NCBI GenBank assembly: GCA_000961645.1
Contig: LADM01000024.1
Location: 1-64,000 of the forward strand
DNA: 64,000 bases
Origin: Gammaproteobacteria bacterium BRH_c0
GTDB lineage: Bacteria; Pseudomonadota; Gammaproteobacteria; Pseudomonadales; Porticoccaceae
Direction of reading: 5' to 3'
In this document: positions 1 through 64,000 of the stretch, in pieces
Numbering within the stretch: the stretch's first letter is position 1
How the letters are laid out: each line of letters opens with the position of its first letter
Program-made: the position numbers and the translations under genes
Notes under the pieces: model-generated
Databases searched by the model: none
Seen by the model: only the letters and a program-made list of their open reading frames with translations
What the model was told of the DNA's origin: nothing

Positions 1-1071
1 GGTGAAGAGCCCACCGCCAAAACCCAGCTGCACCTGGACCGCTGCCTCACCTGCCGCTCCTGCGAAACTACCTGCCCCTCCGGCGTCAACTACCACCGCC
101 TGCTGGATATTGGCCGCGAGGTGGTGGAGCAGAAAGTCCGCCGCCCCCTGGGCCAGCGCCTGCTGCGCGGCGCCCTGCTGGCGGTGATGCCAAGACCTGC
201 CCTGTTCACGCCATTGCTGCGCCTGGGCCAGCTGACCCGGCCTCTGCTGCCCGGCTTTTTGCGGGACAAAGTCCCGTCCCGGCGCAGCACCGACAACCGC
301 CGTCCGACACGCCAACACAGCCGCCGCATGGTGATGCTCGAAGGCTGTGTGCAGCCGGGGATTTCCCCCGGCACCAACGCTGCCACCGCGCGGGTGCTGG
401 ACGCCCTGGGTATCAGCGTGGTGAGAACACCCGCCGCCGGTTGCTGCGGTGCCCTGCGCTTTCATCTCAATGAACAAGACGGAGCGCTGGCCGATATGAA
501 ACGCAATATTGACGCCTGGCAGCCAGCGCTGGATGCGGGCGCTGAAGCAGTGGTAAGTACAGCCTCCGGTTGCGGGGCACATCTAGACTCCTACGGCGAG
601 TTGCTGGCCCGGGATAGCGATTACGCAGAAAAGGCCCAGCTTGTCAGCGCCAAAAACCGCGATATCGCCCAGATCCTGGCCGCTGAAGAGGGGAGTCTCA
701 CCACACTGTTACAGGCCCGCAAGGCTGACAGACCAACGCAGCGCGTGGCCTTTCACTCTCCCTGCACCTTGCAGCACGGCCTGAAAATTCGCGGGCTGGT
801 GGAGCGCCTGCTGGCCGCGGCGGGCTATGAGCTGTTACCCGTGGCGGACAGCCACCTGTGCTGCGGCTCGGCGGGCACCTACTCCATCCTGCAACCGGAC
901 TTGTCGAAACAGCTGCGGGACAACAAACTCGCGGCACTCACTAATCGCCAGCCCGAAGTGATCGCCACCGCCAATATCGGCTGCCAGTCGCATCTGCAAT
1001 CCGGCAGCGACATCCCTGTTCTCCACTGGATAGAACTGATTGATCAGGCGCTGGCCAATCGCACCCACTGA
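1..1071 (+). CDS. glcF: Glycolate oxidase iron-sulfur subunit GlcF (5' end outside window)
   Basis: The reading frame is open from the first base, so the N-terminus lies outside the window; about 356 residues are visible. The visible part begins with the second ferredoxin-like cluster motif, CLTCRSCETTCPSG, followed by two cysteine-rich CCG modules (GCCGALRFH near residue 157 and CCGSAG near residue 288), the arrangement expected for GlcF. In this family the subunit passes electrons from the FAD subunits GlcD/GlcE during oxidation of glycolate to glyoxylate at the membrane. The next gene is malate synthase G, which consumes glyoxylate, and GlcG follows, so this is the end of a glc cluster. 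The partial status is due only to the window edge. Confidence 0.93.
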   Translation, partial: GEEPTAKTQLHLDRCLTCRSCETTCPSGVNYHRLLDIGREVVEQKVRRPLGQRLLRGALLAVMPRPALFTPLLRLGQLTRPLLPGFLRDKVPSRRSTDNRRPTRQHSRRMVMLEGCVQPGISPGTNAATARVLDALGISVVRTPAAGCCGALRFHLNEQDGALADMKRNIDAWQPALDAGAEAVVSTASGCGAHLDSYGELLARDSDYAEKAQLVSAKNRDIAQILAAEEGSLTTLLQARKADRPTQRVAFHSPCTLQHGLKIRGLVERLLAAAGYELLPVADSHLCCGSAGTYSILQPDLSKQLRDNKLAALTNRQPEVIATANIGCQSHLQSGSDIPVLHWIELIDQALANRTH

Positions 1072-1117
1072 GCCAGCGCACTACTGACGAAAAACACAAT
1101 TTACGGAGCAGCACACC

Positions 1118-3289
1118 ATGACAGAACGCACCCCAAGGGCAGGCCTGCAGGTCGCCAGCCAGCTTGCCGACCTGGTTGAGCGAGAAATCCTCCCCGGCAC
1201 CGGCCTTGATACCGACCAGCTGTGGCTGGACTTTGCCCGACTGCTCGCCGATCTCGTGCCCGTCAACCAGGCGCTGCTGGCAAAACGGGACCGTCTGCAA
1301 ACCGAACTAGATCACTGGCACAAGGCCAATCGGGGCGCGGTAGACAGTGAAAACTATCTGAGCTTTCTGCGCGGAATTGGCTACCTGGTTCCCGAAGTAG
1401 AGGACTTCCAGATCAGCACCGACAATGTGGATGCTGAAATTGCCACCCTCGCAGGCCCGCAGCTGGTGGTCCCGGTGATGAATGCCCGCTTTGCCCTCAA
1501 CGCCGCCAATGCCCGCTGGGGCAGCCTTTACGATGCCCTCTATGGCACCGATGCCATCCCGCAAAGCGACGGCGCTGAAAAAGGCAGTGGCTACAACCCG
1601 GTGCGCGGGGCAAAAGTGATCGCCACCGCCAAAGAGTTTCTCGACGGCGCCGCAGCCCTGGCCGGAGGCCAGCGCTGGGAGCAGGTCACGGGCCTTGCCA
1701 TCGACAATGGACAACTGCAGCTCCATACAGGCAACACAATTACCGCCCTTGCGGATAACAACAAACTGGCCGGATACCGTGGCAACCCGGCATCCCCGCA
1801 GGCCGTGCTGCTGGTCAATAACGGTCTGCATGTGGAAATCCGCATCGACCCCAGCCACCCCATTGGCCGCGACGATCCCGCCCATATCTGCGATGTGGTG
1901 CTGGAATCAGCAATCTCCACCATCCAGGACTGCGAAGATTCCATCGCCGCCGTGGATGCCGCCGACAAGGTCGAGGTGTACCGCAACTGGCTGGGGCTGA
2001 TGAAAGGCGACCTCAGCGCTGCTTTCGACAAGGGTGGCAAGGTGATGACCCGCGGCCTCAACCCCGACCGCGACTATCTGGATACCAGCGGTAAACCTTT
2101 TACCCTGCCGGGGCGCAGCCTGCTGCTGGTGCGCAATGTCGGCCACCTGATGACCACCGACGCCATTCTCGATGCCCAGGGCAAGGAAATCCCCGAGGGC
2201 ATCCTCGACGGACTGGTCACCAGCCTGTGCGCCCTGCACGATCTCAACAAGGCAAACGGCCCGCGCAACAGCCGGGCGGGCAGCGTCTATATCGTCAAGC
2301 CCAAGATGCACGGACCGGAGGAAGTGGCCTTTGCCAACACCCTGTTTGACCGTATTGAGGATGTACTGAAGCTGCCGCGCCACACCCTGAAAATCGGCAT
2401 CATGGACGAGGAGCGCCGCACCACCCTCAACCTGAGGGCCTGCATCCACGCCGCCCGGGAGCGGGTGATCTTTATCAATACCGGTTTTCTCGACCGCACC
2501 GGAGACGAAATCCACAGCCTGATGGAGGCGGGTCCTATGGTGCGCAAGGAGGCCATGCGCAAGCAGCGCTGGATCAGCGCCTACGAGGACTGGAACGTGG
2601 ACAACGGCCTCGCCTGCGGCCTGCAGGGCCGCGCCCAGATCGGCAAGGGCATGTGGGCCAAGCCCGACGAAATGGCCGAGATGCTCGCCACCAAGCACAA
2701 CCACCCGCAAGCCGGTGCCAGCTGCGCCTGGGTGCCATCGCCTACCGCCGCCACTCTCCATGCCACCCACTATCACCAGACCAAAGTGAGCGCAGTGCAG
2801 GACAGCCTCAAAGGTCAACACCGCGCCAGCCTCGAAGATCTGGTCATCCTGCCGTTGATGAGGGAGACCAAACCCACCGCAGAGGAGATACAGCAGGAGC
2901 TGGATAACAACGCCCAAGGCATTCTCGGCTATGTGGTGCGCTGGGTCGAACAGGGCATCGGCTGCTCCAAGGTACCGGATATCCACAATGTCGGCCTGAT
3001 GGAAGATCGCGCCACATTGCGCATCTCCAGCCAGCATATCGCCAACTGGCTGCACCACGGCATTTGCAGCGCCGCTCAGGTGGAAGAAACCCTCGCGCGT
3101 ATGGCCGCCGTGGTGGACAAACAAAATGCCGGCGACCCGGCCTACCGCCCCATGGCCACCGACCTCGCCAGTTCCTGTGCCTTCCAGGCCGCCCGCGATC
3201 TGGTATTCAAGGGCCGCGAACAGCCCAGTGGCTATACCGAGCCTTTGTTGCATGGGTGGCGGAGGAAGGCTAAGAGCGTTTTGGTCTGA
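1118..3289 (+). CDS. glcB: Malate synthase G
   Basis: This 723-residue protein has the normal length of malate synthase G, the monomeric enzyme that condenses glyoxylate with acetyl-CoA to give malate. Family segments include [28 protein letters not shown], the acid-rich [13 protein letters not shown] segment and [15 protein letters not shown] near the C-terminal third. The start is preceded by GGAG eight bases upstream. It lies 46 bp after glcF in the same direction, so it is probably co-transcribed and converts the glyoxylate made by glycolate oxidase. The C-terminus overlaps the first arm of an inverted repeat. Confidence 0.96.
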
Positions 3290-3372
3290 AGTCTGACGCG
3301 AAAGCTCAGAGCTTGGCACGATGTTCGATGACCAGTGCTTGGCGTCTGACTTCAGACGTCCGACTTCAGACC
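3283..3372. repeat. Imperfect inverted repeat cluster after glcB
   Basis: GGTCTGAAGTCTGACG at 3283-3298 is nearly repeated in inverted form twice downstream: 3343-3358 (CGTCTGACTTCAGACG, itself a 7-bp hairpin with a 2-base loop) and 3358-3372 (GTCCGACTTCAGACC, 14 of 15 complementary to the first arm). The first arm includes the glcB stop codon. There is no T tract, so it is a poor classical terminator. It looks like a dispersed palindromic element, but only a genome-wide search could show that. Confidence 0.55.
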
Positions 3373-3428
3373 GCCAGCTAAAATCCCATTGTCTGACAAG
3401 ATATCCCAACACCACTACGGAGAAAAAA

Positions 3429-3854
3429 ATGCTCACCATCAAACGTCTTTCCCAATCCGACGCCCAGTTACTGATCGCTGGCGCCCGCGCCAAGGCCACC
3501 GAGATCGGGGTGCCCATGTGTATCGCCATCGTCGATGAATCCGGCAACCTGATCGCCTTCGAGCGCATGGACGGCGGTAAGATCACCAGTATCACCATCG
3601 CCACCGACAAGGCATTTACCGCTGCGGCGGCCCGCAAAGCCACCCATGACTACAACGCCGTTTGCGTTCCCGGCAACCTGGCGTTCGGCATCAACAGCGC
3701 CATCGGCGGACGGCTGATGGTGGTGGGCGGCGGCTTGCCAGTCAGTGTGGACGGTGAAGTGGTGGGCGGTATCGGCCTCAGCTCCGGTACGCCGCAGCAG
3801 GATATGGATTGTGCCCAGGCGGGGATTGATTACTTCTTGAGCCAAATGGCCTGA
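3429..3854 (+). CDS. glcG: GlcG/HbpS-like heme-binding family protein
   Basis: This 141-residue protein belongs to the GlcG/HbpS (DUF336) family. Characteristic segments are CIAIVDESGNLIAFERMDGG, the ATDKAFTAAAARKAT helix and the C-terminal GGIGLSSGTPQQDMDCA. Members are small alpha/beta proteins often found next to glycolate-use genes; some relatives bind heme, but the biochemical role of GlcG is not settled. The ATG at 3429 was chosen because GGAGA lies six bases upstream and the predicted protein then begins at the usual family position (MLTIKRLSQSDA); the longer in-frame extension reads through the repeat cluster. It is probably the last gene of the glc group and is flanked on both sides by inverted repeats. 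Confidence 0.9.
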   Translation: MLTIKRLSQSDAQLLIAGARAKATEIGVPMCIAIVDESGNLIAFERMDGGKITSITIATDKAFTAAAARKATHDYNAVCVPGNLAFGINSAIGGRLMVVGGGLPVSVDGEVVGGIGLSSGTPQQDMDCAQAGIDYFLSQMA

Positions 3855-3865
3855 GTTTCACGTTT

Positions 3866-3956
3866 CACGTAACACGTTGCACGTAAAAGCAGGCTTCCTA
3901 GGAGCATGAGAGCTGGATACGCCATAACAACGCTTTTACGTGCAACGTGTTACGTG
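3866..3956. repeat. 25-bp perfect inverted repeat, ACGT-rich
   Basis: Bases 3866-3890 are perfectly complementary to 3932-3956 (25 bp), separated by a 41-base loop. The match continues imperfectly outward to about 37 bp, because the right flank adds another TTACGTG unit. The motif CACGT / ACGTG recurs several times. It follows the glcG stop. It could end transcription or be a REP-like element, but there is no T run. Confidence 0.7.
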
Positions 3957-4054
3957 TTACGTGCAACGCCCACAAAGTTGCTCCCTCCCCCCCGTGCCAG
4001 TAAAATCCCCGCCTTCTCTTGCGCCGCCCACACAACCCACAGGATTCCCATTCA

Positions 4055-5167
4055 ATGAAAACCTACAAGATCGCCATTCTCGCCGGTGACGGCATCGGCC
4101 CCGAAATCATGCGGGAGGCCATCAAGGTCTTCAAACTGGTCGAGGAGCGCAATGATGTGCGTTTCGAGCTGATGGAGGCGGCATTCGGTGGTCAGGCCTA
4201 CTTTGAAACGGGCCATCCATTCCCTGAAGAGACCAAGGCTATCTGTGACTCCGCAGACGCCATCATCAAGGGCCCCATCGGTCTCAGCCATGAAGAGTCA
4301 CAGAAGATCCCGGTGGATATGCAACCCGAGCGCGGCGCGCTGCTGCCCCTGCGGGCGCGCTACAACACCTACGCCAACTTCCGCCCGGTGTATCTGCCCA
4401 AGGCCATCGCCAGCTTCTCGCCTTTGAAGGCGGAGATCGTCGGTGAAGGCATCGATATGATGATGGTGCGCGAGCTGGTAGGTGGCTTGTACTTCGGCCA
4501 CAAGGAAACCGGCATCAATGAAAACGGCCTGCGCTATGTGAAGGAAACCCTCGAGTACGACGAGGCGCAGATTCGTCAGATCCTCCACGAAGGTTTCAAG
4601 CTCGCCAGCCGCCGCAAGAAGGTGCTGCACAATATCCACAAAAGCAATGTGCTGAAGTCGAGCGTGTTGTGGAACGAGATCGTCGCTGAACTCGCCCCTG
4701 AATACCCGGATGTCAAAGTGATCCACATGCTGGTCGATGCCGCAGCCACTCACCTGTGCCTCAATCCCACCCAGTTTGATGTGATGGTGATGGAGAACAT
4801 GTTCGGCGATATTTTGAGCGACCAGGGCGGCGGCATTCTCGGCTCGCTGGGCCTGATGCCCTCCGCCTGCATGGGGCCGGACAAGGCCTACTACGAACCC
4901 TCCCACGGCTCGGCGCCGGATATCGCCGGCAAGGGTATTGCCAACCCCTATTCCATGATCGGTTCGGTGGCGATGATGCTGGAAATGAGCTTTGGCATGG
5001 AGCAGGAGGCGAAGAATGTGTGGGCTGCCATGCAGGGAGTATTCGCCGACGGCTATTCGACCCCCGACCTGTCGCGGGGCGGCAGCGCCGAACTGATCTC
5101 CACCGCAGCCTTTGGCGACAAGGTGGTTGAAAAGCTGCGCGCCATGCCGTTAGTCTCTGCCGGTTAA
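4055..5167 (+). CDS. Isocitrate/isopropylmalate dehydrogenase family protein (LeuB-like)
   Basis: This 370-residue protein is an NAD(P)-dependent beta-decarboxylating dehydrogenase. It starts with the nucleotide-site strand [12 protein letters not shown] and carries the family motif near the C-terminus ([19 protein letters not shown]) and the metal-binding DILSDQGGG segment. Known members oxidise 3-isopropylmalate, isocitrate, homoisocitrate or tartrate. The substrate loop region ([28 protein letters not shown]) differs from typical enterobacterial LeuB, so the substrate is not certain. The ATG at 4055 is chosen because the protein then starts directly at the first beta strand. It converges on a LeuA-like synthase, which suggests a 2-oxoacid chain-extension role. 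No leuC or leuD is present nearby. Confidence 0.82.
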
Positions 5168-5172
5168 TCCCC

Positions 5173-5210
5173 GATTGCAGGCCGGGATACCGGCCTGCAA
5201 TCAGCGTTTT
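5173..5210 (+). terminator. Intrinsic terminator after the isopropylmalate dehydrogenase-like gene
   Basis: A perfect 13-bp stem (GATTGCAGGCCGG at 5173-5185, complement at 5190-5202) closes a GATA loop and begins five bases after the stop codon. The downstream T run (TTTT at 5207-5210) is short but adequate. Confidence 0.85.
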
Positions 5211-5391
5211 GATTCTGCTAGCCGCGCATCCTGTCCTGATCCAGCCTCCTACCCGTTATTACTCCGCCACTATTTCCAGCCGATTGAGCACACCCTGGGG
5301 AACGATAAACGGGGTCCCATATCTGCATCGAGATAGTCACTGGCAAGAAGAAAGGTGCGCAGCGGGGATTAACACCCGCTACGCCCGGGAA

Positions 5392-6936
5392 CTACATAGT
5401 TATTTCATGGAGCTGAATATTGATGATACGCAACGTGGCCAGCACCGCCGCAAATACCTGGTTGGCGTGCACGCCGCGGGTTTTGATCTTTTTGTTAGCG
5501 GCTGTGCGCCAGGTGACAATACATTCTGTCAGAGCGTTGGTGTTGCCGCCCTTGGGAATCTTGACCTCGTAATCCACCAGCTGCGGCAGGGTAATACCCT
5601 TGTCCGTCAGGACCGACTGGATGGCGTTGATAAAGGCATCAAAACCGCCATTGCCCTCACCGGATGCGCTGTGAATCTGGCCCTGTAAATCCACCTTGAT
5701 ATCGACCCGTGAAGACTCGTTGAGCTGACTGTTGATGGTGCAGTCGAGCAGTTTGATGTGCTTGTAATCCTTGCTCTCCATCACATCGGCGATGATAAAG
5801 GGCAGATCGTCGAGGGTGATCTGGTGCTTCGAATCCCCCATCTTGACGATGCGCGCCAGCACTTTGGCCTGATTTTCCGGCGACAGGGTAATTCCCAACG
5901 CCTCCAGATTCTTGATCAGGGAGGCCTTGCCGCTCATCTTGCCCAGGGCATAGCTGCGGGTGCGGGCAAAGCGCTCGGGAGTCAGGCGGCTGACATAGAG
6001 CCCGCCCTTGTGGTCGCCATCGGCGTGGATACCCGCTGTCTGGGTAAAGACATTGCCGCCGACGATGGGAGCATTGTCGGGAATCCATTTGCCGGAGAAA
6101 TTCTCCACCATCTTGCTGACCTTGACGATGCTGCTTTCGTCGATGGACAACTGCATGTTCATCTTGTCGCGCAGCACCACCGCCACTTCCGCCAGGGACA
6201 CATTGCCCGCGCGCTCACCGAGGCAGTTGACAGTGCAGTGGATGGAGGACACCCCGGCCTGCACCGCGGCCATCACATTGGCCACCGCCAAGCCATAATC
6301 GTTGTGGGGATGGAAGTCGAACTGCAAATCCGGGTAGCGGCTGGTCATGTCGCGCAGGCTGTCGTAGACCTCATCCGGCGCCATCACCCCGAGGGTATCT
6401 GGCAGCATGAAGTGGGTGATGCCGATGGCGCGGATGCGATCCATCAGGCCGAAGACATAATCCCGGCTGTCCTTGTAGCCGTTGGACCAGTCCTCAAGGT
6501 AGACATTGACCATAAGGCCCTGGGACAGGGCGTATTCCACCGTTGTACAGATATCGGCTGCGTGGCCTTCGAGGGTGTTGCCCAGCTGTTCACGGCAGTG
6601 TTTCTCGCTGCCCTTGGTCAGCAGGTTGATGACCCGGCCACCGGTGGCCACAATCCAGTCGACGCTGCGTTTGTGATCGACAAAACCCAGCACCTCGATG
6701 CGCCCGTCGAGACCTTCCTGCCTGGCCCATTCATTGATTGCGGTGACGGACTTTTTCTCGCCCTCTGACACACAGGCAGAAGCCACCTCGATGCGATCCA
6801 CATTGAGGGACTTGAGAAGCGCCCGGGCAATGGCGGACTTTTCCTCAGCGGAAAATGATACACCCTGGGTCTGCTCGCCATCGCGCAGGGTGGTGTCCAT
6901 TAACTGGATATGTCGCGGTTCAATCATCAGTGCCAT
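5392..6936 (-). CDS. 2-isopropylmalate/citramalate synthase-like DRE-TIM enzyme (LeuA-like)
   Basis: This roughly 514-residue protein belongs to the DRE-TIM metallolyase family, which condenses acetyl-CoA with a 2-oxoacid. The N-terminal DTTLRDGEQTQGVSF carries the DRE catalytic motif, FDFHPHNDYGLA and NCLGERAGN form the metal/substrate site, and TQTAGIHADGDHKGG follows. The last 130 residues look like the allosteric LeuA regulatory domain. Similar proteins are annotated as alpha-isopropylmalate synthase (type 2) or (R)-citramalate synthase; sequence alone does not decide the substrate. In-frame start choices are TTG at 6942 and ATG at 6936 or 6927, none with a clear ribosome site. It converges with the LeuB-like gene. 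Confidence 0.82.
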   Translation of the reverse strand: MALMIEPRHIQLMDTTLRDGEQTQGVSFSAEEKSAIARALLKSLNVDRIEVASACVSEGEKKSVTAINEWARQEGLDGRIEVLGFVDHKRSVDWIVATGGRVINLLTKGSEKHCREQLGNTLEGHAADICTTVEYALSQGLMVNVYLEDWSNGYKDSRDYVFGLMDRIRAIGITHFMLPDTLGVMAPDEVYDSLRDMTSRYPDLQFDFHPHNDYGLAVANVMAAVQAGVSSIHCTVNCLGERAGNVSLAEVAVVLRDKMNMQLSIDESSIVKVSKMVENFSGKWIPDNAPIVGGNVFTQTAGIHADGDHKGGLYVSRLTPERFARTRSYALGKMSGKASLIKNLEALGITLSPENQAKVLARIVKMGDSKHQITLDDLPFIIADVMESKDYKHIKLLDCTINSQLNESSRVDIKVDLQGQIHSASGEGNGGFDAFINAIQSVLTDKGITLPQLVDYEVKIPKGGNTNALTECIVTWRTAANKKIKTRGVHANQVFAAVLATLRIINIQLHEITM

Positions 6937-7010
6937 TAACAACCATTGAGTGACAGGTGCGTGTGGGAGAGAGGAAGGGAGACAAATCCACTCTAAATCC
7001 TGCGAACGCG

Positions 7011-8321
7011 TTAAAAAAGTGCGCCATTATCCCCTGTAACAGCGCCCGAGTCCATTTGCAGGCCAGGCTCTCGAAGGGGTTCACGCTTACTGCGCAGGGG
7101 ATCACAACCGAACATTGCCCAGAACAGGGGCAACAAATAGGACAGCATCATGGCCGATGGTGTCACAAAAAAATGCTCTCCATCCACCACAAAACCCAGC
7201 TGCATCGGCACCAGCAGGCACAGCCAGAGCTTGCCTTGCGGCTTTGCCAGCAGTCTCCTGAACACCTGCCACAGGCAGGCCAGATAGAGCCCAAGAGCAA
7301 CCACCCCGCCGTACCAGACCGTGTTGAGATAGATACTGTGGTAGTGGTCCTGCATTGTGGCAGCGGACAGATTAGTGGTCGATGCGGACAAGCCAAAACC
7401 CACCAGGCCGTTGAGGGGTGAGTGCAACAACTGGCCAAGACCATTTTGCCAGATGGCAAAGCGATAGGAATTACCGCGCTCGAGACTGTCGAGCACTATC
7501 TGGTACAACTGATCTGAGAGCAGCACCGCCAGCACCACTGCCAGCGCACTGCCCGCCAGCCACCACAACAGCCAGCGTGGCTTTTGCATTGCAATCGCCA
7601 TAACAAACCCCACGATCATCACCAGACAGGCCGCCCGCGACTGCGCCATAACCATCAACAGGGCAAAAGCGCTGGCCGCCAGGTAATAAAACCAGCTGGC
7701 AACACCCCGGGCAGAGAGCGCCATAAAAAAGGCCGCAATAAACAGTATCGCCATCATCCAGCCCACATAAATGCTGATACTGAGAATGCCCCGGGTGTAA
7801 AACAGCCTGCGATCAATGCCGGGAAACTGTTCACTGAGCATGGCAGGCGTACCCGGCCAGGCCAGGGCAATCAGCACCGCTCCCGCCAGCCCGGCAAGAA
7901 TAAAATGGGTCAATATGGCCGGCTCGCGCTGCGCTTGAAAGTGGCAACTCAAAAACACCAGCACCATCAGGGTCAACGCCTGCAAGCCGCGCTGCAGTAT
8001 TTTCCAGTCCTCCTCGCTGGCGCCGTCCCACAACAGTGTCAGGGATAACCAGGCCATCAACAGGACAAACCAGCGCGCCGCATCACTGCCCCATATTGCC
8101 CGCAAATCGACCGGACGAATGACAAACAGCACCGGGATAAACACGGCAATGCGGAACACATTGGCCACCGCTCCGCGGCTGTCGAGGATAAAAGCCAGCC
8201 AGAAAAACGCGGGCAGCAGCAACCAGAGATAGCGCTCGCGCAGATTTGTCCGCCAGGCATGGACTGTAGTGGTCAGGGTCACAGCTGATGTTTTCCAGAC
8301 AGCGCGATCACTGCTGCACAC
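7011..8321 (-). CDS. O-antigen ligase / Wzy-like polytopic membrane protein
   Basis: About 436 residues, almost entirely hydrophobic, with at least ten predicted membrane segments. A large polar loop carries RFAIWQNGLGQLLHSPLNG followed by VGFG and a DHYHSIYLNT segment. This resembles the Wzy_C loop (R...W...SP..G.G..H) of WaaL ligases and Wzy polymerases, which join polysaccharide chains to lipid A-core or to each other in the periplasm. The start is uncertain: the longest frame uses GTG at 8321 and overlaps the upstream dehydratase gene by 14 bases, which would imply translational coupling. It lies downstream of a nucleotide-sugar dehydratase, consistent with surface polysaccharide assembly. 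Ligase and polymerase cannot be told apart from sequence alone. Confidence 0.78.
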   Translation of the reverse strand: MCSSDRAVWKTSAVTLTTTVHAWRTNLRERYLWLLLPAFFWLAFILDSRGAVANVFRIAVFIPVLFVIRPVDLRAIWGSDAARWFVLLMAWLSLTLLWDGASEEDWKILQRGLQALTLMVLVFLSCHFQAQREPAILTHFILAGLAGAVLIALAWPGTPAMLSEQFPGIDRRLFYTRGILSISIYVGWMMAILFIAAFFMALSARGVASWFYYLAASAFALLMVMAQSRAACLVMIVGFVMAIAMQKPRWLLWWLAGSALAVVLAVLLSDQLYQIVLDSLERGNSYRFAIWQNGLGQLLHSPLNGLVGFGLSASTTNLSAATMQDHYHSIYLNTVWYGGVVALGLYLACLWQVFRRLLAKPQGKLWLCLLVPMQLGFVVDGEHFFVTPSAMMLSYLLPLFWAMFGCDPLRSKREPLREPGLQMDSGAVTGDNGALF

Positions 8322-10296
8322 TCACAGGCTGATAGCCAATCTCGGCACGGCTCAGCAACTGTTCGATCAGCAGTGGATTGTTAGCCTTGAGAGCACTGTC
8401 TATGGCGGTGAGCAGTACTTTCAATTCACCCCAGGGAATAACCTTTTCATTGGCTCGCCAGATTTTGGCGTGGCTGGTGGGCACGGCTGTGTCGTCGAGC
8501 AACAATTCTTCGTAAAGCTTCTCGCCGGGGCGAATGCCGGTGTAGCGGATCTCGATATCGCCATCGGGGTGATCCTCGTCTTTCAGGGAAAGTCCCGACA
8601 GATGGATCAAGCGGCGTGCCAGGTTATCGATCTTGATGGGTTCGCCCATATCGAGGATAAAGACATCGCCACCCTCGCTGAGGGCGTTGGCCTGTAACAC
8701 CAGCTCGGCCGCTTCCGGAATGGTCATGAAATAGCGGGTCACCTGGGGATCGGTCACTGTCACCGGGCCTCCGGCCTGGATCTGGGCGCGGAATTTGGGA
8801 ATCACCGAGCCGGACGATTCCAGCACATTGCCAAAACGCACCATGGTGAAGCGGGCGCCATTGTCACAAGCCTGATCGTCCCTGAACAGCTCAGTATCCT
8901 TGGATAACAGGGGCAAGCCGCTGAAATCCGGTTTTGTTTCCCGGCTCAATGCCTGCAATACAAGCTCGGCAAGACGTTTTGTGGCACCCATGATATTGGT
9001 GGAACGCACAGCCTTGTCGGTGGATACCAGCACAACACGGTAAACCCCGCAGCTCATGGCCGCATGGGCGACACAGAGGGTCCCAACGACATTGTTGACA
9101 AAACCCTGGTAAGCGTTGGTTTCCACCAGCGGCACATGCTTGTAGGCGGCGGCATGGTAGACAGTATCGATGCGGTGCTGACAGAGAATCTCCCGCAACA
9201 AACGATGATCCGTCACCGAACCGAGTATCGGGATAAGTTCAAGCGGGGCATCCAGCGCTACCATGGCCTGCTCCAGTTCACTGGCAATGGCGTAGAGGTT
9301 GTATTCACTGTGATCAATCAGCACCAGCTTGCCAGGCCTGTGCCGAAAAATATGCCGACACAATTCCGAGCCAATAGAACCGCCAGCCCCGGTGACCACG
9401 ATACTCCTGCCAGCGATGGTTGCACGCAGCAACGCCTGATCGGCAGGTACCGCCTCGCGACCGAGAATATCCACCACATCCACTTCGCGAATATCTGCCA
9501 CCTTCACCAGGCCGCGCGCCAGTTCATCCATGGCGGGCACAGAGCGTACATGGACATCGAGAGGCTCGAGAAAGCGAATGATTTCCTGGCGGCGGTGACG
9601 GCTGGCAGAAGGTACCGCCAGCAACACTTCACTGATCGCCATGGAGGTGATAAGGCCTGGCAACTGATCCGGGCTGAAAACCTTGAGCCCCGCCACCCGC
9701 TGCCCCTGCAAGGCAGGGTCGTCATCCACAAACGCCACCGCCCGGAAGCGCCGCCCCTGTGAAAGCGCACCCACCAGTTGCCGACCCGCATCACCAGCGC
9801 CGTAGACTGCTACAGCGCGCCCTCTATGCTTGCCACTGCTGCGATGCCAACCGGCAAAATCCATCACCATCGAAGACAATGAGCTGCCATGCAGCCAGCG
9901 GCTCGCCATCAGTCTGGAAGCTACCAGGGCAAGCAGGCTAAAGGCCCAAAACATCACCAGCACAGAGCGCGGCAGCTGGGGCTGCACCTGAAACATAAAG
10001 AAAATCAGTAACACTACCAACGTGGCAAAGGTGACACCGCGGGCAAAAACACCAATGACTTCATTGCCTGCATGGCGGGTGACAGAGCTGTAAAGCTCCA
10101 GCCTCGTCAACAAGAGCAACACACAGAGAGGAGTAACGACAAACACCGGGGTATAGGTGTCCAGCAAATCAGCGACAGGCCAACCCAGCCGCAGGTAAAA
10201 GGCCAGCAGCAGGCAACACTCGACAATCACCAGGTCGGTGGCTATCAGGATGAGCTGCTTGGATGCCCGGGGCAGATGAAGCAGAAACTGTCGCAA
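8308..10296 (-). CDS. WbpM/CapD-like membrane nucleotide-sugar 4,6-dehydratase
   Basis: This 662-residue protein has the WbpM/FlaA1 long-form layout: four N-terminal membrane segments (about residues 12-125), a CoA-binding-like Rossmann region (VYGAGDAGRQLV near 165) and a C-terminal extended SDR domain beginning with VVTGAGGSIGSELC near residue 300. A catalytic-type SxxK site is seen in VSTDKAVRSTNIMGATKR. Members convert UDP-GlcNAc to 4-keto-6-deoxy sugars used for QuiNAc, FucNAc or bacillosamine. In Pseudomonas the homologue WbpM works with the initiating enzyme WbpL; a WbpL-like gene is present at 58919. It is transcribed leftward below the secretion genes and overlaps the ligase gene. 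Confidence 0.9.
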   Translation of the reverse strand: MRQFLLHLPRASKQLILIATDLVIVECCLLLAFYLRLGWPVADLLDTYTPVFVVTPLCVLLLLTRLELYSSVTRHAGNEVIGVFARGVTFATLVVLLIFFMFQVQPQLPRSVLVMFWAFSLLALVASRLMASRWLHGSSLSSMVMDFAGWHRSSGKHRGRAVAVYGAGDAGRQLVGALSQGRRFRAVAFVDDDPALQGQRVAGLKVFSPDQLPGLITSMAISEVLLAVPSASRHRRQEIIRFLEPLDVHVRSVPAMDELARGLVKVADIREVDVVDILGREAVPADQALLRATIAGRSIVVTGAGGSIGSELCRHIFRHRPGKLVLIDHSEYNLYAIASELEQAMVALDAPLELIPILGSVTDHRLLREILCQHRIDTVYHAAAYKHVPLVETNAYQGFVNNVVGTLCVAHAAMSCGVYRVVLVSTDKAVRSTNIMGATKRLAELVLQALSRETKPDFSGLPLLSKDTELFRDDQACDNGARFTMVRFGNVLESSGSVIPKFRAQIQAGGPVTVTDPQVTRYFMTIPEAAELVLQANALSEGGDVFILDMGEPIKIDNLARRLIHLSGLSLKDEDHPDGDIEIRYTGIRPGEKLYEELLLDDTAVPTSHAKIWRANEKVIPWGELKVLLTAIDSALKANNPLLIEQLLSRAEIGYQPVSVQQ

Positions 10297-10347
10297 TGGC
10301 TCTTACACCTGTGATTTTTCCCGCTACAGCAGGGTTTTATTCTAACT

Positions 10348-10366
10348 GCAGCGAACTATTCGCTGC
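10348..10366. other. Small perfect hairpin between secretion and dehydratase genes
   Basis: GCAGCGAA at 10348-10355 and TTCGCTGC at 10359-10366 form an 8-bp stem with a 3-base loop in the 115-bp gap below the TolC-like gene. No T tract follows on either strand, so it may be an attenuator or processing site rather than a terminator. Confidence 0.4.
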
Positions 10367-10411
10367 CTGTCGGCGGGGTACCGGCAGCATATCCCTGAAA
10401 TAGCCCGGTTG

Positions 10412-11746
10412 TTATCCGGCGTCCAACCAGGCATTCACTTCCTTGAGTTTGTCTTGGGCTAGATTACCTGAGGTGCGTTGTAGAAGCATGCCCTGCACCA
10501 TCAAGTCGTAGTAGGCCTGACGATAATCCCGCTGGGCGCCAAAGAGCTGTTCGGAAGCATCAAGCAAGTCGACCACAGTGACAGTGCCGTACTCAAGTCC
10601 TTTTTGCTGTGCCTCATAGGACTTTTGTGCCGAGGCCACCGCTTTGCGGGTGGCTTCAACACGCTTGTTGGCGGCGCGGGCATTGAGAAATGCCTCGCGG
10701 ATATCCTTGCTCAGATTGCGCTCCAGTTCTTCCAATTGCTGCTGGCTCAGTCGCAGTTTGGCGCGAGCCTCTCGCACCTGGGCACTGACCTGGCCACCGC
10801 TAAACAGCGGCAGGGTCAAGTTGAGGGCTGCTACATAGCTTTCACTTTCCGGTGCGGGTGCATTTTCAAAGCCGATGTCACTTTGTTGGGCCAGCAACTG
10901 CAGGTTGAGGTTGGGGTGGCGTCCGCCCTGCGCTTGACGCAAGCCAGCTTCAGCCGCCTTGACAGCATGGCGGGCAGCTTCAAGCCCGTGATTGCTGTTG
11001 ATCCCCTGCTCAATCCAGGCATCAGGGCTGGACAGGTCCCAACCGACAAATACCTCCTTGCGCAACGGCGCAAGGGGCTCATCCACCTGGCGACCAATCA
11101 GCTCGGACACCGCTTGCCGCGCCAGCTCCACCTGGTTTTGGGCATCAATTTCCTCGCTCAGCAGACGATCACGGCGGGCTTCCACCGCCAAAAGGTCGGT
11201 GACCATGGCCAGTTGGCGTTTGTAGCGGGCCTCGATCTGACCCAACTGCTTTTCGGCAGCCTGACGCTCCGCCACCACAAACTGAAGGTTATCCTCTGCC
11301 GCCAGCACCTTGGTATAGCGGTCAACCAGATCGACGGTGATCATGCCTTCCGTATCCTCAAAGCGCGCAGCGTACTGATCCGCTTCACTTTTGGCGCTGC
11401 GGTAGCCTTCCCACTGGGGCTTGTTATAAAGCGACTGGGTTACTGAAAAGCTGTATTTTTCACCGTAGTAGTAATCCCTGATGTCAGCCCCGCTGGTATT
11501 GTTTGTGGATTCGCGCACGGTGCGCGTACCCTGGGCATTGACGCTGGCCTGGGGCAGAAGGGCTCCACGGCGGTAGTTTTCCCGTGCCTGATAGATCTCC
11601 GCTTCGGCCTCGGCAATCTGCAAGCGCGGATCGGAACCCAGGGTTTCCCTATACAGGTCGAGCAAATCAGAAGCGCTTGCAAAGGGGGCTGCCAGTAAAC
11701 TTCCCGCTACGAATAGCCCTCCCACAATACGGGCAATCGCTGCCAT
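10412..11746 (-). CDS. TolC-family outer membrane channel of a type I secretion system
   Basis: This 444-residue protein starts with a signal peptide (hydrophobic stretch ending ASA near residue 26) and has the two repeated outer-membrane-efflux modules of TolC, rich in long amphipathic helices (for example QVELARQAVSELIG and KVREARAKLRLSQQQLEELERN-like segments). The pattern YGTVTVVDLLDA near the C-terminal end is typical of the family. It would form the outer-membrane exit duct. It starts three bases after the HlyD-family gene stop, with GAGG eight bases before the ATG, so the three exporter genes form one operon in the order ABC, HlyD, TolC. Confidence 0.93.
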   Translation of the reverse strand: MAAIARIVGGLFVAGSLLAAPFASASDLLDLYRETLGSDPRLQIAEAEAEIYQARENYRRGALLPQASVNAQGTRTVRESTNNTSGADIRDYYYGEKYSFSVTQSLYNKPQWEGYRSAKSEADQYAARFEDTEGMITVDLVDRYTKVLAAEDNLQFVVAERQAAEKQLGQIEARYKRQLAMVTDLLAVEARRDRLLSEEIDAQNQVELARQAVSELIGRQVDEPLAPLRKEVFVGWDLSSPDAWIEQGINSNHGLEAARHAVKAAEAGLRQAQGGRHPNLNLQLLAQQSDIGFENAPAPESESYVAALNLTLPLFSGGQVSAQVREARAKLRLSQQQLEELERNLSKDIREAFLNARAANKRVEATRKAVASAQKSYEAQQKGLEYGTVTVVDLLDASEQLFGAQRDYRQAYYDLMVQGMLLQRTSGNLAQDKLKEVNAWLDAG

Positions 11747-11749
11747 GGA

Positions 11750-13078
11750 TCAGTCCTCGATCAGTGAGCGTGAAAAGGCGTTGGTGGCCGGTTGTATCAG
11801 GTATTGAAGCAAGGTGCGTTCGCCAGTCTTGATCAGCACATCGGCGGGCATGCCGGGCACCAGGGTCAAGCCACTGAGTAGCTTAAACTCTTCTGGAAGC
11901 ACCTCCACCTTCGCCAGGTAATAAGGTTCGCCGCTATTTTCATCGACCAGACGGTCAGCAGAAATCCTGGTCACCACACCGGTGACAGTGTGTGTAGTGG
12001 CACTCTTGAAGGCACTGAAGCGAACTTTTGCTTCAGTGCCAACCTCAACCCGGTCAATATCCTGAGGAGACACGCGGGCATCAACTACCAACTCCTGATC
12101 TTCAGGCACGATATCCAGTAGCGGTTTACCGGACTGGATCACACCGCCAATCGTGTGCGTGCTGAGGCCAAGGACAATGCCAGACACCGGCGCGCGAATA
12201 ACCGTGCGGGTCACCTTGTCCTGAATGGCATTGATGCGCTCGCTGACATCAAAGACCTTAGCCTGGGTTTCGGCCAGCTGGTCGACGACCTCTGTCTTGA
12301 ATTTCTTGTTAAGCTGGAGAATTTCCAACCGGGTTTCACCAATTTTCATTTGAGCCTGAGCTATGGTCGATTGGTGATCTGCAATTTCACCCTCAGTACG
12401 GGATACATTGCGCTGCATCTCGCGCAAACGAATCTTATCGACAAAACCCTCTGACAGGAGTTCAGTCAGATCCTTGATTTCTTCCTTGTAGGAGGTGTTG
12501 AGCTCCTCCTTGCTGGCCACCAGCGCCTTGAGACCCTTGATCTGTGAACCCAGCTGATCGATACGCTGCTCAAGGACTTCCACTTCGCCCAGGCGGGAAT
12601 TGCGGCGAGCATTGAATATTTGCTCTTCGTTACGCATTGCTTCCAGCGCTCGCTCGTCCTGTGCCGCTATATCATCGGCAAACTCGATGGTTTCCAGATC
12701 ATCCCGCTCGGCCACAAGGCGACTTTCCATCGCCCGCGCGCTGTAGTATTGCCCCCTCAATATTCCCAACTCAGCCTTTGACTGGGTAGCATCCAGCACG
12801 ATCATGGGTTGACCAGGCTCGACCATTTCGCCATCGGTTACCAGGATTTCAGAGACTATCCCGCCCTCCAGGTGCTGCACTGTCTTGCGACTGCCTTTTA
12901 CCGTCACCACACCAGGCGCCAAGGCGGCACTGTCGAGGGGCGCAAAAGCTGCCCACATGCCAAAGATACCGAAGGTGACCAACACTACGATAAGCCCGAT
13001 TCGCAACGGTTTGCGGTCGGAGGTTTCCAGCTCCATCTGATTTTTTTCAGCAGGCAAGCCTGATTGAAACGCAGTCAC
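11750..13078 (-). CDS. HlyD/PrtE-family type I secretion periplasmic adaptor
   Basis: This 442-residue membrane-fusion protein has one N-terminal membrane span (IGLIVVLVTFGIFGMWAAFA, about residues 27-46), a biotinyl-lipoyl half (VQHLEGGIVSEI), a long coiled-coil hairpin (about residues 110-290) and the second lipoyl half (VIRAPVSGIVLGL), ending with the family C-terminal PGMPADVLIKTGERT segment. It links the inner-membrane ABC exporter to the TolC-like duct. The start is GTG at 13078, supported by AAGGAT six bases upstream and a three-base gap after the ABC gene. An internal ATG (MELETSDRK) is a less likely start. The PrtD/PrtE subgroup usually exports RTX proteases, lipases or S-layer proteins. 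Confidence 0.94.
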   Translation of the reverse strand: MTAFQSGLPAEKNQMELETSDRKPLRIGLIVVLVTFGIFGMWAAFAPLDSAALAPGVVTVKGSRKTVQHLEGGIVSEILVTDGEMVEPGQPMIVLDATQSKAELGILRGQYYSARAMESRLVAERDDLETIEFADDIAAQDERALEAMRNEEQIFNARRNSRLGEVEVLEQRIDQLGSQIKGLKALVASKEELNTSYKEEIKDLTELLSEGFVDKIRLREMQRNVSRTEGEIADHQSTIAQAQMKIGETRLEILQLNKKFKTEVVDQLAETQAKVFDVSERINAIQDKVTRTVIRAPVSGIVLGLSTHTIGGVIQSGKPLLDIVPEDQELVVDARVSPQDIDRVEVGTEAKVRFSAFKSATTHTVTGVVTRISADRLVDENSGEPYYLAKVEVLPEEFKLLSGLTLVPGMPADVLIKTGERTLLQYLIQPATNAFSRSLIED

Positions 13079-13081
13079 GAT

Positions 13082-14842
13082 TTAATCCTTGCTATTGGCA
13101 GATGAGGTGGATGGCGCGATATTAACCACTGCGGGCTGCGGCTTGGCTGACGCTGTGGCCTTACTGCCGCTGCGCATTTGCTCCAGCACTTTGTCCTTCG
13201 GACCATAAGCGGCAACCTGGCCATCGGCAAGCACCATGATATTGTCCACCAAATTGAGAATACTGGGACGATGGGTTATTAAGACAGTGGTGGCGCCGCG
13301 CTGCTTGAGTGCCTGCACTGCCTGGGCAAGAGCCAATTCACCCTGGTCATCAAGATTGGAGTTGGGTTCATCCAGCACCACCAGCACAGGGTCGCCATAA
13401 AGGGCGCGCGCCAGGCCAACCCGCTGGCGCTGTCCGCCGGAAAGAGCACCACCGCTTTGGCCAATGACTGTATCGTAGCCCTGGGGCAAACGCAGGATCA
13501 TCTCGTGCACGCCAGCAGCCTGTGCCGCAGCGACCACCTTATCCGCATCGACATCGCCAAAACGGGCTATATTCTCGCTGATAGTGCCATCAAATAACTC
13601 GATATCCTGGGGAAGGTAACCCAGATAAGGACCGATTTCTTCGCGGTTGTAGGTAGTAATCTCCGCACCGTCGAGGCGGATTTTGCCGCCCATGGTAGGC
13701 CAGATACCCAATAGACCGCGCGCCAACGTGGATTTACCTGCGGCACTGGGGCCAATGACTGCCAGAGTATCGCCAGGTTGAATGGCAAAGCTGGCGCCCT
13801 TAATGATGGGTGTCTTGGCCAGAGGCGGGCCAATCATGGCCTGTTCAAATCGGATGGCACCTTTGGGCGCTGGCAGGGACATACGCTCAGCATCCGGGGG
13901 TATCTGATCAAGTAGCTTGTTGAGGCGTTCGTACTGGGTGCGAGCCGTGACAAAACCTTTCCATGAGCCAATAAGCAGGTCAATGGGAGCAAGCGCCCGC
14001 CCCAGCAAAATGGAACCGGCGATCATCAAGCCCGGTGTGATTTCCTGATGAATCACCAACCAGGCACCCGCACCCAGGGTAAGGGACTGCATCACCAGGC
14101 GAAACACTTTGGAGAAAGAAGTAAAAACGCCGGCCTGATCACTGGCCTCACTTTGCCAGTAAAGTGATTTTTTACTGCGTTCTCGCCAACGTTCACGGAT
14201 GTTGGCGAGCATCCCCATCGATTCGATCACTTCCGCATTGCGAAGATTCGTCGAAGCCACGTTCTGGGCTATCTGCTGCTCCTTGGTCGCCTCGGCGAAC
14301 AAGTTTGCAGTCATTTTTTCATTCACCACCGCAAGAATCACCAGCACAATGGCGCTGAAAACACCAATAAAACCAAAGATCGGGTGAAACATGAACATAA
14401 CCGCCATGTAAAGTGGCAGCCAGGGAGCGTCAAAGAAGGCAAAAAATCCGTTGCCAGTCATAAACATGCGCAGGCCATTCAGATCCTGCAGGGGCTGTGC
14501 AGAGGATATCGTGCCAGCGGAGTACAGGGACTGCTTATGACTGATATCAAACAGTTTGCCGCTCATCAGGCCATCAAGCCGTGAACTGACACGCACCAGA
14601 ATTCGCGATCGCACCCATTCGAGAGCGCCCATCGTGGCCAACAGGAAGACCATGATCAGGGTCAGCATCAACAGTGTCAGGGTATTGCCGCTGCCCACCA
14701 CACGGTCGTACACCTGCAACATATAAAATGGCGGGACCAGCATCAGCAAATTAATAAAGAAACTGAACACGCCAGCGTAAATAAAAGAGCTCTTGCACAG
14801 GCGCAATGCCGTCTGCAGGTCATTTTTGTTGATGGTCTTCAC
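13082..14842 (-). CDS. Type I secretion ABC transporter, PrtD-like permease-ATPase
   Basis: This 586-residue protein fuses six membrane spans (residues about 20-300) to an ABC ATPase. Walker A is GPSAAGKST, the signature is LSGGQRQR, Walker B is VLVVLDEPNSNLD and the H-loop is LITHRPS. There is no N-terminal C39 peptidase or peptidase-like domain, so it matches the PrtD/HasD group that recognises uncleaved C-terminal signals. It energises secretion of unfolded substrates. The likely client in this window is the DUF4214/RTX protein encoded at 31641-36275, although it is 17 kb away. The C-terminal tail (residues about 555-586) is Ala/Ser/Lys rich and probably disordered. Confidence 0.95.
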   Translation of the reverse strand: MKTINKNDLQTALRLCKSSFIYAGVFSFFINLLMLVPPFYMLQVYDRVVGSGNTLTLLMLTLIMVFLLATMGALEWVRSRILVRVSSRLDGLMSGKLFDISHKQSLYSAGTISSAQPLQDLNGLRMFMTGNGFFAFFDAPWLPLYMAVMFMFHPIFGFIGVFSAIVLVILAVVNEKMTANLFAEATKEQQIAQNVASTNLRNAEVIESMGMLANIRERWRERSKKSLYWQSEASDQAGVFTSFSKVFRLVMQSLTLGAGAWLVIHQEITPGLMIAGSILLGRALAPIDLLIGSWKGFVTARTQYERLNKLLDQIPPDAERMSLPAPKGAIRFEQAMIGPPLAKTPIIKGASFAIQPGDTLAVIGPSAAGKSTLARGLLGIWPTMGGKIRLDGAEITTYNREEIGPYLGYLPQDIELFDGTISENIARFGDVDADKVVAAAQAAGVHEMILRLPQGYDTVIGQSGGALSGGQRQRVGLARALYGDPVLVVLDEPNSNLDDQGELALAQAVQALKQRGATTVLITHRPSILNLVDNIMVLADGQVAAYGPKDKVLEQMRSGSKATASAKPQPAVVNIAPSTSSANSKD

Positions 14843-15043
14843 CCGATTTTATCCAGAAAATGGCTGACCAGGGCACAACCACCTAGCCAGTACTCTATAT
14901 GGGACCCGGATTCTAGCAAATCCACCCTGCAAAATCTGCCAAGAGTCTTGCCAGCTTCAAGGATTGAGACACACCCCACAGTTTGTCTATCGCTAGCTAG
15001 CCCGTTGCCAAACGAATTTGGGCCTGCCTGGGCGTGCAGGGCG

Positions 15044-15565
15044 TCAATGAACCACGCCTTCAGTGGCCGCGCCCTGCGGAGCCTGCTTTCTGATCCACTG
15101 CGGCCAGATATCCAGGGGCCAGTCACCCTTGCGGTACTGAAGAAACAATATCTGCAACAGCTGGCGGGCCTCCATTGGCGTCAGGGGCATGGTCGACACA
15201 GAGCCGTCAGGCATCGGCAGGCGCAGCTGCAGGGCATCAGCGCTGGTGCGAATATTGAGGGTTTTCACCAGGACGGGAGGGGCTGTACTTTTTGACGCAT
15301 CCACCGATGGTGACTTTGATTTGCGCATCATCGCCTCCTCCTGAAAATACGTCTGCACCATCGACTTGCCCCTATCCGTAGCGGTCACCGTTGTTTTGTC
15401 GAGGTAGTCCACAAACGTCTTCACCAGCCCCCGGCACAAACGCTGGGTCAGCCAGAAGGTAACGGCCTCACCGCCCCTGATCTGGGCATTCATGCGGATA
15501 CGATCCTCAACCGCAACATAGCTGAGTGTCACTTTTTCGAGCAGGAAGCGCTGGGTATCGGACAT
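15044..15565 (-). CDS. Conserved-looking hypothetical protein linked to the secretion operon
   Basis: A 173-residue soluble protein with no signal peptide or membrane span. The N-terminal half (residues 1-95) reads as an alpha/beta domain (KVTLSYVAVEDRIRMNAQI, then FWLTQRLCRGLVKTFVDYL). A Ser/Lys/Pro-rich linker follows (residues about 85-100), then a second part containing PLTPMEARQLLQILFLQYRKGDWPL. I do not recognise the family. It lies between the DUF6447-like gene and the ABC exporter, all in the same direction with gaps of 130 and 201 bp, and so probably belongs to the same transcription unit. Function is unknown; a role in handling the exported substrate is only inference from position. 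Confidence 0.7.
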   Translation of the reverse strand: MSDTQRFLLEKVTLSYVAVEDRIRMNAQIRGGEAVTFWLTQRLCRGLVKTFVDYLDKTTVTATDRGKSMVQTYFQEEAMMRKSKSPSVDASKSTAPPVLVKTLNIRTSADALQLRLPMPDGSVSTMPLTPMEARQLLQILFLQYRKGDWPLDIWPQWIRKQAPQGAATEGVVH

Positions 15566-15695
15566 AACAGGATGGACTGCGGTTGGCGTTTAAGCTCAGG
15601 CCCTGGCAACCAGAGGGGTGGCAGCAGGGGTTTGCCCGGTCAGGACCGGATCGGCACAGGCAAATGCAGACCCGGTTGAATCATAGTGCGGAGAT

Positions 15696-15908
15696 TCAAG
15701 GGGCTGTGGGCAACTCTTTCTTCAGTTGCTCAGCATAACTCACGCGCGCGGTACGAAAAATGGCCAGCTGGTTTTGCAGGTTGATGATCTCGGCATCTGC
15801 ATAGCGCAGATTGGCGATCTGTGCTTTGGCATTGTCGCTGAGGTTGGCCAGCGAGTATGCGGTGCCGTCGATGGTGATTGTGGGATCTTTTACTTTCTTG
15901 GTAGCCAT
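15696..15908 (-). CDS. DUF6447-like small protein (70 residues)
   Basis: A 70-residue protein: a basic start (MATKKVKD), a short beta hairpin (TITIDGTAYSLANLS) and one long amphipathic helix (residues about 25-64, KAQIANLRYADAEIINLQNQ onward) likely to form a coiled coil. The IDG.xY.L..LSd.AkaQ...L pattern fits what I recall of DUF6447, a family with no known function. The ATG at 15908 was chosen over the longer frame because AAGGAAC lies just upstream and the family start fits. It sits between the ATP-grasp ligase and the 173-residue protein. Its size, and its place beside a peptide-bond-type ligase, make it a possible substrate, scaffold or regulator, but nothing in the sequence proves this. 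Confidence 0.72.
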   Translation of the reverse strand: MATKKVKDPTITIDGTAYSLANLSDNAKAQIANLRYADAEIINLQNQLAIFRTARVSYAEQLKKELPTAP

Positions 15909-16131
15909 TGTAGTTCCTTGCTTGACAATATTCGGAATAGGGAAGTGATAAACGCTGCGGAAAGTTCGCGGCGGCCATTCTAAACGCCATGAAGGATATT
16001 CACAAATGAGCTTGCCGCCTTCCAGCCCCACATCAACACTTTGCCCGCCACACAGGGTTTGCCTATCCCGGACGTTACACCTGCATGGCAAGGGCTGCCT
16101 GCAAGAGTCATGAATAGCAACAACTCCGTGG

Positions 16132-18132
16132 CTACACCACCGTCAAATGCTGTATCAAGCGCTCAACAGCAACCGCTGTGTCAGTCGACAAAACGTCCAA
16201 TCGGGCGTCGCCGAGCAGGTCTTTTGTTACCACACTTTCGCTCAGGGCATCGGACACATACACCCGGCCTCCCACAATGGGCAACAGCTGCTGCACAAAT
16301 GCCTCCAATCTCATATTGCTAGCGCTGGAGGGAATTTCACCTTTTGTAGAGACATTGAAACGATCACCCGCAACAACCAGTGCATCGATCCTGTCGAATG
16401 GCAGTCCACTGCGCAGCAAATCGTCACCATTTACTGCCAGCACGACTGCCTCAACTGCTGTATCGGTCAGCAAGCCCTGCGCTGCGGTAAAGAGATTGAC
16501 TTTGCCCCGCAGCAGGGTCTGCCCCCCAACGGCAACCATCCGATCCGTCGCGTAGCCCACTGTTTTGCCGTTAGCGGTGAAAGTTTTGACCAGCACCCTG
16601 GAAAAATTCTGGGGCGCCCCATCGCCCACCACCATGATCACGGGGATTCTCCCGTTCCCCACCAACAACTTGCTCAAAATGACACCATATAGATGCGCCG
16701 CCGTCGTCTGGCCAATATTGGGCTGGCCATTCACTTCACAAACTGCAGCGCCAGTTTCCTGCCAGGAGCGGGCAATATCCGGAATCAGCAGATCAACACC
16801 GGCAAGATCCAGGCGCAAGATACGCGCTGCGCGCTCCGCCAGCAGGCGGTTATCGGGGTGGACTTGGTCGAGCACCGCCACCGGCACCCCGCCATTGGCG
16901 ACATTGGCCGTGCGCCGCAAGCGCACAAACTGCCCAGGTTTCAGTACGCTGTCTCCGTTCAAGCCCTCCTGTGCCAACAGGTCAATTGCCTCTTCGTTGA
17001 AGTCCAGGCGTTGCAGTGGTGAGTGAGCATCCACACCTCGGTCAGGATTGCGGTTAACCTCCTCCACCAGCTCCAACAGGGTGCGGACACCGTCGCCCGT
17101 AACGCCCCCGGGAACCCGCTCGATGGCCCAGATCAATTCGCCGTGGAGCACAGTCAGCCGGTAATCATTGCCGTAAATATGTTTTTCCACTAACAACTGT
17201 GATGAATACTTGCGGGCACCGGCAAAGGCTTTACATAGCTGCTCCTCATCATGCAGCCCTGCAGCCACTCCCACACCGCCATCCAGGTTTGCGGGCTTGA
17301 CCACAACGGGGTAACCCAGCCGGGCGGCCACAGCAAGGGCCTGCTCTTGAGTACTGACCAGTTGATGGGCGGGCACGGGCAAGCCACCGCGGCGCAATAC
17401 TGCCGCAGCCTGCTGTTTGTTACGGGCGATCTTGGCAGAGATAGACGAAGTGCAATCGGTAAACGAACTATCCAGCCAACGCGAGCGAGCGCCTTGGCCA
17501 AACTGATAAACCCGGGCTGAAATATGGCACACAGGCACCCCCATTTTCTGGGCGGCTTGTAAAAACCTCACGGTGTTGGACCCAGAGGGAACCTCTTTGG
17601 AAATTTTAGCCAGTGCGACCGACAAACCCTCCAACACATCATCACAGGATCCCCCCCCCCAGGCTTTGTTGATTGCGGCCAAAACCCATGTGAAGGCCTG
17701 TGCTGCAGCCCCAGCCTTGCGGTCCAACGTCGCAAACACCAGGACTGCCCGGCGCGAGCCACTGGCATCCAGCCCCACAATGCGGCCATCCTGAGCCAGC
17801 GGCATTCCCGTCTGGCGCTGCACTTGCCCGGTCCAGTACAGCAATCTTTGGAGCAATCCCTTCAGGGGCTCCACATGCCAGACAGGCCTTCGCTGCTGCC
17901 TGTCTGGCAGGGCCAATTCCAGCACACTATCCACACGGGCCAGCAGGGCTGTCGTATCTCGACCTACCAAATCTGCCAGCAAGCCCTTTTCCGATCCCAA
18001 GAGAATAACGGCCCGCAACCCAGGGTAGGACAGGCCCGGGATAAATCCAGGAATCACATCCATCTTGCCTGCCAGGGCAAGCGGCGGCGCGCCAGCGGCT
18101 TGACCCTCAATCACTTCATTCATAAACGTCAA
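16132..18132 (-). CDS. Cyanophycin-synthetase-like ATP-grasp ligase with reduced Mur-ligase domain (copy 1)
   Basis: This 666-residue protein resembles cyanophycin synthetase. Residues 1-220 match the N-terminal region poorly. Residues about 225-490 are a clear ATP-grasp unit: VVVKPANLDGGVGVAAG, GGVTGDGVRTLLELVEEVN, LRRTANVANGG, DQVHPDNRLLAERAA and the metal-binding CEVNGQPNIG. From about residue 496 the Mur-ligase half is shortened to 171 residues and its P-loop position reads VVGDGAPQNF instead of GTNGKTT, so it should not bind ATP there. The same reduction is known in CphA2, which joins beta-aspartyl-arginine dipeptides. The substrate here is unknown, and no cyanophycinase or isoaspartyl dipeptidase is nearby. 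A paralogue lies at 27549-29501. A run of ten G residues occurs near codon 158. Confidence 0.85.
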   Translation of the reverse strand: MTFMNEVIEGQAAGAPPLALAGKMDVIPGFIPGLSYPGLRAVILLGSEKGLLADLVGRDTTALLARVDSVLELALPDRQQRRPVWHVEPLKGLLQRLLYWTGQVQRQTGMPLAQDGRIVGLDASGSRRAVLVFATLDRKAGAAAQAFTWVLAAINKAWGGGSCDDVLEGLSVALAKISKEVPSGSNTVRFLQAAQKMGVPVCHISARVYQFGQGARSRWLDSSFTDCTSSISAKIARNKQQAAAVLRRGGLPVPAHQLVSTQEQALAVAARLGYPVVVKPANLDGGVGVAAGLHDEEQLCKAFAGARKYSSQLLVEKHIYGNDYRLTVLHGELIWAIERVPGGVTGDGVRTLLELVEEVNRNPDRGVDAHSPLQRLDFNEEAIDLLAQEGLNGDSVLKPGQFVRLRRTANVANGGVPVAVLDQVHPDNRLLAERAARILRLDLAGVDLLIPDIARSWQETGAAVCEVNGQPNIGQTTAAHLYGVILSKLLVGNGRIPVIMVVGDGAPQNFSRVLVKTFTANGKTVGYATDRMVAVGGQTLLRGKVNLFTAAQGLLTDTAVEAVVLAVNGDDLLRSGLPFDRIDALVVAGDRFNVSTKGEIPSSASNMRLEAFVQQLLPIVGGRVYVSDALSESVVTKDLLGDARLDVLSTDTAVAVERLIQHLTVV
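17651..17660. repeat. C10 homopolymer inside the ATP-grasp ligase gene
   Basis: Ten consecutive C on the plus strand (G10 on the coding strand) encode the Trp-Gly-Gly-Gly-Ser part of the protein. The gene is in frame at this length. A one-base slip would truncate the ligase before its ATP-grasp domain, so this is a candidate phase-variation site. Confidence 0.85.
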
Positions 18133-18171
18133 CCGCTACTTTGCCAGTTCCGAAAGGGGATGTACTTCCCA

Positions 18172-18936
18172 CTATTTTTCCACTACCACCTTTTCTGCTA
18201 CCACCGTCGTCAATTCCCATTGCATGCCGATACCGCCATCGGGCAATGTCTCTACACCCAGCTCTTGGTGAATGGCAATGGCCGTCTCGGCGATGCTGGC
18301 GGTGCGCAAATCAAACAGGTCATGACAAAATCGGGCCATGTCCTGCTCTTTGTCAAACTCCCAGCAAAACGATATCGCCTCGTTGGAAATGACTGTCCAT
18401 CCGGTGTCGCGCAACTCATCCAGGGTGATGGCTGACAAAAAAACGCCCTCATGGCCAGTACTGTTATGGTCACCGACAAAGCCATCGAGAAATTTCGCAG
18501 GGGCTGAATTCACTGCCACATCAGAGACCACAAGCCGACCACCGGGTTTGACTACCCGCAACAGCTCGGCAAACAGTGGCCGTTTGTCTTCCAGGTGATG
18601 AATACCGGCAACACTCATGGCCACATCGATACTGTTATCCGTCCAGGGCAACGGCAACAGTGGAACCGAGACAGGATCGGCGCCCCTGTCGACGCTCTGG
18701 CCGACATGGGCGTAAAAACTGCCGCAAGGTTCATGGCCCAACCATTCACACCCAGCGGGTAGATACGCCGCCAGATAGCCGCCACCGGCGGGAACATCAG
18801 CTACCTTCATGCCAGACAACAAGCCGGCCCGCTCGATCACCTGGCCAAACTCCTTCGCCCGCGCAGCCGGAAACATCCGCATAGCGCGGTCGTAGGCAGT
18901 GCCGCGCACATCAAACAACTGGTCATAACGTTGCAT
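18172..18936 (-). CDS. Class I SAM-dependent methyltransferase
   Basis: A 254-residue protein with a Rossmann-type methyltransferase core. Motif I is degenerate but recognisable (VADVPAGGGYLAAYL near residue 44), followed by MSVAGIHHLEDKRPLFAELLRVVKPGGRLVVSDV, the typical motif II/III region of UbiE/Methyltransf_11 enzymes. The ATG at 18936 (MQRYDQLF) is preferred because AGGA lies about eight bases upstream; a longer frame begins at 18969. It ends 39 bp before the ATP-grasp ligase and begins 79 bp after a glycosyltransferase gene, all leftward. The acceptor (sugar, amino acid or lipid) cannot be read from the sequence; the context suggests a surface molecule or the ligase product. Confidence 0.85.
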   Translation of the reverse strand: MQRYDQLFDVRGTAYDRAMRMFPAARAKEFGQVIERAGLLSGMKVADVPAGGGYLAAYLPAGCEWLGHEPCGSFYAHVGQSVDRGADPVSVPLLPLPWTDNSIDVAMSVAGIHHLEDKRPLFAELLRVVKPGGRLVVSDVAVNSAPAKFLDGFVGDHNSTGHEGVFLSAITLDELRDTGWTVISNEAISFCWEFDKEQDMARFCHDLFDLRTASIAETAIAIHQELGVETLPDGGIGMQWELTTVVAEKVVVEK

Positions 18937-19015
18937 TATTTGTCCTTTGGTGAATAACCGTAAGCCCATATCTGGCCGGGCTTTTATTTGATCAGGCCGA
19001 CAAGGTTAATCTGGG

Positions 19016-20269
19016 TCACCGGGCCAGCAGCTCATCAATCAGCCGGAGATGTTGCGGCAAACAGCGGGTTTTCAGGTCGTACTTCTCAACAATTGTATCC
19101 CTGGCGCGCACTCCTGCCTGGCGCCGCACCTGCGGCTGATCCAGCAGAGCGTCAGCCTTTTCAATCAATTCATCGCTGTTGTGGTAATCAAACAAAAAGC
19201 CGTTTACGCCGTCCTCGATCACCTCGACCACAGGCGTCGTGTCGGAAGCCAGCACCGTCGTCTGGCAGGCCATAGCTTCAAGCATCGACCAAGAAAGCAC
19301 AAAAGGCGCAGTGAAATAGATATGCAGGGAGCTGATGCGAAACAGGTTCAAAAGCGTCGCGTAGGGGACTTTTCCGACAAATACGATCCGCCGCAGGTCC
19401 AACTCGCCCTCGACCTCTGCCAGGAGAACTTCCTTCCAACTTTTGCCGGAGTAATGGGGTCTGCCATAACTCACATCGTCACCACCCACGATAAGGGTGA
19501 TGGCCTTGGGTCGACGCTTTTGAAGTCTTGGCAAGGCTCGCATGAAAAGGTGGAATCCCCTATAGGGTTCGAGGTTACGCACCGAATAGGTGATAACCTC
19601 ATCAGCCTCCGATAAAGTCAGTGGGGGTGATCCCTGCACATTGATGGTGACAGTGACGCCAGACACTGGCGCCACCAGATCTGTGTCAACGCCATCATGG
19701 ATAACGTCGATTTTTGGCTTGAATTCGTCAGGAAAGGTGCTCCACTGCCAGTGGGTGGGACAGACACCCTGGTCGGCCATTTCCAAAGACAGCAGGTTAG
19801 TAGCATTCTTGGAGCGCAAGCTCATCCTGCCGCCAATATCGATTGGAAGTTCCGGATCAAAGTCCACCATGGGTCCGTCCGGGCGGTGGTAAAATTCAAA
19901 ATAGCTGAGAAACTTTGCCCGAGGAAACACTTCTTTGAGATAAAGTGAATCCCCCCAGCCTGGATGAGAACAAATGATGTCAGGGGCAAGTCCATTTTTG
20001 CGCCGGCGTAAGGCCAAACTTGCCACAGCTTGGGCTCGAGCAAGTTGGGATTCGAACTCGCTCGCCAACCCTCTGCCACCAGCCTTGAATTCCTCTGGCA
20101 TTTCATACCCCAAAAGTTGAACACCTTGCTGGGGAATATAAGCGAGTTGACGAGTTACATTGGGCTTTTCCCCAATAGCATAGGCCTCCCAATCGGGATG
20201 AGCGGCAAAATGGCGGGCTATATAGCGATATTGGCCAGGAAAGTTCTGGTGAGCGAAAAGAATTTGCAT
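19016..20269 (-). CDS. GT4-type glycosyltransferase
   Basis: A 417-residue GT-B fold protein. The N-terminal Rossmann half begins LFAHQNFPGQYRYIARHFA, a start shared with a subgroup of GT4 enzymes, and includes DIICSHPGWGDSLYLKEVFP. The C-terminal half has VRNLEPYRGFHLFMRALP, the nucleotide-sugar binding stretch SWSMLEAMACQTTVLASDTTPVVEVIEDGVNG, and a final helix. Such enzymes use UDP- or GDP-sugars and keep the anomeric configuration. It is the first gene of the leftward block, divergent from rfbB with 170 bp between them. No clear ribosome site precedes the ATG. The product could decorate the surface polysaccharide or the secreted protein. Confidence 0.88.
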   Translation of the reverse strand: MQILFAHQNFPGQYRYIARHFAAHPDWEAYAIGEKPNVTRQLAYIPQQGVQLLGYEMPEEFKAGGRGLASEFESQLARAQAVASLALRRRKNGLAPDIICSHPGWGDSLYLKEVFPRAKFLSYFEFYHRPDGPMVDFDPELPIDIGGRMSLRSKNATNLLSLEMADQGVCPTHWQWSTFPDEFKPKIDVIHDGVDTDLVAPVSGVTVTINVQGSPPLTLSEADEVITYSVRNLEPYRGFHLFMRALPRLQKRRPKAITLIVGGDDVSYGRPHYSGKSWKEVLLAEVEGELDLRRIVFVGKVPYATLLNLFRISSLHIYFTAPFVLSWSMLEAMACQTTVLASDTTPVVEVIEDGVNGFLFDYHNSDELIEKADALLDQPQVRRQAGVRARDTIVEKYDLKTRCLPQHLRLIDELLAR

Positions 20270-20439
20270 GATATAGAAGTAACAACCAAGTTAATTTTGC
20301 CTTCCCGTGGCCACCTCCCCGCAAGGGTGTAAAATGGCAGTGTCGGGCACGGCCCACAGTTCCAAACCTTAACATAGATTCACACCGCAGCTTTCATATG
20401 CAATGAACGCTGCACACAAATTACCAAGACCGGAAAACA
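20270..20439. promoter_or_regulatory. Divergent intergenic region between the leftward GT4 operon and rfbBDAC
   Basis: The 170-bp gap must hold the promoters of both operons. I see no convincing -35/-10 pair. Before rfbB only a weak GGAAAA ribosome site is visible. Confidence 0.4.
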
Positions 20440-21488
<1,049 letters not shown>

Positions 21489-21492
<4 letters not shown>

Positions 21493-22385
21493 AAATCCTG
21501 CTGTTCGGCAAGCAGGGTCAGGTGGGGTATGAATTGCAGCGCGCCCTCCGCCCTCTCGGGCACATCGTCGCCCTTGATCGCAACGGCCACGACAGTCTGT
21601 GTGGCGATCTCGCCGACACACAGGGTATCGCCAGCACCATCGCCCGGGTGCGCCCCGATGTGATCGTCAATGCCGCCGCCCACACCGCCGTGGACCGGGC
21701 CGAAAGCGAAGCGGATCTCGCCTTCGCCATCAATGCCACTGCACCCGACGTTATGGCGCAAGAGGCGGCAAAACTCGGCAGTTTGCTGATTCACTATTCC
21801 ACTGACTATATTTTTGACGGCAGCGGGGCCAGACCCTGGCGGGAAACCGACACCCCCGCCCCACTCAACACCTATGGCCGCAGCAAGCTGGCGGGGGAAC
21901 AGGCCATCCAGGCGAGCGGCTGCCAGCACCTGATATTGCGCACCAGTTGGGTATACGGGAAACACGGCCACAATTTTGTCAAAACCGTGCTGCGCCTGGC
22001 GCAGGAAAGACAAAGCCTCGCCATGGTGGCGGACCAGATTGGCGCCCCTACAGGCGCCAGGCTGATTGCCGATGTCACCGCCAAAGCCCTGGCCACAGCC
22101 ATTCACCAGCGACAATCGGGCATTTACCATCTCGCCGCCAGCGGCGAAACCAGCTGGCACGGCTATGCCACTTTTATCGTCGAACAGGCCCGCGCCAACG
22201 GCCTGCAGCTGGCCACAGAGCGCATCGAACCGGTGGCTAGCAGTGCGTTTCCGACCCCGGCGCAAAGGCCCGCCAACTCGCGCCTCGACACCGGCAAATT
22301 GCAGCGCCAGTTTGCCCTCCACCTGCCACCCTGGCAGGAGGGAGTGTCACAACTGATCAAGGAACTGACAGGAATCTCCGCATGA
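21489..22385 (+). CDS. rfbD: dTDP-4-dehydrorhamnose reductase
   Basis: A 298-residue SDR enzyme. It begins [20 protein letters not shown], contains [14 protein letters not shown], the catalytic YSTDYIFDG and [10 protein letters not shown] segments, and RTSWVYG. It reduces dTDP-4-keto-rhamnose to dTDP-L-rhamnose using NAD(P)H, the last step. The ATG at 21489 overlaps the rfbB stop in ATGA and fits the family start; the longer in-frame extension lies inside rfbB and is rejected. It overlaps rfbA by four bases. Confidence 0.96.
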
Positions 22386-23290
22386 CTGCCGACAAGGCCA
22401 CTCACCCCAAAAAGCGCAAGGGCATCATCCTCGCCGGTGGTTCCGGCACCCGCTTGCACCCCATTACGCTGGGGGTTTCCAAGCAGCTGCTGCCCATCTA
22501 CGACAAGCCGATGATTTACTACCCCCTGTCGGTGCTGATGCTGGCGGAAATCCGCGATATCCTGATTATCAGCACACCGGAGGATCTGCCCAACTTCCGC
22601 AAGCTGCTCGGCGATGGCAGCCAGTTTGGCATCCACCTCAGCTATGCCGAACAACCCTCACCGGATGGCCTCGCCCAGGCCTTTATCATCGGCGAGGACT
22701 TTCTGGCCGACAGCCCCAGCTGCCTGATTCTCGGCGACAATATCTTTCACGGTCACGGTTTTACCGGCAAGCTGCAGGCCGCCAACGCACGCCAGCACGG
22801 CGCCACGGTATTCGGCTATCACGTGGCAGACCCGGAGCGCTTCGGTGTGGTGGAATTCGACAACGACGGGCGCGCCATCAGCATCGAGGAAAAACCTGCC
22901 AAACCAAAATCGGCCTATGCGGTGACCGGCCTGTATTTTTATGATGAGCGGGTTGTCGATATTGCAAAAAACATCAGGCCCTCAGCGCGGGGTGAGCTGG
23001 AAATCACCGACATCAATCGCATCTACCTCGACGACAACAGCCTCAACGTGGAAATGCTTGGCCGCGGTTTTGCCTGGCTGGACACTGGCACCCACGACAG
23101 CTTGCTGGATGCGGGTCAATTTGTCGAAACTGTCGAAAAACGCCAGGGCTTCAAAATTGCCTGCCTCGAGGAGATCGCCTTTCACAACCACTGGATCGAC
23201 GCCGACCAGTTACGAGCCAAGGCGGTAACCCTCAACAAATCCGGATATGGTCAGTATCTGCTGAATGTAATCAAGGACAATAATCGATGA
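22382..23290 (+). CDS. rfbA: Glucose-1-phosphate thymidylyltransferase
   Basis: A 302-residue nucleotidyltransferase of the usual RmlA length. The signature [37 protein letters not shown] region carries the pyrophosphorylase G-G-x-G-T-R-L motif and the catalytic Lys of [17 protein letters not shown] and [20 protein letters not shown] are also diagnostic. It makes dTDP-glucose, the first step of the pathway, from dTTP and glucose-1-phosphate. There are about a dozen extra residues at the N-terminus ([14 protein letters not shown]). It overlaps both neighbours by four bases, implying coupled translation. Confidence 0.97.
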
Positions 23291-23850
23291 AAGTCACGCC
23301 AACCGCCATCCCCGACGTGATTATTATTGAACCTGCTGTGTTCGAAGATGACAGGGGCTGGTTTATGGAAAGTTTCAATCAACAAAAGTTTCATGAGGCT
23401 CTGCAACAGCTGGGCCTGCCGATTCCACGGCCATTTGTCCAAGACAACCATTCATGCTCAAAAAAAGGAGTTTTGCGAGGATTTCATTACCAATTGCCAC
23501 CTTACGCTCAGGGTAAGCTGGTACGGGTTGTCAAAGGCGCGGCGTTTGATGTGGCGGTGGATATTCGCAGCACTTCAGCTACATTCGCCAAGCATGTGGC
23601 TGTTGAACTGTCTGCAGAGAATCACCGCATGTTGTGGATTCCTGAAGGCTTCGCCCACGGGTTTGTAGCTCTCGAAGATGACACCCACTTTCTGTATAAA
23701 GCAACCGATTTTTATAATCAGAAAAATGAGCAGAGTATACGATGGGATGATCCAGTCATTAGCATTTGCTGGCCGTTAGCGGACTCACTGATCATCAGCG
23801 CCAAGGACATTTCTGCAAAACTACTGACTGCCCCTGATCGAATACCTTAG
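23287..23850 (+). CDS. rfbC: dTDP-4-dehydrorhamnose 3,5-epimerase
   Basis: A 187-residue cupin-fold epimerase. Diagnostic segments are [34 protein letters not shown] (active-site His), [18 protein letters not shown] and [21 protein letters not shown]. It epimerises dTDP-4-keto-6-deoxyglucose at C3 and C5. Base composition falls within this gene: it is visibly richer in A+T than rfbB, rfbD and rfbA, marking the start of the AT-rich island. About 180 bp without a gene follow it. I see no terminator there. Confidence 0.95.
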
Positions 23851-24029
23851 GAATAGAATAGAGTAATCAACTGGGCATAAAAGATTAGAGCCCACAGCCA
23901 GAAATCTCCTTAGCCAGCGGCAACGTCTTACCCTTTCAAGCCCACAAAATGATGGGAACAAAGGTTTTATGATAAAATTCATCACACGATAAAATAATTC
24001 ACAATCAACATATGGAGTAAAGAGGCTAC

Positions 24030-24290
24030 ATGGACACTCAAAAAATTCGTCAGGTAATCATTGACAAGCTATCTGAAATGAAAATAAACCCCAAGATTAG
24101 CCTGGATGCAGACAACATAGGTGATGTCACATTTGAAAATCTCGGAATCGACAGCCTGGAAACAACAGAATTTGCACTTTTTTTGGAAGAAGAACTAGGT
24201 ATTATCATTGAAACAGAAGATTTCCCAATGAACGCCAGCATCGATGAGCTTGCAGAGCACATAGTGGACCTAATAAAGCATCGCCCTTAA
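24030..24290 (+). CDS. Acyl carrier protein (orphan)
   Basis: An 86-residue acidic protein with the carrier-protein fold and the phosphopantetheine attachment site GIDSLETTEF (Ser at about residue 47), preceded by NLGIDSL. AGAGG stands upstream of the ATG. Carrier proteins hold acyl or aminoacyl groups as thioesters. No ketosynthase, acyltransferase, adenylation or condensation gene is present in the window, so its partner enzymes are unknown. It is the only rightward gene of the AT-rich island, and its 3' end overlaps the 3' end of the convergent hydrolase gene by 21 bases, an unusual tail-to-tail overlap. It is probably a specialised carrier rather than the housekeeping AcpP. Confidence 0.9.
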   Translation: MDTQKIRQVIIDKLSEMKINPKISLDADNIGDVTFENLGIDSLETTEFALFLEEELGIIIETEDFPMNASIDELAEHIVDLIKHRP

Positions 24291-25211
24291 TTCGTTTTCA
24301 AGGCGTCCAGAAGTGAATAGTGGGGAGACCACTGCATGACCGCAACCCTTTATTTCTTCAACAGTAAAATTTCTCACTGACTCAAGGTTTTTAGCATGAA
24401 GCTTGTCTTTTAGTGAATTTTCCCCATAAAAAAGTTTCCATTCACACTGACCATCAAAATCAGATAGAAACACTTTTAAATCAAGGAGTGAATTCTGAGA
24501 GATCTTACTCCTAACTTCATCAGTCATGAATCTCGGCTGAGGCATACAGGAGTTCGGAGAAAAATCACTATGAGCAGCCAACGCAAGACAGCCACTTGCA
24601 CCCAATTTAGTTGCTGCCAGTAATGAGGCATACCCACCGGAAGAAAACCCTGTCGTGACAATTTTCTTGTATTTATTTGCTTTAATAAATTGAGATAGCT
24701 TTGCCATCGACTCGTCGAAGTCTTTAGCCAATCCGGGAATTCCGTTAAGATAATTAAACACGGTCGGATCTTTCATTATTATTACAGATACACCAATTTT
24801 CCTAATCAGCGCCAAAAAAGCCAAGTTTGAAATATAGAAATTATTGAACATGGTTGCAAAAACCACCAATACAACCTCAGGCAATTTTTTCCCTCGCTCA
24901 TAAATTGGCTTATACAAATCATAGGTCATTTCAATCAGTTTACTATCCGCAAACATATCCTGAAAACGATCCATAGTAACGATCGCATTCCATTCATCAT
25001 GGCAGCGTTTCAAGAACACATGGACGTCTTTCCGATCAGTCCGTAAGGACAAATGATTATGAAGAGGTAAAAACTCAGATAAACCCTGAGTAGACAGCTC
25101 AGACAAAAGATAAATCAACTGTGTAGTAGTTAGAGTGTTGGCGCTTAATACTAAGCGCTTTAAATTAATAACCTGATCAACACTATGCTGCCTTGGATCA
25201 CGAAAGAGCAT
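24270..25211 (-). CDS. Alpha/beta hydrolase-like protein
   Basis: A 313-residue protein with the alpha/beta hydrolase nucleophile elbow GFSSGGYASLL (Ser at about residue 173) preceded by a strand (KKIVTT). A likely acid is in FLSDFDGQCEWKLFYGENS and a likely histidine in GCGHAVVSPLF near the C-terminus. The N-terminal 90 residues are unrelated to the core and are rich in Leu. Possible roles are esterase, thioesterase acting on the adjacent acyl carrier protein, or acyltransferase; the sequence does not decide. The start codon overlaps the sulfotransferase stop by one base (TAATG), so the two are translationally coupled. The composition is AT-rich. Confidence 0.72.
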   Translation of the reverse strand: MLFRDPRQHSVDQVINLKRLVLSANTLTTTQLIYLLSELSTQGLSEFLPLHNHLSLRTDRKDVHVFLKRCHDEWNAIVTMDRFQDMFADSKLIEMTYDLYKPIYERGKKLPEVVLVVFATMFNNFYISNLAFLALIRKIGVSVIIMKDPTVFNYLNGIPGLAKDFDESMAKLSQFIKANKYKKIVTTGFSSGGYASLLAATKLGASGCLALAAHSDFSPNSCMPQPRFMTDEVRSKISQNSLLDLKVFLSDFDGQCEWKLFYGENSLKDKLHAKNLESVRNFTVEEIKGCGHAVVSPLFTSGRLENELRAMLY

Positions 25212-26080
25212 TACTGAAAACCCTGAAGCTCGTTAACAAACCACAAATCGCGAATAAAGTCCTTGGTGTAAATTTGTGATAATTGTTGATACTCACCGTC
25301 AAAAAAATTCCTCAACCCTCTACGGTATTCATCTGAGACATCCATACCCGGCCCCAGATTTGACTGATTAATTTTATTGGATATCCAGTCGATCTTAACA
25401 GGAACATCTAGAAACTGGCACAACGCCTCAAACTCTTCGGATACAAACATCTTCTCATAGAAAGAGATATACAGGCGGTCGTCAGAAAACACTGCCTGTA
25501 ATTTATTTATACAATCACTATAACCAGAGGTCGCCACAACCCCACTATTGCAGAGCAGTTCATCAATAATCTCACACAAGGGGCTTGATTTATCAAAGTT
25601 TTTGCCAGACATAATCCCAAGTTTTTTTGTCATTCTTCCAAGTGAAATCATTCTAGAAACAGGGTCTCTCATGAAAAAAACAACTTTAACGACAACACCT
25701 CTCTTGGCAAAAGAGTCGTTAATATATTCAAATATTTCTGCTGGCAACAGCATATAGGTCGGAGTAATATCACCTGTTATGGTAAAATCATTCGTTAACA
25801 ACGAATCAAAATAGTCAAAATAGTTTTCGCAATTTTCATAGAAGGAATGCAGCAATAATTCGCGTTCGTGTTTCTTTCTTTGAAACCCGTTCATTGGAAA
25901 CTCTGAAAGATTAAATTTCGGTTTAAAAAAATCACAGGATTTGACATGGATAACATCAAATATGTGATATTCCTTCTTTATTCCGAAATTAGAAAAATCA
26001 TATGAATTTAAAAAGTTATAAAGCCATGTGGTACCAGTTTTCGGTGCACCAACGCCTAATATAAATGTACGCTGAGACAT
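25211..26080 (-). CDS. Sulfotransferase-family protein
   Basis: A 289-residue protein with the PAPS-binding signature of cytosolic-type sulfotransferases at the start: the 5'-phosphosulfate loop GVGAPKTGTTWLYNFL near residue 10 and a 3'-phosphate motif FFMRDPVSRMIS near residue 130. These enzymes transfer sulfate from PAPS to hydroxyl or amino groups of sugars, phenols, peptides or lipids. The acceptor is not indicated. It is the first gene of a two-gene unit with the hydrolase and is preceded by 235 bp without a gene, where its promoter probably lies. Composition is strongly AT-rich compared with the rfb operon, suggesting separate origin. Confidence 0.87.
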   Translation of the reverse strand: MSQRTFILGVGAPKTGTTWLYNFLNSYDFSNFGIKKEYHIFDVIHVKSCDFFKPKFNLSEFPMNGFQRKKHERELLLHSFYENCENYFDYFDSLLTNDFTITGDITPTYMLLPAEIFEYINDSFAKRGVVVKVVFFMRDPVSRMISLGRMTKKLGIMSGKNFDKSSPLCEIIDELLCNSGVVATSGYSDCINKLQAVFSDDRLYISFYEKMFVSEEFEALCQFLDVPVKIDWISNKINQSNLGPGMDVSDEYRRGLRNFFDGEYQQLSQIYTKDFIRDLWFVNELQGFQ

Positions 26081-26315
26081 TATTTGTTCCGCCGCCTGCC
26101 TGAATGTGTCATGGAAAAATTAGGCCGTTAAGAAAAGGGATTTAAAATGTAACAATTTTACCCAGAATACACCAAACAAACTGCTAGATTTTAGTCAACG
26201 CAACACCGTATTACTTGATAAAAACGACTTAGAACCGACAACCACTTCATTAAAAGATGCTTGCACTCTGTTTACACTCCAAGGCATCATTTAGCACAAC
26301 CAGATTCAAAAACAC
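26081..26315. other. AT-rich gap upstream of the sulfotransferase gene
   Basis: I see no gene and no clear hairpin terminator here. The region probably contains the leftward promoter for the sulfotransferase-hydrolase pair, but no convincing promoter hexamers were recognised. Confidence 0.4.
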
Positions 26316-27542
26316 TTATCCAGAACAATTCAAGCCCTGCCAGATATCCACTGCAGTCATTAGTCCACGTAGCTTGTTCTTTACCTCAAGCAACTCCTTT
26401 TCAGCTGATGATTCGGCAATGACGCCGACCCCTCCCTGCGTGTACAGAGTTTCGTCACAACTGAGAAGAGCACGAATATTTAAATAGGCTCCGACAGTTT
26501 TAGCGTTGGGGGCAACCCGACCAACAACCCCGCCATAGTAACGATTGGGCTCAGGATTATCCTGCATTCTTTCAGCTAATTCTGCCGGATAAGAGGTAAG
26601 CGGAGGAAACGAATCTTTCAAAAGACTAACCCAGTTTAAATCGGAACGCAGATCACCTGAAAGTTTGGAGTGCAAATGTCTCACCATGCCCATTTCAAGA
26701 ACATCCTGAAACTGGTCGATAGACAAAGAATTTTTTTCGACCAGGCTCTCCATCCGAGCCTGATATCGATTAAACGCCATCATGTGCTCTCGTATTTCCT
26801 TTGGATCTGATTTCAGCTCTTCAATCCAGCGCCTGTCCTTTTCAGGATCGGGCGAAATTCCGCGCGTAGAAGCAACCACATCAAACACTAAGCGCCTATC
26901 TTCAAGCTCAAACACATTCTCAGGGCTGCAACCGACAGACTGAATATTCTCACTGATTTTAATATAATGACTACAAGCTGAAGTTGGCTCACGACCAGCA
27001 AAAATCTCAAAAAACTTGAAAAGATCACCACGTGCTTTTTTCTGATAACCTCTCGAGACAATTAATTTACCCTCATATTGGGCAAGAAGGCTGATCCCAT
27101 CATGCAACCTCTTCACAAACTGATCATCTGACTGTGAGTCCCAGTGCGATGATGAAACAGATTCGGGATGAATAAATTTCTTGCTCTCTCGACCGGAGTA
27201 GACAAGTTCAACTTCATGCTTTGGCTGCAAACATAAAAAAAGTGGTAAACGATCATCCTGAAAATTTCTGATGTAATCCTGGCTCAACAGGAACACTGCG
27301 GGGCATTCAGGATCGATAAGATTGGCTAGCTGCTCAACTGGATTTCCTGCAAAATCCTTACATTCAACCTGATCACCACTGAAAACTTTTAACCTATTTC
27401 GATATATCTCTATCCGTTTTTCACAGCCAAATCCAATATATGAGGTTTTTTTGCGAGGAAAATGGAATAAGTAATTTGGATCACCAAATAGATGAGACAT
27501 TCGAACACATGAATCAACAGCAAGTTCCAACGCTTGCGACAT
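26316..27542 (-). CDS. Chorismate-binding enzyme, salicylate/isochorismate-synthase-like
   Basis: A 408-residue member of the MenF/EntC/PabB/TrpE superfamily. GKLIVSR keeps the lysine typical of isochorismate and salicylate synthases; CSPENVFEL holds the SPE glutamate; ASTRGISPDPEKD and DPKEIREHMMAFN give the Mg-binding glutamate; VRHLHSKLSG and QGGVGVIAESSAEKELLE hold the last metal site. Overall it reads most like MbtI/Irp9-type salicylate synthases. The segment that reads FPS.TASGIPKA in those enzymes is shortened to FPPLTSYPAELA here, without the glycine. It lies six bases after the ATP-grasp ligase stop, with GGGAG as ribosome site, so the two are coupled. The likely product is isochorismate or salicylate, supplying an aromatic group; this is inference. 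Confidence 0.83.
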   Translation of the reverse strand: MSQALELAVDSCVRMSHLFGDPNYLFHFPRKKTSYIGFGCEKRIEIYRNRLKVFSGDQVECKDFAGNPVEQLANLIDPECPAVFLLSQDYIRNFQDDRLPLFLCLQPKHEVELVYSGRESKKFIHPESVSSSHWDSQSDDQFVKRLHDGISLLAQYEGKLIVSRGYQKKARGDLFKFFEIFAGREPTSACSHYIKISENIQSVGCSPENVFELEDRRLVFDVVASTRGISPDPEKDRRWIEELKSDPKEIREHMMAFNRYQARMESLVEKNSLSIDQFQDVLEMGMVRHLHSKLSGDLRSDLNWVSLLKDSFPPLTSYPAELAERMQDNPEPNRYYGGVVGRVAPNAKTVGAYLNIRALLSCDETLYTQGGVGVIAESSAEKELLEVKNKLRGLMTAVDIWQGLNCSG

Positions 27543-27548
27543 AACAAT

Positions 27549-29501
27549 TTAACTCCCGAATTTTTTCAGGTACGTTGCCACAGCACTTACAACCTTTGAA
27601 CTATCTGCTGGCAATTGATGGCCGGCACTTATTGAAATACCTCGGCCTGATAATTTAGGGTTTGACTGACTATTACATAAAAGAGCTAGTCCTGAACAAT
27701 GAGGCACTAATAAAGGAGATATTTTTCGCAGAAAATGGCCATTATCAGCGTTTAATTCGCCTATGGTTATGAGCACATCAAACCGATCAAATGGCAGGCC
27801 TTCTTCAAGTACTTTAGCGTCACTAATACAGATAATCCCGGCACCAACAACTTTATTCATAAGCAAAAACATTGTCGAAGAGAAAATGCTTCCATCGTTG
27901 ACTGACACAGGAGTTCCGCTAACGATAAGACCTTCAGAGCGACTAACACCGATCTCTGACCATTCAGAATCCAGCACGGCCGTAAGCTCTGCTATAAAAT
28001 GTTCAGGAATTTCCTCTCCAACGACAACAATAAGCGGAATGCGTCCACCACGCCTGACTCTCGCTTCCAGTATTTTTCCATACAGGTGGGTTTGAGAAGC
28101 GGCAACCAACTGTGGCTGGGCATTAATTTCAATGATTCCACCGCCCACATCCCGCCAGGATCGTGCAATGTCAGGAATAATCAAATCGATGCCTGCCAGA
28201 TCCAGCCCTAGTACAGATGCCGCATTTACAGCGAGTAACCGATTATCGGGATGAACTTGATCCATAACTCCCTCTGGTGTACCTCCAGATGAAATATTGG
28301 CAGCCCTGCGCAAACAAACGAAGACTCCCGAGTCAAGAACACTGTTTCGATCAAACTTCTGCTCCACCAGCAAATCTTCGGCCTCCCTGTTTATAGTCAG
28401 CGGCCTCAAACTGGCCTGAGCATCATGACCCCTGCGCGGATCTTCGTTAGCTATAGCAATTAATTCTTCAACTGTATGCTTACCATCTCCAGTAATCCCA
28501 GCAGGTTTTCTGGTCAGAGCCCACTCTAAATTGCCATCAATTACCTGCAGTCGATAGTCTCTACCGTGTAGATGTTTTTGGACTAGAATAAATTTAGAAA
28601 TTTTCCGTGCTTCTTCCCATGCGATAGTCACCTGTTCTGCGTTCGTTAATCCTGACGCCACCCCTAGCCCGCCATCCTTATTTGCAGGTTTTATAACTAC
28701 GGGATAGCCAAGCTGTTCTGAGAGCTGAACAGCATCTTCGGCAGATTTGGCTACCCGATCATCCGGCACAGGCAAGCCCGCGAGACGCAGGAGCATACCG
28801 CATTGAAACTTATTCTTAGCCACAGTAACACCCATATCAGGTGTCAGTTGGGTTATAGAGCTGTTTAAACGGCCCTGATTTTTGCCCCACCCGATTTGGT
28901 AGTAGGGAGATATTAATGGCATCCATGGAATTTTCAGCTCATTCGCAGCAGACAGAAATCGAAGAGTGTTCGTCTGACCACTCTGAAGCGGCTTGAGATT
29001 TACCAGAAACCTTTGATAACTACTCTCAATTTCCTTTTTTACATCTTCCTCCAATTCAGCCTTGGAGAATGCTAGCAAAACTCGCAGCGACCATAAAAAT
29101 GTCTGGAACGATATTTGCGAATAGGGTGGATGATAGGGTACAGAGGCAACAATTTTCACCTCTTTCTCATTGCTTCGAACAGACAGAATCCTTCCGAACT
29201 CAAATATCGGGGCCCCCGCTGAACGCATCACTTTGCTAGAAAAATCCAGCGCCTTGGTAATAAATTTGGCGCCAGGTGAATCAATTTGCCGTTGTTCTGA
29301 AACCTGACCCGAACAGTCAATATTAAACATCTCGGCAATGCGGTTATCCAATTTTTGCCAATCTGAACTTTCCCACCCTGAAAATTCTTGCGCCGGTAGC
29401 GTGAACATGATCAGTATGCTGGGTGCCTGGCAGCCATAACCCATACCTTTGAGGACTTGGAGTTTTTTTACATTAAAACCAGGAGGTAACTTTTTGTTCA
29501 T
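27549..29501 (-). CDS. Cyanophycin-synthetase-like ATP-grasp ligase with reduced Mur-ligase domain (copy 2)
   Basis: A 650-residue paralogue of the protein at 16132-18132, matching it along the whole ATP-grasp region: VVIKPANKDGGLGVASG, AGITGDGKHTVEELIAIAN, LRRAANISSGG, DQVHPDNRLLAVNAA and IEINAQPQLV. As in copy 1 the Mur-ligase half is cut to about 163 residues, and the P-loop position reads VVGEEIPEHF, so only one ATP site should be active. The gene is much richer in A+T than copy 1, which suggests independent acquisition rather than recent duplication. It is coupled to the downstream salicylate-synthase-like gene and preceded by a GT1 glycosyltransferase. The ligated substrates are unknown; amino acid or aryl-amino acid amide bonds are possible. 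Confidence 0.85.
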   Translation of the reverse strand: MNKKLPPGFNVKKLQVLKGMGYGCQAPSILIMFTLPAQEFSGWESSDWQKLDNRIAEMFNIDCSGQVSEQRQIDSPGAKFITKALDFSSKVMRSAGAPIFEFGRILSVRSNEKEVKIVASVPYHPPYSQISFQTFLWSLRVLLAFSKAELEEDVKKEIESSYQRFLVNLKPLQSGQTNTLRFLSAANELKIPWMPLISPYYQIGWGKNQGRLNSSITQLTPDMGVTVAKNKFQCGMLLRLAGLPVPDDRVAKSAEDAVQLSEQLGYPVVIKPANKDGGLGVASGLTNAEQVTIAWEEARKISKFILVQKHLHGRDYRLQVIDGNLEWALTRKPAGITGDGKHTVEELIAIANEDPRRGHDAQASLRPLTINREAEDLLVEQKFDRNSVLDSGVFVCLRRAANISSGGTPEGVMDQVHPDNRLLAVNAASVLGLDLAGIDLIIPDIARSWRDVGGGIIEINAQPQLVAASQTHLYGKILEARVRRGGRIPLIVVVGEEIPEHFIAELTAVLDSEWSEIGVSRSEGLIVSGTPVSVNDGSIFSSTMFLLMNKVVGAGIICISDAKVLEEGLPFDRFDVLITIGELNADNGHFLRKISPLLVPHCSGLALLCNSQSNPKLSGRGISISAGHQLPADSSKVVSAVATYLKKFGS

Positions 29502-29583
29502 ATCTTGCTCATTAATTTATAGTAGCCTGTCAATTGGCAAATGATCTTCCGACTGCATAATCCGGCGACTTGACAGCCCCAGC

Positions 29584-30780
29584 TTAGTGCAAAGACTGTT
29601 CCAGTCGCTCATATAACGCTCTAACCCGTTCAACAAGCTTCGCACCATTCATTTCGGGAGATGACATTCGAAAGGGCTTGTGCCTGTTATGAATTGCCAA
29701 CCTAATGGCCTCCATAACCACTTTATCTACTGAATCTTCAGCAGGCGACAAAATCACTCCGCCGCCGCTTTCAACAACTCGCTGGGCGTAAAACACCTGC
29801 TCTTGCTGCCTTGGAATGAGAATCTGCGTAATACCATATAGATAGAACTGTGATGCTGTCTGGTGATTACCACCTGTTATTGCTAAATCAGCTTCCTTAG
29901 CCAACTCCTGGATATCCAGCGGCTGATCAACAAAGCGAATTGCAGGAAATTTTTGCTTTACGTCCTCAGGCATATCCCTGCTATACACCAATACTGCGCA
30001 GTTATTAGCTACGAGAACCCTGAATATTTTCTCACATTGTGGCGATGCTGACAGATAGGCAAATACTTTAATTCCTTTCTTTTCTGGCCAATCCTGTTTC
30101 ATACCAGATAAAGAAGGTGGCAAACCCAAATAATCAACCCCCGCTCTAACCTTATAGTGATCTAGCTCAGGAATCGTCGCGAACAGCTTTTCATCTACCT
30201 GATCATAGAGATCCTGGATTCTTGGCATCGTTGGCAAGCCTTTGCTCATCAGGTGCTGATTCAGCAACGCCAGCAATGCACTGTCGCTTTCACCAGCATA
30301 AACTTCTGCATTAGTTACTTTTTCGGCTCCCGGAAAAAATCCAAAATATTTTTCGTCTGTTGGGGGAATAAGAAACCCAGAGCCCACCACCCATTTAACC
30401 CAGTGATTTCCATAGCTAGCCAGCAGTGCTGTTGGGGCATGATCGTATACCACCACATCTGGCTGCACTGCCTTGAAAATACTTTCCCAGCCACTATCGA
30501 GCAATCTCACACGCTGGCTGTTGACATAATATCCGGTGATCATCTGGGAAAATGAGCACAGCGGCTTTGCATGTTGTTTTTTAATGATCTTGAGTCGGGG
30601 TGTAAGAAATATTTGCAAGGGATAGCCCGGGAATAATATCGGGATATTGTCCAGCTCGACCGCGGCCAACGACACGCTGTGCCCCCTGGACAGTGCTTCA
30701 TCGATAAAAGGTTTAAGATTTGACAAATGCCCGAGATTCGATCCCATTTCCCAAACACATAACAAATTCGCCACTGACAA
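29584..30780 (-). CDS. GT1/MGT-like glycosyltransferase
   Basis: A 398-residue GT-B protein resembling UDP-glucuronosyl/macrolide glycosyltransferases. The N-terminal domain begins LLCVWEMGSNLGHLSNLKPF, with the GxxGH pattern of this family. The C-terminal domain has IRFVDQPLDIQELAKEADLAITGGNHQTASQFYLYGITQILIPRQQEQVFYAQRV, equivalent to the donor-binding ...GG...E.L..G.P....P...EQ... motif. Members commonly glycosylate small lipophilic or aromatic acceptors, which fits the neighbouring salicylate-synthase-like gene, but the acceptor is not known. It lies 42 bp after the P-loop gene and 82 bp before the ATP-grasp ligase, all leftward. Confidence 0.85.
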   Translation of the reverse strand: MSVANLLCVWEMGSNLGHLSNLKPFIDEALSRGHSVSLAAVELDNIPILFPGYPLQIFLTPRLKIIKKQHAKPLCSFSQMITGYYVNSQRVRLLDSGWESIFKAVQPDVVVYDHAPTALLASYGNHWVKWVVGSGFLIPPTDEKYFGFFPGAEKVTNAEVYAGESDSALLALLNQHLMSKGLPTMPRIQDLYDQVDEKLFATIPELDHYKVRAGVDYLGLPPSLSGMKQDWPEKKGIKVFAYLSASPQCEKIFRVLVANNCAVLVYSRDMPEDVKQKFPAIRFVDQPLDIQELAKEADLAITGGNHQTASQFYLYGITQILIPRQQEQVFYAQRVVESGGGVILSPAEDSVDKVVMEAIRLAIHNRHKPFRMSSPEMNGAKLVERVRALYERLEQSLH

Positions 30781-30822
30781 ACTCCCAGGCAGTTACACGG
30801 TATAACGTGTCTAGTTAAATAC

Positions 30823-31473
30823 TTATGAATCAGATTTCATCAATTCAAGTCGCTTATTCACGACTCTCTCAAGATAAATAATGCGATCTTCAAGTGCTAC
30901 GATTTTTCTCGGGACTTCAATAATCTTATGTTTGTTACAAAACATATGAACAAGGCCCATAAGTGACACGTGGTGCTTCATTTGTGAAAATGGATTCATA
31001 TTTCGCTTTACCAGTTTCGCTCTATCCTGATCGACTTGTTCAAGGGGGAAGCTATTCCACGGCAAAATCACCACAAAGTCATAGCTTCTCAACTGCTTCA
31101 CCGCCAGAGACAGAAAGTCTGTCGTCTCTTTCTTTGACAGGTAATTGTGCAGTTGCAAATGTAACCAAAGATGGAGCAGATCTAGCGGCCCGCGGTCAGT
31201 GATAAAGCGTGTATTTTGCTCTTCTTCGGCAAGCTTAGTGCGATAGATTCCCAGAATTTCATCTCTGCATTCACCGGCTGTTTTTTTCTTGTTGCCACGA
31301 TCGATATTGGCATCAAACTGTTCATTAATTACATGCAGGGCCCATCGATCACTCAGGCTGTTTGACAGCGTTGTTTTGCCGATACCGCCAGCCCCCGTGA
31401 TATAAAGCTTCAAGGATCCTTTCTGAAGCCTAGTGAGGCCCGCTGTAACTGGATCGGAAAATTCAGTCTTCAT
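30823..31473 (-). CDS. P-loop NTPase / kinase-like protein
   Basis: A 216-residue protein with a Walker A motif ITGAGGIGKTTLSNSL near residue 26 and a likely second acidic/Arg site TRFITDRGPLDLLHLW. The layout (P-loop, DRG-type segment, short helical C-terminus) resembles AAA_28 / NadR-kinase or nucleoside-kinase-like NTPases, and not an ABC or AAA+ machine. The substrate is unknown. The C-terminal 40 residues form a charged helix (ALEDRIIYLERVVNKRLELM). It is the first gene of the leftward island operon and lies 102 bp below the terminator of the RTX gene, so it needs its own promoter or read-through. Confidence 0.72.
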   Translation of the reverse strand: MKTEFSDPVTAGLTRLQKGSLKLYITGAGGIGKTTLSNSLSDRWALHVINEQFDANIDRGNKKKTAGECRDEILGIYRTKLAEEEQNTRFITDRGPLDLLHLWLHLQLHNYLSKKETTDFLSLAVKQLRSYDFVVILPWNSFPLEQVDQDRAKLVKRNMNPFSQMKHHVSLMGLVHMFCNKHKIIEVPRKIVALEDRIIYLERVVNKRLELMKSDS

Positions 31474-31574
31474 TAGAAACGCTACTTCTTATCATCCATT
31501 AATTGTAAAAATTATACCACGCGGGCATTTTAGTCTGAATGGAAGCTCTGTACCTGCATGGGTAATTAGCAGGC

Positions 31575-31603
31575 AAAAAAAACCCCGCCTAAGGCGGGGT
31601 TTT
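31575..31603 (-). terminator. Strong intrinsic terminator of the DUF4214/RTX gene
   Basis: On the minus strand an 11-bp stem (AAAACCCCGCC / GGCGGGGTTTT with a TTA loop) is followed by eight T residues (plus-strand A run 31575-31582). It lies about 40 bases after the RTX stop codon and isolates that gene from the downstream island operon. Confidence 0.93.
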
Positions 31604-31640
31604 CAAAGGCTATTGCCTTTATTGGCTTGTCGCTACTCGC

Positions 31641-34600
31641 TTACGCGTTGTAACCAAAGGCCGTCAGGTTATCAACTACAGAGGACAGACCGATAGCCGT
31701 GGAGGCTTGGATATCTGCTACATAGTCGATGGCCCAGGTTTGGCCAGAGCCTGAATCAATGTCCTGCACGAAGTAAACTTCGAAATCAGTCAGGCCATTT
31801 TCATCGTTGTTGCGGCTCAGCATCACTACAGCGCGACCGTTATCGTCGATTCTGATAATGCCGTCAGCGCTAATGGTATCGATGTTGGCATCGCTCAGCA
31901 CGAAGCTGTCGCTTACCACGAGAACTGCGATATCACTGTTCGCTGACACGGACTCTTGCAGGCCATCGTTCCAGTTGGCATTTTCTACCCAGATAGAACC
32001 GGGAGAGAGGCCAAGGAAGCTGGTGAAGTCAAGGAAGTCCCTCTCGTCGATCGCCGGGTCTAAAGCATTGTCGTCTTCAAAGTTGAAGCCTGTAATGGTG
32101 TCGTGGCCCTGACTGTCTTCGTCAATAACCTGATCGAAGCCATAGTCGATGTTACCGAAGACAATAGTATCTTCGCCACCGTCCTGACCCGTGTAAAGGT
32201 TAATAGTGTCGTTACCAGCACCACCTTCGATCCAGCTGTAGTCTCCAGCCAAGGTGTTTACAGTGATATCGTCATCACCATCATTACCTTCGACAATGGC
32301 GTAATCACCGTCCTGTTCACCGAAGCTGTTAACAAGGATGGTATCGTTACCGTTGCCACCGTAGACATAGACATCGTCGTTGGTGTTTACAGTAATGTCA
32401 TCATCACCGTCGTCACCATAAACCTCAATATTGGCTAAATCGGCAGTGATGTTGATGATATCGTCACCGTCGTCACCATGAACGTGGACATCGGTGTACC
32501 ATTCGTCGCTGGTGCTCACGACAGTAATGTCATCGTTATCATCGCCACCTGAGACGTAGATATCGCCGCCAGCATTGACATAAATATCGTCCATGCCGTC
32601 GCCACCGAAGACATCAGCATCATCGTTGGCGTAGACGGTGATCTTGTCATCGCCAGAGCCGCCATACACATCTGCGTCGTCATCGGTATTGACGTAGATG
32701 TCATCATTGCCAGCTTCACCGTTGACGTAGATGTCGTCTTCACCACGGGCCACGATAGTATCAACATCTTCACCACCATGGATATGCTCTACATCATAAG
32801 CATAGAAGGTGCCATTGGTGCCGTTGTTGTCCAGGTAGGCACTATCATAATCCTCACCGCCATACGCATAGGTATCGCCGTCGTTGCCATTACCGTAGTT
32901 GTAGTTGAAGGTATCTTCACCATTGTTACCATAGACCTCTTCGACATTGCTCAGGTAGAGGTAGTCATTTCCGTCGCCACCAACAACCACATCATAACCG
33001 GCGCCGCCTTCAATCCAGCTTGTGCCGTCTTCGCCATAACCGCCGAAGCCCAGACCAAAGTAGTTGGAGCCTACTTCAAGGTAATCGTCGCCAGCACGTA
33101 AATCCCAAGCCAGGCCGTGGGTCATTGAGTGCAGAGTATCGTCACTGTAACCGGTGGTGATCTTTTGAAGGTTATAGGCGAAATTCTCAAGCTGCTCTTG
33201 ACCGTAGGTGGAGAAGATAGTGTTGAAATTCACCAGGCCTGTGGCCTCAACATTGAGCTCGGTTTCAAACTTCAATTCTTCGATATTCTCGAAGAGAGGC
33301 TGGTTGAGCTGGCTCATAATGGTTGCTGAGTCATTGCTCAGGCCAAAATGCATTTCAACTGTGTCCCAATCTTCGCCGTAGAAACCACCGCCATCAGCAT
33401 GGTCGCCAGGGTTCAGGTCAGCGGAGCTGTAGGCAAAGAAAGTGTTATCGACAAAGGAGCTACCGATCAGATTGTCATTCTCTGGGGTGAATACCAGTGA
33501 CGTGATCACGGTGATCGTCGCGCCGCCATCAAATGTAACGACTGGCGAGCCAAACTCAGCTTCTGTAATTGTTTGGCCATTGATTTTAACGACAACGTTG
33601 GATCCGCGCTCGATGATGACATTATCAAGAACACCCAGCTGTGATTCATCAACTTCGATATTGAGCACACTGCCATCTGGCACATTGTGGCCAACACGAA
33701 TGACCAGGTCAGAATCGCTGGTGGTCTGGTTGATAATTTCGCTGTTGAGGCTGATGGTCCAGGTTTGAGGAGAGTTGCTGTTAGACAGCAGTTCAATCAA
33801 TTCCAGGCCAGAGACATTCTCCAGGTCTTCTTCAGTGATAGTCGCACCATCCATAACGCGCAAGGTATCAACTACTGAATCAGCAGTCAGAATATCCGTG
33901 TCATCAAAACGCAGTGTGCTAAAGCTATCGATAGTTTCGTCGTTGGCAATGACGATATCGCGGGTATCACCACCCAGCAGGGCGAAGGTGTAGTTGTTGG
34001 TGTCCACACGAGTGATATCAACGGTCTGAGTACCCTCGGCTGATTCTGTGATTACAGTAACAGCATTATCCTGGGCAGTTTCAAAGATTTGATTGTCCAG
34101 TTCGAGAGTAATGTTCTCATTACGCAGATCGAAAATTTCGATGCTGGAGGTCTGATCAGTTTCAGACGCCTGAACCATACCATTTTGAAGGTTGCCGCCA
34201 ACATTGGTCAGAATCAGGGTATCGATATCGGCACCACCACTGATAACGTCCTGCACCGACAGATCACGGGCGCGCATTTCCAGCACATCATTGTCGTCGC
34301 CGAGGTCTACTGTCAGACGGTGATCAAGCTCAACATAGACGTAATCATTGCCGTCGCCACCCTGGATAATGGTACGCTCTTCAAGGCCGCCAACTTTGTT
34401 GGGAACGCCCTTGCCGTAGATGAACAGGTTATCATTACCATCACCCAGATCAACGTCGTGATTTCCAGCGCCGCCGAGGACATCAATCACAACTGTATCG
34501 ACATCATCGCCAGCATCAACAGTGTGATCGCCGGTACCAATGATCGTTATATTGTCATCACCGTCACCACCGTCGACAATTTGATTGCCCGTGTTCATGA

Positions 34601-36275
34601 AAATGGCAACGCTGTCATCGCCAGCACCAGCAGTAACATCGTAATTGCCTTCTTCACCGTAGGCGAAGAGAGTGTCACTTTCGGAGCCGAGATTAATGTC
34701 GTAATCACCGTTGCCGTAGATTTCAACATAGTCTACGCCAGAGCCAGTGTTGATAGTGCTTACACCGTCCAGGCCATTAGTAGTCAGATCGTCGGAATCA
34801 CCATCGATGTATACATAGTCGGCATCTGCACCGGTATCGATATCTTTGAGGCCATCGCCCCAGATTACGACAGAATCCATACCCGCAGCAGTAGTAATGG
34901 ACTGATCGCCATCGCCATCAATGGTCAGATCGTCATCGCCTGCACCCAGGTTGATTTCACTGTTGCCATCACCAACGATGTCGATGTTGTCATTCTTCAT
35001 CGCACCAGTAATGGTGAGCAGATCCTGAGCGTACAGATCCAGCCACAGGTTGCCATTCAGAGTACCAGCGTTGACAACGTTAACATTGACGTCGAGGAAA
35101 TCTTCAATTTCCAAGTCAGCGGTGCCAGTGATGTTAACAACTTGCAGGGCGGAACCTACACGGAGGTCTGCCAGGTAGTTCTGGGTGGTATCGGTGATCT
35201 GATCGCGCTGATCAGATACGATATCAATCTGGTTAACATTAGAGTTGCCAGTACCCAGTGCTGCGCCAGTGTTGCCGAAGCTAACGACTGGGCCAGCGAC
35301 GTTACGTTCGCCGACTTCAGACAGATACAGGTCGATAACGTCTGGAGCCAACGGATCATAGGCATTAACGTCGTAAGTGTAGTGGTGTGCAACAGAGTCG
35401 GTATCAACAATTTCGATATCGGTGCTGTTGACGTCCTGAATGTCGCGGAACTGGACAGAAGTAGCGCCAGTGTTTTCTTCAGACCTGAGGACGTTGACAC
35501 CGTCGGAGTCAGACAGATCCAGGATCATGTTGCCAGTTGCAACAGAAGAACCCTTAACGGTGATGTTTTCAATGCTGGTCAGGCTTGGGGCAACATTGAA
35601 TGCGCCTTCTGCACGAATTTCCAGAGTGTCATTGCCAGCACCGCCGTCAAGAACATCAGACGAGTTGATGGTGCCGTTGGTGGCGAGGAAGGTGTCGTTG
35701 CCATCGGTGCCAGTCTCGGTATCCGGACCCGCAGTGAGGACAATGGTGTCACCAACAAAGTAGGAACCGGCATCAACCATGGCCTTGGCAGCATTGACAC
35801 TGGCGCTAGTGCCGTCAACATCGGCAATCACAATAGCGGCGGCGGCCTTGAACTGGGCTTCGTCGGTAGCAATATCGAGAGTGGTGTTGGCGGTAAAGTA
35901 CTGAGCCGCGGTTACCTTGTTGTCAAGCACCAGGCGATCAGTGGCATCGGCGCCGTCAGACAGGGCGAATACCAACAGGTCGATGGGTACAGTAGCGCCG
36001 CCACCGTTTACCCAGTAGTTCAGACCATCTGGCTCAGCGGGACGGCCGAACAGGTTGAGATACAGTTGGTTGACAGTTTGCGCACGGGTCAGACCGCCGA
36101 ACACATCGTCGTACTCGGGCTGCGAGTTAACGATGTTAGTGCGCACCTGCTCCAGAGTGATCAGGCCACCTTCAACCTCGTCAGCCCAATAATCCAGGCC
36201 TGCGGCATCAGCAGCGCGACCAAGAAGACCAATATAGATCTCCTGGAGCGAAAATTCGATTTCTTGTCTAGTCAT
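31641..36275 (-). CDS. Large secreted DUF4214/RTX-type acidic repeat protein
   Basis: A 1544-residue, very acidic (Asp/Gly/Asn rich) protein without an N-terminal signal peptide. Residues about 5-100 are two DUF4214-type units (YIGLLGRAADAAGLDYW and YLNLFGRPAEPDGLNYWVNG). Residues about 190-240 and 440-700 and again about 1080-1400 contain many degenerate RTX-like calcium repeats (GGDGNDYLYL, GDDGDDIINI, GGAGNDTINL). The last 60 residues, with no charge-rich tail and ending VVDNLTAFGYNA, are suitable as a type I secretion signal. The ATG has GGAG seven bases upstream. It is probably exported by the PrtD/HlyD/TolC system at 10412-14842 and could form an S-layer or adhesin, as several DUF4214/RTX proteins do. 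It is monocistronic with its own terminator. Confidence 0.88.
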   Translation of the reverse strand: MTRQEIEFSLQEIYIGLLGRAADAAGLDYWADEVEGGLITLEQVRTNIVNSQPEYDDVFGGLTRAQTVNQLYLNLFGRPAEPDGLNYWVNGGGATVPIDLLVFALSDGADATDRLVLDNKVTAAQYFTANTTLDIATDEAQFKAAAAIVIADVDGTSASVNAAKAMVDAGSYFVGDTIVLTAGPDTETGTDGNDTFLATNGTINSSDVLDGGAGNDTLEIRAEGAFNVAPSLTSIENITVKGSSVATGNMILDLSDSDGVNVLRSEENTGATSVQFRDIQDVNSTDIEIVDTDSVAHHYTYDVNAYDPLAPDVIDLYLSEVGERNVAGPVVSFGNTGAALGTGNSNVNQIDIVSDQRDQITDTTQNYLADLRVGSALQVVNITGTADLEIEDFLDVNVNVVNAGTLNGNLWLDLYAQDLLTITGAMKNDNIDIVGDGNSEINLGAGDDDLTIDGDGDQSITTAAGMDSVVIWGDGLKDIDTGADADYVYIDGDSDDLTTNGLDGVSTINTGSGVDYVEIYGNGDYDINLGSESDTLFAYGEEGNYDVTAGAGDDSVAIFMNTGNQIVDGGDGDDNITIIGTGDHTVDAGDDVDTVVIDVLGGAGNHDVDLGDGNDNLFIYGKGVPNKVGGLEERTIIQGGDGNDYVYVELDHRLTVDLGDDNDVLEMRARDLSVQDVISGGADIDTLILTNVGGNLQNGMVQASETDQTSSIEIFDLRNENITLELDNQIFETAQDNAVTVITESAEGTQTVDITRVDTNNYTFALLGGDTRDIVIANDETIDSFSTLRFDDTDILTADSVVDTLRVMDGATITEEDLENVSGLELIELLSNSNSPQTWTISLNSEIINQTTSDSDLVIRVGHNVPDGSVLNIEVDESQLGVLDNVIIERGSNVVVKINGQTITEAEFGSPVVTFDGGATITVITSLVFTPENDNLIGSSFVDNTFFAYSSADLNPGDHADGGGFYGEDWDTVEMHFGLSNDSATIMSQLNQPLFENIEELKFETELNVEATGLVNFNTIFSTYGQEQLENFAYNLQKITTGYSDDTLHSMTHGLAWDLRAGDDYLEVGSNYFGLGFGGYGEDGTSWIEGGAGYDVVVGGDGNDYLYLSNVEEVYGNNGEDTFNYNYGNGNDGDTYAYGGEDYDSAYLDNNGTNGTFYAYDVEHIHGGEDVDTIVARGEDDIYVNGEAGNDDIYVNTDDDADVYGGSGDDKITVYANDDADVFGGDGMDDIYVNAGGDIYVSGGDDNDDITVVSTSDEWYTDVHVHGDDGDDIINITADLANIEVYGDDGDDDITVNTNDDVYVYGGNGNDTILVNSFGEQDGDYAIVEGNDGDDDITVNTLAGDYSWIEGGAGNDTINLYTGQDGGEDTIVFGNIDYGFDQVIDEDSQGHDTITGFNFEDDNALDPAIDERDFLDFTSFLGLSPGSIWVENANWNDGLQESVSANSDIAVLVVSDSFVLSDANIDTISADGIIRIDDNGRAVVMLSRNNDENGLTDFEVYFVQDIDSGSGQTWAIDYVADIQASTAIGLSSVVDNLTAFGYNA

Positions 36276-36512
36276 TTGGAGTTCTCCATTTTGTTAAGTC
36301 GAATCGACAGTGCAAGCACCCGGATACCGGGCTGAACCCGTCGGCTCCTGCTTGCCTTGCCGTACCCCGAAGGGGCACGGCCCCCAGTTACGGGTGTTCC
36401 AATTATGCTGAACGGCCAAGGATTAACCGTGCACCCCATCACACTTCTGGGCAATACCGCCCGCATGGACCGGATTCACACCCGTTGGCAACGTTACCGC
36501 CGGGTTTCAGCA
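36276..36512 (-). promoter_or_regulatory. Long structured 5' leader of the DUF4214/RTX gene (class unknown)
   Basis: The minus-strand leader of about 235 nt is full of complementary segments. Plus-strand coordinates: 36360-36368 with 36372-36380 (9-bp UUCG-type hairpin), 36312-36317 with 36350-36355 enclosing 36319-36331 (CCGG-type hairpin), and 36449-36452 with 36459-36462 nested in further CCAT/ATGG and CCG/CGG helices. A CCTTG...CAAGG helix encloses the 9-bp hairpin. Fragments resemble pieces of cobalamin (GGTGTGAATCC, AAGCAGGAG) and FMN (CCGGCGGTAA, GAGCCGACGG) riboswitches, but I cannot assign it to a class. It has no GEMM core. Confidence 0.5.
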
Positions 36513-36741
36513 CCGCAGCATGGTAGCACAGTTTTATTGGCGGCTTGCAATAGATTACCCCTTTAATTCAGTCGCTTACTGATAAATATTCTCCATTTGT
36601 AACAAGTGCATACCAGCCTGAAAAACCTTGATCGTGCCTCTGTCAGAACACCCTTGTGCCTGTCGTTAGCGACGGCTTGCCCCAACCCTCGCTTGGGTGC
36701 AAAGTACCGCCTGTTACTTTAACTGGACACTCTGACACCGG
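36513..36741. promoter_or_regulatory. Divergent promoter region of the RTX gene and the adenylate cyclase gene
   Basis: For the leftward RTX gene an extended -10 is possible (minus-strand TGCTACCAT; the TACCAT hexamer is at 36520-36525) with TTGCAA at 36545-36550, a 19-base spacer. Toward the cyclase gene I see no clear promoter. CCAA...TTGG near 36682-36696 could form a weak hairpin. Confidence 0.35.
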
Positions 36742-38655
36742 ATGGGCAGACCTCTTTTACTTTATGTCACCCTGACAGGGTGCCTGGCTGTGACAGCGCT
36801 TTGGCTCGTCTGGCTGGAACCCTCGCCAGGCAGCTTTTATGCGCGACTGCAGGGCCTGGCCTACGACTCACAACTGCCCCACACCACCAAAACTCGGGAC
36901 AACCGGATTGTCATTGTAGATATCGATGAGCAGAGCCTGCATTCACAGGGTCGCTGGCCTTGGCCCCGTGGCAAACTGGCAGAGCTTATCGAGCGCCTGC
37001 GCCAGGCAAAGGTCGCCGTGATAGGGCTTGATATTTTACTTCCCGAGCCAGGCGACAGTGAAGGCGATGCCGCCTTGGCGCACCAGCTGGCACAGTCAGA
37101 CGTGGTAGGGGCCGTGGCATTTGCCGCCGGGGATGGCAGCGCTGCCCCCCCAGTACTGCCCGGCGAACTGAATTCACAACCTGAATATAAAGAGGCAGGA
37201 AGCATAAACAGCTTTTTGCAAAAAAGCCCCGACTCCGCAACCATGGCGGGGCTAGCCGACAGCCTCTACAGCGAGGCCGTTGCTCTGGGGCATATCACTC
37301 CCCTCTATGATCCGGATTTTGTGATACGCCGCTTGCAGCCCACTCTATGCCGGGAACGCTGCTATCAGACACTGGCCGCTGCCATGTTGACGCAGTGGAG
37401 TGGAATCAACGCCACAACCTCAGCATCGACTGACGGCGTGTATTGTGTAGCCAGCTTTTGCCAACGGCTGAATCCCGATCTCACTCTCTCGATCCCCTAC
37501 CATCACCCAGGCCAATTCCACTACCTCTCAGCCACGACTGTGCTCGAAGACCCGCAATCGCTTTCTGACCTTGCCGGGGCCATGGTGCTGGTGGGCACCT
37601 CTGCGGTAGGCCTTGGCGACAGGGTAGCCACCCCGCTTTCGGCGAGCACGCCAGGCGTAGAGATACATGCCCTGGTACTGGCGGGGTTGCTGGACAGTTT
37701 CTACTGGTCACGCCTGCCGCAGGAGCGCTGGCTGGCAACCCTGGCAATTATGCTTATTGGCATACTGGTGATGGCATGGCCCTGGCTGCAGACAAAAGCG
37801 AGAATGACTACGATGGGCGCAGGTCTGGCAATACTTTTCGCCACTCTTACCGTCCCTCAGGCTGGTTATTGGCTGAACGCACTACCCCTGTGGTTCGCGC
37901 TTATCGTGCTGGGTATCAGTAGCGGAGGCTGGGAAATCAATCGGGTGCTGTCCCAACGCCGGAAAATTTATCGCGCTTTCGCCGCCTACGTACCCCCGGT
38001 GGTGCTACGCACCCTGGTACGCCAGGGCCTTGAACCCGGCAAACTGGATGCTCAGCGCGCTGACGTTACTGTATTTTTTGCGGATATCCAGGGGTTTACC
38101 CACCTGAGCGAACAACTGGAGCCGGAACAGCTGGCTGAAATCACCAATCACCTGTTTAGTGAAATCACTGAGGAGGTTTACCGTCACAAAGGCACCCTGG
38201 ACAAATTCATGGGGGATGCGGTAATGGCGTTTTGGGGCGCACCACTGGCTCAGGAGAACCACCCCCAGCTCGCTGTTGACTGTGCACTGGCAGTGCGCCG
38301 CCGAGTGGCTCAGCTTGCCGAATGGTGCCAACTGCGGGGCTATCCCGAAATCCAAATGACTATGGGGCTGGAAAGCGGCGTGGTCACAGTAGGCAATTTG
38401 GGCTCAAGGCAGCGACGGGCCTACACGATTCTGGGAAAAACAGTGAACCTAGCAGCGCACTTGCAGCAGCAGTGCAAACAGCTTGATCACGACCTGCTGT
38501 GTGGTCCAGAGTTGTGCCGCCGCTTGGGAAGTGAACGCATCATTGAACTGTCAGCCACGGCAATTCGGGGCATAGATGGCTTGCAGCTGATAGGCTACCC
38601 AATTGACACAGGAGGCAAAAAACAGAAGCAGCAGCCGATCCAGCAAAGTCAGTAG
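36742..38655 (+). CDS. CHASE2-domain adenylate/guanylate cyclase
   Basis: A 637-residue membrane protein. One N-terminal span (residues about 5-22) leads to an extracytoplasmic CHASE2 domain (residues about 35-320, with VIVDIDEQSLHSQGRWPWPR and GLDILLPEPGDSEGDAAL). Three closely spaced membrane segments follow (about 333-410), then a class III cyclase catalytic domain (about 440-600) with VFFADIQGFTHLSEQLEP (metal Asp), FMGDAVMAFWGAP and a KTVNLAAHL-type C-terminal segment. It would make cAMP (or cGMP) in response to an external signal. It forms a set with the convergent FecR gene (7-bp 3' overlap) and the TPR/barrel gene. Confidence 0.92.
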   Translation: MGRPLLLYVTLTGCLAVTALWLVWLEPSPGSFYARLQGLAYDSQLPHTTKTRDNRIVIVDIDEQSLHSQGRWPWPRGKLAELIERLRQAKVAVIGLDILLPEPGDSEGDAALAHQLAQSDVVGAVAFAAGDGSAAPPVLPGELNSQPEYKEAGSINSFLQKSPDSATMAGLADSLYSEAVALGHITPLYDPDFVIRRLQPTLCRERCYQTLAAAMLTQWSGINATTSASTDGVYCVASFCQRLNPDLTLSIPYHHPGQFHYLSATTVLEDPQSLSDLAGAMVLVGTSAVGLGDRVATPLSASTPGVEIHALVLAGLLDSFYWSRLPQERWLATLAIMLIGILVMAWPWLQTKARMTTMGAGLAILFATLTVPQAGYWLNALPLWFALIVLGISSGGWEINRVLSQRRKIYRAFAAYVPPVVLRTLVRQGLEPGKLDAQRADVTVFFADIQGFTHLSEQLEPEQLAEITNHLFSEITEEVYRHKGTLDKFMGDAVMAFWGAPLAQENHPQLAVDCALAVRRRVAQLAEWCQLRGYPEIQMTMGLESGVVTVGNLGSRQRRAYTILGKTVNLAAHLQQQCKQLDHDLLCGPELCRRLGSERIIELSATAIRGIDGLQLIGYPIDTGGKKQKQQPIQQSQ

Positions 38656-40082
38656 AGTGATGACTTGGAGACACTCTTACCAAGCGACAGGCTATCCACC
38701 CAGTGGGTAGCGCCAACGGCTTCAACACCCGGGCTTACCTGATACTCGAACAACATCCCCGCCTGTAACAGATCGGCGCTCAGCACACCGTCAATCTTTG
38801 CGGGTGAGTTTTTCCCACTGTGGAAGAACCCCTCCGAGGTCAACTCACCAGCCCCAAGCACTGTGACCACACCGGGCAAACTGGCCGCATGAACATCCAT
38901 GCGAGTGGCGAACTCAGCCTGCGCAAAGTCGACAACCAGGGCAGGATTGCTGATTCCAGCGCTCTCCAGATTATTGCCACGCTTGACATAGGCTTCGTAG
39001 CTGTTGAGGCTGAAAGTGGCCCGCCCTGTTTCAGGCATCACGCGGCTCTCGGGAGTGTCTTCAAACATGGCAAATACGCGCTGAAGCACAGCGTAGTCGC
39101 GTTGATTGCGAATACTGGCAATACTTTGTGCGCTTTCAGACTGTATCGAATAGGACGACCAACGCCCCCAGACAAAAGCGGGCTCATCCACCAACTGTCG
39201 ATCACTGACGAAAGGCAGGTCGGATTCTCTCTCACCCAGCTCGTAGGCTTCCTGCACGAGTGGCACTTCACCCACATAGCGGCGCGCCGTTTCCAACCCG
39301 TCCTCGTAACTTTCGGCTCCCGGCGCAGAGAGCCCTACCTTGCGCTGAATCACTCCGCGAGCTCGAGTGATAAGATTCTCGAACAAGGCAGACTCCTCAG
39401 GGTGAGGGGGATTTATCTCGTCGGGTGTTGGCCCATCGCTTGTTACCAGCGCATAACCTTCACCGGCGCGCACTTCCAGCAACGCCTTGGCAACTGTGGC
39501 GAACAGCTCCGCCGACGCTTCTCCACCGCAAGGGACAAAAGTATCCACCAGGCAGTCCGTACTGAAGGGAGCCATAACGACCCCTCCCTCATTAACGCTG
39601 AGACGGGCCAGCTCCTCAGTAGCATAAACAACGAAGTCTGTGCCGCGAATACCGATAGCAGAGACCGGGGTATTGATCCGAAACGCCTCCTTGTTGCGCG
39701 CGCCGACAAGACCCGTCGCAGAACGCATGGTGCCTTTGTCGAGTTCAATCCGGACCCGGCTCTGAGCTGCATCATCGGGGTTGAACTGATACACCTCGAT
39801 GGTGACGAGACTGTCGGGACGAACACTGATCAGGCCATCGTCAACAAATCGCACATGCAGGTAGCCTTGCTGGTTCGTACTGAGTTGATCGCCAGCGTAT
39901 ACAGTATCGCCCAGCGCCAGGAGCCTGGACTCGCCATCGCGTTCGCTACGCCCTTCTCCGGCCAGGAAAATAACTGTGCCCACCGCCTCTGCAGAGTTTT
40001 CAGCGGCAGCCAGCAAAGGGCACAATGACGCCGCGACCAGCATCAAAGTGCAGCAGAAACCAGCTAAGCGCTTCATATCCAT
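38649..40082 (-). CDS. FecR-domain periplasmic protein
   Basis: A 477-residue exported protein. The signal peptide (MDMKRLAGFCCTLMLVAASLC, ending ...LLAAA) is followed by a FecR-type domain at about residues 35-165 (VIFLAGEGRSERDG, VYAGDQLSTNQQGYLHVRF, ELDKGTMRSATGL, INTPVSAIGIRGTDFVVY). The remaining 300 residues have no family I recognise. ATG at 40082 is preferred because it gives a complete signal peptide; frames from 40157 would overlap the divergent gene. FecR domains without a partner sigma factor are common beside CHASE2 cyclases and outer-membrane proteins, where they may sense envelope state. The function is not known precisely. Confidence 0.85.
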   Translation of the reverse strand: MDMKRLAGFCCTLMLVAASLCPLLAAAENSAEAVGTVIFLAGEGRSERDGESRLLALGDTVYAGDQLSTNQQGYLHVRFVDDGLISVRPDSLVTIEVYQFNPDDAAQSRVRIELDKGTMRSATGLVGARNKEAFRINTPVSAIGIRGTDFVVYATEELARLSVNEGGVVMAPFSTDCLVDTFVPCGGEASAELFATVAKALLEVRAGEGYALVTSDGPTPDEINPPHPEESALFENLITRARGVIQRKVGLSAPGAESYEDGLETARRYVGEVPLVQEAYELGERESDLPFVSDRQLVDEPAFVWGRWSSYSIQSESAQSIASIRNQRDYAVLQRVFAMFEDTPESRVMPETGRATFSLNSYEAYVKRGNNLESAGISNPALVVDFAQAEFATRMDVHAASLPGVVTVLGAGELTSEGFFHSGKNSPAKIDGVLSADLLQAGMLFEYQVSPGVEAVGATHWVDSLSLGKSVSKSSLY

Positions 40083-40235
40083 AACAAACTGCCCAACAAC
40101 CATTAAGGGTGGTGTCCCACTGAGAACTAGTCTGTCTATAATAGGCCACCTTTGCAATACGAAAGTGTTAACCGGTTCTCGTTTTGCTCAACCCACCCGG
40201 CGAATGTCGGCTCGCCCAAATACCAGGAAACACCA

Positions 40236-41657
40236 TTGCCCTTGTTAAGCATCGTATCGAGCCCCTTTACCCTGCTTGCGCTGTGTCTGGTGCTTGCCCA
40301 CGTTTCGCCAGGGGTCGCGGAAGAGCACAGGAGCTTTGATACACAGCTCCAACAACAGCTTGCCAACGGCACCCGCCGCGAAGCCTATGACTGGCTCAAG
40401 TCAATAGAGAAGGATCAGCATCAAAACCAACCCAGCTACTATGACTGGCTGGCCCAGTTGGCGATGGAGCTCGGCGAGTACCGTGAAGCGATACCCGTAC
40501 TACAGACCCTGATAGCCATGGAGCCCAGACATGCAGGCGCCCGGCTGGACCTGGTAATTGCGCTGCAACTGGAGGGTCGCAGCCATGAAGCCCGCCAAAA
40601 TTTGCTGGAGCTCAATGCCCTGCTGAAAGGACATCAGGATCAGCTTCCCGAGCACGCACGACGCCAGCTGGTGGAGCTGAACCGACTGCTGACAGTTGAT
40701 TCCGAGCAGGCGGCTCGCCCCAGTCTGGCTGGTTACGTTTCGCTGGGATTCGGCCATGACAGCAACGCCAATCGCGGATCTGACAATGACTCCATTACCA
40801 TCACACTGCCCGGATACCCCCCCTTCAAACTGAATCTGGGCCAGGACAGCATCAAGCAGGCGGACGAATTCAGCGAAGCGGCTGTTCACCTCGAATACGG
40901 CAATCGCGGCAATGGTTGTCGATTCGCACCCTGTCGGCTGTGGCTGGCAGGGGCCATGACCCGCAGGCATATAAACCTTGATGAATATGACCAATATCAT
41001 CTCTATGGCGGCACGCGCAAGACCTATGGGGGGCGCGATCAACGGGAATACACCGTCATGCTACAGGGCATTCGCTCCAGCGAAATCCGTTACAACGGGC
41101 TGGACAAGCGTGTCGATGAGCAATTTATTGCCGGGCTGGAGTATCGCCAGCTGATTCCCGGCTTTCGGCAATTGATGGGATCAGTGAAGGCCGAGGCTAT
41201 TGATGAACGCGCCAACGACAGCTCTCTTGGCGCAATGGCAACCCTGCGCCTGAATGGATTGTGGATCGCCAATGGCGACCAGCGTTTTAATCCCACCAAC
41301 AGACGGTTACTGTGGGAGCTGGGCGGCAGCTGGCATGAAAGGCCTGATAATTTTTCCGGCGATAGCCAGCGGCTGTGGCTGTCGGGGCAATATCCATTCA
41401 CGGTTAACGCCAAATGGCATGGCAATATCAATGCTTCTTTTCGCTGGCGCCAGGATACGCGGCCATTCAGCGCTATCTTCTTCGGAGACACTGCCCGGGA
41501 AGATGAGGAATGGGCACTCGGCATAAACTTGCAGTATTCGTTAGGGGAGGACTGGCTACTGTCATCCCGGGCTGCCTATGAACAGACAGATAGCACTATC
41601 CCCCTCTTCGACACCAGCCGCCTGCAACTGATTTTAGGCTTGGCCTATTCGTTCTAG
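40236..41657 (+). CDS. TPR-containing outer-membrane beta-barrel protein (Slam-like)
   Basis: A 473-residue exported protein: signal peptide (PLLSIVSSPFTLLALCLVLAHVSPGVA), two or three TPR units (about residues 35-160; WLAQLAMELGEYREAIPVLQTLIAMEPRHAGARLDL), then about 300 residues of alternating strands ending in Phe (LQLILGLAYSF), as expected for an outer-membrane barrel. The layout resembles surface-lipoprotein assembly modifiers. The start is read as TTG at 40236 because AGGAAA lies five bases upstream and it gives a clean signal peptide; an ATG at 40152 is in frame but would put 28 polar residues before the signal and overlap the divergent FecR gene's upstream region. It probably works with the FecR protein and cyclase. 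Confidence 0.78.
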   Translation: MPLLSIVSSPFTLLALCLVLAHVSPGVAEEHRSFDTQLQQQLANGTRREAYDWLKSIEKDQHQNQPSYYDWLAQLAMELGEYREAIPVLQTLIAMEPRHAGARLDLVIALQLEGRSHEARQNLLELNALLKGHQDQLPEHARRQLVELNRLLTVDSEQAARPSLAGYVSLGFGHDSNANRGSDNDSITITLPGYPPFKLNLGQDSIKQADEFSEAAVHLEYGNRGNGCRFAPCRLWLAGAMTRRHINLDEYDQYHLYGGTRKTYGGRDQREYTVMLQGIRSSEIRYNGLDKRVDEQFIAGLEYRQLIPGFRQLMGSVKAEAIDERANDSSLGAMATLRLNGLWIANGDQRFNPTNRRLLWELGGSWHERPDNFSGDSQRLWLSGQYPFTVNAKWHGNINASFRWRQDTRPFSAIFFGDTAREDEEWALGINLQYSLGEDWLLSSRAAYEQTDSTIPLFDTSRLQLILGLAYSF

Positions 41658-41792
41658 CCCAGTGTGCGCCCCTCTGACACGGACAACCGAGACCCGTCTC
41701 ACAACTCTATCAACATGAAAGCAAAGGGTTTACCACTACTCTCTGCCGCCAACAAATCTGCCTGTCGCTATGATAAGATCGCGCCCCCATGA

Positions 41793-42821
<1,029 letters not shown>

Positions 42822-42923
42822 GCTAGCAATGGTGACACGCACACTTACCGCCTGTGATGACACCTGAGAAGGAGTCGGCAGTTTACTGCCACACACCTAT
42901 AATCCGCGTTGAGACTCGTCCCC

Positions 42924-43922
42924 ATGGCTGATCTGGAAGGCAAAACATTACTGGTTACGGGCGCCAACGGTTTTGTGGGACGACATCTGCTGACCGCACT
43001 GGGCGAACGGAATACCGCGCACCTTCATGCCACCCGCCTGGGCACAGTGACCGATGTTAACCCGCAGCAGGGCGAGCAGATCATTCACTGGCATGCTCTC
43101 GATATTACCGATCGCCAGCAAACCGCATCCCTGATCGCGGCTATTCGCCCGCATGTGGTTTTTCATCTTGCTGCCCAGTCCCATATACCCACCAGTTTTG
43201 CCGACCCGGCGCTAACCTGGCAGGTCAATCTTCACGGCACTCTTAACCTGCTGACAGCCCTGCAGGCGACCTGCCCCGCTGCAACAATCATCCATGTGGG
43301 ATCGTCTGACATGTACGGAGCAGGATTTCATGATGTCGCGCCGGTCACAGAACAGACCCCCCTCATGCCGCTAAACCCCTATGCCGCAAGCAAGGCCGCC
43401 GCAGATCTTGCGGCATTTCAGTTTAGCGCCACATCGTCGCTGAAGGTTATCCGCGCGCGCCCCTTCAATCATAGCGGCCCGGGACAAGACAGAGGCTTTG
43501 TGCTACCCAGCTTCGCCGCCCAGATTGCCGAAATCGAGCGTGGCCTCTTACAACCCACCCTGAAGGTAGGCGACCTGTCGGCAGAGCGGGACTTTCTGCA
43601 CGTAGCCGATGTGGTTGACGCCTATATCACCATGGCTGTTCACGCCGACAGGATCGAGTCAGGAGCCGCTTTCAATATCGCCTCAGGGACACCTACCTCC
43701 ATTCAAAGCCTGCTTGATCGCTTCCTTCAAGCCAGCAACTGCAATATTTCCACTCAGACAGATCCCGCCAGGCTGAGACCAACTGACATTCTGCGGGTTT
43801 GCGGCGACAGTCGCCTCCTGCAAGCCACCACCGGCTGGCAACCCAAGCGGTCCCTTGCTACTTTGGTCAACGACCTTCTCAACTATTGGCGTGCACAAGT
43901 TGCAACGGTGCCAGCAACATGA
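42924..43922 (+). CDS. rmd: GDP-6-deoxy-D-mannose (GDP-D-rhamnose) reductase
   Basis: A 332-residue SDR enzyme beginning TLLVTGANGFVGRHLLTAL, with FHLAAQSHIPTSFADP, VGSSDMYGAGF, the active-site NPYAASKAAADL and RARPFNHSGPGQDRGFVLPSFAAQIA. This last segment is shared with Rmd of Pseudomonas, which reduces the 4-keto intermediate to GDP-D-rhamnose. The GDP-L-fucose synthases lack this pattern. The ATG at 42924 was chosen over an upstream TTG. Its stop overlaps the wzm start in ATGA, so sugar synthesis and export are translationally linked. Confidence 0.88.
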   Translation: MADLEGKTLLVTGANGFVGRHLLTALGERNTAHLHATRLGTVTDVNPQQGEQIIHWHALDITDRQQTASLIAAIRPHVVFHLAAQSHIPTSFADPALTWQVNLHGTLNLLTALQATCPAATIIHVGSSDMYGAGFHDVAPVTEQTPLMPLNPYAASKAAADLAAFQFSATSSLKVIRARPFNHSGPGQDRGFVLPSFAAQIAEIERGLLQPTLKVGDLSAERDFLHVADVVDAYITMAVHADRIESGAAFNIASGTPTSIQSLLDRFLQASNCNISTQTDPARLRPTDILRVCGDSRLLQATTGWQPKRSLATLVNDLLNYWRAQVATVPAT

Positions 43923-44698
43923 ACCCTGCCCTGCTCCTTCATTTTGTACGCCAGGACCTTGTTGACCGCCATGCGGCCTCAGCGCTGGGCGCACTCTGGA
44001 CCCTGCTGATTCCACTGGCAAACATTCTGATATTTACCCTGGTGTTCTCGCGACTGATGGGGGCCCGGCTGGAAATGATGGGAATGCAGTCGCTGGGAAC
44101 CTACAGCTACAGCGTCTATCTGGTCACCGGTTTGCTTGCCTGGACCTGCTTCGCCAACACCGTCACCCGCATCGGCCAGGTGTTCCACGAAAAGGCGGGA
44201 TTAATCGGCAAGGTAAAAATATCGCTATTTGCCCTGCCCCTGTATGTTTTGATCAGCGAGCTGATTGTCTACGCCATTTCCATGTCTTTCTTTGTCGGCT
44301 TTTTGCTGCTGATTGACTTCCAGTGGAGCTGGCACTGGCTGTGGTTGCCGGTTGTGCTGGCGGTGCAACAACTACTGGCCTACAGTCTCGGATTAATGGT
44401 AGCTGTGCTCAGCGTGTTTTTACGCGATATACGCGAGCTCGTTACCCTGGCGGTGCAGTTCTGGTTCTGGTTGACACCCATCGTCTACGTGATGACCATC
44501 CTGCCTGAATCCTGGATCTGGCTGTTCAAGCTCAACCCTCTCTTTCATACCACTGCGGCCCTGCGACAGGTCATGATCGTTGGCACAACCCCCGATTGGC
44601 AGGCATTGGTGGCGATCACCTTGCTCGGGCTGGGGCTGTTGGTGGCCAGCCTGTTTGTCGGCAAGAAGCTTGAACGTGATATCAGAGATTTTTTATAG
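43919..44698 (+). CDS. wzm: Polysaccharide ABC exporter permease (Wzm-like)
   Basis: A 259-residue ABC-2 type permease with six predicted membrane segments. The start MNPALLLHFVRQDLVDRHAASALGALWTLLIPLANILIFTLVFSRLMG contains the amphipathic helix and first span typical of Wzm/KpsM; VTLAVQFWFWLTPIVYVMTILPESW and LNPLFHTTAALRQVMI are conserved family segments. It forms the membrane channel that flips undecaprenyl-linked O-polysaccharide. ATGA overlap with rmd fixes the start; the longer frame is rejected. wzt begins immediately after its stop. Confidence 0.93.
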   Translation: MNPALLLHFVRQDLVDRHAASALGALWTLLIPLANILIFTLVFSRLMGARLEMMGMQSLGTYSYSVYLVTGLLAWTCFANTVTRIGQVFHEKAGLIGKVKISLFALPLYVLISELIVYAISMSFFVGFLLLIDFQWSWHWLWLPVVLAVQQLLAYSLGLMVAVLSVFLRDIRELVTLAVQFWFWLTPIVYVMTILPESWIWLFKLNPLFHTTAALRQVMIVGTTPDWQALVAITLLGLGLLVASLFVGKKLERDIRDFL

Positions 44699-45919
44699 AT
44701 GATCGAAGCCAACAATCTGCAAAAGTCCTTCAAACTTTACCACCAGCCTTCAGATCGCCTGAAGGAAATCCTTTTGCGGCGTCCCTTTCACAACCGGCAC
44801 CACGCACTGCAAGACGTTTCCTTTCGCGTAGAAAATGGTGAAACCCTTGGCATTATCGGTCGCAATGGCGCGGGAAAATCGACACTGCTGAAGATACTCA
44901 ATGGCGTTCTATTGCCCGATACCGGCTCCCTGCACTCAAGCGGCAAGGTAACCGGATTGCTGGAGCTGGGCACCGGCTTTGACATGTCGATGAATGGCGA
45001 AAAAAACATTTACACCAACGGCCTGCTAATCGGCATGAGCAGAGAGGAGCTGGATGCCCGGCATGACGACATCATCGCCTTTTCCGAGCTCGGCAAATTT
45101 ATCAACGAGCCTCTGCGAACCTACTCATCGGGCATGGTGATGAGGCTGGCTTTCTCAATCGCGATTCATGCCAACCCGGATATCTTCCTGGTGGATGAGG
45201 CTCTGTCTGTCGGCGATGGCCATTTTCAGCAAAAATGCATGAGAAAGATTCGCGAGTTCCGGGCCAATGGAGGCTCTATCATTTTCGTCTCCCATGACCT
45301 GAATGCCGTGAAAATGCTTTGTGATCGCGTTATCGTTCTCAGCGACGGCAAAGTAGCCAAGGACAGTGATCCGGAAACGGCAGCCAATTTTTACTATCAG
45401 ATACTTGGCAACGAAGAAGTTTCCGAAGAGGATACTGTTGTTGAACGCGGCTATGGAAACCATCACGCCGAAATCACCAGCGTGACAGCCATGGGCGAGA
45501 CATCCCAGTGCGAGATCCTGGCCAGCGGAGATACCCTGCTGCTGACAATCAGCATCACAGCCTGGGAAGATATCCCCGACCTGACCGCAGGATTGACCCT
45601 GCGAGACCGCTTCGGCCAGGATATCTTTGGTACCAATACCCATTTCATGGAGAAACCCCTGAGCATGAGCAGAGGGGATGAAATTGTCGTTCGCTTCCAT
45701 GTCCCCATGATGGTTGCGCCGGGGAAGTACACAGTGAGTATTGCCCTTCACGAAGGGGCCGACCATACCCGTATTTGTTATCACTGGTGGGACAATGCCG
45801 CGCGTTTTGAAGTGAGCGGCATACGCGGCACCCACTTCATTGGAGTTTGTCAGCTTAATCCGAGCGTGGAATTTCTAGCACCTCCGGAGGTCACCAATGA
45901 TACAGCGCAACAATCCTGA
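44699..45919 (+). CDS. wzt: Polysaccharide ABC exporter ATPase with carbohydrate-binding C-terminal domain (Wzt-like)
   Basis: A 406-residue protein. The N-terminal ATPase (residues about 1-235) has Walker A GIIGRNGAGKSTLLKIL, signature-like TYSSGMVMRLAFS, Walker B DIFLVDEALSVGD and H-loop IIFVSHDLNAV. A C-terminal beta-sandwich (about 250-395, with GDTLLLTISITAWEDI and PGKYTVSIALHEG) is the Wzt_C type domain that recognises the end of the O-chain in long-form Wzt, usually a modified non-reducing end. Presence of this domain predicts a chain terminator such as methylation or phosphorylation; an obvious terminal-modification enzyme is not next to it. It overlaps the following gene by 23 bases. 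Confidence 0.95.
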   Translation: MIEANNLQKSFKLYHQPSDRLKEILLRRPFHNRHHALQDVSFRVENGETLGIIGRNGAGKSTLLKILNGVLLPDTGSLHSSGKVTGLLELGTGFDMSMNGEKNIYTNGLLIGMSREELDARHDDIIAFSELGKFINEPLRTYSSGMVMRLAFSIAIHANPDIFLVDEALSVGDGHFQQKCMRKIREFRANGGSIIFVSHDLNAVKMLCDRVIVLSDGKVAKDSDPETAANFYYQILGNEEVSEEDTVVERGYGNHHAEITSVTAMGETSQCEILASGDTLLLTISITAWEDIPDLTAGLTLRDRFGQDIFGTNTHFMEKPLSMSRGDEIVVRFHVPMMVAPGKYTVSIALHEGADHTRICYHWWDNAARFEVSGIRGTHFIGVCQLNPSVEFLAPPEVTNDTAQQS

Positions 45920-46601
45920 CATTGACTTTGATACGGTCGAAAACGACATTGCCCGGACGTTGGAAACCTATGCGAGCGACAATACACCAGCGACACCCGA
46001 AACAGCCGAGGAGATGCCACACCAGGATGTTCCCGTGAGTTCACTGGAAACCCTCTACAGCCTTGATGACGAAACCTTCGTGCGCGAAGCCCATCGCCTG
46101 TTCACAGGGCGCCCTGCTGACCCCGCCCTCATCGCCACCCTGCTCACCGAGCTGCAACGTGGTTGGCCAAGAAGCCAGATAGCCGCTGCGTTGCGCTACT
46201 CCAGGGACGCAAGGCAGCGGCCCGAGAACAACAATGTGAGGATGCGAAAAAGTTGGCTCACCTACAGGCTGAGTCATTTGCCTTTGCTAGGTCCACTGAT
46301 GGAGACTTTGCTCGCCCTCGCCGCTGCAGGTCGGCTCAAGCGCACAACAATTCGATTGCAAACTGCATTGCAGGCATGCCAACAGAGTGTTGTCGACAGT
46401 CACACCCAACTGCATGAGCGACTTTTCGAACTGGAATCCCAGGTCAATCGCCTGCTCCTTGAAAAGCAACAGCTGTTGAGCAAACTCGAACTCACACAGG
46501 CAAATCTGGCCACTCGCTGTGAAGAGCTGGAGCAGCGCCTTTGCGAAGCGCAGAAAGGGTCGGAAAACCGGAGCCATCCGGAATCAGCAGGTAACGACTA
46601 G
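45897..46601 (+). CDS. DUF4214-like protein with C-terminal coiled coil
   Basis: A 234-residue protein with an acidic, disordered N-terminus (residues 1-55), a DUF4214-like segment (about 60-110; REAHRLFTGRPADPALIATLL followed by SQIAAALRYSRDAR), a short hydrophobic stretch (LPLLGPLMETLLALAAAGRL) and a coiled coil (about 150-225). It overlaps wzt by 23 bases, so it is translated with the exporter. The DUF4214 pattern also occurs twice at the start of the large secreted protein at 31641. A role in coordinating chain synthesis or length, as coiled-coil proteins do in some ABC-type O-antigen systems (WbdD-like), is possible but unproven. Confidence 0.72.
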   Translation: MIQRNNPDIDFDTVENDIARTLETYASDNTPATPETAEEMPHQDVPVSSLETLYSLDDETFVREAHRLFTGRPADPALIATLLTELQRGWPRSQIAAALRYSRDARQRPENNNVRMRKSWLTYRLSHLPLLGPLMETLLALAAAGRLKRTTIRLQTALQACQQSVVDSHTQLHERLFELESQVNRLLLEKQQLLSKLELTQANLATRCEELEQRLCEAQKGSENRSHPESAGND

Positions 46602-46656
46602 CGAACAGCTGATTGCACGCTCGTCGCGAGTCGATCCGAGTTCAGACGGTAACCAC

Positions 46657-49600
46657 ATGACCCCAAAAGCTATCCATCAGATTTGTCCACGTTGTACGTT
46701 GGGCGGCGGCATCACCAACGGCATGCTGTTTGTTCGTCGCCTGCTGCGCGAGGCCGGCATTGAATCCAACATCTATGCCGCTGATATTCCGCCATCGCTG
46801 GCGCATGAAATACGGCTCCTGAGCGACTATGTTGACGATGAGAATCAGGTTCTCCTGATCCATCATGGCATTGGCAATCACCATGAAACGTGGCTGCCAA
46901 CAGCCGCGGCCCGCAAGCTGATGGTCTTCCACAATATTACTCCGGCCGGTTTCTTTGACCAGGACGATCCTATACTTCCGCAGCTGGAACTCGGCTGGCA
47001 GCAACTACAGCGCTGGAAAGGCTGGCTTGATGGGGTCATCGCAGATTCACAGGCGAACCTGAAGGCACTGCTGGAACACGATTACGACCCCAGTCGGTGT
47101 CGGGTCATTCCGCTGCTGGTTGATCTTGATAAATGGCGCCGTCTCAAGAGCATTCCCCCTGCGCGCCCCCTGCAAGACGAATTTCGCCTGCTCTTTGTCG
47201 GACGCCTTGTCCCCCATAAAAACCAGCTCGGATTGATTGAAACGCTCCACCACCTGGAAAAGATGTCCGACTGCCAGGTAACCCTCACCCTGGTCGGATC
47301 CGGCGATGCTGCCTACGAGAGGTTATTGCGGGATGACATTGAACGCTACCAGCTGGTCGACAGGGTCACATTAACCGGCAAAATTACAGACGCCGAACTG
47401 GCAACTGCCTATACACAAGCCGACCTCTATGTCAGCCTTAGCCGTCACGAAGGTTTTGGCATGCCCCTGATCGAGGCCATGGCACACGGGTTGCCGGTGA
47501 TGGCCTTTAACGCGCCACACAGCAATATTGCCGATACCATTGGCAGGGCGGGACTACTGCTGGACCGCGATGATCCGGTCGCCTGCGCAGCAGCAATCGC
47601 TGCAGTGATTCGCCAACCCCGACTGCGCCGCCAACTTGCTATCGAAGGCAACCGGCACCTGGACAACTTTAAGTCGGCACAACTGGCCGAGGATCTTTTC
47701 TCATTCCTGGCCGATTTGAACATACACCCCCTGCGCCAGCGTCAGCCAGCTCTTGCACTGCCAGCCCTCGACTTCCGTGTTGAAGGGCCGTGGGACAGCA
47801 CCTACAGCCTGGCGATTGTGAACCGTGAACTGGCCCTGACTCTCGCCGCCGATGGTTACCAGGTTGGGTTGCACCCAACGGAAGGCGGCGGCGACTATAC
47901 GCCAGACAGGGAGGCAACAGCCAGATACCCAAATGCGGCACCCTTGGCCAAGGCAACTCTGGCGCCCCATGATGTGACCACTGTGCTGCGCTTGATGTAT
48001 CCAATGCGGCTGACAGCGATGGGTGGCGTCAATCACGTCGCGTGCAACTATGGCTGGGAGGAGTCGGTAATGCCTCCAGCCACGGTGCGCCAGTTCAACT
48101 ACCACGCACACCTGGTCACCACCATGTCGGACTGGGTGTCCAAGACGCTAATCGACAACGGCATCACCTCGCCGGTGGTCACTTGCGGCATTGGTGCCGA
48201 CCAGATTCTGCGCCATCAGCCGGATTATGCCGATCAACCGGACCTGGGCCAGGGGTTGCGCTTTCTCCATATTTCTTCTGGCTTCCCCAGAAAGGGCATC
48301 GACTCGCTGCTCGATGCCTACGGAGCAATTTTTTGCGGTGACGACAAGGTTTCATTGGTCATCAAGACGTTTGCCAACCCCCATCAAAATGTCGAGCAGC
48401 AATTACAGCAGTGGCGCGGTCACCACAACAATCCACCGACGGTTGTAGTCATCGAGCAAGATATTTCAGCGGGCGCCATCCGTGCTCTGCTGGAATCCTG
48501 TCATGTGCTGGTGGCACCAAGTCGCGGGGAGGGTTTCGGCCTGCCGTTGGCAGAGGCAATGCTGCTCAACATCCCGGTCATAACCACCGCCGGGGGGGGG
48601 CAGACCGATTTTTGCAGCGATCAAACCGCTTGGCTGATCGATTATGATTTTTTCCCCGCCCAGTCTCACATGTCGCTGAGTGGATCGGTGTGGCATGAAC
48701 CGCACCGGGATCAGCTCTCGGCCTTGTTGAAGGCGTTTTACGGGGCACACAGGCAAGAGCGCTGGGATGAGTTTGTTCAACAACGGGTGAGCGCGGCCCG
48801 CGAAATGATTCAGTCGCGTTTCACCTGGCAACATGTCGCCGACCGCACGCGAAGAGCCATTCAGGTACTTGATCTGTTGCCGCCAACCCTGTCAACACCC
48901 AGGCGCGGCTGCGTCACCACCTGGAACACCCGCTGCGGCATCGCAGGCTACAGCCAATTGCTGTTACACCCCGCCCTCGAAGACTGCTGGATCCTGGCCA
49001 GCGAGAGCAGCGCAATCACCGGTGAGGATAGCGATCGGGTGCGTCGCTGCTGGACGTCAGGACAGCATGATGATCTGGAACAACTTTTCGAGCAGATAGT
49101 GCAACTGGAACTTGAGCAGGTACTGATACAGTTCAATTTCTCCCTTTTCCGCCTTGATGCACTGGCAAACCTGCTGGAGCAATTACACCAGCGACAGATC
49201 CAGACCTTTATCACCTTACACTCCAGTGCCGACGTTTGGTGGGATCGGGATTTTATGACCTTGCGCCGCATTCAGCCCCAGCTGGCAGCCTGTACCCGCC
49301 TGCTGGTACATACGCTGACCGATCTCAATCGCCTGAAAAATATGGGCTTGGTGGCGAATACCACCCTCTTCCCCCACGGGGTTATGCCGGCACTGGCTTC
49401 CAAGCTGCCCGCGCAGCAGGCACAGCCAGATTTGGCCGACAAGACAGTGATTGCATCCTACGGATTTCTGCTGCCAAACAAGGGCTTGCCCGAACTTATT
49501 CAAGCGTTCGCCGCCCTTGCCCAGTCTGATGACAATCTGCACTTGCTGCTGGTGAACTCCCTCTACCCCATCACAGCTTCCGATGAGGAGAAAGCACGTT

Positions 49601-50046
49601 GCGACGCGTTGATTGATCAGCTCGGCATCGGGGAACATTTGACGATGATTACGGCTTATCTCGAAGACGAAGAGTCGCTGGCCTGGCTGCAAAAAGCGGA
49701 TGTGATTGTGTTCCCCTACCAGCGCAGCAACGAATCCTCCAGTGCAGCAGTACGCTGGGGGCTTGCAACAGGTCGACCCGTACTGTGCACGCCCCTCGCG
49801 ATTTTTGACGATGTAGCGGCTGTGGTTGATTTCACGCCGGGCATACGGGCCGACCAAATTGCCGCGGGGATCTCAAGGGTGTTGAACACATCCACCAGGT
49901 TACAAAGCCAAAAACGGGCACAACAGCGCGCCTGGCTAGCTGATCATAACTGGCGTCAACTGTCCCGACGTCTGGACTGCATGTCGAAAGCGACGCTGCA
50001 GAATGCAAAAATCCTGCAAGCCATGTCCGACTCTGTGCTGCCCTGA
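46657..50046 (+). CDS. Three-domain GT-B glycosyltransferase (possible polymerising transferase)
   Basis: An 1129-residue protein containing three GT-B/GT4-like units. Unit 1 (about 1-390) has GRLVPHKNQLGLIETL and SRHEGFGMPLIEAMAHGLP. Unit 2 (about 395-760) has ISSGFPRKGIDSLLDAYG and PSRGEGFGLPLAEAMLLNIP. Unit 3 (about 790-1129) has YGFLLPNKGLPELIQAFA and FPYQRSNESSSAAVRWGLATGRP, with the donor-site glutamates less well kept. ATG at 46657 was chosen because it starts directly at the first domain; a longer frame begins inside the DUF4214-like gene. Fused transferases of this kind (WbdA-like) build repeat units of ABC-exported O-chains, here probably D-rhamnose. A G9 run occurs at 48592-48600. 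Confidence 0.87.
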   Translation: MTPKAIHQICPRCTLGGGITNGMLFVRRLLREAGIESNIYAADIPPSLAHEIRLLSDYVDDENQVLLIHHGIGNHHETWLPTAAARKLMVFHNITPAGFFDQDDPILPQLELGWQQLQRWKGWLDGVIADSQANLKALLEHDYDPSRCRVIPLLVDLDKWRRLKSIPPARPLQDEFRLLFVGRLVPHKNQLGLIETLHHLEKMSDCQVTLTLVGSGDAAYERLLRDDIERYQLVDRVTLTGKITDAELATAYTQADLYVSLSRHEGFGMPLIEAMAHGLPVMAFNAPHSNIADTIGRAGLLLDRDDPVACAAAIAAVIRQPRLRRQLAIEGNRHLDNFKSAQLAEDLFSFLADLNIHPLRQRQPALALPALDFRVEGPWDSTYSLAIVNRELALTLAADGYQVGLHPTEGGGDYTPDREATARYPNAAPLAKATLAPHDVTTVLRLMYPMRLTAMGGVNHVACNYGWEESVMPPATVRQFNYHAHLVTTMSDWVSKTLIDNGITSPVVTCGIGADQILRHQPDYADQPDLGQGLRFLHISSGFPRKGIDSLLDAYGAIFCGDDKVSLVIKTFANPHQNVEQQLQQWRGHHNNPPTVVVIEQDISAGAIRALLESCHVLVAPSRGEGFGLPLAEAMLLNIPVITTAGGGQTDFCSDQTAWLIDYDFFPAQSHMSLSGSVWHEPHRDQLSALLKAFYGAHRQERWDEFVQQRVSAAREMIQSRFTWQHVADRTRRAIQVLDLLPPTLSTPRRGCVTTWNTRCGIAGYSQLLLHPALEDCWILASESSAITGEDSDRVRRCWTSGQHDDLEQLFEQIVQLELEQVLIQFNFSLFRLDALANLLEQLHQRQIQTFITLHSSADVWWDRDFMTLRRIQPQLAACTRLLVHTLTDLNRLKNMGLVANTTLFPHGVMPALASKLPAQQAQPDLADKTVIASYGFLLPNKGLPELIQAFAALAQSDDNLHLLLVNSLYPITASDEEKARCDALIDQLGIGEHLTMITAYLEDEESLAWLQKADVIVFPYQRSNESSSAAVRWGLATGRPVLCTPLAIFDDVAAVVDFTPGIRADQIAAGISRVLNTSTRLQSQKRAQQRAWLADHNWRQLSRRLDCMSKATLQNAKILQAMSDSVLP
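48592..48600. repeat. G9 homopolymer in the three-domain glycosyltransferase gene
   Basis: Nine consecutive G encode three glycines in TTAGGGQTDF at the donor-binding part of the second GT unit (about residues 646-648). A slip of one base would truncate the protein and lose part of unit 2 and all of unit 3. Confidence 0.8.
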
Positions 50047-50156
50047 CACGAAACGTACATCAGCGTTGAGTCCGCCAATGGTGTCGAGGGCCTCCCACCC
50101 TATCCACCACTACTCACTGACAGCGCTTGAATGCAGATGATTTTTTGCGATAAAAA

Positions 50157-53123
50157 TCATGACATCGCAAAATTTTCCATGGGCCGGATGTAAGGCGGCC
50201 GCTCAGTCGCACCATGCAACCAGCCAATAAGGTCTTGTACCGACTGCCTATCCATACAGGCAATATCAACCCACCCGGATTGGGAAACATAGAGGGCCGG
50301 TGCATCGCGGGATAAAACCCGGGGCTCATCCGAAACCGAAAGCCAACAATCGTTTCGATGCGGAACAACCTCCTCGTCGGGGACCTCAAACAATCCGGGT
50401 ATCAAGCCTCTCGCTGTTGTCCAGCCATCCTCCAACTCCTGAACACACTCCAGCTGCCAGGGGGCAGGTAGCATTTCAAGCAGCACAGAAATAACCCGAG
50501 CCAGCTCTGTCGACTCAGCGTCAGTGACGTCGAGCAACAAGCGCGGAGGGAACAATGCTTTGCGATTGAGGGTTAGCGCGCGAGACAGATCGTAAATCTC
50601 CTGCGGGGACCAGGGCGAGAACGGCTCTGTCTCAATGCGATCGGACAACCGACTGACAAGGTTCATCTCGGCGGCGAGCGGTGACACAGCGTAGTGATTC
50701 TCGATAGCTTCGAAATAGCGACGCGCCACCAAAGCCGGGCTGTGGTGATGCAGCACATACTCCTGGCCACTGGTACTGAGCTTGCGTCGCAAATCAATAT
50801 CTTGCCACAGCAACACCAAGGCTTTTTCGAGACTCTCAATGGACGGCTGATCATCGAGCGCCAAACCGACCTGATCCGGTAACTCTGAAGCGGTACCATG
50901 GGTATTGTAGATCAGAGGCAAGCCGTGCCCGAGACAATCAAATAACGCAGCCGAGGTCTCGCCCCGGGTCTGGTTGCGCAACTGCACCCCGACATCTGCT
51001 GCTGCCAACCAATCGCTATAGGTCGATTCTGCCACATAGCCGGTGATTGAGATGTTGTTTGCCCTATTGATCAGGGCGTCGATTTTCTGTCCGTATTCAT
51101 GGGATGTGTGATCACCGACAAACACCAGCCGAGCACTGCCTGCTACACCCAGTTCGGTCCCCAGCCAGGCGTTGATCAACTCAAGATTCAACTTGCTGAC
51201 GGCGAGAAACCCGAAACAACAGACCACAAAGTCATCAGCCCCCAGCCCAAGACGGTTTCTCGCGCCCTCGCGATCACGCTCTTTGGCAACAGTGCATGAA
51301 AAGGGAATCAGGGAAAGTCTGTGCTGGTAAGCGTTTCCGTAATGATAGTCGCATTGGTCAATAGCGAACTGCGAGTGGACGAGGACACCTATGGCCCCGT
51401 CCATCACCCAGCGATTGGCTGGATAGGCTTTCGCCGTTCCATCAACTCCTGTCGTCGCGAGCATATCAAGGGCATGATATCCATGAGATCTGACCATGGA
51501 TAATGACAGGGCTGTGTCGTCAAGACCAAAAGCCTGGGCATGGTTGAGCATGCCGCTCAGATAGAAATCATGTAAAAAAACCACACCTGGCACACTGCTC
51601 AACAGCGACATCATTGGAATGTGAAAATGACTATTTCCCATATGATAAAGCACCCTGGCGTAGTGCTTGGCATGGGTTAAAAACCACTCACTGGAGCGCA
51701 CAGTAAAATACGCTGCCAAGTCATTGTTAACATGAGCTTCATCGCTAATGATGTCGATGTCGTAGTATTTGGCAAGTTCAGGCAGTAGTCGTGCACTATA
51801 GTCGGCAATACCGCTGCGCTGAGGGGGCAACGGCGACAGATAAGCGAGTTTCAGCCGCGCTGACACCTGCTGGCCAGCAACGGGGTTGACTGTTGAGCAG
51901 TCGCCGAGCTGAGACTCAATTGCCGACAATGCCGCCCTTGCGCTTGCCTGCCACGAGAAGGACTTTGCCTGCTGCAGTCCGTGAACGCGCAAACGCTCCC
52001 TGAATTCGTTATCAGTCAATCCACGGGTTAATGCGTCTACCATTGGCTGGAGTTCGGCAGGATCGAACAATGCCTCCTGGTTGCCGATGACCTCGGGAAT
52101 GCTGCTGCGATTGGCGCCAATTGCTGGCGTCCCACAGGCCATTGCCTCAAGCACCGGCAAACCGAAACCTTCATGCAAGGATGGGAAGACAAAAAGGTGG
52201 GCCATATTGTAGAGAGCCACCAGATCGTCCTCGCCCACGAAACCGGTGAAAACCAGCTGCCCGGACGCAAGTCCATATCGCTTGCCCAAGGCCTCCAGAC
52301 GACTGCGATCACCGTCGCGGATTTTGCAAACTATCACTAACTGGTGGGCATGCCGCAATGCCGGCGTCAACTGCGCATAGGCTTCAATCAAACCCTCGAC
52401 ATTCTTTCGATAATCCACACCACCGGTATACATTACAAACCGATCACCAAGACCATAGGTGCGCCTGATGTCATCGAGACGAGCTTCCTCCAGCGTCAAA
52501 GGCAGGAAATGATCATCGATGGCCGACGAAATATTGATCACTCGCTGCGGTGAAATGTTGAGTACTTTTAGCGCTTCCTGACGCGAGCTTTCGGAAATGG
52601 CCAACAACAAATCAGCGTTGCGGAGGTGCTGCAAACGACGCATATACCAACGACGGATATAGGGGTCAGAAAGGTAGGCGGCTTGATTGAGGTATGGAAT
52701 CAGGTCATACAAAGTAACGACATTGAGAGGTGCCCTGTTGGATGTCGGCTCTATCGCTATGGTTGCATCATCGGAAAAACCTTCGAACAGACTGGCAACA
52801 TGAATGGCATCCGGTTTCAAATCGTCAATAAATTGCTGCCTGAGCAATTCCGCGACCCGCACTCTGCCAATATTGGTTGGTTCTGTATCGCGACATCCTG
52901 GCGGCAAAGCGAGAACGTGAATATTTTCGCGTCCAATCAGGGGGTCAAAAATCCCTCGCAACGGCGGAATTGTTTCGGGAAAGCGATCACTGAACAGAAT
53001 ACTCAGCCGGTGTTCGCCCGGCTCTCGCGCCATGGCTCGGGCCAATGCCAGGGAGTAGCGGCCAATACCGCGGTTACGGCTACTCGAGGTTTGACAGGCT
53101 TGCAGATCAATCAATAAATGCAT
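50157..53123 (-). CDS. Two-domain GT4 glycosyltransferase with extra C-terminal domain
   Basis: A 988-residue protein. Unit 1 (about 1-410) begins MHLLIDLQACQTSSSRNRGIGRYSLALARAM, a start typical of WbdA/WbdB-type mannosyltransferases, with YTGGVDYRKNVEGLIEAY and PSLHEGFGLPVLEAMACGTP. Unit 2 (about 430-800) starts LAYLSPLPPQRSGIADYSARLLPEL and keeps the LRNQTRGETSAALFDCLGHGLPLIYN donor segment. The last 190 residues are not recognised. It converges with the three-domain transferase; the two stop codons are 110 bp apart. Both probably assemble the O-chain exported by Wzm/Wzt. It starts three bases after the stop of a small gene. Confidence 0.88.
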   Translation of the reverse strand: MHLLIDLQACQTSSSRNRGIGRYSLALARAMAREPGEHRLSILFSDRFPETIPPLRGIFDPLIGRENIHVLALPPGCRDTEPTNIGRVRVAELLRQQFIDDLKPDAIHVASLFEGFSDDATIAIEPTSNRAPLNVVTLYDLIPYLNQAAYLSDPYIRRWYMRRLQHLRNADLLLAISESSRQEALKVLNISPQRVINISSAIDDHFLPLTLEEARLDDIRRTYGLGDRFVMYTGGVDYRKNVEGLIEAYAQLTPALRHAHQLVIVCKIRDGDRSRLEALGKRYGLASGQLVFTGFVGEDDLVALYNMAHLFVFPSLHEGFGLPVLEAMACGTPAIGANRSSIPEVIGNQEALFDPAELQPMVDALTRGLTDNEFRERLRVHGLQQAKSFSWQASARAALSAIESQLGDCSTVNPVAGQQVSARLKLAYLSPLPPQRSGIADYSARLLPELAKYYDIDIISDEAHVNNDLAAYFTVRSSEWFLTHAKHYARVLYHMGNSHFHIPMMSLLSSVPGVVFLHDFYLSGMLNHAQAFGLDDTALSLSMVRSHGYHALDMLATTGVDGTAKAYPANRWVMDGAIGVLVHSQFAIDQCDYHYGNAYQHRLSLIPFSCTVAKERDREGARNRLGLGADDFVVCCFGFLAVSKLNLELINAWLGTELGVAGSARLVFVGDHTSHEYGQKIDALINRANNISITGYVAESTYSDWLAAADVGVQLRNQTRGETSAALFDCLGHGLPLIYNTHGTASELPDQVGLALDDQPSIESLEKALVLLWQDIDLRRKLSTSGQEYVLHHHSPALVARRYFEAIENHYAVSPLAAEMNLVSRLSDRIETEPFSPWSPQEIYDLSRALTLNRKALFPPRLLLDVTDAESTELARVISVLLEMLPAPWQLECVQELEDGWTTARGLIPGLFEVPDEEVVPHRNDCWLSVSDEPRVLSRDAPALYVSQSGWVDIACMDRQSVQDLIGWLHGATERPPYIRPMENFAMS

Positions 53124-53126
53124 GGC

Positions 53127-53435
53127 TCAGCGCTTCCTCGCATAGGTCAGGTTGCGCATGAGCCGGTCATATACCTGGTCCACCTCAGTAGAGGCACTGT
53201 TTAGCGGCACTTCTGCGGAAAAATCCATATTGCGCCGCACACCCGCACGAGCCGCACGAGCCGCACGGGGCGTTGCAATAATCCGTTGCACCAAGAATCG
53301 CTTCAGCCCTGGGGTGTACTCCAAAGCCCGCAAAACTACACTAAAAAGCCATGGTCGCGCTCTGATCCAGTACATCAAGGCGACAAGTCGATGTTTGATA
53401 AATATGCGTAAAATTATGGAAAGTCGATTTAACAT
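53127..53435 (-). CDS. Small basic protein of unknown function upstream of the GT4 gene
   Basis: A 102-residue, strongly basic protein. The first 60 residues are rich in hydrophobic and Arg residues (RLSIILRIFIKHRLVALMYWIRARPWLFSVVL), resembling an amphipathic membrane-associated helix pair. An Ala/Arg repeat follows (PRAARAARAG), encoded by a 9-bp DNA repeat near 53249, then an acidic C-terminus. I do not recognise a family. Evidence that it is real: an ATG start, the reading frame ends three bases before the glycosyltransferase start, and the position is operon-like. It could be a membrane anchor for the transferase. It may also be a remnant of a larger protein. Confidence 0.55.
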   Translation of the reverse strand: MLNRLSIILRIFIKHRLVALMYWIRARPWLFSVVLRALEYTPGLKRFLVQRIIATPRAARAARAGVRRNMDFSAEVPLNSASTEVDQVYDRLMRNLTYARKR

Positions 53436-53538
53436 TACAATCTCAGCTATCTACAAAATTTTTCCACACCGCTCCAGTGGGTATGGCTCGCTACAGGGTA
53501 AGCCTATAGGCAACCCCAATCTCCATAAAATGCAGACT

Positions 53539-54591
53539 TTAATTATCTTTGTCAGATTCTTCGCCACCATCCTTCGCCAAGCACGTCAGATGTTGACGTC
53601 GAACCAGATTGGCCAAGGCCTGGGTGTAATCGGCCTTGTGCTCTGCCACCAAATGATAGTTGGTGTCAAAAAACCAGCTCACCGGATACATGAAGTCAAA
53701 CGGTCGCCCGGCATAGGGCAAGCCCGCCTCGCGCACATAGTCCGGGAAGTTCTGATAAAAATCTCTCTCCACAGGATCATCATGATATTCCTGGCGTTCA
53801 AGCATGGGGGGCGGCACGAACAGCACACAGCCCCCCATGTCGATGATTGATTGATAGTATGCCCGCCACAATTGCCAGCCGAAGGCCTCGCGCTTGAAGG
53901 AGTTCCCGTAATGTTCGATAGCTGAATTGGCAGCACCAGCGTGGATATCGGGATGCAGATCAGACAACGCACTGTTAATTTGATCACCATTGTGATCAAG
54001 ATTATGTGCACCATACAGACCGGGAACCTCAAAACCCTCGGGAACGCCCAAAAAAGCCTGGTACAGACGCTTGACTGAAGTCGCCCAAAGCACTCGTGGC
54101 CAGAAGGTCCACGGCTCTGACACAATTAAACCCGGATACGAAAGCAAATAGTCCAGAAAGACCTGATTGATTTCCCAATCAAACGAATACAGTGGATATT
54201 CCAGAGGCAGGAGTACCACATCCCCCGGATTGAAGGCCGGTTTGACTCGCTGCACTATATGAATCGGACCAATACCGGCGTTGACTCCCATATTGACCAC
54301 CGGTCTTCCCAATGCCAATCCCAGCTGTTTTGAATCAAGGCCGAACATGGTAGCGGAACCCGCTACCACAACAATTTTTGGTTCAGTGCCCAGCTCCCTG
54401 ACACGCTGCATTTTTTTCTCATAGGCCTGATCCACCCACACATTGTGGACATGGGGATGGCCCAGCAGGATCACGAAAATGGCTACCCATAGCAGTAGCA
54501 GTACGCTACCGCCCGCCAGCAGCCCCAGCAGGAACTGCTGCATCGAACCGTTATGACCAACGGCAATAAGTTCGTCATCCAGCAACGACAT
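53539..54591 (-). CDS. SGNH-like membrane-anchored hydrolase/acetyltransferase partner of MBOAT
   Basis: A 350-residue protein with one N-terminal membrane span (about residues 20-42; LLGLLAGGSVLLLLWVAIFVILL) and a periplasmic domain. VVVAGSATMFGLDSKQLG resembles block I of SGNH proteins (Gly-Ser near residue 78), VVLLPLEYPLY lies in the middle, and FDTNYHLVAEHK near the C-terminus could supply the Asp-His pair. Proteins of this form (AlgJ/AlgX/DltD/PatB-like) take acyl groups delivered by an MBOAT membrane acyltransferase and move them to a polysaccharide. The MBOAT gene lies nine bases upstream, so the pair probably O-acetylates the surface polysaccharide. Family assignment is by pattern and position. 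Confidence 0.7.
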   Translation of the reverse strand: MSLLDDELIAVGHNGSMQQFLLGLLAGGSVLLLLWVAIFVILLGHPHVHNVWVDQAYEKKMQRVRELGTEPKIVVVAGSATMFGLDSKQLGLALGRPVVNMGVNAGIGPIHIVQRVKPAFNPGDVVLLPLEYPLYSFDWEINQVFLDYLLSYPGLIVSEPWTFWPRVLWATSVKRLYQAFLGVPEGFEVPGLYGAHNLDHNGDQINSALSDLHPDIHAGAANSAIEHYGNSFKREAFGWQLWRAYYQSIIDMGGCVLFVPPPMLERQEYHDDPVERDFYQNFPDYVREAGLPYAGRPFDFMYPVSWFFDTNYHLVAEHKADYTQALANLVRRQHLTCLAKDGGEESDKDN

Positions 54592-54600
54592 GAGCGCCCA

Positions 54601-56004
54601 TCAGAAGTTAAAGTACAGGAAGACCCGGTCCGGTCTTTCCGCAATTGTTTTGAAAACCATGAGTAACAATGGCGCTGACAGCAAGCCTTTTTGCAAGGGC
54701 GTCAAGGAGGACGCCAACACATGGGTGGAAGGGGCCAGCAGGGCGAACAACATCGCCAGGATTGCCAGCCATCCCACCTGGCCAGATGCATCCAGGCTCA
54801 TCAGGGCGCCAACAATTTCTGTCGTCGGGAAACCACCTTCCAAGATCGGAAAACGGCCAAGCCCAGAGAAAATATGAAGCGCATCAGTGAGGTTATCTGC
54901 ACGAAACGGTATCCAGGCCAGCAACACGGCAATGAGCGTTAATGCCCAGGCCAAGAACAGGGGAAGACGAATGGGAGTCACCGCCCGCCACAGGTGGTTG
55001 AGGGTCAAGAGACCGCCATGGATGCCTCCCCACAGCAGGAATTGCCAGCCGGCACCGTGCCACAGGCCTCCAAGAAGCATTGTAATCATCAGGTTGGCAT
55101 AACGCCTGAGGCGCCCCTTGCGGGATCCGCCCAGTGGAATGTACAGGTAATCCCGCAAAAATTTCGACAGGGTAATGTGCCAACGGCGCCAGAAGTCGAT
55201 AATAGAGACCGCTTTGTATGGCGAAAGAAAGTTAAAAGGCAGACGGATACCAAACAGGAGCGCAAGACCGATCGCCATATCCGCATAACCCGAGAAATCG
55301 AAGTAGAGTTGAGCGCCATAACCCGCTGCTGCCGACCACACTTGCCACATATCAAAGTTTGTAGCGGCTACATTGCCATAGATGAGGTCGACACCGGGTG
55401 CCAGGGTGTCAGCTATCAGCACTTTCTTGGCCAAGCCAACAGACAGAAATGTTAACGCCAACGCTACAGGTATCGGTCTTTTCAGCCAATCGGCAGCAAT
55501 CTGGGGTACCACCTGGCGAGCGTGGACGATCGGCCCGGCAATAAGCTGAGGAAAGAAAGATACGAAGAAGGTGTAGCGGATAATCCCTGGAACCGCCGTC
55601 TTGTTCTGGCGCAGATCTGCCAGCCAGGCGATTTGTTGAAAAGTGTAGAACGAGATGGCCAGTGGCAAGGCCACGTTAACCGGCGACTTCAGCTGAAAAA
55701 TATCGGTTGTGATAAAACCCAGGTACTTGAACACACCCAGCAGCGACAGGTTGAATATCACCCCGGAAACCAGCCATACGCGGCTACCAGCCAGAGCTAT
55801 CCTCGTACCAATCCAATAGTTCACAGCGATGGAGCCTATCAACAATGGGAGATACAAAGGATACCAAGCTGCGTAGAACCACCATGACGCCGCCACCAGC
55901 ATCATCAAGGTCGTATTTGCTCCACTCATACTTCTCAGCAACAGGAATAGCAGCCAGACAGCTGGCAAGAACCCGATGAGGAAATCCATGGAGCTAAAGA
56001 GCAT
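54601..56004 (-). CDS. MBOAT-family O-acyltransferase (AlgI-like)
   Basis: A 467-residue polytopic protein with about ten membrane segments. The AlgI/DltB signature is clear: YFDFSGYADMAIGLALLFGI, FWRRWHITLSKFLRDYLYIPLGG, and the catalytic histidine in LLGGLWHGAGW. These proteins move an acyl group, usually acetyl, across the inner membrane for polysaccharide O-acylation. It is followed nine bases later by the SGNH-like partner and then by a glycosyltransferase pair, all leftward. The acceptor is probably the rhamnan-type polymer encoded around it, although that is inference. Confidence 0.93.
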   Translation of the reverse strand: MLFSSMDFLIGFLPAVWLLFLLLRSMSGANTTLMMLVAASWWFYAAWYPLYLPLLIGSIAVNYWIGTRIALAGSRVWLVSGVIFNLSLLGVFKYLGFITTDIFQLKSPVNVALPLAISFYTFQQIAWLADLRQNKTAVPGIIRYTFFVSFFPQLIAGPIVHARQVVPQIAADWLKRPIPVALALTFLSVGLAKKVLIADTLAPGVDLIYGNVAATNFDMWQVWSAAAGYGAQLYFDFSGYADMAIGLALLFGIRLPFNFLSPYKAVSIIDFWRRWHITLSKFLRDYLYIPLGGSRKGRLRRYANLMITMLLGGLWHGAGWQFLLWGGIHGGLLTLNHLWRAVTPIRLPLFLAWALTLIAVLLAWIPFRADNLTDALHIFSGLGRFPILEGGFPTTEIVGALMSLDASGQVGWLAILAMLFALLAPSTHVLASSLTPLQKGLLSAPLLLMVFKTIAERPDRVFLYFNF

Positions 56005-56347
56005 TAGTTAACAAGCCGATAGGTACCAAAGGGGACAAGAGAGGCCTTAACTCACCTGTATTGCCTACCACTGGCACTCAGGCAAACATAGCGGGGCATT
56101 ATGCCACAGGTTGCCACTCTTCAAAGTGCTGCTTTTCCCCACCTTCCCGGACTATTCCGAATATAATGCACGCCGATCATCTATTGACATGCATGGCAAG
56201 CAGCACTTCTGCCTCAGGCCCTTTTAATCGCAAACCAGGGGCACGGGAGAAAAATGTGATGATTTGCACAACTCCCGCCAGCTGCGGGGAACTTTATTAG
56301 CACATTGCCTCACCAACTTGGCCAGGAATGACTATTCAGAGGAAAGC
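56005..56347. promoter_or_regulatory. 343-bp divergent gap between the MBOAT gene and manC
   Basis: No gene is seen. TATAAT at 56162-56167 is a possible -10 for manC but has no good -35; TTGACA at 56184-56189 has no -10 at the right distance. A clear ribosome site, GAGGAAA, precedes the manC ATG at 56348. Confidence 0.4.
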
Positions 56348-57778
56348 ATGATTCCAGTAATTCTCTCCGGCGGCAGCGGCTCGCGGCTTTGGCCCCAATC
56401 GCGCCAGGCCTACCCCAAGCAATTTCTGTCCCTGACGTCGCACAACACGCTGATTCAGGAAACCGTGCAGCGGCTGGCTGGCCTGGATGTTTTTGCGCCC
56501 CTGGTGATCTGCAACGAAGATCACCGCTTTGTCGTGGCCGAGCAGCTGCACCAGCTTGGCGTCAGACCGGACAGTATTCTGCTCGAACCCCATGGCCGCA
56601 ACACGGCTCCTGCAGTCGCGCTGGCGGCGCTCCATGCCCTGGCTCACCACGATGATCCGCTGATGTTGGTGCTGCCCGCTGACCATGTGATCCGCGATAC
56701 GGCTGCCTTCCATGCCGGGGTAAGACTCGCCGCTGAAGCGGCCTCGCAGGGCGCTCTGGTAACCTTTGGCATCGTCGCTGACAAACCCGAAACCGGTTAC
56801 GGCTATATCCGTCGCGGCGTTGAAAACCCCGCTCTGAAAAACACATTCTCCGTTGCCCGCTTTGTGGAAAAACCCGATGCGCAGCGCGCTGCGGATTTTG
56901 TCGCCAGTGGCGAGTACTACTGGAACAGCGGCATGTTCATGTTCCGCGCCTCGCGCTATATCGAGGAGCTGGAGCGCTTTGCCCCGGACATCCTGACCTG
57001 TTGCAGGGACTCCCTGGCCAGGGCGCAGGAAGAACGCGATTTTGTCTGGGTTGACCGCGATGCCTTTGCCGACTGCCGCAGCGACTCGGTGGATTACGCG
57101 GTGATGGAAAAAACCGACCATGCAGTGGTCATTCCCCTCGATGCGGGCTGGAGCGATGTGGGTTCGTGGCAATCCCTGTGGGAAGTGCTCGACAAGGACG
57201 CCAACGGCAATGTCGCGAGCGGCGAGGTGCTGAGCATCGACAGCAACAACTGCCTGGTGTCGGCAGAGAAGTCCCTGATTGCCACCCTCGGGGTGGATGA
57301 CCTGGTGATAGTGGAGTCCGACGACGCGATTCTTGTCACTCGCCGCGACCGCTCCCAGGATGTGAAGGCAGTGGTTGCCGGACTGGAGAAGCAGGGTTCG
57401 GTCCGCCACCAGGTGCATCGCAAGGTCTTCCGCCCCTGGGGCCACTACGACGCCATCGATGGTGGTGAGCGCTTCCAGGTCAAGCGCATCATGGTCAAGC
57501 CGGGTGAAAAGCTCTCCCTGCAAAAGCACCACCACCGCGCCGAGCACTGGGTAGTGGTCAGCGGTACAGCGCTGGTGACCTGTGGTGACAAGCAACTGCT
57601 GCTGGCGGAAAACCAGTCCACCTATATCCCTCTCGGGGTGGTGCATCGCCTGGAAAACCCCGGCAAGGTGGAGCTGCACATCATCGAGGTGCAGAGCGGC
57701 GCCTATCTCGGGGAGGACGATATCGTCCGCTACGAGGACAGCTATGGCCGCCACCGGGACACAGTCAAGGATGTCTGA
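56348..57778 (+). CDS. manC: Mannose-1-phosphate guanylyltransferase / mannose-6-phosphate isomerase
   Basis: A 476-residue bifunctional type II enzyme. The N-terminal nucleotidyltransferase begins MIPVILSGGSGSRLWPQSRQAYPKQFL (pyrophosphorylase motif), with PHGRNTAPAVALAAL and FVEKPDAQRA. The C-terminal isomerase half contains FRPWGHYDAIDGGERFQVKRIMVKPGEKLSLQKHHHRAEHWVVVSGTA, the cupin-like His-rich site. It makes GDP-mannose, the precursor used by gmd and rmd. ATG at 56348 is supported by GAGGAAA and the family start. The following gene starts within its last eight bases. Confidence 0.95.
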   Translation: MIPVILSGGSGSRLWPQSRQAYPKQFLSLTSHNTLIQETVQRLAGLDVFAPLVICNEDHRFVVAEQLHQLGVRPDSILLEPHGRNTAPAVALAALHALAHHDDPLMLVLPADHVIRDTAAFHAGVRLAAEAASQGALVTFGIVADKPETGYGYIRRGVENPALKNTFSVARFVEKPDAQRAADFVASGEYYWNSGMFMFRASRYIEELERFAPDILTCCRDSLARAQEERDFVWVDRDAFADCRSDSVDYAVMEKTDHAVVIPLDAGWSDVGSWQSLWEVLDKDANGNVASGEVLSIDSNNCLVSAEKSLIATLGVDDLVIVESDDAILVTRRDRSQDVKAVVAGLEKQGSVRHQVHRKVFRPWGHYDAIDGGERFQVKRIMVKPGEKLSLQKHHHRAEHWVVVSGTALVTCGDKQLLLAENQSTYIPLGVVHRLENPGKVELHIIEVQSGAYLGEDDIVRYEDSYGRHRDTVKDV

Positions 57779-58922
57779 CCCGCAACTGAACCGGCCAATA
57801 CGGGTTCTCCACGTTTATCGTACCTACTTTCCCGACACCCAGGGCGGAGGCGAGGAGCTGATCCGGCAGATTTGCCTGAGCACCGGGCAGCAGGGCGTGG
57901 AAAACCGTGTTTTTACCCTCAGTCGCAACAGTGCTGAACCCCGGCTGGAACTACCGGAAGCGACCGTATACCGGGCGCCCTGTCATGGGGAGATCGCCTC
58001 CTGTAGCCTGTCATTGAGCGCGCGCAGCCCTTTCCGCGAGCAGGTACGCTGGGCGGATATCATCCATTACTATTTTCCCTGGCCCTTTGCCGACCTGCTG
58101 CATCTATCCTGTCCCGAAACCCGGGACAAACCGGCCATAGTGAGCCATCTCTCCGATGTGGTGAGGCAGAAGAAACTGTATTTTTTCTACCGCCCACTGA
58201 TGTCGCGCTTTATGCAGAGGGTGGACAGAATTGTCGCCACCTCCCCCAATTACGCTGCCAGCAGTCCCTTCCTCCAGCAATACATCGACAAGGTGTCGGT
58301 GATTCCCATCGGCATTGACGAGGGCGGGTATCCCGCTGCCAGCGAGGAGGATCGCCAGGCGATGACTCACCGTTACGGCGACAATTTCTTGCTGTTTGTT
58401 GGCGTTTTGCGCTACTACAAAGGGCTGCATATCCTGCTCGAAGCAGCCCGTAAAGTGGATACGCCCATTGTGATTGCTGGCACAGGCCCCATGGAGGACA
58501 GACTCCAAAGATTTGCCAAACAACACAATCTGACCCATGTTCACTTTCCGGGACAGATCACCGACCGCGAGAAGTCTGCCCTGCTGTCCACCTGTCGTGC
58601 CTTGGTATTCCCCTCCCATTTACCCTCCGAATCCTTCGGTGTTACCCTGCTGGAAGCCTCCCTGCACGGCAAACCCATGATCACCTGTGAAATCGGCACC
58701 GGCACCACCTATGTCAACCGACACGGCGAAACCGGCCTGGTGGTTGCAGCGGATGAGCCCAAGCCGCTGGCTGCGGCGATGCAACAACTGAGCACTGACA
58801 AGGCGCTGGCAGAGCGCCTCGGCGCTGGTGCCCGGCAACGCTACGAAACCGTCTTTACCGGAGAGCGAATGGGACAGCAGTACGCGGCACTTTACCGACA
58901 GTTGCTGGAGCCTCAGGGGTGA
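57771..58922 (+). CDS. GT4-type glycosyltransferase
   Basis: A 383-residue GT-B protein. It begins IRVLHVYRTYFPDTQGGGEELIRQICL, characteristic of WbpZ/RfbU-like transferases, and includes VIPIGIDEGGYP, LFVGVLRYYKGLHILLEAARK, FPSHLPSESFGVTLLEASLHGKPMITCEIGTGTTYV (donor-site Glu-x7-Glu). In the A-band locus of Pseudomonas similar enzymes add the first D-rhamnose units. It overlaps manC by eight bases and the WbpL-like gene by four, so the three form an operon. Confidence 0.92.
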   Translation: MSDPQLNRPIRVLHVYRTYFPDTQGGGEELIRQICLSTGQQGVENRVFTLSRNSAEPRLELPEATVYRAPCHGEIASCSLSLSARSPFREQVRWADIIHYYFPWPFADLLHLSCPETRDKPAIVSHLSDVVRQKKLYFFYRPLMSRFMQRVDRIVATSPNYAASSPFLQQYIDKVSVIPIGIDEGGYPAASEEDRQAMTHRYGDNFLLFVGVLRYYKGLHILLEAARKVDTPIVIAGTGPMEDRLQRFAKQHNLTHVHFPGQITDREKSALLSTCRALVFPSHLPSESFGVTLLEASLHGKPMITCEIGTGTTYVNRHGETGLVVAADEPKPLAAAMQQLSTDKALAERLGAGARQRYETVFTGERMGQQYAALYRQLLEPQG

Positions 58923-60004
58923 CAGCGGACCTGTCGGTGTACGCAGCCGGGGGCCTGGTGGCAAGCGTCTTTGCCAGCGCCTGGTTGCTCACTGCGATAA
59001 CCCTGAGACTGGCATTGGCCCGCCAGGTGTTCGATATACCCAATCACCGCAGCTCCCACCTGGTCCCCACCCCCAAGGGCGGTGGTGTGGCTATTGTTGT
59101 GGCTGCCAGTGCTGCCATCTGCTGGCTCGCGGCCAGCGCTGGGCATACCCTGTTCTTCGCTCTGACCATCATGGTCACTGGTGGCATCTCTATCGCCGCT
59201 ATCGGCCTTGCCGATGATCTGAAACCCCAGTCAGCCAGACTGCGCTTCAGCATCCAGCTGCTGGCCGCACTGGTGTTTTTGGTCTGCCTGAAGCTCCCTG
59301 CCGGTCTGTCCGTGGCCGGACTACCCTTATCAGGGTTAATGCTGTTGCCCCTCGCCCTGGGCTGGATGCTGTGGATGACCAATCTCTACAATTTTATGGA
59401 TGGCATCGACGGGCTGGCGGGGATACATAGCATCGCCGCAGGGGCCGGCATTGCTCTTGTTCTCGCTGCAAACCAGGCTCCGCCGGCATTGTGGCTGGCG
59501 CCACTGGTGATCGCTGCGGCCAGTGGCGGCTTTATCCTGTTGAACTTCCCGCCCGCCAAAATCTTTATGGGCGACACCGGTAGTGCCTGGCTGGGCTATA
59601 TCTTTGCCGCACTGGCAGTGTTGAGCGGCATCCACGATCCGACGCTGTTCTGGGTCTGGATCATTATCCTCGCGGTTTTTGTTGCCGATGCCAGCGTCAC
59701 CCTGCTGTCCCGCTTACTGCGCGGCCAGCGGATTTACCAGGCGCACCGCAGCCATGTCTATCAGCGGGTCACGCAGCGGCTGATATCTGACTACCAGGGC
59801 AAGGGCTTGGATGCTGGTGCAGCGCGGACCAGGGCGCATCGACTCTACTGCCAGCTCTGTCTGGCAGTGATGGCACTGTGGTTAATGCCCATTGCCTGGC
59901 TGGCAGCCGCCGATGCTATCCCGGGGTTTTTGGCTGTGCTCGTTGCCTACGGACCGCTGATTGCTGTGGTCTTGTGGTTCAAGGCTGGTCAACAAGAAAG
60001 CTGA
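58919..60004 (+). CDS. WbpL/WecA-like undecaprenyl-phosphate sugar-1-phosphate transferase
   Basis: A 361-residue polytopic protein with about ten membrane segments. It carries the polyprenyl-phosphate transferase motifs NFMDGIDGLAG and IFMGDTGSAWLGYIF, an earlier ADDL Asp pair (GLADDLKPQS), and the cytoplasmic HRSHVYQRVTQR loop typical of the WbpL group. These enzymes attach the first amino-sugar (GlcNAc, FucNAc or QuiNAc) to undecaprenyl phosphate and so start O-chain assembly. The start is GTG at 58919, overlapping the previous stop (GTGA). It would cooperate with the WbpM-like dehydratase at 8308. Confidence 0.92.
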   Translation: MTADLSVYAAGGLVASVFASAWLLTAITLRLALARQVFDIPNHRSSHLVPTPKGGGVAIVVAASAAICWLAASAGHTLFFALTIMVTGGISIAAIGLADDLKPQSARLRFSIQLLAALVFLVCLKLPAGLSVAGLPLSGLMLLPLALGWMLWMTNLYNFMDGIDGLAGIHSIAAGAGIALVLAANQAPPALWLAPLVIAAASGGFILLNFPPAKIFMGDTGSAWLGYIFAALAVLSGIHDPTLFWVWIIILAVFVADASVTLLSRLLRGQRIYQAHRSHVYQRVTQRLISDYQGKGLDAGAARTRAHRLYCQLCLAVMALWLMPIAWLAAADAIPGFLAVLVAYGPLIAVVLWFKAGQQES

Positions 60005-60051
60005 TATCTATTGAGCAGCATTCCTGCACAATGCTGCCTCCCAGGCTTGGT

Positions 60052-60606
60052 TCAAGGCAGATCAAAGAGATGGGTCCGGTAGTGGGCCAGCTCGGCAATC
60101 GAGTCATGGATGTCGTCGAGCGCCAGATGGCTGCCACGCTTGCTGAACCCCTTCAGACTGTCCGGTTTCCAGCGCCGGGCGATTTCCTTGACACTGCTGA
60201 CATCGAGATTGCGGTAGTGGAAAAACTGCTCCAGCTGCGGCATCAGACGGGCGAGAAAGCGCCTGTCCTGGCAGATTGAATTGCCCGACATGGGTGAGCA
60301 GCCGGGTTCAACCCAGGCACTTAAAAACGCAATGGTGGCCTGTTCTGCTTCACCAGCACTCACCTGGCTGCTGCGCACCCGATCGGCCAGACCTGACTGA
60401 CCGTGCTGGCGGGTGTTCCACTCATCCATCCCGGCCAGTACTGACTCGGGCTGGTGAATGGCGAATACCGGGCCTTCAGCCAGGACATTGAGATCCTTGT
60501 CCGTGACTACCGTGGCAATTTCAATAATCACATCGCTGTCGGGGTTGAGCCCGGTCATCTCCAGATCGATCCATACCAGGTTCATCTTGTCTTTGCCCTT
60601 GTCCAT
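60052..60606 (-). CDS. orn: Oligoribonuclease
   Basis: A 184-residue DEDDh exonuclease, the usual Orn length. [14 protein letters not shown] carries the first Asp/Glu pair, [17 protein letters not shown] is the family middle motif, and [18 protein letters not shown] holds the late His/Asp. It degrades 2-5 nt RNAs and pGpG, finishing c-di-GMP breakdown. ATG at 60606 is chosen because AGGAG lies seven bases upstream; longer frames begin at 60645 and 60699. It is divergent from rsgA with an 86-bp gap, the arrangement seen in Pseudomonas and relatives. Confidence 0.97.
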
Positions 60607-60692
60607 CCACTGCTCCTGATCCGCTGTTATGTCACTGGCAGCCATTATGCTATATCCTTGCCCGTCGATCAGTACTGACCCTTCGAGGGCCG

Positions 60693-61688
60693 ATGGCAAA
60701 TCGTCGTCTTACCATTCAGCAAAAGCGTCGCATCCAGCATAAACAGCATCAAACCACGCTGCCGGGCGCTGCCGCCGTCGCAGAGGGCAACCTGGGTGCT
60801 GAACAGGAAGGCATCGTCATCACCCGCTTCGGTAAACAGGCGGATGTGCTGCCACCGGACTTCCTCCCCGGAGACAAACCCTTTCGCTGCCATATCCGCG
60901 CCACCATCAACGAGCTGGTCACTGGCGACGCCGTTATCTGGCGTACCGGCAAGCCCACAGGGGTGGTGGAAGCCACCCGCCCGCGCAACAGTGTTATTTC
61001 CCGTCCCGACAGCCGTGGCAGGCTGCGCCCGGTAGCAGCCAATGTGGATCGCATCGCCATTGTGCTTGCGCCTCAACCCGAGCCCCACCCCAACCTGATA
61101 GACCGCTACCTGGTCGCTGCAGAGGATCAGGACATACGGCCTTTGTTGTTGCTCAACAAGGTGGACCTGCTGAAGGCAAATGACCCCATTGATGCCCTGC
61201 TGGCCACCTACGGCCTGCTGGGCTACGACATCCTGCGGGTTTCCGCTGTCAGCGGGGTTGGGTTGGATGAACTGTTGGCGTATTTTTCCCGCCACACCTC
61301 GGTGCTGGTAGGTCAATCCGGTGTGGGCAAGTCGTCCTTGATCAACTTGCTCCATCCGCCTGCGGCTGCTCAGGTGGGTGAATTGTCGACAGTCAAGGCC
61401 AAGGGACGCCATACCACCACCTCGGCAACCCTGTACCGCCTGCCCGGCGGCGGCAATCTGGTCGACTCACCCGGTATTCGCGAGTTCGGCCTGGGCTACC
61501 TCGACAACAGAGCCGTGGCCGAAGGGTTTATCGAGTTTCGGCCCTTCCTGGGGGGCTGCCGTTTTCGCGACTGCATCCACCTCAAGGAACCGGGCTGCGC
61601 GATTCTCGACGCCGTGAGCCGCAACGTCATCACGACACAGCGACACCTCAGCTACCAGCAAATCATTCGCGATCTGGCCCAGGGCTAA
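60693..61688 (+). CDS. rsgA: Ribosome small-subunit-dependent GTPase RsgA
   Basis: A 331-residue circularly permuted GTPase. An N-terminal OB domain (about residues 40-105) precedes the G motifs in permuted order: LLLNKVDLL (G4), SAVSG (G5), [14 protein letters not shown] (G1) and [11 protein letters not shown] (G3). The C-terminal zinc-binding part is [18 protein letters not shown]. It acts in late maturation of the 30S subunit. The start [14 protein letters not shown] fits the family. It stands 50 bp before the sulfurtransferase gene, in the same direction. Confidence 0.97.
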
Positions 61689-61738
61689 AACCGCAAGCAA
61701 TGCTGGGTTAAGATTGCCGATCTGACCAGGGGATTAAG

Positions 61739-62557
61739 ATGAAAACAGCGCTACCACGCCTTATTGAACCACAAGAGCTTCAGCAACTGCTTGGCTCTGA
61801 CCTGCTGATTATCGACCTGTGCAGTGACCAGCAATACCACAACGGCCACATTCCCGGGGCCGTTCATGTCTCGCCCGCACAACTGATGGATGGTCGCACC
61901 CCAGCGCCGGGCAAACTGCCCGATGTTGAACGGCTGAATGCCCTGTTCAGCCATCTGGGGCTGGCACCTGACAGCCGGGTGGTGGTGTATGACGATGAGG
62001 GCGGTGGCTGGGCTGGCCGCATGGCCTGGACACTGGATGTCATAGGCCATGATCGCTGGTCCTACCTCAATGGCGGGCTGGTGGCCTGGAGCCGTGAGGG
62101 GTTTCCGCTCGAAACCGAGGCAGTCAACCCCAGATCAGCCCCTGTCGAGGTCACTATCCACCCACAATTTATTGCCGAGCTGGAAGAGATCAGTGCCAAT
62201 CTTGATGACGCCCATTACCTTGTCTGGGATGCCCGCAGCCGGGAAGAATATGAGGGCACCCGGGTAGTCGCCAACCGTGGCGGTCATATTCCCGGCGCCA
62301 TCCACTGCGAATGGACCTCCCTGATGGACCCGGCACGCAACTACCGTATTCGCAGCGATGCAAAAGAATACCTGGCAGGGCTGGGACTAACCCCCGACAA
62401 CACCATCGCCACCCACTGCCAAAGTCACCACCGCTCGGGGTTCACTTACCTGGTGGCTCGCATCCTTGGCTACACCGCCATCAAGGGTTATCACGGTTCC
62501 TGGGGGGAGTGGGGCAACCGTACCGACACCCCGGTCGAAACGGGAGCAAGGCAATGA
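61739..62557 (+). CDS. Rhodanese-type sulfurtransferase (two-domain)
   Basis: A 272-residue protein with two rhodanese modules. The first (about residues 8-125) lacks a catalytic cysteine, and the second (about 150-268) has the active-site loop THCQSHHRSG with Cys at about residue 224, following YEGTRVVANRGGHIPGA. It moves a sulfane sulfur atom from thiosulfate or a similar donor to an acceptor. In Pseudomonas the gene rhdA also lies just before psd. AGGGG precedes the ATG. The stop codon overlaps the psd start (ATGA). Confidence 0.94.
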   Translation: MKTALPRLIEPQELQQLLGSDLLIIDLCSDQQYHNGHIPGAVHVSPAQLMDGRTPAPGKLPDVERLNALFSHLGLAPDSRVVVYDDEGGGWAGRMAWTLDVIGHDRWSYLNGGLVAWSREGFPLETEAVNPRSAPVEVTIHPQFIAELEEISANLDDAHYLVWDARSREEYEGTRVVANRGGHIPGAIHCEWTSLMDPARNYRIRSDAKEYLAGLGLTPDNTIATHCQSHHRSGFTYLVARILGYTAIKGYHGSWGEWGNRTDTPVETGARQ

Positions 62558-63414
62558 GTGCGGCTGATACCAAGGATCATAAGGGGGAGCTTTTTGCCGC
62601 CCTGCAGCGGATTCTGCCCCAGCACAGCCTGTCGCGGTTGCTGGGAAAACTGGCCAGTAGCGAGAACACTCGCTTCAAGAATTTTCTGATCCGCAAAGCG
62701 ATTGCTCGCTACAACATTGATTTGTCCGAAGCCATTTCGAGCAATATCGATGATTATGCCTCGTTCAACCACTTTTTTACCCGCCACCTGCGACCGGCTG
62801 CGCGCCCCATAGACAGCGGGGAAAACTCCCTGGTCGCTCCTGCGGATGGCACCATCAGCCAGCTGGGGAAGGTTGAGCAAGGCCGCATATTCCAGGCCAA
62901 GGGCCATGATTTTTCAACCCAAACCCTGCTGGGATTGTCGCAAGAGCAAACAGACCGCTTTGAGAACGGCTCATTTGCAACTGTCTATCTGTCACCCCGG
63001 GATTACCACCGGGTGCATATGCCCTACCCCGGTACACTGCTGGAAACCCTTTACATACCGGGCCAGTTATTTTCCGTCAACGACATCACAGCAAGGCATA
63101 TTCCCGGGCTTTTCGCCCGCAATGAGCGCCTGGTTTGCCTGTTCGATACCGACAGGGGACTCATGGCAGTAGTTCTGGTCGGCGCGATTTTCGTTGCCGG
63201 TATTGGCACTGTCTGGCAGGAGCATTACACACCGGGGCGAATACAGCACGAGCGCTTTGCGAATCCGCGGTTTTTTCAACGGGGAGAGGAACTGGGGCTG
63301 TTCCGTTTTGGCTCAACCGCAGTCGTGGTTGCGGAGAATCCAGCAAAGTTCTCCCAGGCCTTCGGCCATGGAACAACAGTGCGGATGGGGGAAAAATTGG
63401 GGGAATTGTTGTAA
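62554..63414 (+). CDS. psd: Phosphatidylserine decarboxylase
   Basis: A 286-residue proenzyme of the membrane type I family. ADGTISQLGKVEQGRIFQAKGHDFS is the conserved centre, RDYHRVHMPYPG carries catalytic histidines, and FRFGSTAVVVAEN near residue 254 is the self-cleavage site: Ser becomes the pyruvoyl group. The usual LGST reads FGST here. The enzyme makes phosphatidylethanolamine at the inner membrane. ATG at 62554 overlaps the previous stop in ATGA, and the protein then has normal length; the longer frame inside the rhodanese gene is rejected. Confidence 0.97.
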   Translation: MSAADTKDHKGELFAALQRILPQHSLSRLLGKLASSENTRFKNFLIRKAIARYNIDLSEAISSNIDDYASFNHFFTRHLRPAARPIDSGENSLVAPADGTISQLGKVEQGRIFQAKGHDFSTQTLLGLSQEQTDRFENGSFATVYLSPRDYHRVHMPYPGTLLETLYIPGQLFSVNDITARHIPGLFARNERLVCLFDTDRGLMAVVLVGAIFVAGIGTVWQEHYTPGRIQHERFANPRFFQRGEELGLFRFGSTAVVVAENPAKFSQAFGHGTTVRMGEKLGELL

Positions 63415-63462
63415 CAGCGTCTCAGCCAGGAATACCAGACTTTACCTGTCGAGACGTTTGGG

Positions 63463-64000
63463 CTAACCCTGCAGTCTCCGCTTCAGGCTCGCCAGCAGTC
63501 CTCCCCTTTCGGCCGCCTCTTCAGTAGCGCCCAAAAGGGAAGATGAAATTTTTGAAAAATCAATATCATAGCCTGTAGGCTCAAGATCGCGGGCAATGGC
63601 TATCTTGTTCACTCCGGACACATTGTCGCGACCGCTTTTCATCAGCAGACGGCGTCCCTGATCCTGGTCTTTCAGATCGATAATCGTGAAACCCTGATTG
63701 AGATCTGCCCCCCAGCGATCCAGTACGGCAACCCGGGGGGTCAATCGTGATGATGGGTGCTGGTCAAGAACAATCCCCAGATCACCCGTAGTTAACTCCA
63801 CCAGTGTGCCCGTGGGGTACAGGCCTACGGACTGGATAAAGGTCACCACCAGATCTTCCTGAAATCCACAGTTGCGCATGTTGTAAAGGAAGCTGACTGC
63901 CTTGGACGGGGCTACCGGGTCGAGGGACTCCTGTGGGTTGGAGATCGCATCATAGACAGTGGCAATACCTGCAATCCTGGCAAGCATCGGGATCCTGTTG
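63463..64000 (-). CDS. HD-GYP domain c-di-GMP phosphodiesterase, C-terminal part (5' end outside window)
   Basis: The reading frame runs off the right edge, so only about 178 C-terminal residues are visible. NRIPMLARIAGIATVYDAISNPQ matches the end of the HD-GYP catalytic domain, followed by PSKAVSFLYNMR and FIQSVGLYPTGTLVELTTGDLGIVL, which is the common C-terminal extension of gammaproteobacterial HD-GYP proteins. The HD and GYP catalytic residues lie outside the window. It would cut c-di-GMP, and the nearby Orn would remove the pGpG product. It converges with psd. Confidence 0.9.
   Translation of the reverse strand, partial: NRIPMLARIAGIATVYDAISNPQESLDPVAPSKAVSFLYNMRNCGFQEDLVVTFIQSVGLYPTGTLVELTTGDLGIVLDQHPSSRLTPRVAVLDRWGADLNQGFTIIDLKDQDQGRRLLMKSGRDNVSGVNKIAIARDLEPTGYDIDFSKISSSLLGATEEAAERGGLLASLKRRLQG

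What the first reader, a model, noticed from the sequence alone, without database searches (positions are those of the whole stretch)
16132..29501. Both cyanophycin-synthetase-like proteins have lost the Mur-ligase P-loop
Seen in sequence: the GTNGKT-type motif is replaced by VVGDGAPQNF in copy 1 and VVGEEIPEHF in copy 2, and the C-terminal half is about 165-171 residues instead of about 380. The ATP-grasp motifs are intact. Known: cyanobacterial CphA2 has a similar reduction and ligates beta-Asp-Arg dipeptides. Here both copies are reduced, so the chemistry is probably a single type of amide bond.
Basis: partly seen in the sequence, partly recalled or inferred. Interest (0 to 1): 0.6.

Follow-up and report, generated by a model that had tools for sequence, protein, structure and literature searches.

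The report
Two single-site cyanophycin-synthetase-like ligases
Two enzymes shaped like the one that makes the storage polymer cyanophycin have kept only one of their two bond-making sites; they belong to a scattered, apparently unstudied family that more likely builds other amide-linked molecules than cyanophycin.

Summary
Both proteins (666 and 650 aa, 35% identical) keep the CphA fold but have lost the Mur-ligase site: GTNGKT is replaced and no residues remain for a lid domain. The ATP-grasp site keeps eight tested residues, yet P-loop His267 is Gly and Asp-binding Arg458 is gone. Likeness to CphA2 is architectural: its sequence signatures are absent, and the careful tree joins CphA2 to CphA1, though an AU test on a quicker tree does not exclude a CphA2/short clade. 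The genome (94% complete) shows no CphA1 and no cyanophycinase. The copies belong to a family found in Pseudomonadota and Chlorobiota whose commonest partner is a class-I methyltransferase (adjacent in 18 of 33 core loci outside the window; copy 1 has one). Copy 2 instead lies 6 bp from a salicylate-synthase-like enzyme, near an acyl carrier protein and an RTX/DUF4214 protein. The copies have different partners, so two different amide bonds are as likely as one. No substrate is known. In a sister group, ligases sit with small repeat-bearing peptides and HExxH peptide hydroxylases, which looks like an undescribed RiPP system.

The parts
16132..18132 (-). copy 1: single-site CphA-like ATP-grasp ligase, 666 aa (TTG start; an ATG lies three codons on)
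27549..29501 (-). copy 2: single-site CphA-like ATP-grasp ligase, 650 aa
18172..18969 (-). class-I SAM methyltransferase, 39 bp upstream of copy 1; homologues directly beside the ligase in other genomes
   Evidence: Methyltransf_11 E=2.6e-11
26316..27542 (-). chorismate-binding enzyme nearest salicylate synthases, 6 bp downstream of copy 2
   Evidence: PF00425 E=8.9e-35; TIGR03494 E=1.6e-30 but far below its cut-off; Irp9 and MbtI best PDB matches, a TrpE fourth
25211..26080 (-). sulfotransferase-like protein
   Evidence: PF00685 E=9e-8, above cut-off
24270..25211 (-). protein with a weak alpha/beta-hydrolase match; distant match in the Gallionellaceae ligase locus L057
   Evidence: Lipase_3 E=0.017, below cut-off; phmmer E=3e-4 to L057 16468-17430
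24030..24290 (+). acyl/peptidyl carrier protein, 86 aa
   Evidence: PP-binding E=5e-9
29584..30780 (-). GT-B-like glycosyltransferase; 41% identical homologue in the locus of a group II ligase in a genome of the same genus (L171)
19016..20269 (-). glycosyltransferase family 4; 67% identical homologue in the same locus L171
   Evidence: PF12000 E=3.2e-52
31641..36275 (-). 1544-aa DUF4214 protein with weak RTX-repeat match, possible type I secretion substrate; a homologue lies beside a CphA-like ligase in the same genus (L170)
   Evidence: PF13946 E=7.3e-12; HemolysinCabind E=2.9e-4, below cut-off; 40% over 804 aa
10412..14842 (-). type I secretion ABC protein, HlyD-like and TolC-like genes downstream of copy 1
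   Evidence: read from the translations, no profile run on the window genes; BLAST homologues of the ABC and HlyD genes beside a CphA-like ligase in L180
15696..15908 (-). DUF6447 small protein (70 aa from the ATG) between copy 1 and the secretion genes
   Evidence: PF20045 E=9.6e-9

Best explanation
Each protein is a single-site amide ligase of the CphA fold. The ATP-grasp (G) domain binds ATP and Mg2+, phosphorylates a carboxylate held by the invariant Arg (TeCphA1 R309) and lets an amine attack the acyl phosphate. The Mur domain is a catalytically dead remnant that may serve oligomerisation. They do not make cyanophycin. Copy 1 works with the adjacent methyltransferase; copy 2 works with a chorismate-derived aryl acid (salicylate or isochorismate type) and perhaps a carrier-protein-bound intermediate, giving amide-linked aryl/acyl-amino-acid units in a tailoring cluster around a type-I-secreted RTX/DUF4214 protein and its glycan. 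Shown by sequence and model: one intact nucleotide site, loss of the second, family membership, neighbouring genes. Inferred: the reaction order, the substrates, the role of the remnant, the link to the secreted protein.
For: Residue count: eight tested G-site positions kept in 35 of 35, Mur-site Lys in 0 of 35. Models superpose on TeCphA1 7wae_C: copy 1 Z 30.5, 617 residues, rmsd 4.7; copy 2 Z 30.7, 604 residues, rmsd 5.5. Own genome: only these two CphA-like genes at high score, no cyanophycinase. N-domain primer-cutting motif absent in 35 of 35, present in 36 of 47 proteins with GTNGK[TS]. A methyltransferase adjoins the ligase in 18 of 33 core loci outside the window; the two main methyltransferase profiles hit 0 of 31 full-length CphA loci. 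The chorismate enzyme has Lys in its IVSR stretch as Irp9 has, where the TrpE shown has Gln; a homologue occurs in one other ligase cluster, L039. ACP in the window; ACP, AMP-binding enzyme, halogenase-like and 2OG oxygenase genes near a ligase and an RTX protein in the same genus. A group II ligase fused to an AMP-binding domain.
Against: No substrate was measured. No AMP-binding enzyme was seen among the window ORFs that I read or scanned. 15 of 33 core loci show no adjacent methyltransferase, and copy 2 has none. The chorismate enzyme recurs in only 1 of 33 other core loci within the flanks held. Partner genes vary between loci (P450 in six), so one common product is not implied. His267, needed in CphA1, is missing, so the acyl-phosphate step must be served differently or the reaction may differ. 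The same-genus ligase beside the RTX protein (L170) belongs to another branch.
Confidence: 0.5

Rival explanations
1. The ligases act on ribosomally made chains: they activate the C-terminal (or a side-chain) carboxylate of a peptide or of the secreted RTX/DUF4214 protein and attach an amine or a small unit.
For: In a sister group of the same family the ligase sits beside small repeat-bearing peptides and HExxH peptide hydroxylases in five loci with profile-confirmed HExxH genes (L043, L044, L094, L176, L189) and probably in L178. The relative that pairs with copy 2 is fused to TPR repeats (L072). Ligase and RTX protein are close neighbours in the window and in L170.
Against: No such peptide occurs in the window by motif or profile and no HExxH gene in this genome. 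Copy 1 and copy 2 are not in that sister group.
Confidence: 0.2
2. They are CphA2-type enzymes that re-polymerise beta-Asp-Arg dipeptides.
For: Same size, same loss of the Mur site, good model fit (7ta5: Z 25.7 and 25.5). The AU test on the quick tree does not reject CphA2 plus the short family as one clade (p 0.609). Arg458 is replaced in CphA2 too.
Against: CphA2 P-loop GHKG and NAAPG..MHLKPAIG loop absent (against 46, 48, 49). The careful tree puts CphA1 and CphA2 together (100/96), apart from the short family. No CphA1 and no cyanophycinase found in the genome.
Confidence: 0.05
3. One or both make a homopolymer or oligomer of one amino acid by repeated single-site ligation.
For: CphA2 polymerises with a single active site (PMC10206079, passages), RimK too (recalled); the primer-carboxylate Arg R309 is invariant.
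Against: Methyltransferase partners fit capping or tailoring better than polymerisation (an inference); I did not search for polymer-degrading partners other than cyanophycinase.
Confidence: 0.15
4. They are catalytically dead scaffolds.
For: His267 and the Mur site are lost.
Against: K220, K261, R309, R323, N394, D431, E450 and N452 invariant in 35 of 35.
Confidence: 0.03

Closest known systems
CphA1, cyanophycin synthetase (PDB 7wae, 7lgm, 7lgn; residue roles from PMC9427784, sections 7, 8 and 10 read)
   Same: N, G and M-core fold; the eight ATP-grasp positions counted
   Different: second (Mur) ATP site and lid lost, P-loop His267 and Asp-binding Arg458 lost, N-domain CxnHxxEH lost, no cyanophycinase in the genome
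CphA2, cyanobacterial beta-Asp-Arg polymerase (PDB 7ta5, 8fxh)
   Same: about 630-650 aa, reduced M domain without P-loop, one ATP site, His267 and Arg458 positions also changed
   Different: P-loop GHKG against DGG; NAAPG..MHLKPAIG loop absent; separate clade in the careful tree (AU test on the quick tree not significant)
RimK / LysX / D-Ala-D-Ala-ligase type ATP-grasp enzymes
   Same: single ATP-grasp site; structural match over the G domain
   Different: the listed matches cover the G domain only, not the N domain and M-core remnant

Membership tests
CphA1 | Mur-type P-loop GTNGKT with Lys499/Thr500 and Glu558 | tested here: not met
   Lys499 0 of 35, Thr500 0 of 35 (2 Ser), Glu558 1 of 35, not in the window copies
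CphA1 | ATP-grasp phosphate, Mg and carboxylate ligands K220, K261, D431, E450, R309, R323 | tested here: met
   35 of 35
CphA1 | P-loop His267 and Asp-binding Arg458 | tested here: not met
   His267 is Gly in both copies, Arg458 is Gly in copy 1 and Val in copy 2; 0 of 35
CphA1 | NCBIfam cyanophycin synthetase cut-offs (PRK14016, TIGR02068) | tested here: not met
   copy 1 345.8 of 877 and 315.8 of 850 bits; copy 2 323.8 and 282.4
CphA1 | cyanophycinase in the genome (frequent companion) | tested here: not met
   none in G000; over cut-off in 0 of 7 genomes with short ligases against 11 of 16 with full-length CphA
CphA2 | shortened M domain without P-loop on a CphA fold | tested here: met
CphA2 | CphA2 sequence signatures (GHKG P-loop, NAAPG..MHLKPAIG), as seen in two PDB chains | tested here: not met
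CphA2 | common descent with CphA2 to the exclusion of CphA1 | tested here: inconclusive
   careful tree against it; AU on the quick tree p 0.609 does not reject it; the two PDB CphA2 rows only 48% filled
CphA2 | polymerises beta-Asp-Arg | not testable with these tools
   needs protein
RiPP-associated sister group (group II ligases) | repeat-bearing LLGFK-type peptide and HExxH hydroxylase beside the ligase | tested here: not met
   no motif or profile hit in the window, no HExxH gene in G000

The most novel reading that the evidence does not exclude
The CphA fold has given rise to a whole family of single-site ligases, outside both cyanophycin synthetases, that tailor ribosomal peptides and secreted proteins: one branch with LLGFK-leader, AKIGK-core precursor peptides and HExxH hydroxylases (a new RiPP class), and another, with the window's two copies, that attaches a methylated or aryl unit to a type-I-secreted RTX/DUF4214 surface protein or its glycan.
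Probability: 0.2. Interest if true: 0.85.

Novelty: new variant of a known kind. Interest (0 to 1): 0.62.

Why it matters
Proteins whose best curated match is 'cyanophycin synthetase' can lack the equipment to make cyanophycin. They point to a little-explored set of ATP-grasp ligases with methyltransferase, aryl-acid, carrier-protein and possibly RiPP partners, which gives testable enzyme-substrate pairs and warns against counting cyanophycin producers by similarity alone.

Tried and rejected
Cyanophycin as product: rejected (no CphA1 or cyanophycinase found, Arg-adding site lost). Recent duplication: the careful tree pairs the copies with different rows, but the AU test on the quick tree does not reject sister copies (p 0.671; that constrained tree even had the higher likelihood), so this stays open. 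RiPP precursor for the window copies: motif over the window plus 188 loci and profile over 14,896 small ORFs; none in the window. Both the motif and the profile were made from the peptides they find; only the peptide in L184/L189 was a new find of the motif. L190 holds an HExxH gene with a lysine/glycine-rich small ORF but no ligase, and the profile does not hit that ORF. The plasmid search listed mostly ordinary CphA and other ATP-grasp hits. Two attempts to print CphA2 alignments failed because CphA1 filled the five slots.

Limits of the counts. Gene calling was by amino-acid composition and misplaces some genes in GC-rich loci. The core set leaves out L041-L044, L071 (split gene), L092, L094, L108 and L109. 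The methyltransferase profiles were built from the short-ligase loci themselves and several loci are close relatives (L055/L059, L063/L065/L068), so the Fisher values (3.5e-7 for 18 of 33 against 0 of 31; 1.0e-6 for the 17 found by the profiles) are not independent tests; L057 counts by another methyltransferase (PF00891), which was not sought in the 31 controls; L051 lacks its upstream flank. One search listed only the four commonest residues per position; one search is the full recount. N452 is my own addition to the residues named in the paper. Genome G230, one of the seven 'short' genomes, also has an atypical full-length CphA-like (L034), and G348 has a cyanophycinase match below cut-off. 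The 34 genomes were chosen partly because they hold ligases. Before the first tree six truncated and 20 redundant full-length rows were dropped; five long-branch or odd rows (L108, L038, L034, L043, L094) were left out of the careful tree. The later tree with near relatives is a quick one with flagged long branches.

Literature: the searches listed no paper on these short ligases with methyltransferases or HExxH/RiPP genes, as far as titles, abstract starts and term counts show (searches had more hits than were listed). The library holds open-licence papers only; the CphA2 papers were not read and PMC9974463 was not held.
Full report
What was checked. The two ORFs are 16132-18132(-) and 27549-29501(-), 666 and 650 aa, 35% identical to each other. 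Against PDB sequences both match CphA1 best (7lgn E=4.5e-72 for copy 1, 7lgm E=2.2e-67 for copy 2); CphA2 chains 7ta5 and 8fxh follow. The stretch aligned with the Mur P-loop reads VVGDGAPQNF and VVGEEIPEHF. NCBIfam's cyanophycin synthetase models hit but reach under 40% of their cut-offs.

Sites. TeCphA1 residue roles come from PMC9427784 (sections 7, 8 and 10 read). I transferred them through the HMMER alignment of copy 1 with chain 7wac and counted them in a 96-row alignment, comparing 35 short core proteins with 46 that contain GTNGKT. K220, K261, R309, R323, N394, D431, E450 and, added by me, N452 are kept in 35 of 35. Of the Mur site, K499 is kept in 0 of 35, T500 in 0 (Ser in 2), E558 in 1 (L064), and no row has a GxxGK[ST] after the G domain. 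His267, which sits between gamma-phosphate and the carboxylate in CphA1, is never His in the short set; it is Gly in 26 of 35 and in both window copies. Arg458, which binds the Asp alpha-carboxylate, is never Arg. Ser396 is kept in 10 of 35 (copy 2, not copy 1); Glu215 in none. So 'ATP-grasp motifs are intact' is right for nucleotide and metal binding and wrong for some substrate and catalysis residues. The N-domain primer-cutting motif CxnHxxEH (PMC9262961, section 9 and passages) occurs in 0 of 35 short proteins and 36 of 47 with GTNGK[TS].

Structure. AlphaFold2 with 36 and 32 family sequences gave mean pLDDT 88.2 for both copies (pTM 0.88 and 0.86). For copy 1 Foldseek ranks CphA1 first (7wae_A, E=5e-46, TM 0.74 on the query) and CphA2 from rank 10. 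VIA gives Z 30.5 and 30.7 to 7wae_C, aligned up to its residues 707 and 708, and Z 25.7 and 25.5 to CphA2 7ta5. A strand-loop-helix lies where the P-loop should be, without its lysine, and the chain ends before a lid domain. Ligand binding was not modelled.

Kinship. In the class search 23 of 369 genomes, the window's included, hold a CphA-like match at 1e-40, most of them full-length CphA. Among 38 near genomes 7, the window's included, hold a match at 1e-50, with five in one genome. In the careful tree (67 rows) the 29 CphA1 and CphA2 rows form one group with 100/96 support and the short family lies outside; copy 1 pairs with L047 (94/88) and copy 2 with L072 (95/80). Against this: on the quick tree the AU test does not reject the short family plus CphA2 as one clade (p 0.609), nor the two copies as sisters (p 0.671). 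The two PDB CphA2 rows were only 48% filled. CphA2's own signatures, seen in PDB alignments (GHKG P-loop; NAAPG..MHLKPAIG), are absent from the window proteins.

Not cyanophycin. The genome (93.7% complete) holds only these two CphA-like genes at high score. Cyanophycinase TIGR02069 is over cut-off in 0 of 7 genomes with short ligases and in 11 of 16 with full-length CphA; G348 among the seven has a match below cut-off, and G230 also holds an atypical full-length protein, L034. The five full-length genomes without cyanophycinase show that absence alone proves nothing.

Partners. Copy 1 is preceded by a class-I methyltransferase. In 33 core loci outside the window a methyltransferase is the immediate neighbour in 18 (Pfam checks of some of them); 17 belong to two profiles, one (L057) is an O-methyltransferase. 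These two profiles hit none of the 31 full-length CphA loci. In six loci a P450 gene is nearby (three of them checked). Copy 2 is 6 bp from a chorismate-binding enzyme whose best solved relatives are salicylate synthases, with a TrpE close behind; a homologue occurs in L039, together with a homologue of the copy 1 methyltransferase, a P450, a TauD-type oxygenase and a protein with an AMP-binding match just below cut-off. That the lysine in its IVSR stretch marks water-using chorismate enzymes is recalled, not tested. The window also has a carrier protein that a first ORF list missed, a sulfotransferase, glycosyltransferases and a 1544-aa DUF4214 protein; copy 1 is followed by type I secretion genes (by reading). 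In the same genus, L170 shows a CphA-like ligase of another branch, an RTX protein 40% identical over 804 aa, a 2OG oxygenase, a halogenase-like flavoprotein, an ACP and an AMP-binding enzyme. Secretion ABC and HlyD homologues also lie near ligases in L055, L059, L180 and L183.

Mechanism. With one ATP-grasp site, the invariant R309 for the activated carboxylate and a remodelled pocket for the incoming amine, the plain reading is an acyl-phosphate amide ligase. What is joined is not shown. The neighbours favour an aryl or acyl acid and an amino-acid-like amine, with methylation in the copy 1 pathway; I give this 0.5.

A lead outside the window. In a sister group (99% support in the quick tree) the ligase gene adjoins a small ORF and a TIGR04267 HExxH peptide hydroxylase: L043, L044 and L094, L176, L189 (there the ligase is cut by the contig end). 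L044 and L189 were assigned to this group by their sequence, not placed in that tree. The small ORFs share a [KR]L[LFY]GF[KANE][ILV] stretch and (G/S)AK(I/V)GK-like units, often repeated; L094 has other repeats. Over the window and 188 loci (2.1 Mb, with overlaps) the motif hit no other ORF of 150 aa or less apart from L178's two; the motif was written from these peptides, and L184/L189 was its one new find. Of five HExxH genes in 34 chosen genomes, four have such a peptide and a ligase beside them. L178 couples two such peptides, two AMP-binding-type genes (one checked by Pfam) and what reads like the start of an HExxH gene with a ligase whose Mur P-loop is intact (GTNGKS), so a bifunctional ancestor is plausible. 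HExxH enzymes are known RiPP hydroxylases (PMC12636437, abstract and passages), and that paper's main text has no 'ATP-grasp' or 'cyanophycin'; my searches listed no paper with the combination.

Noticed in passing
L043 8975-9106(-); L044 11261-11596(+); L176 8462-8734(+); L189 10631-10816(-); L178 6090-6670(+): Small peptides with an LLGFK-type leader and AKIGK-like units between a CphA-like ligase and an HExxH peptide hydroxylase gene (in L178 the HExxH gene is cut and has no profile hit): possibly an undescribed RiPP class.
   Followed up: partly
L094 11674-11898(+): Sulfitobacter: ligase, peptide with two APYGA(L/M)KFLP(L/I)ATKVG repeats, HExxH gene; the repeat differs from the LLGFK type.
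   Followed up: partly
L092 8018-11335(+); L179 1509-4829(+); L182 7258-10566(-): AMP-binding domain fused to a group II CphA-like ligase (L092 by Pfam, the other two by length and reading); L092 and L179 share a glycosyltransferase-like gene upstream (55% identical).
   Followed up: partly
L072 3816-6296(+): TPR repeats fused to the relative that pairs with copy 2, next to other TPR proteins.
   Followed up: partly
L109: A CphA2-like protein (KPLAGHKGQGV P-loop, grouped with CphA2) in a Candidatus Coatesbacteria MAG, outside cyanobacteria.
   Followed up: partly
L108 6145-13011(+): Stella sp. ATCC 35155 has three CphA-like ORFs in a row, besides a further one in L066.
   Followed up: no
L045 and L046: One Chlorobiaceae MAG has two copies, one with an adjacent methyltransferase and one without, as in the window.
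   Followed up: no
L071 10058-11608(+): The ligase gene appears as two ORFs (356 and 150 aa).
   Followed up: no
window 20440-23850(+): Genes that read like dTDP-rhamnose biosynthesis lie between the two ligase operons, on the opposite strand (no profile run).
   Followed up: no
L050 5736-6200(+), L054 6773-7237(+), L058 11821-12312(+): A conserved 154-163 aa protein follows the ligase; the L050 and L058 copies have no Pfam or NCBIfam match.
   Followed up: partly
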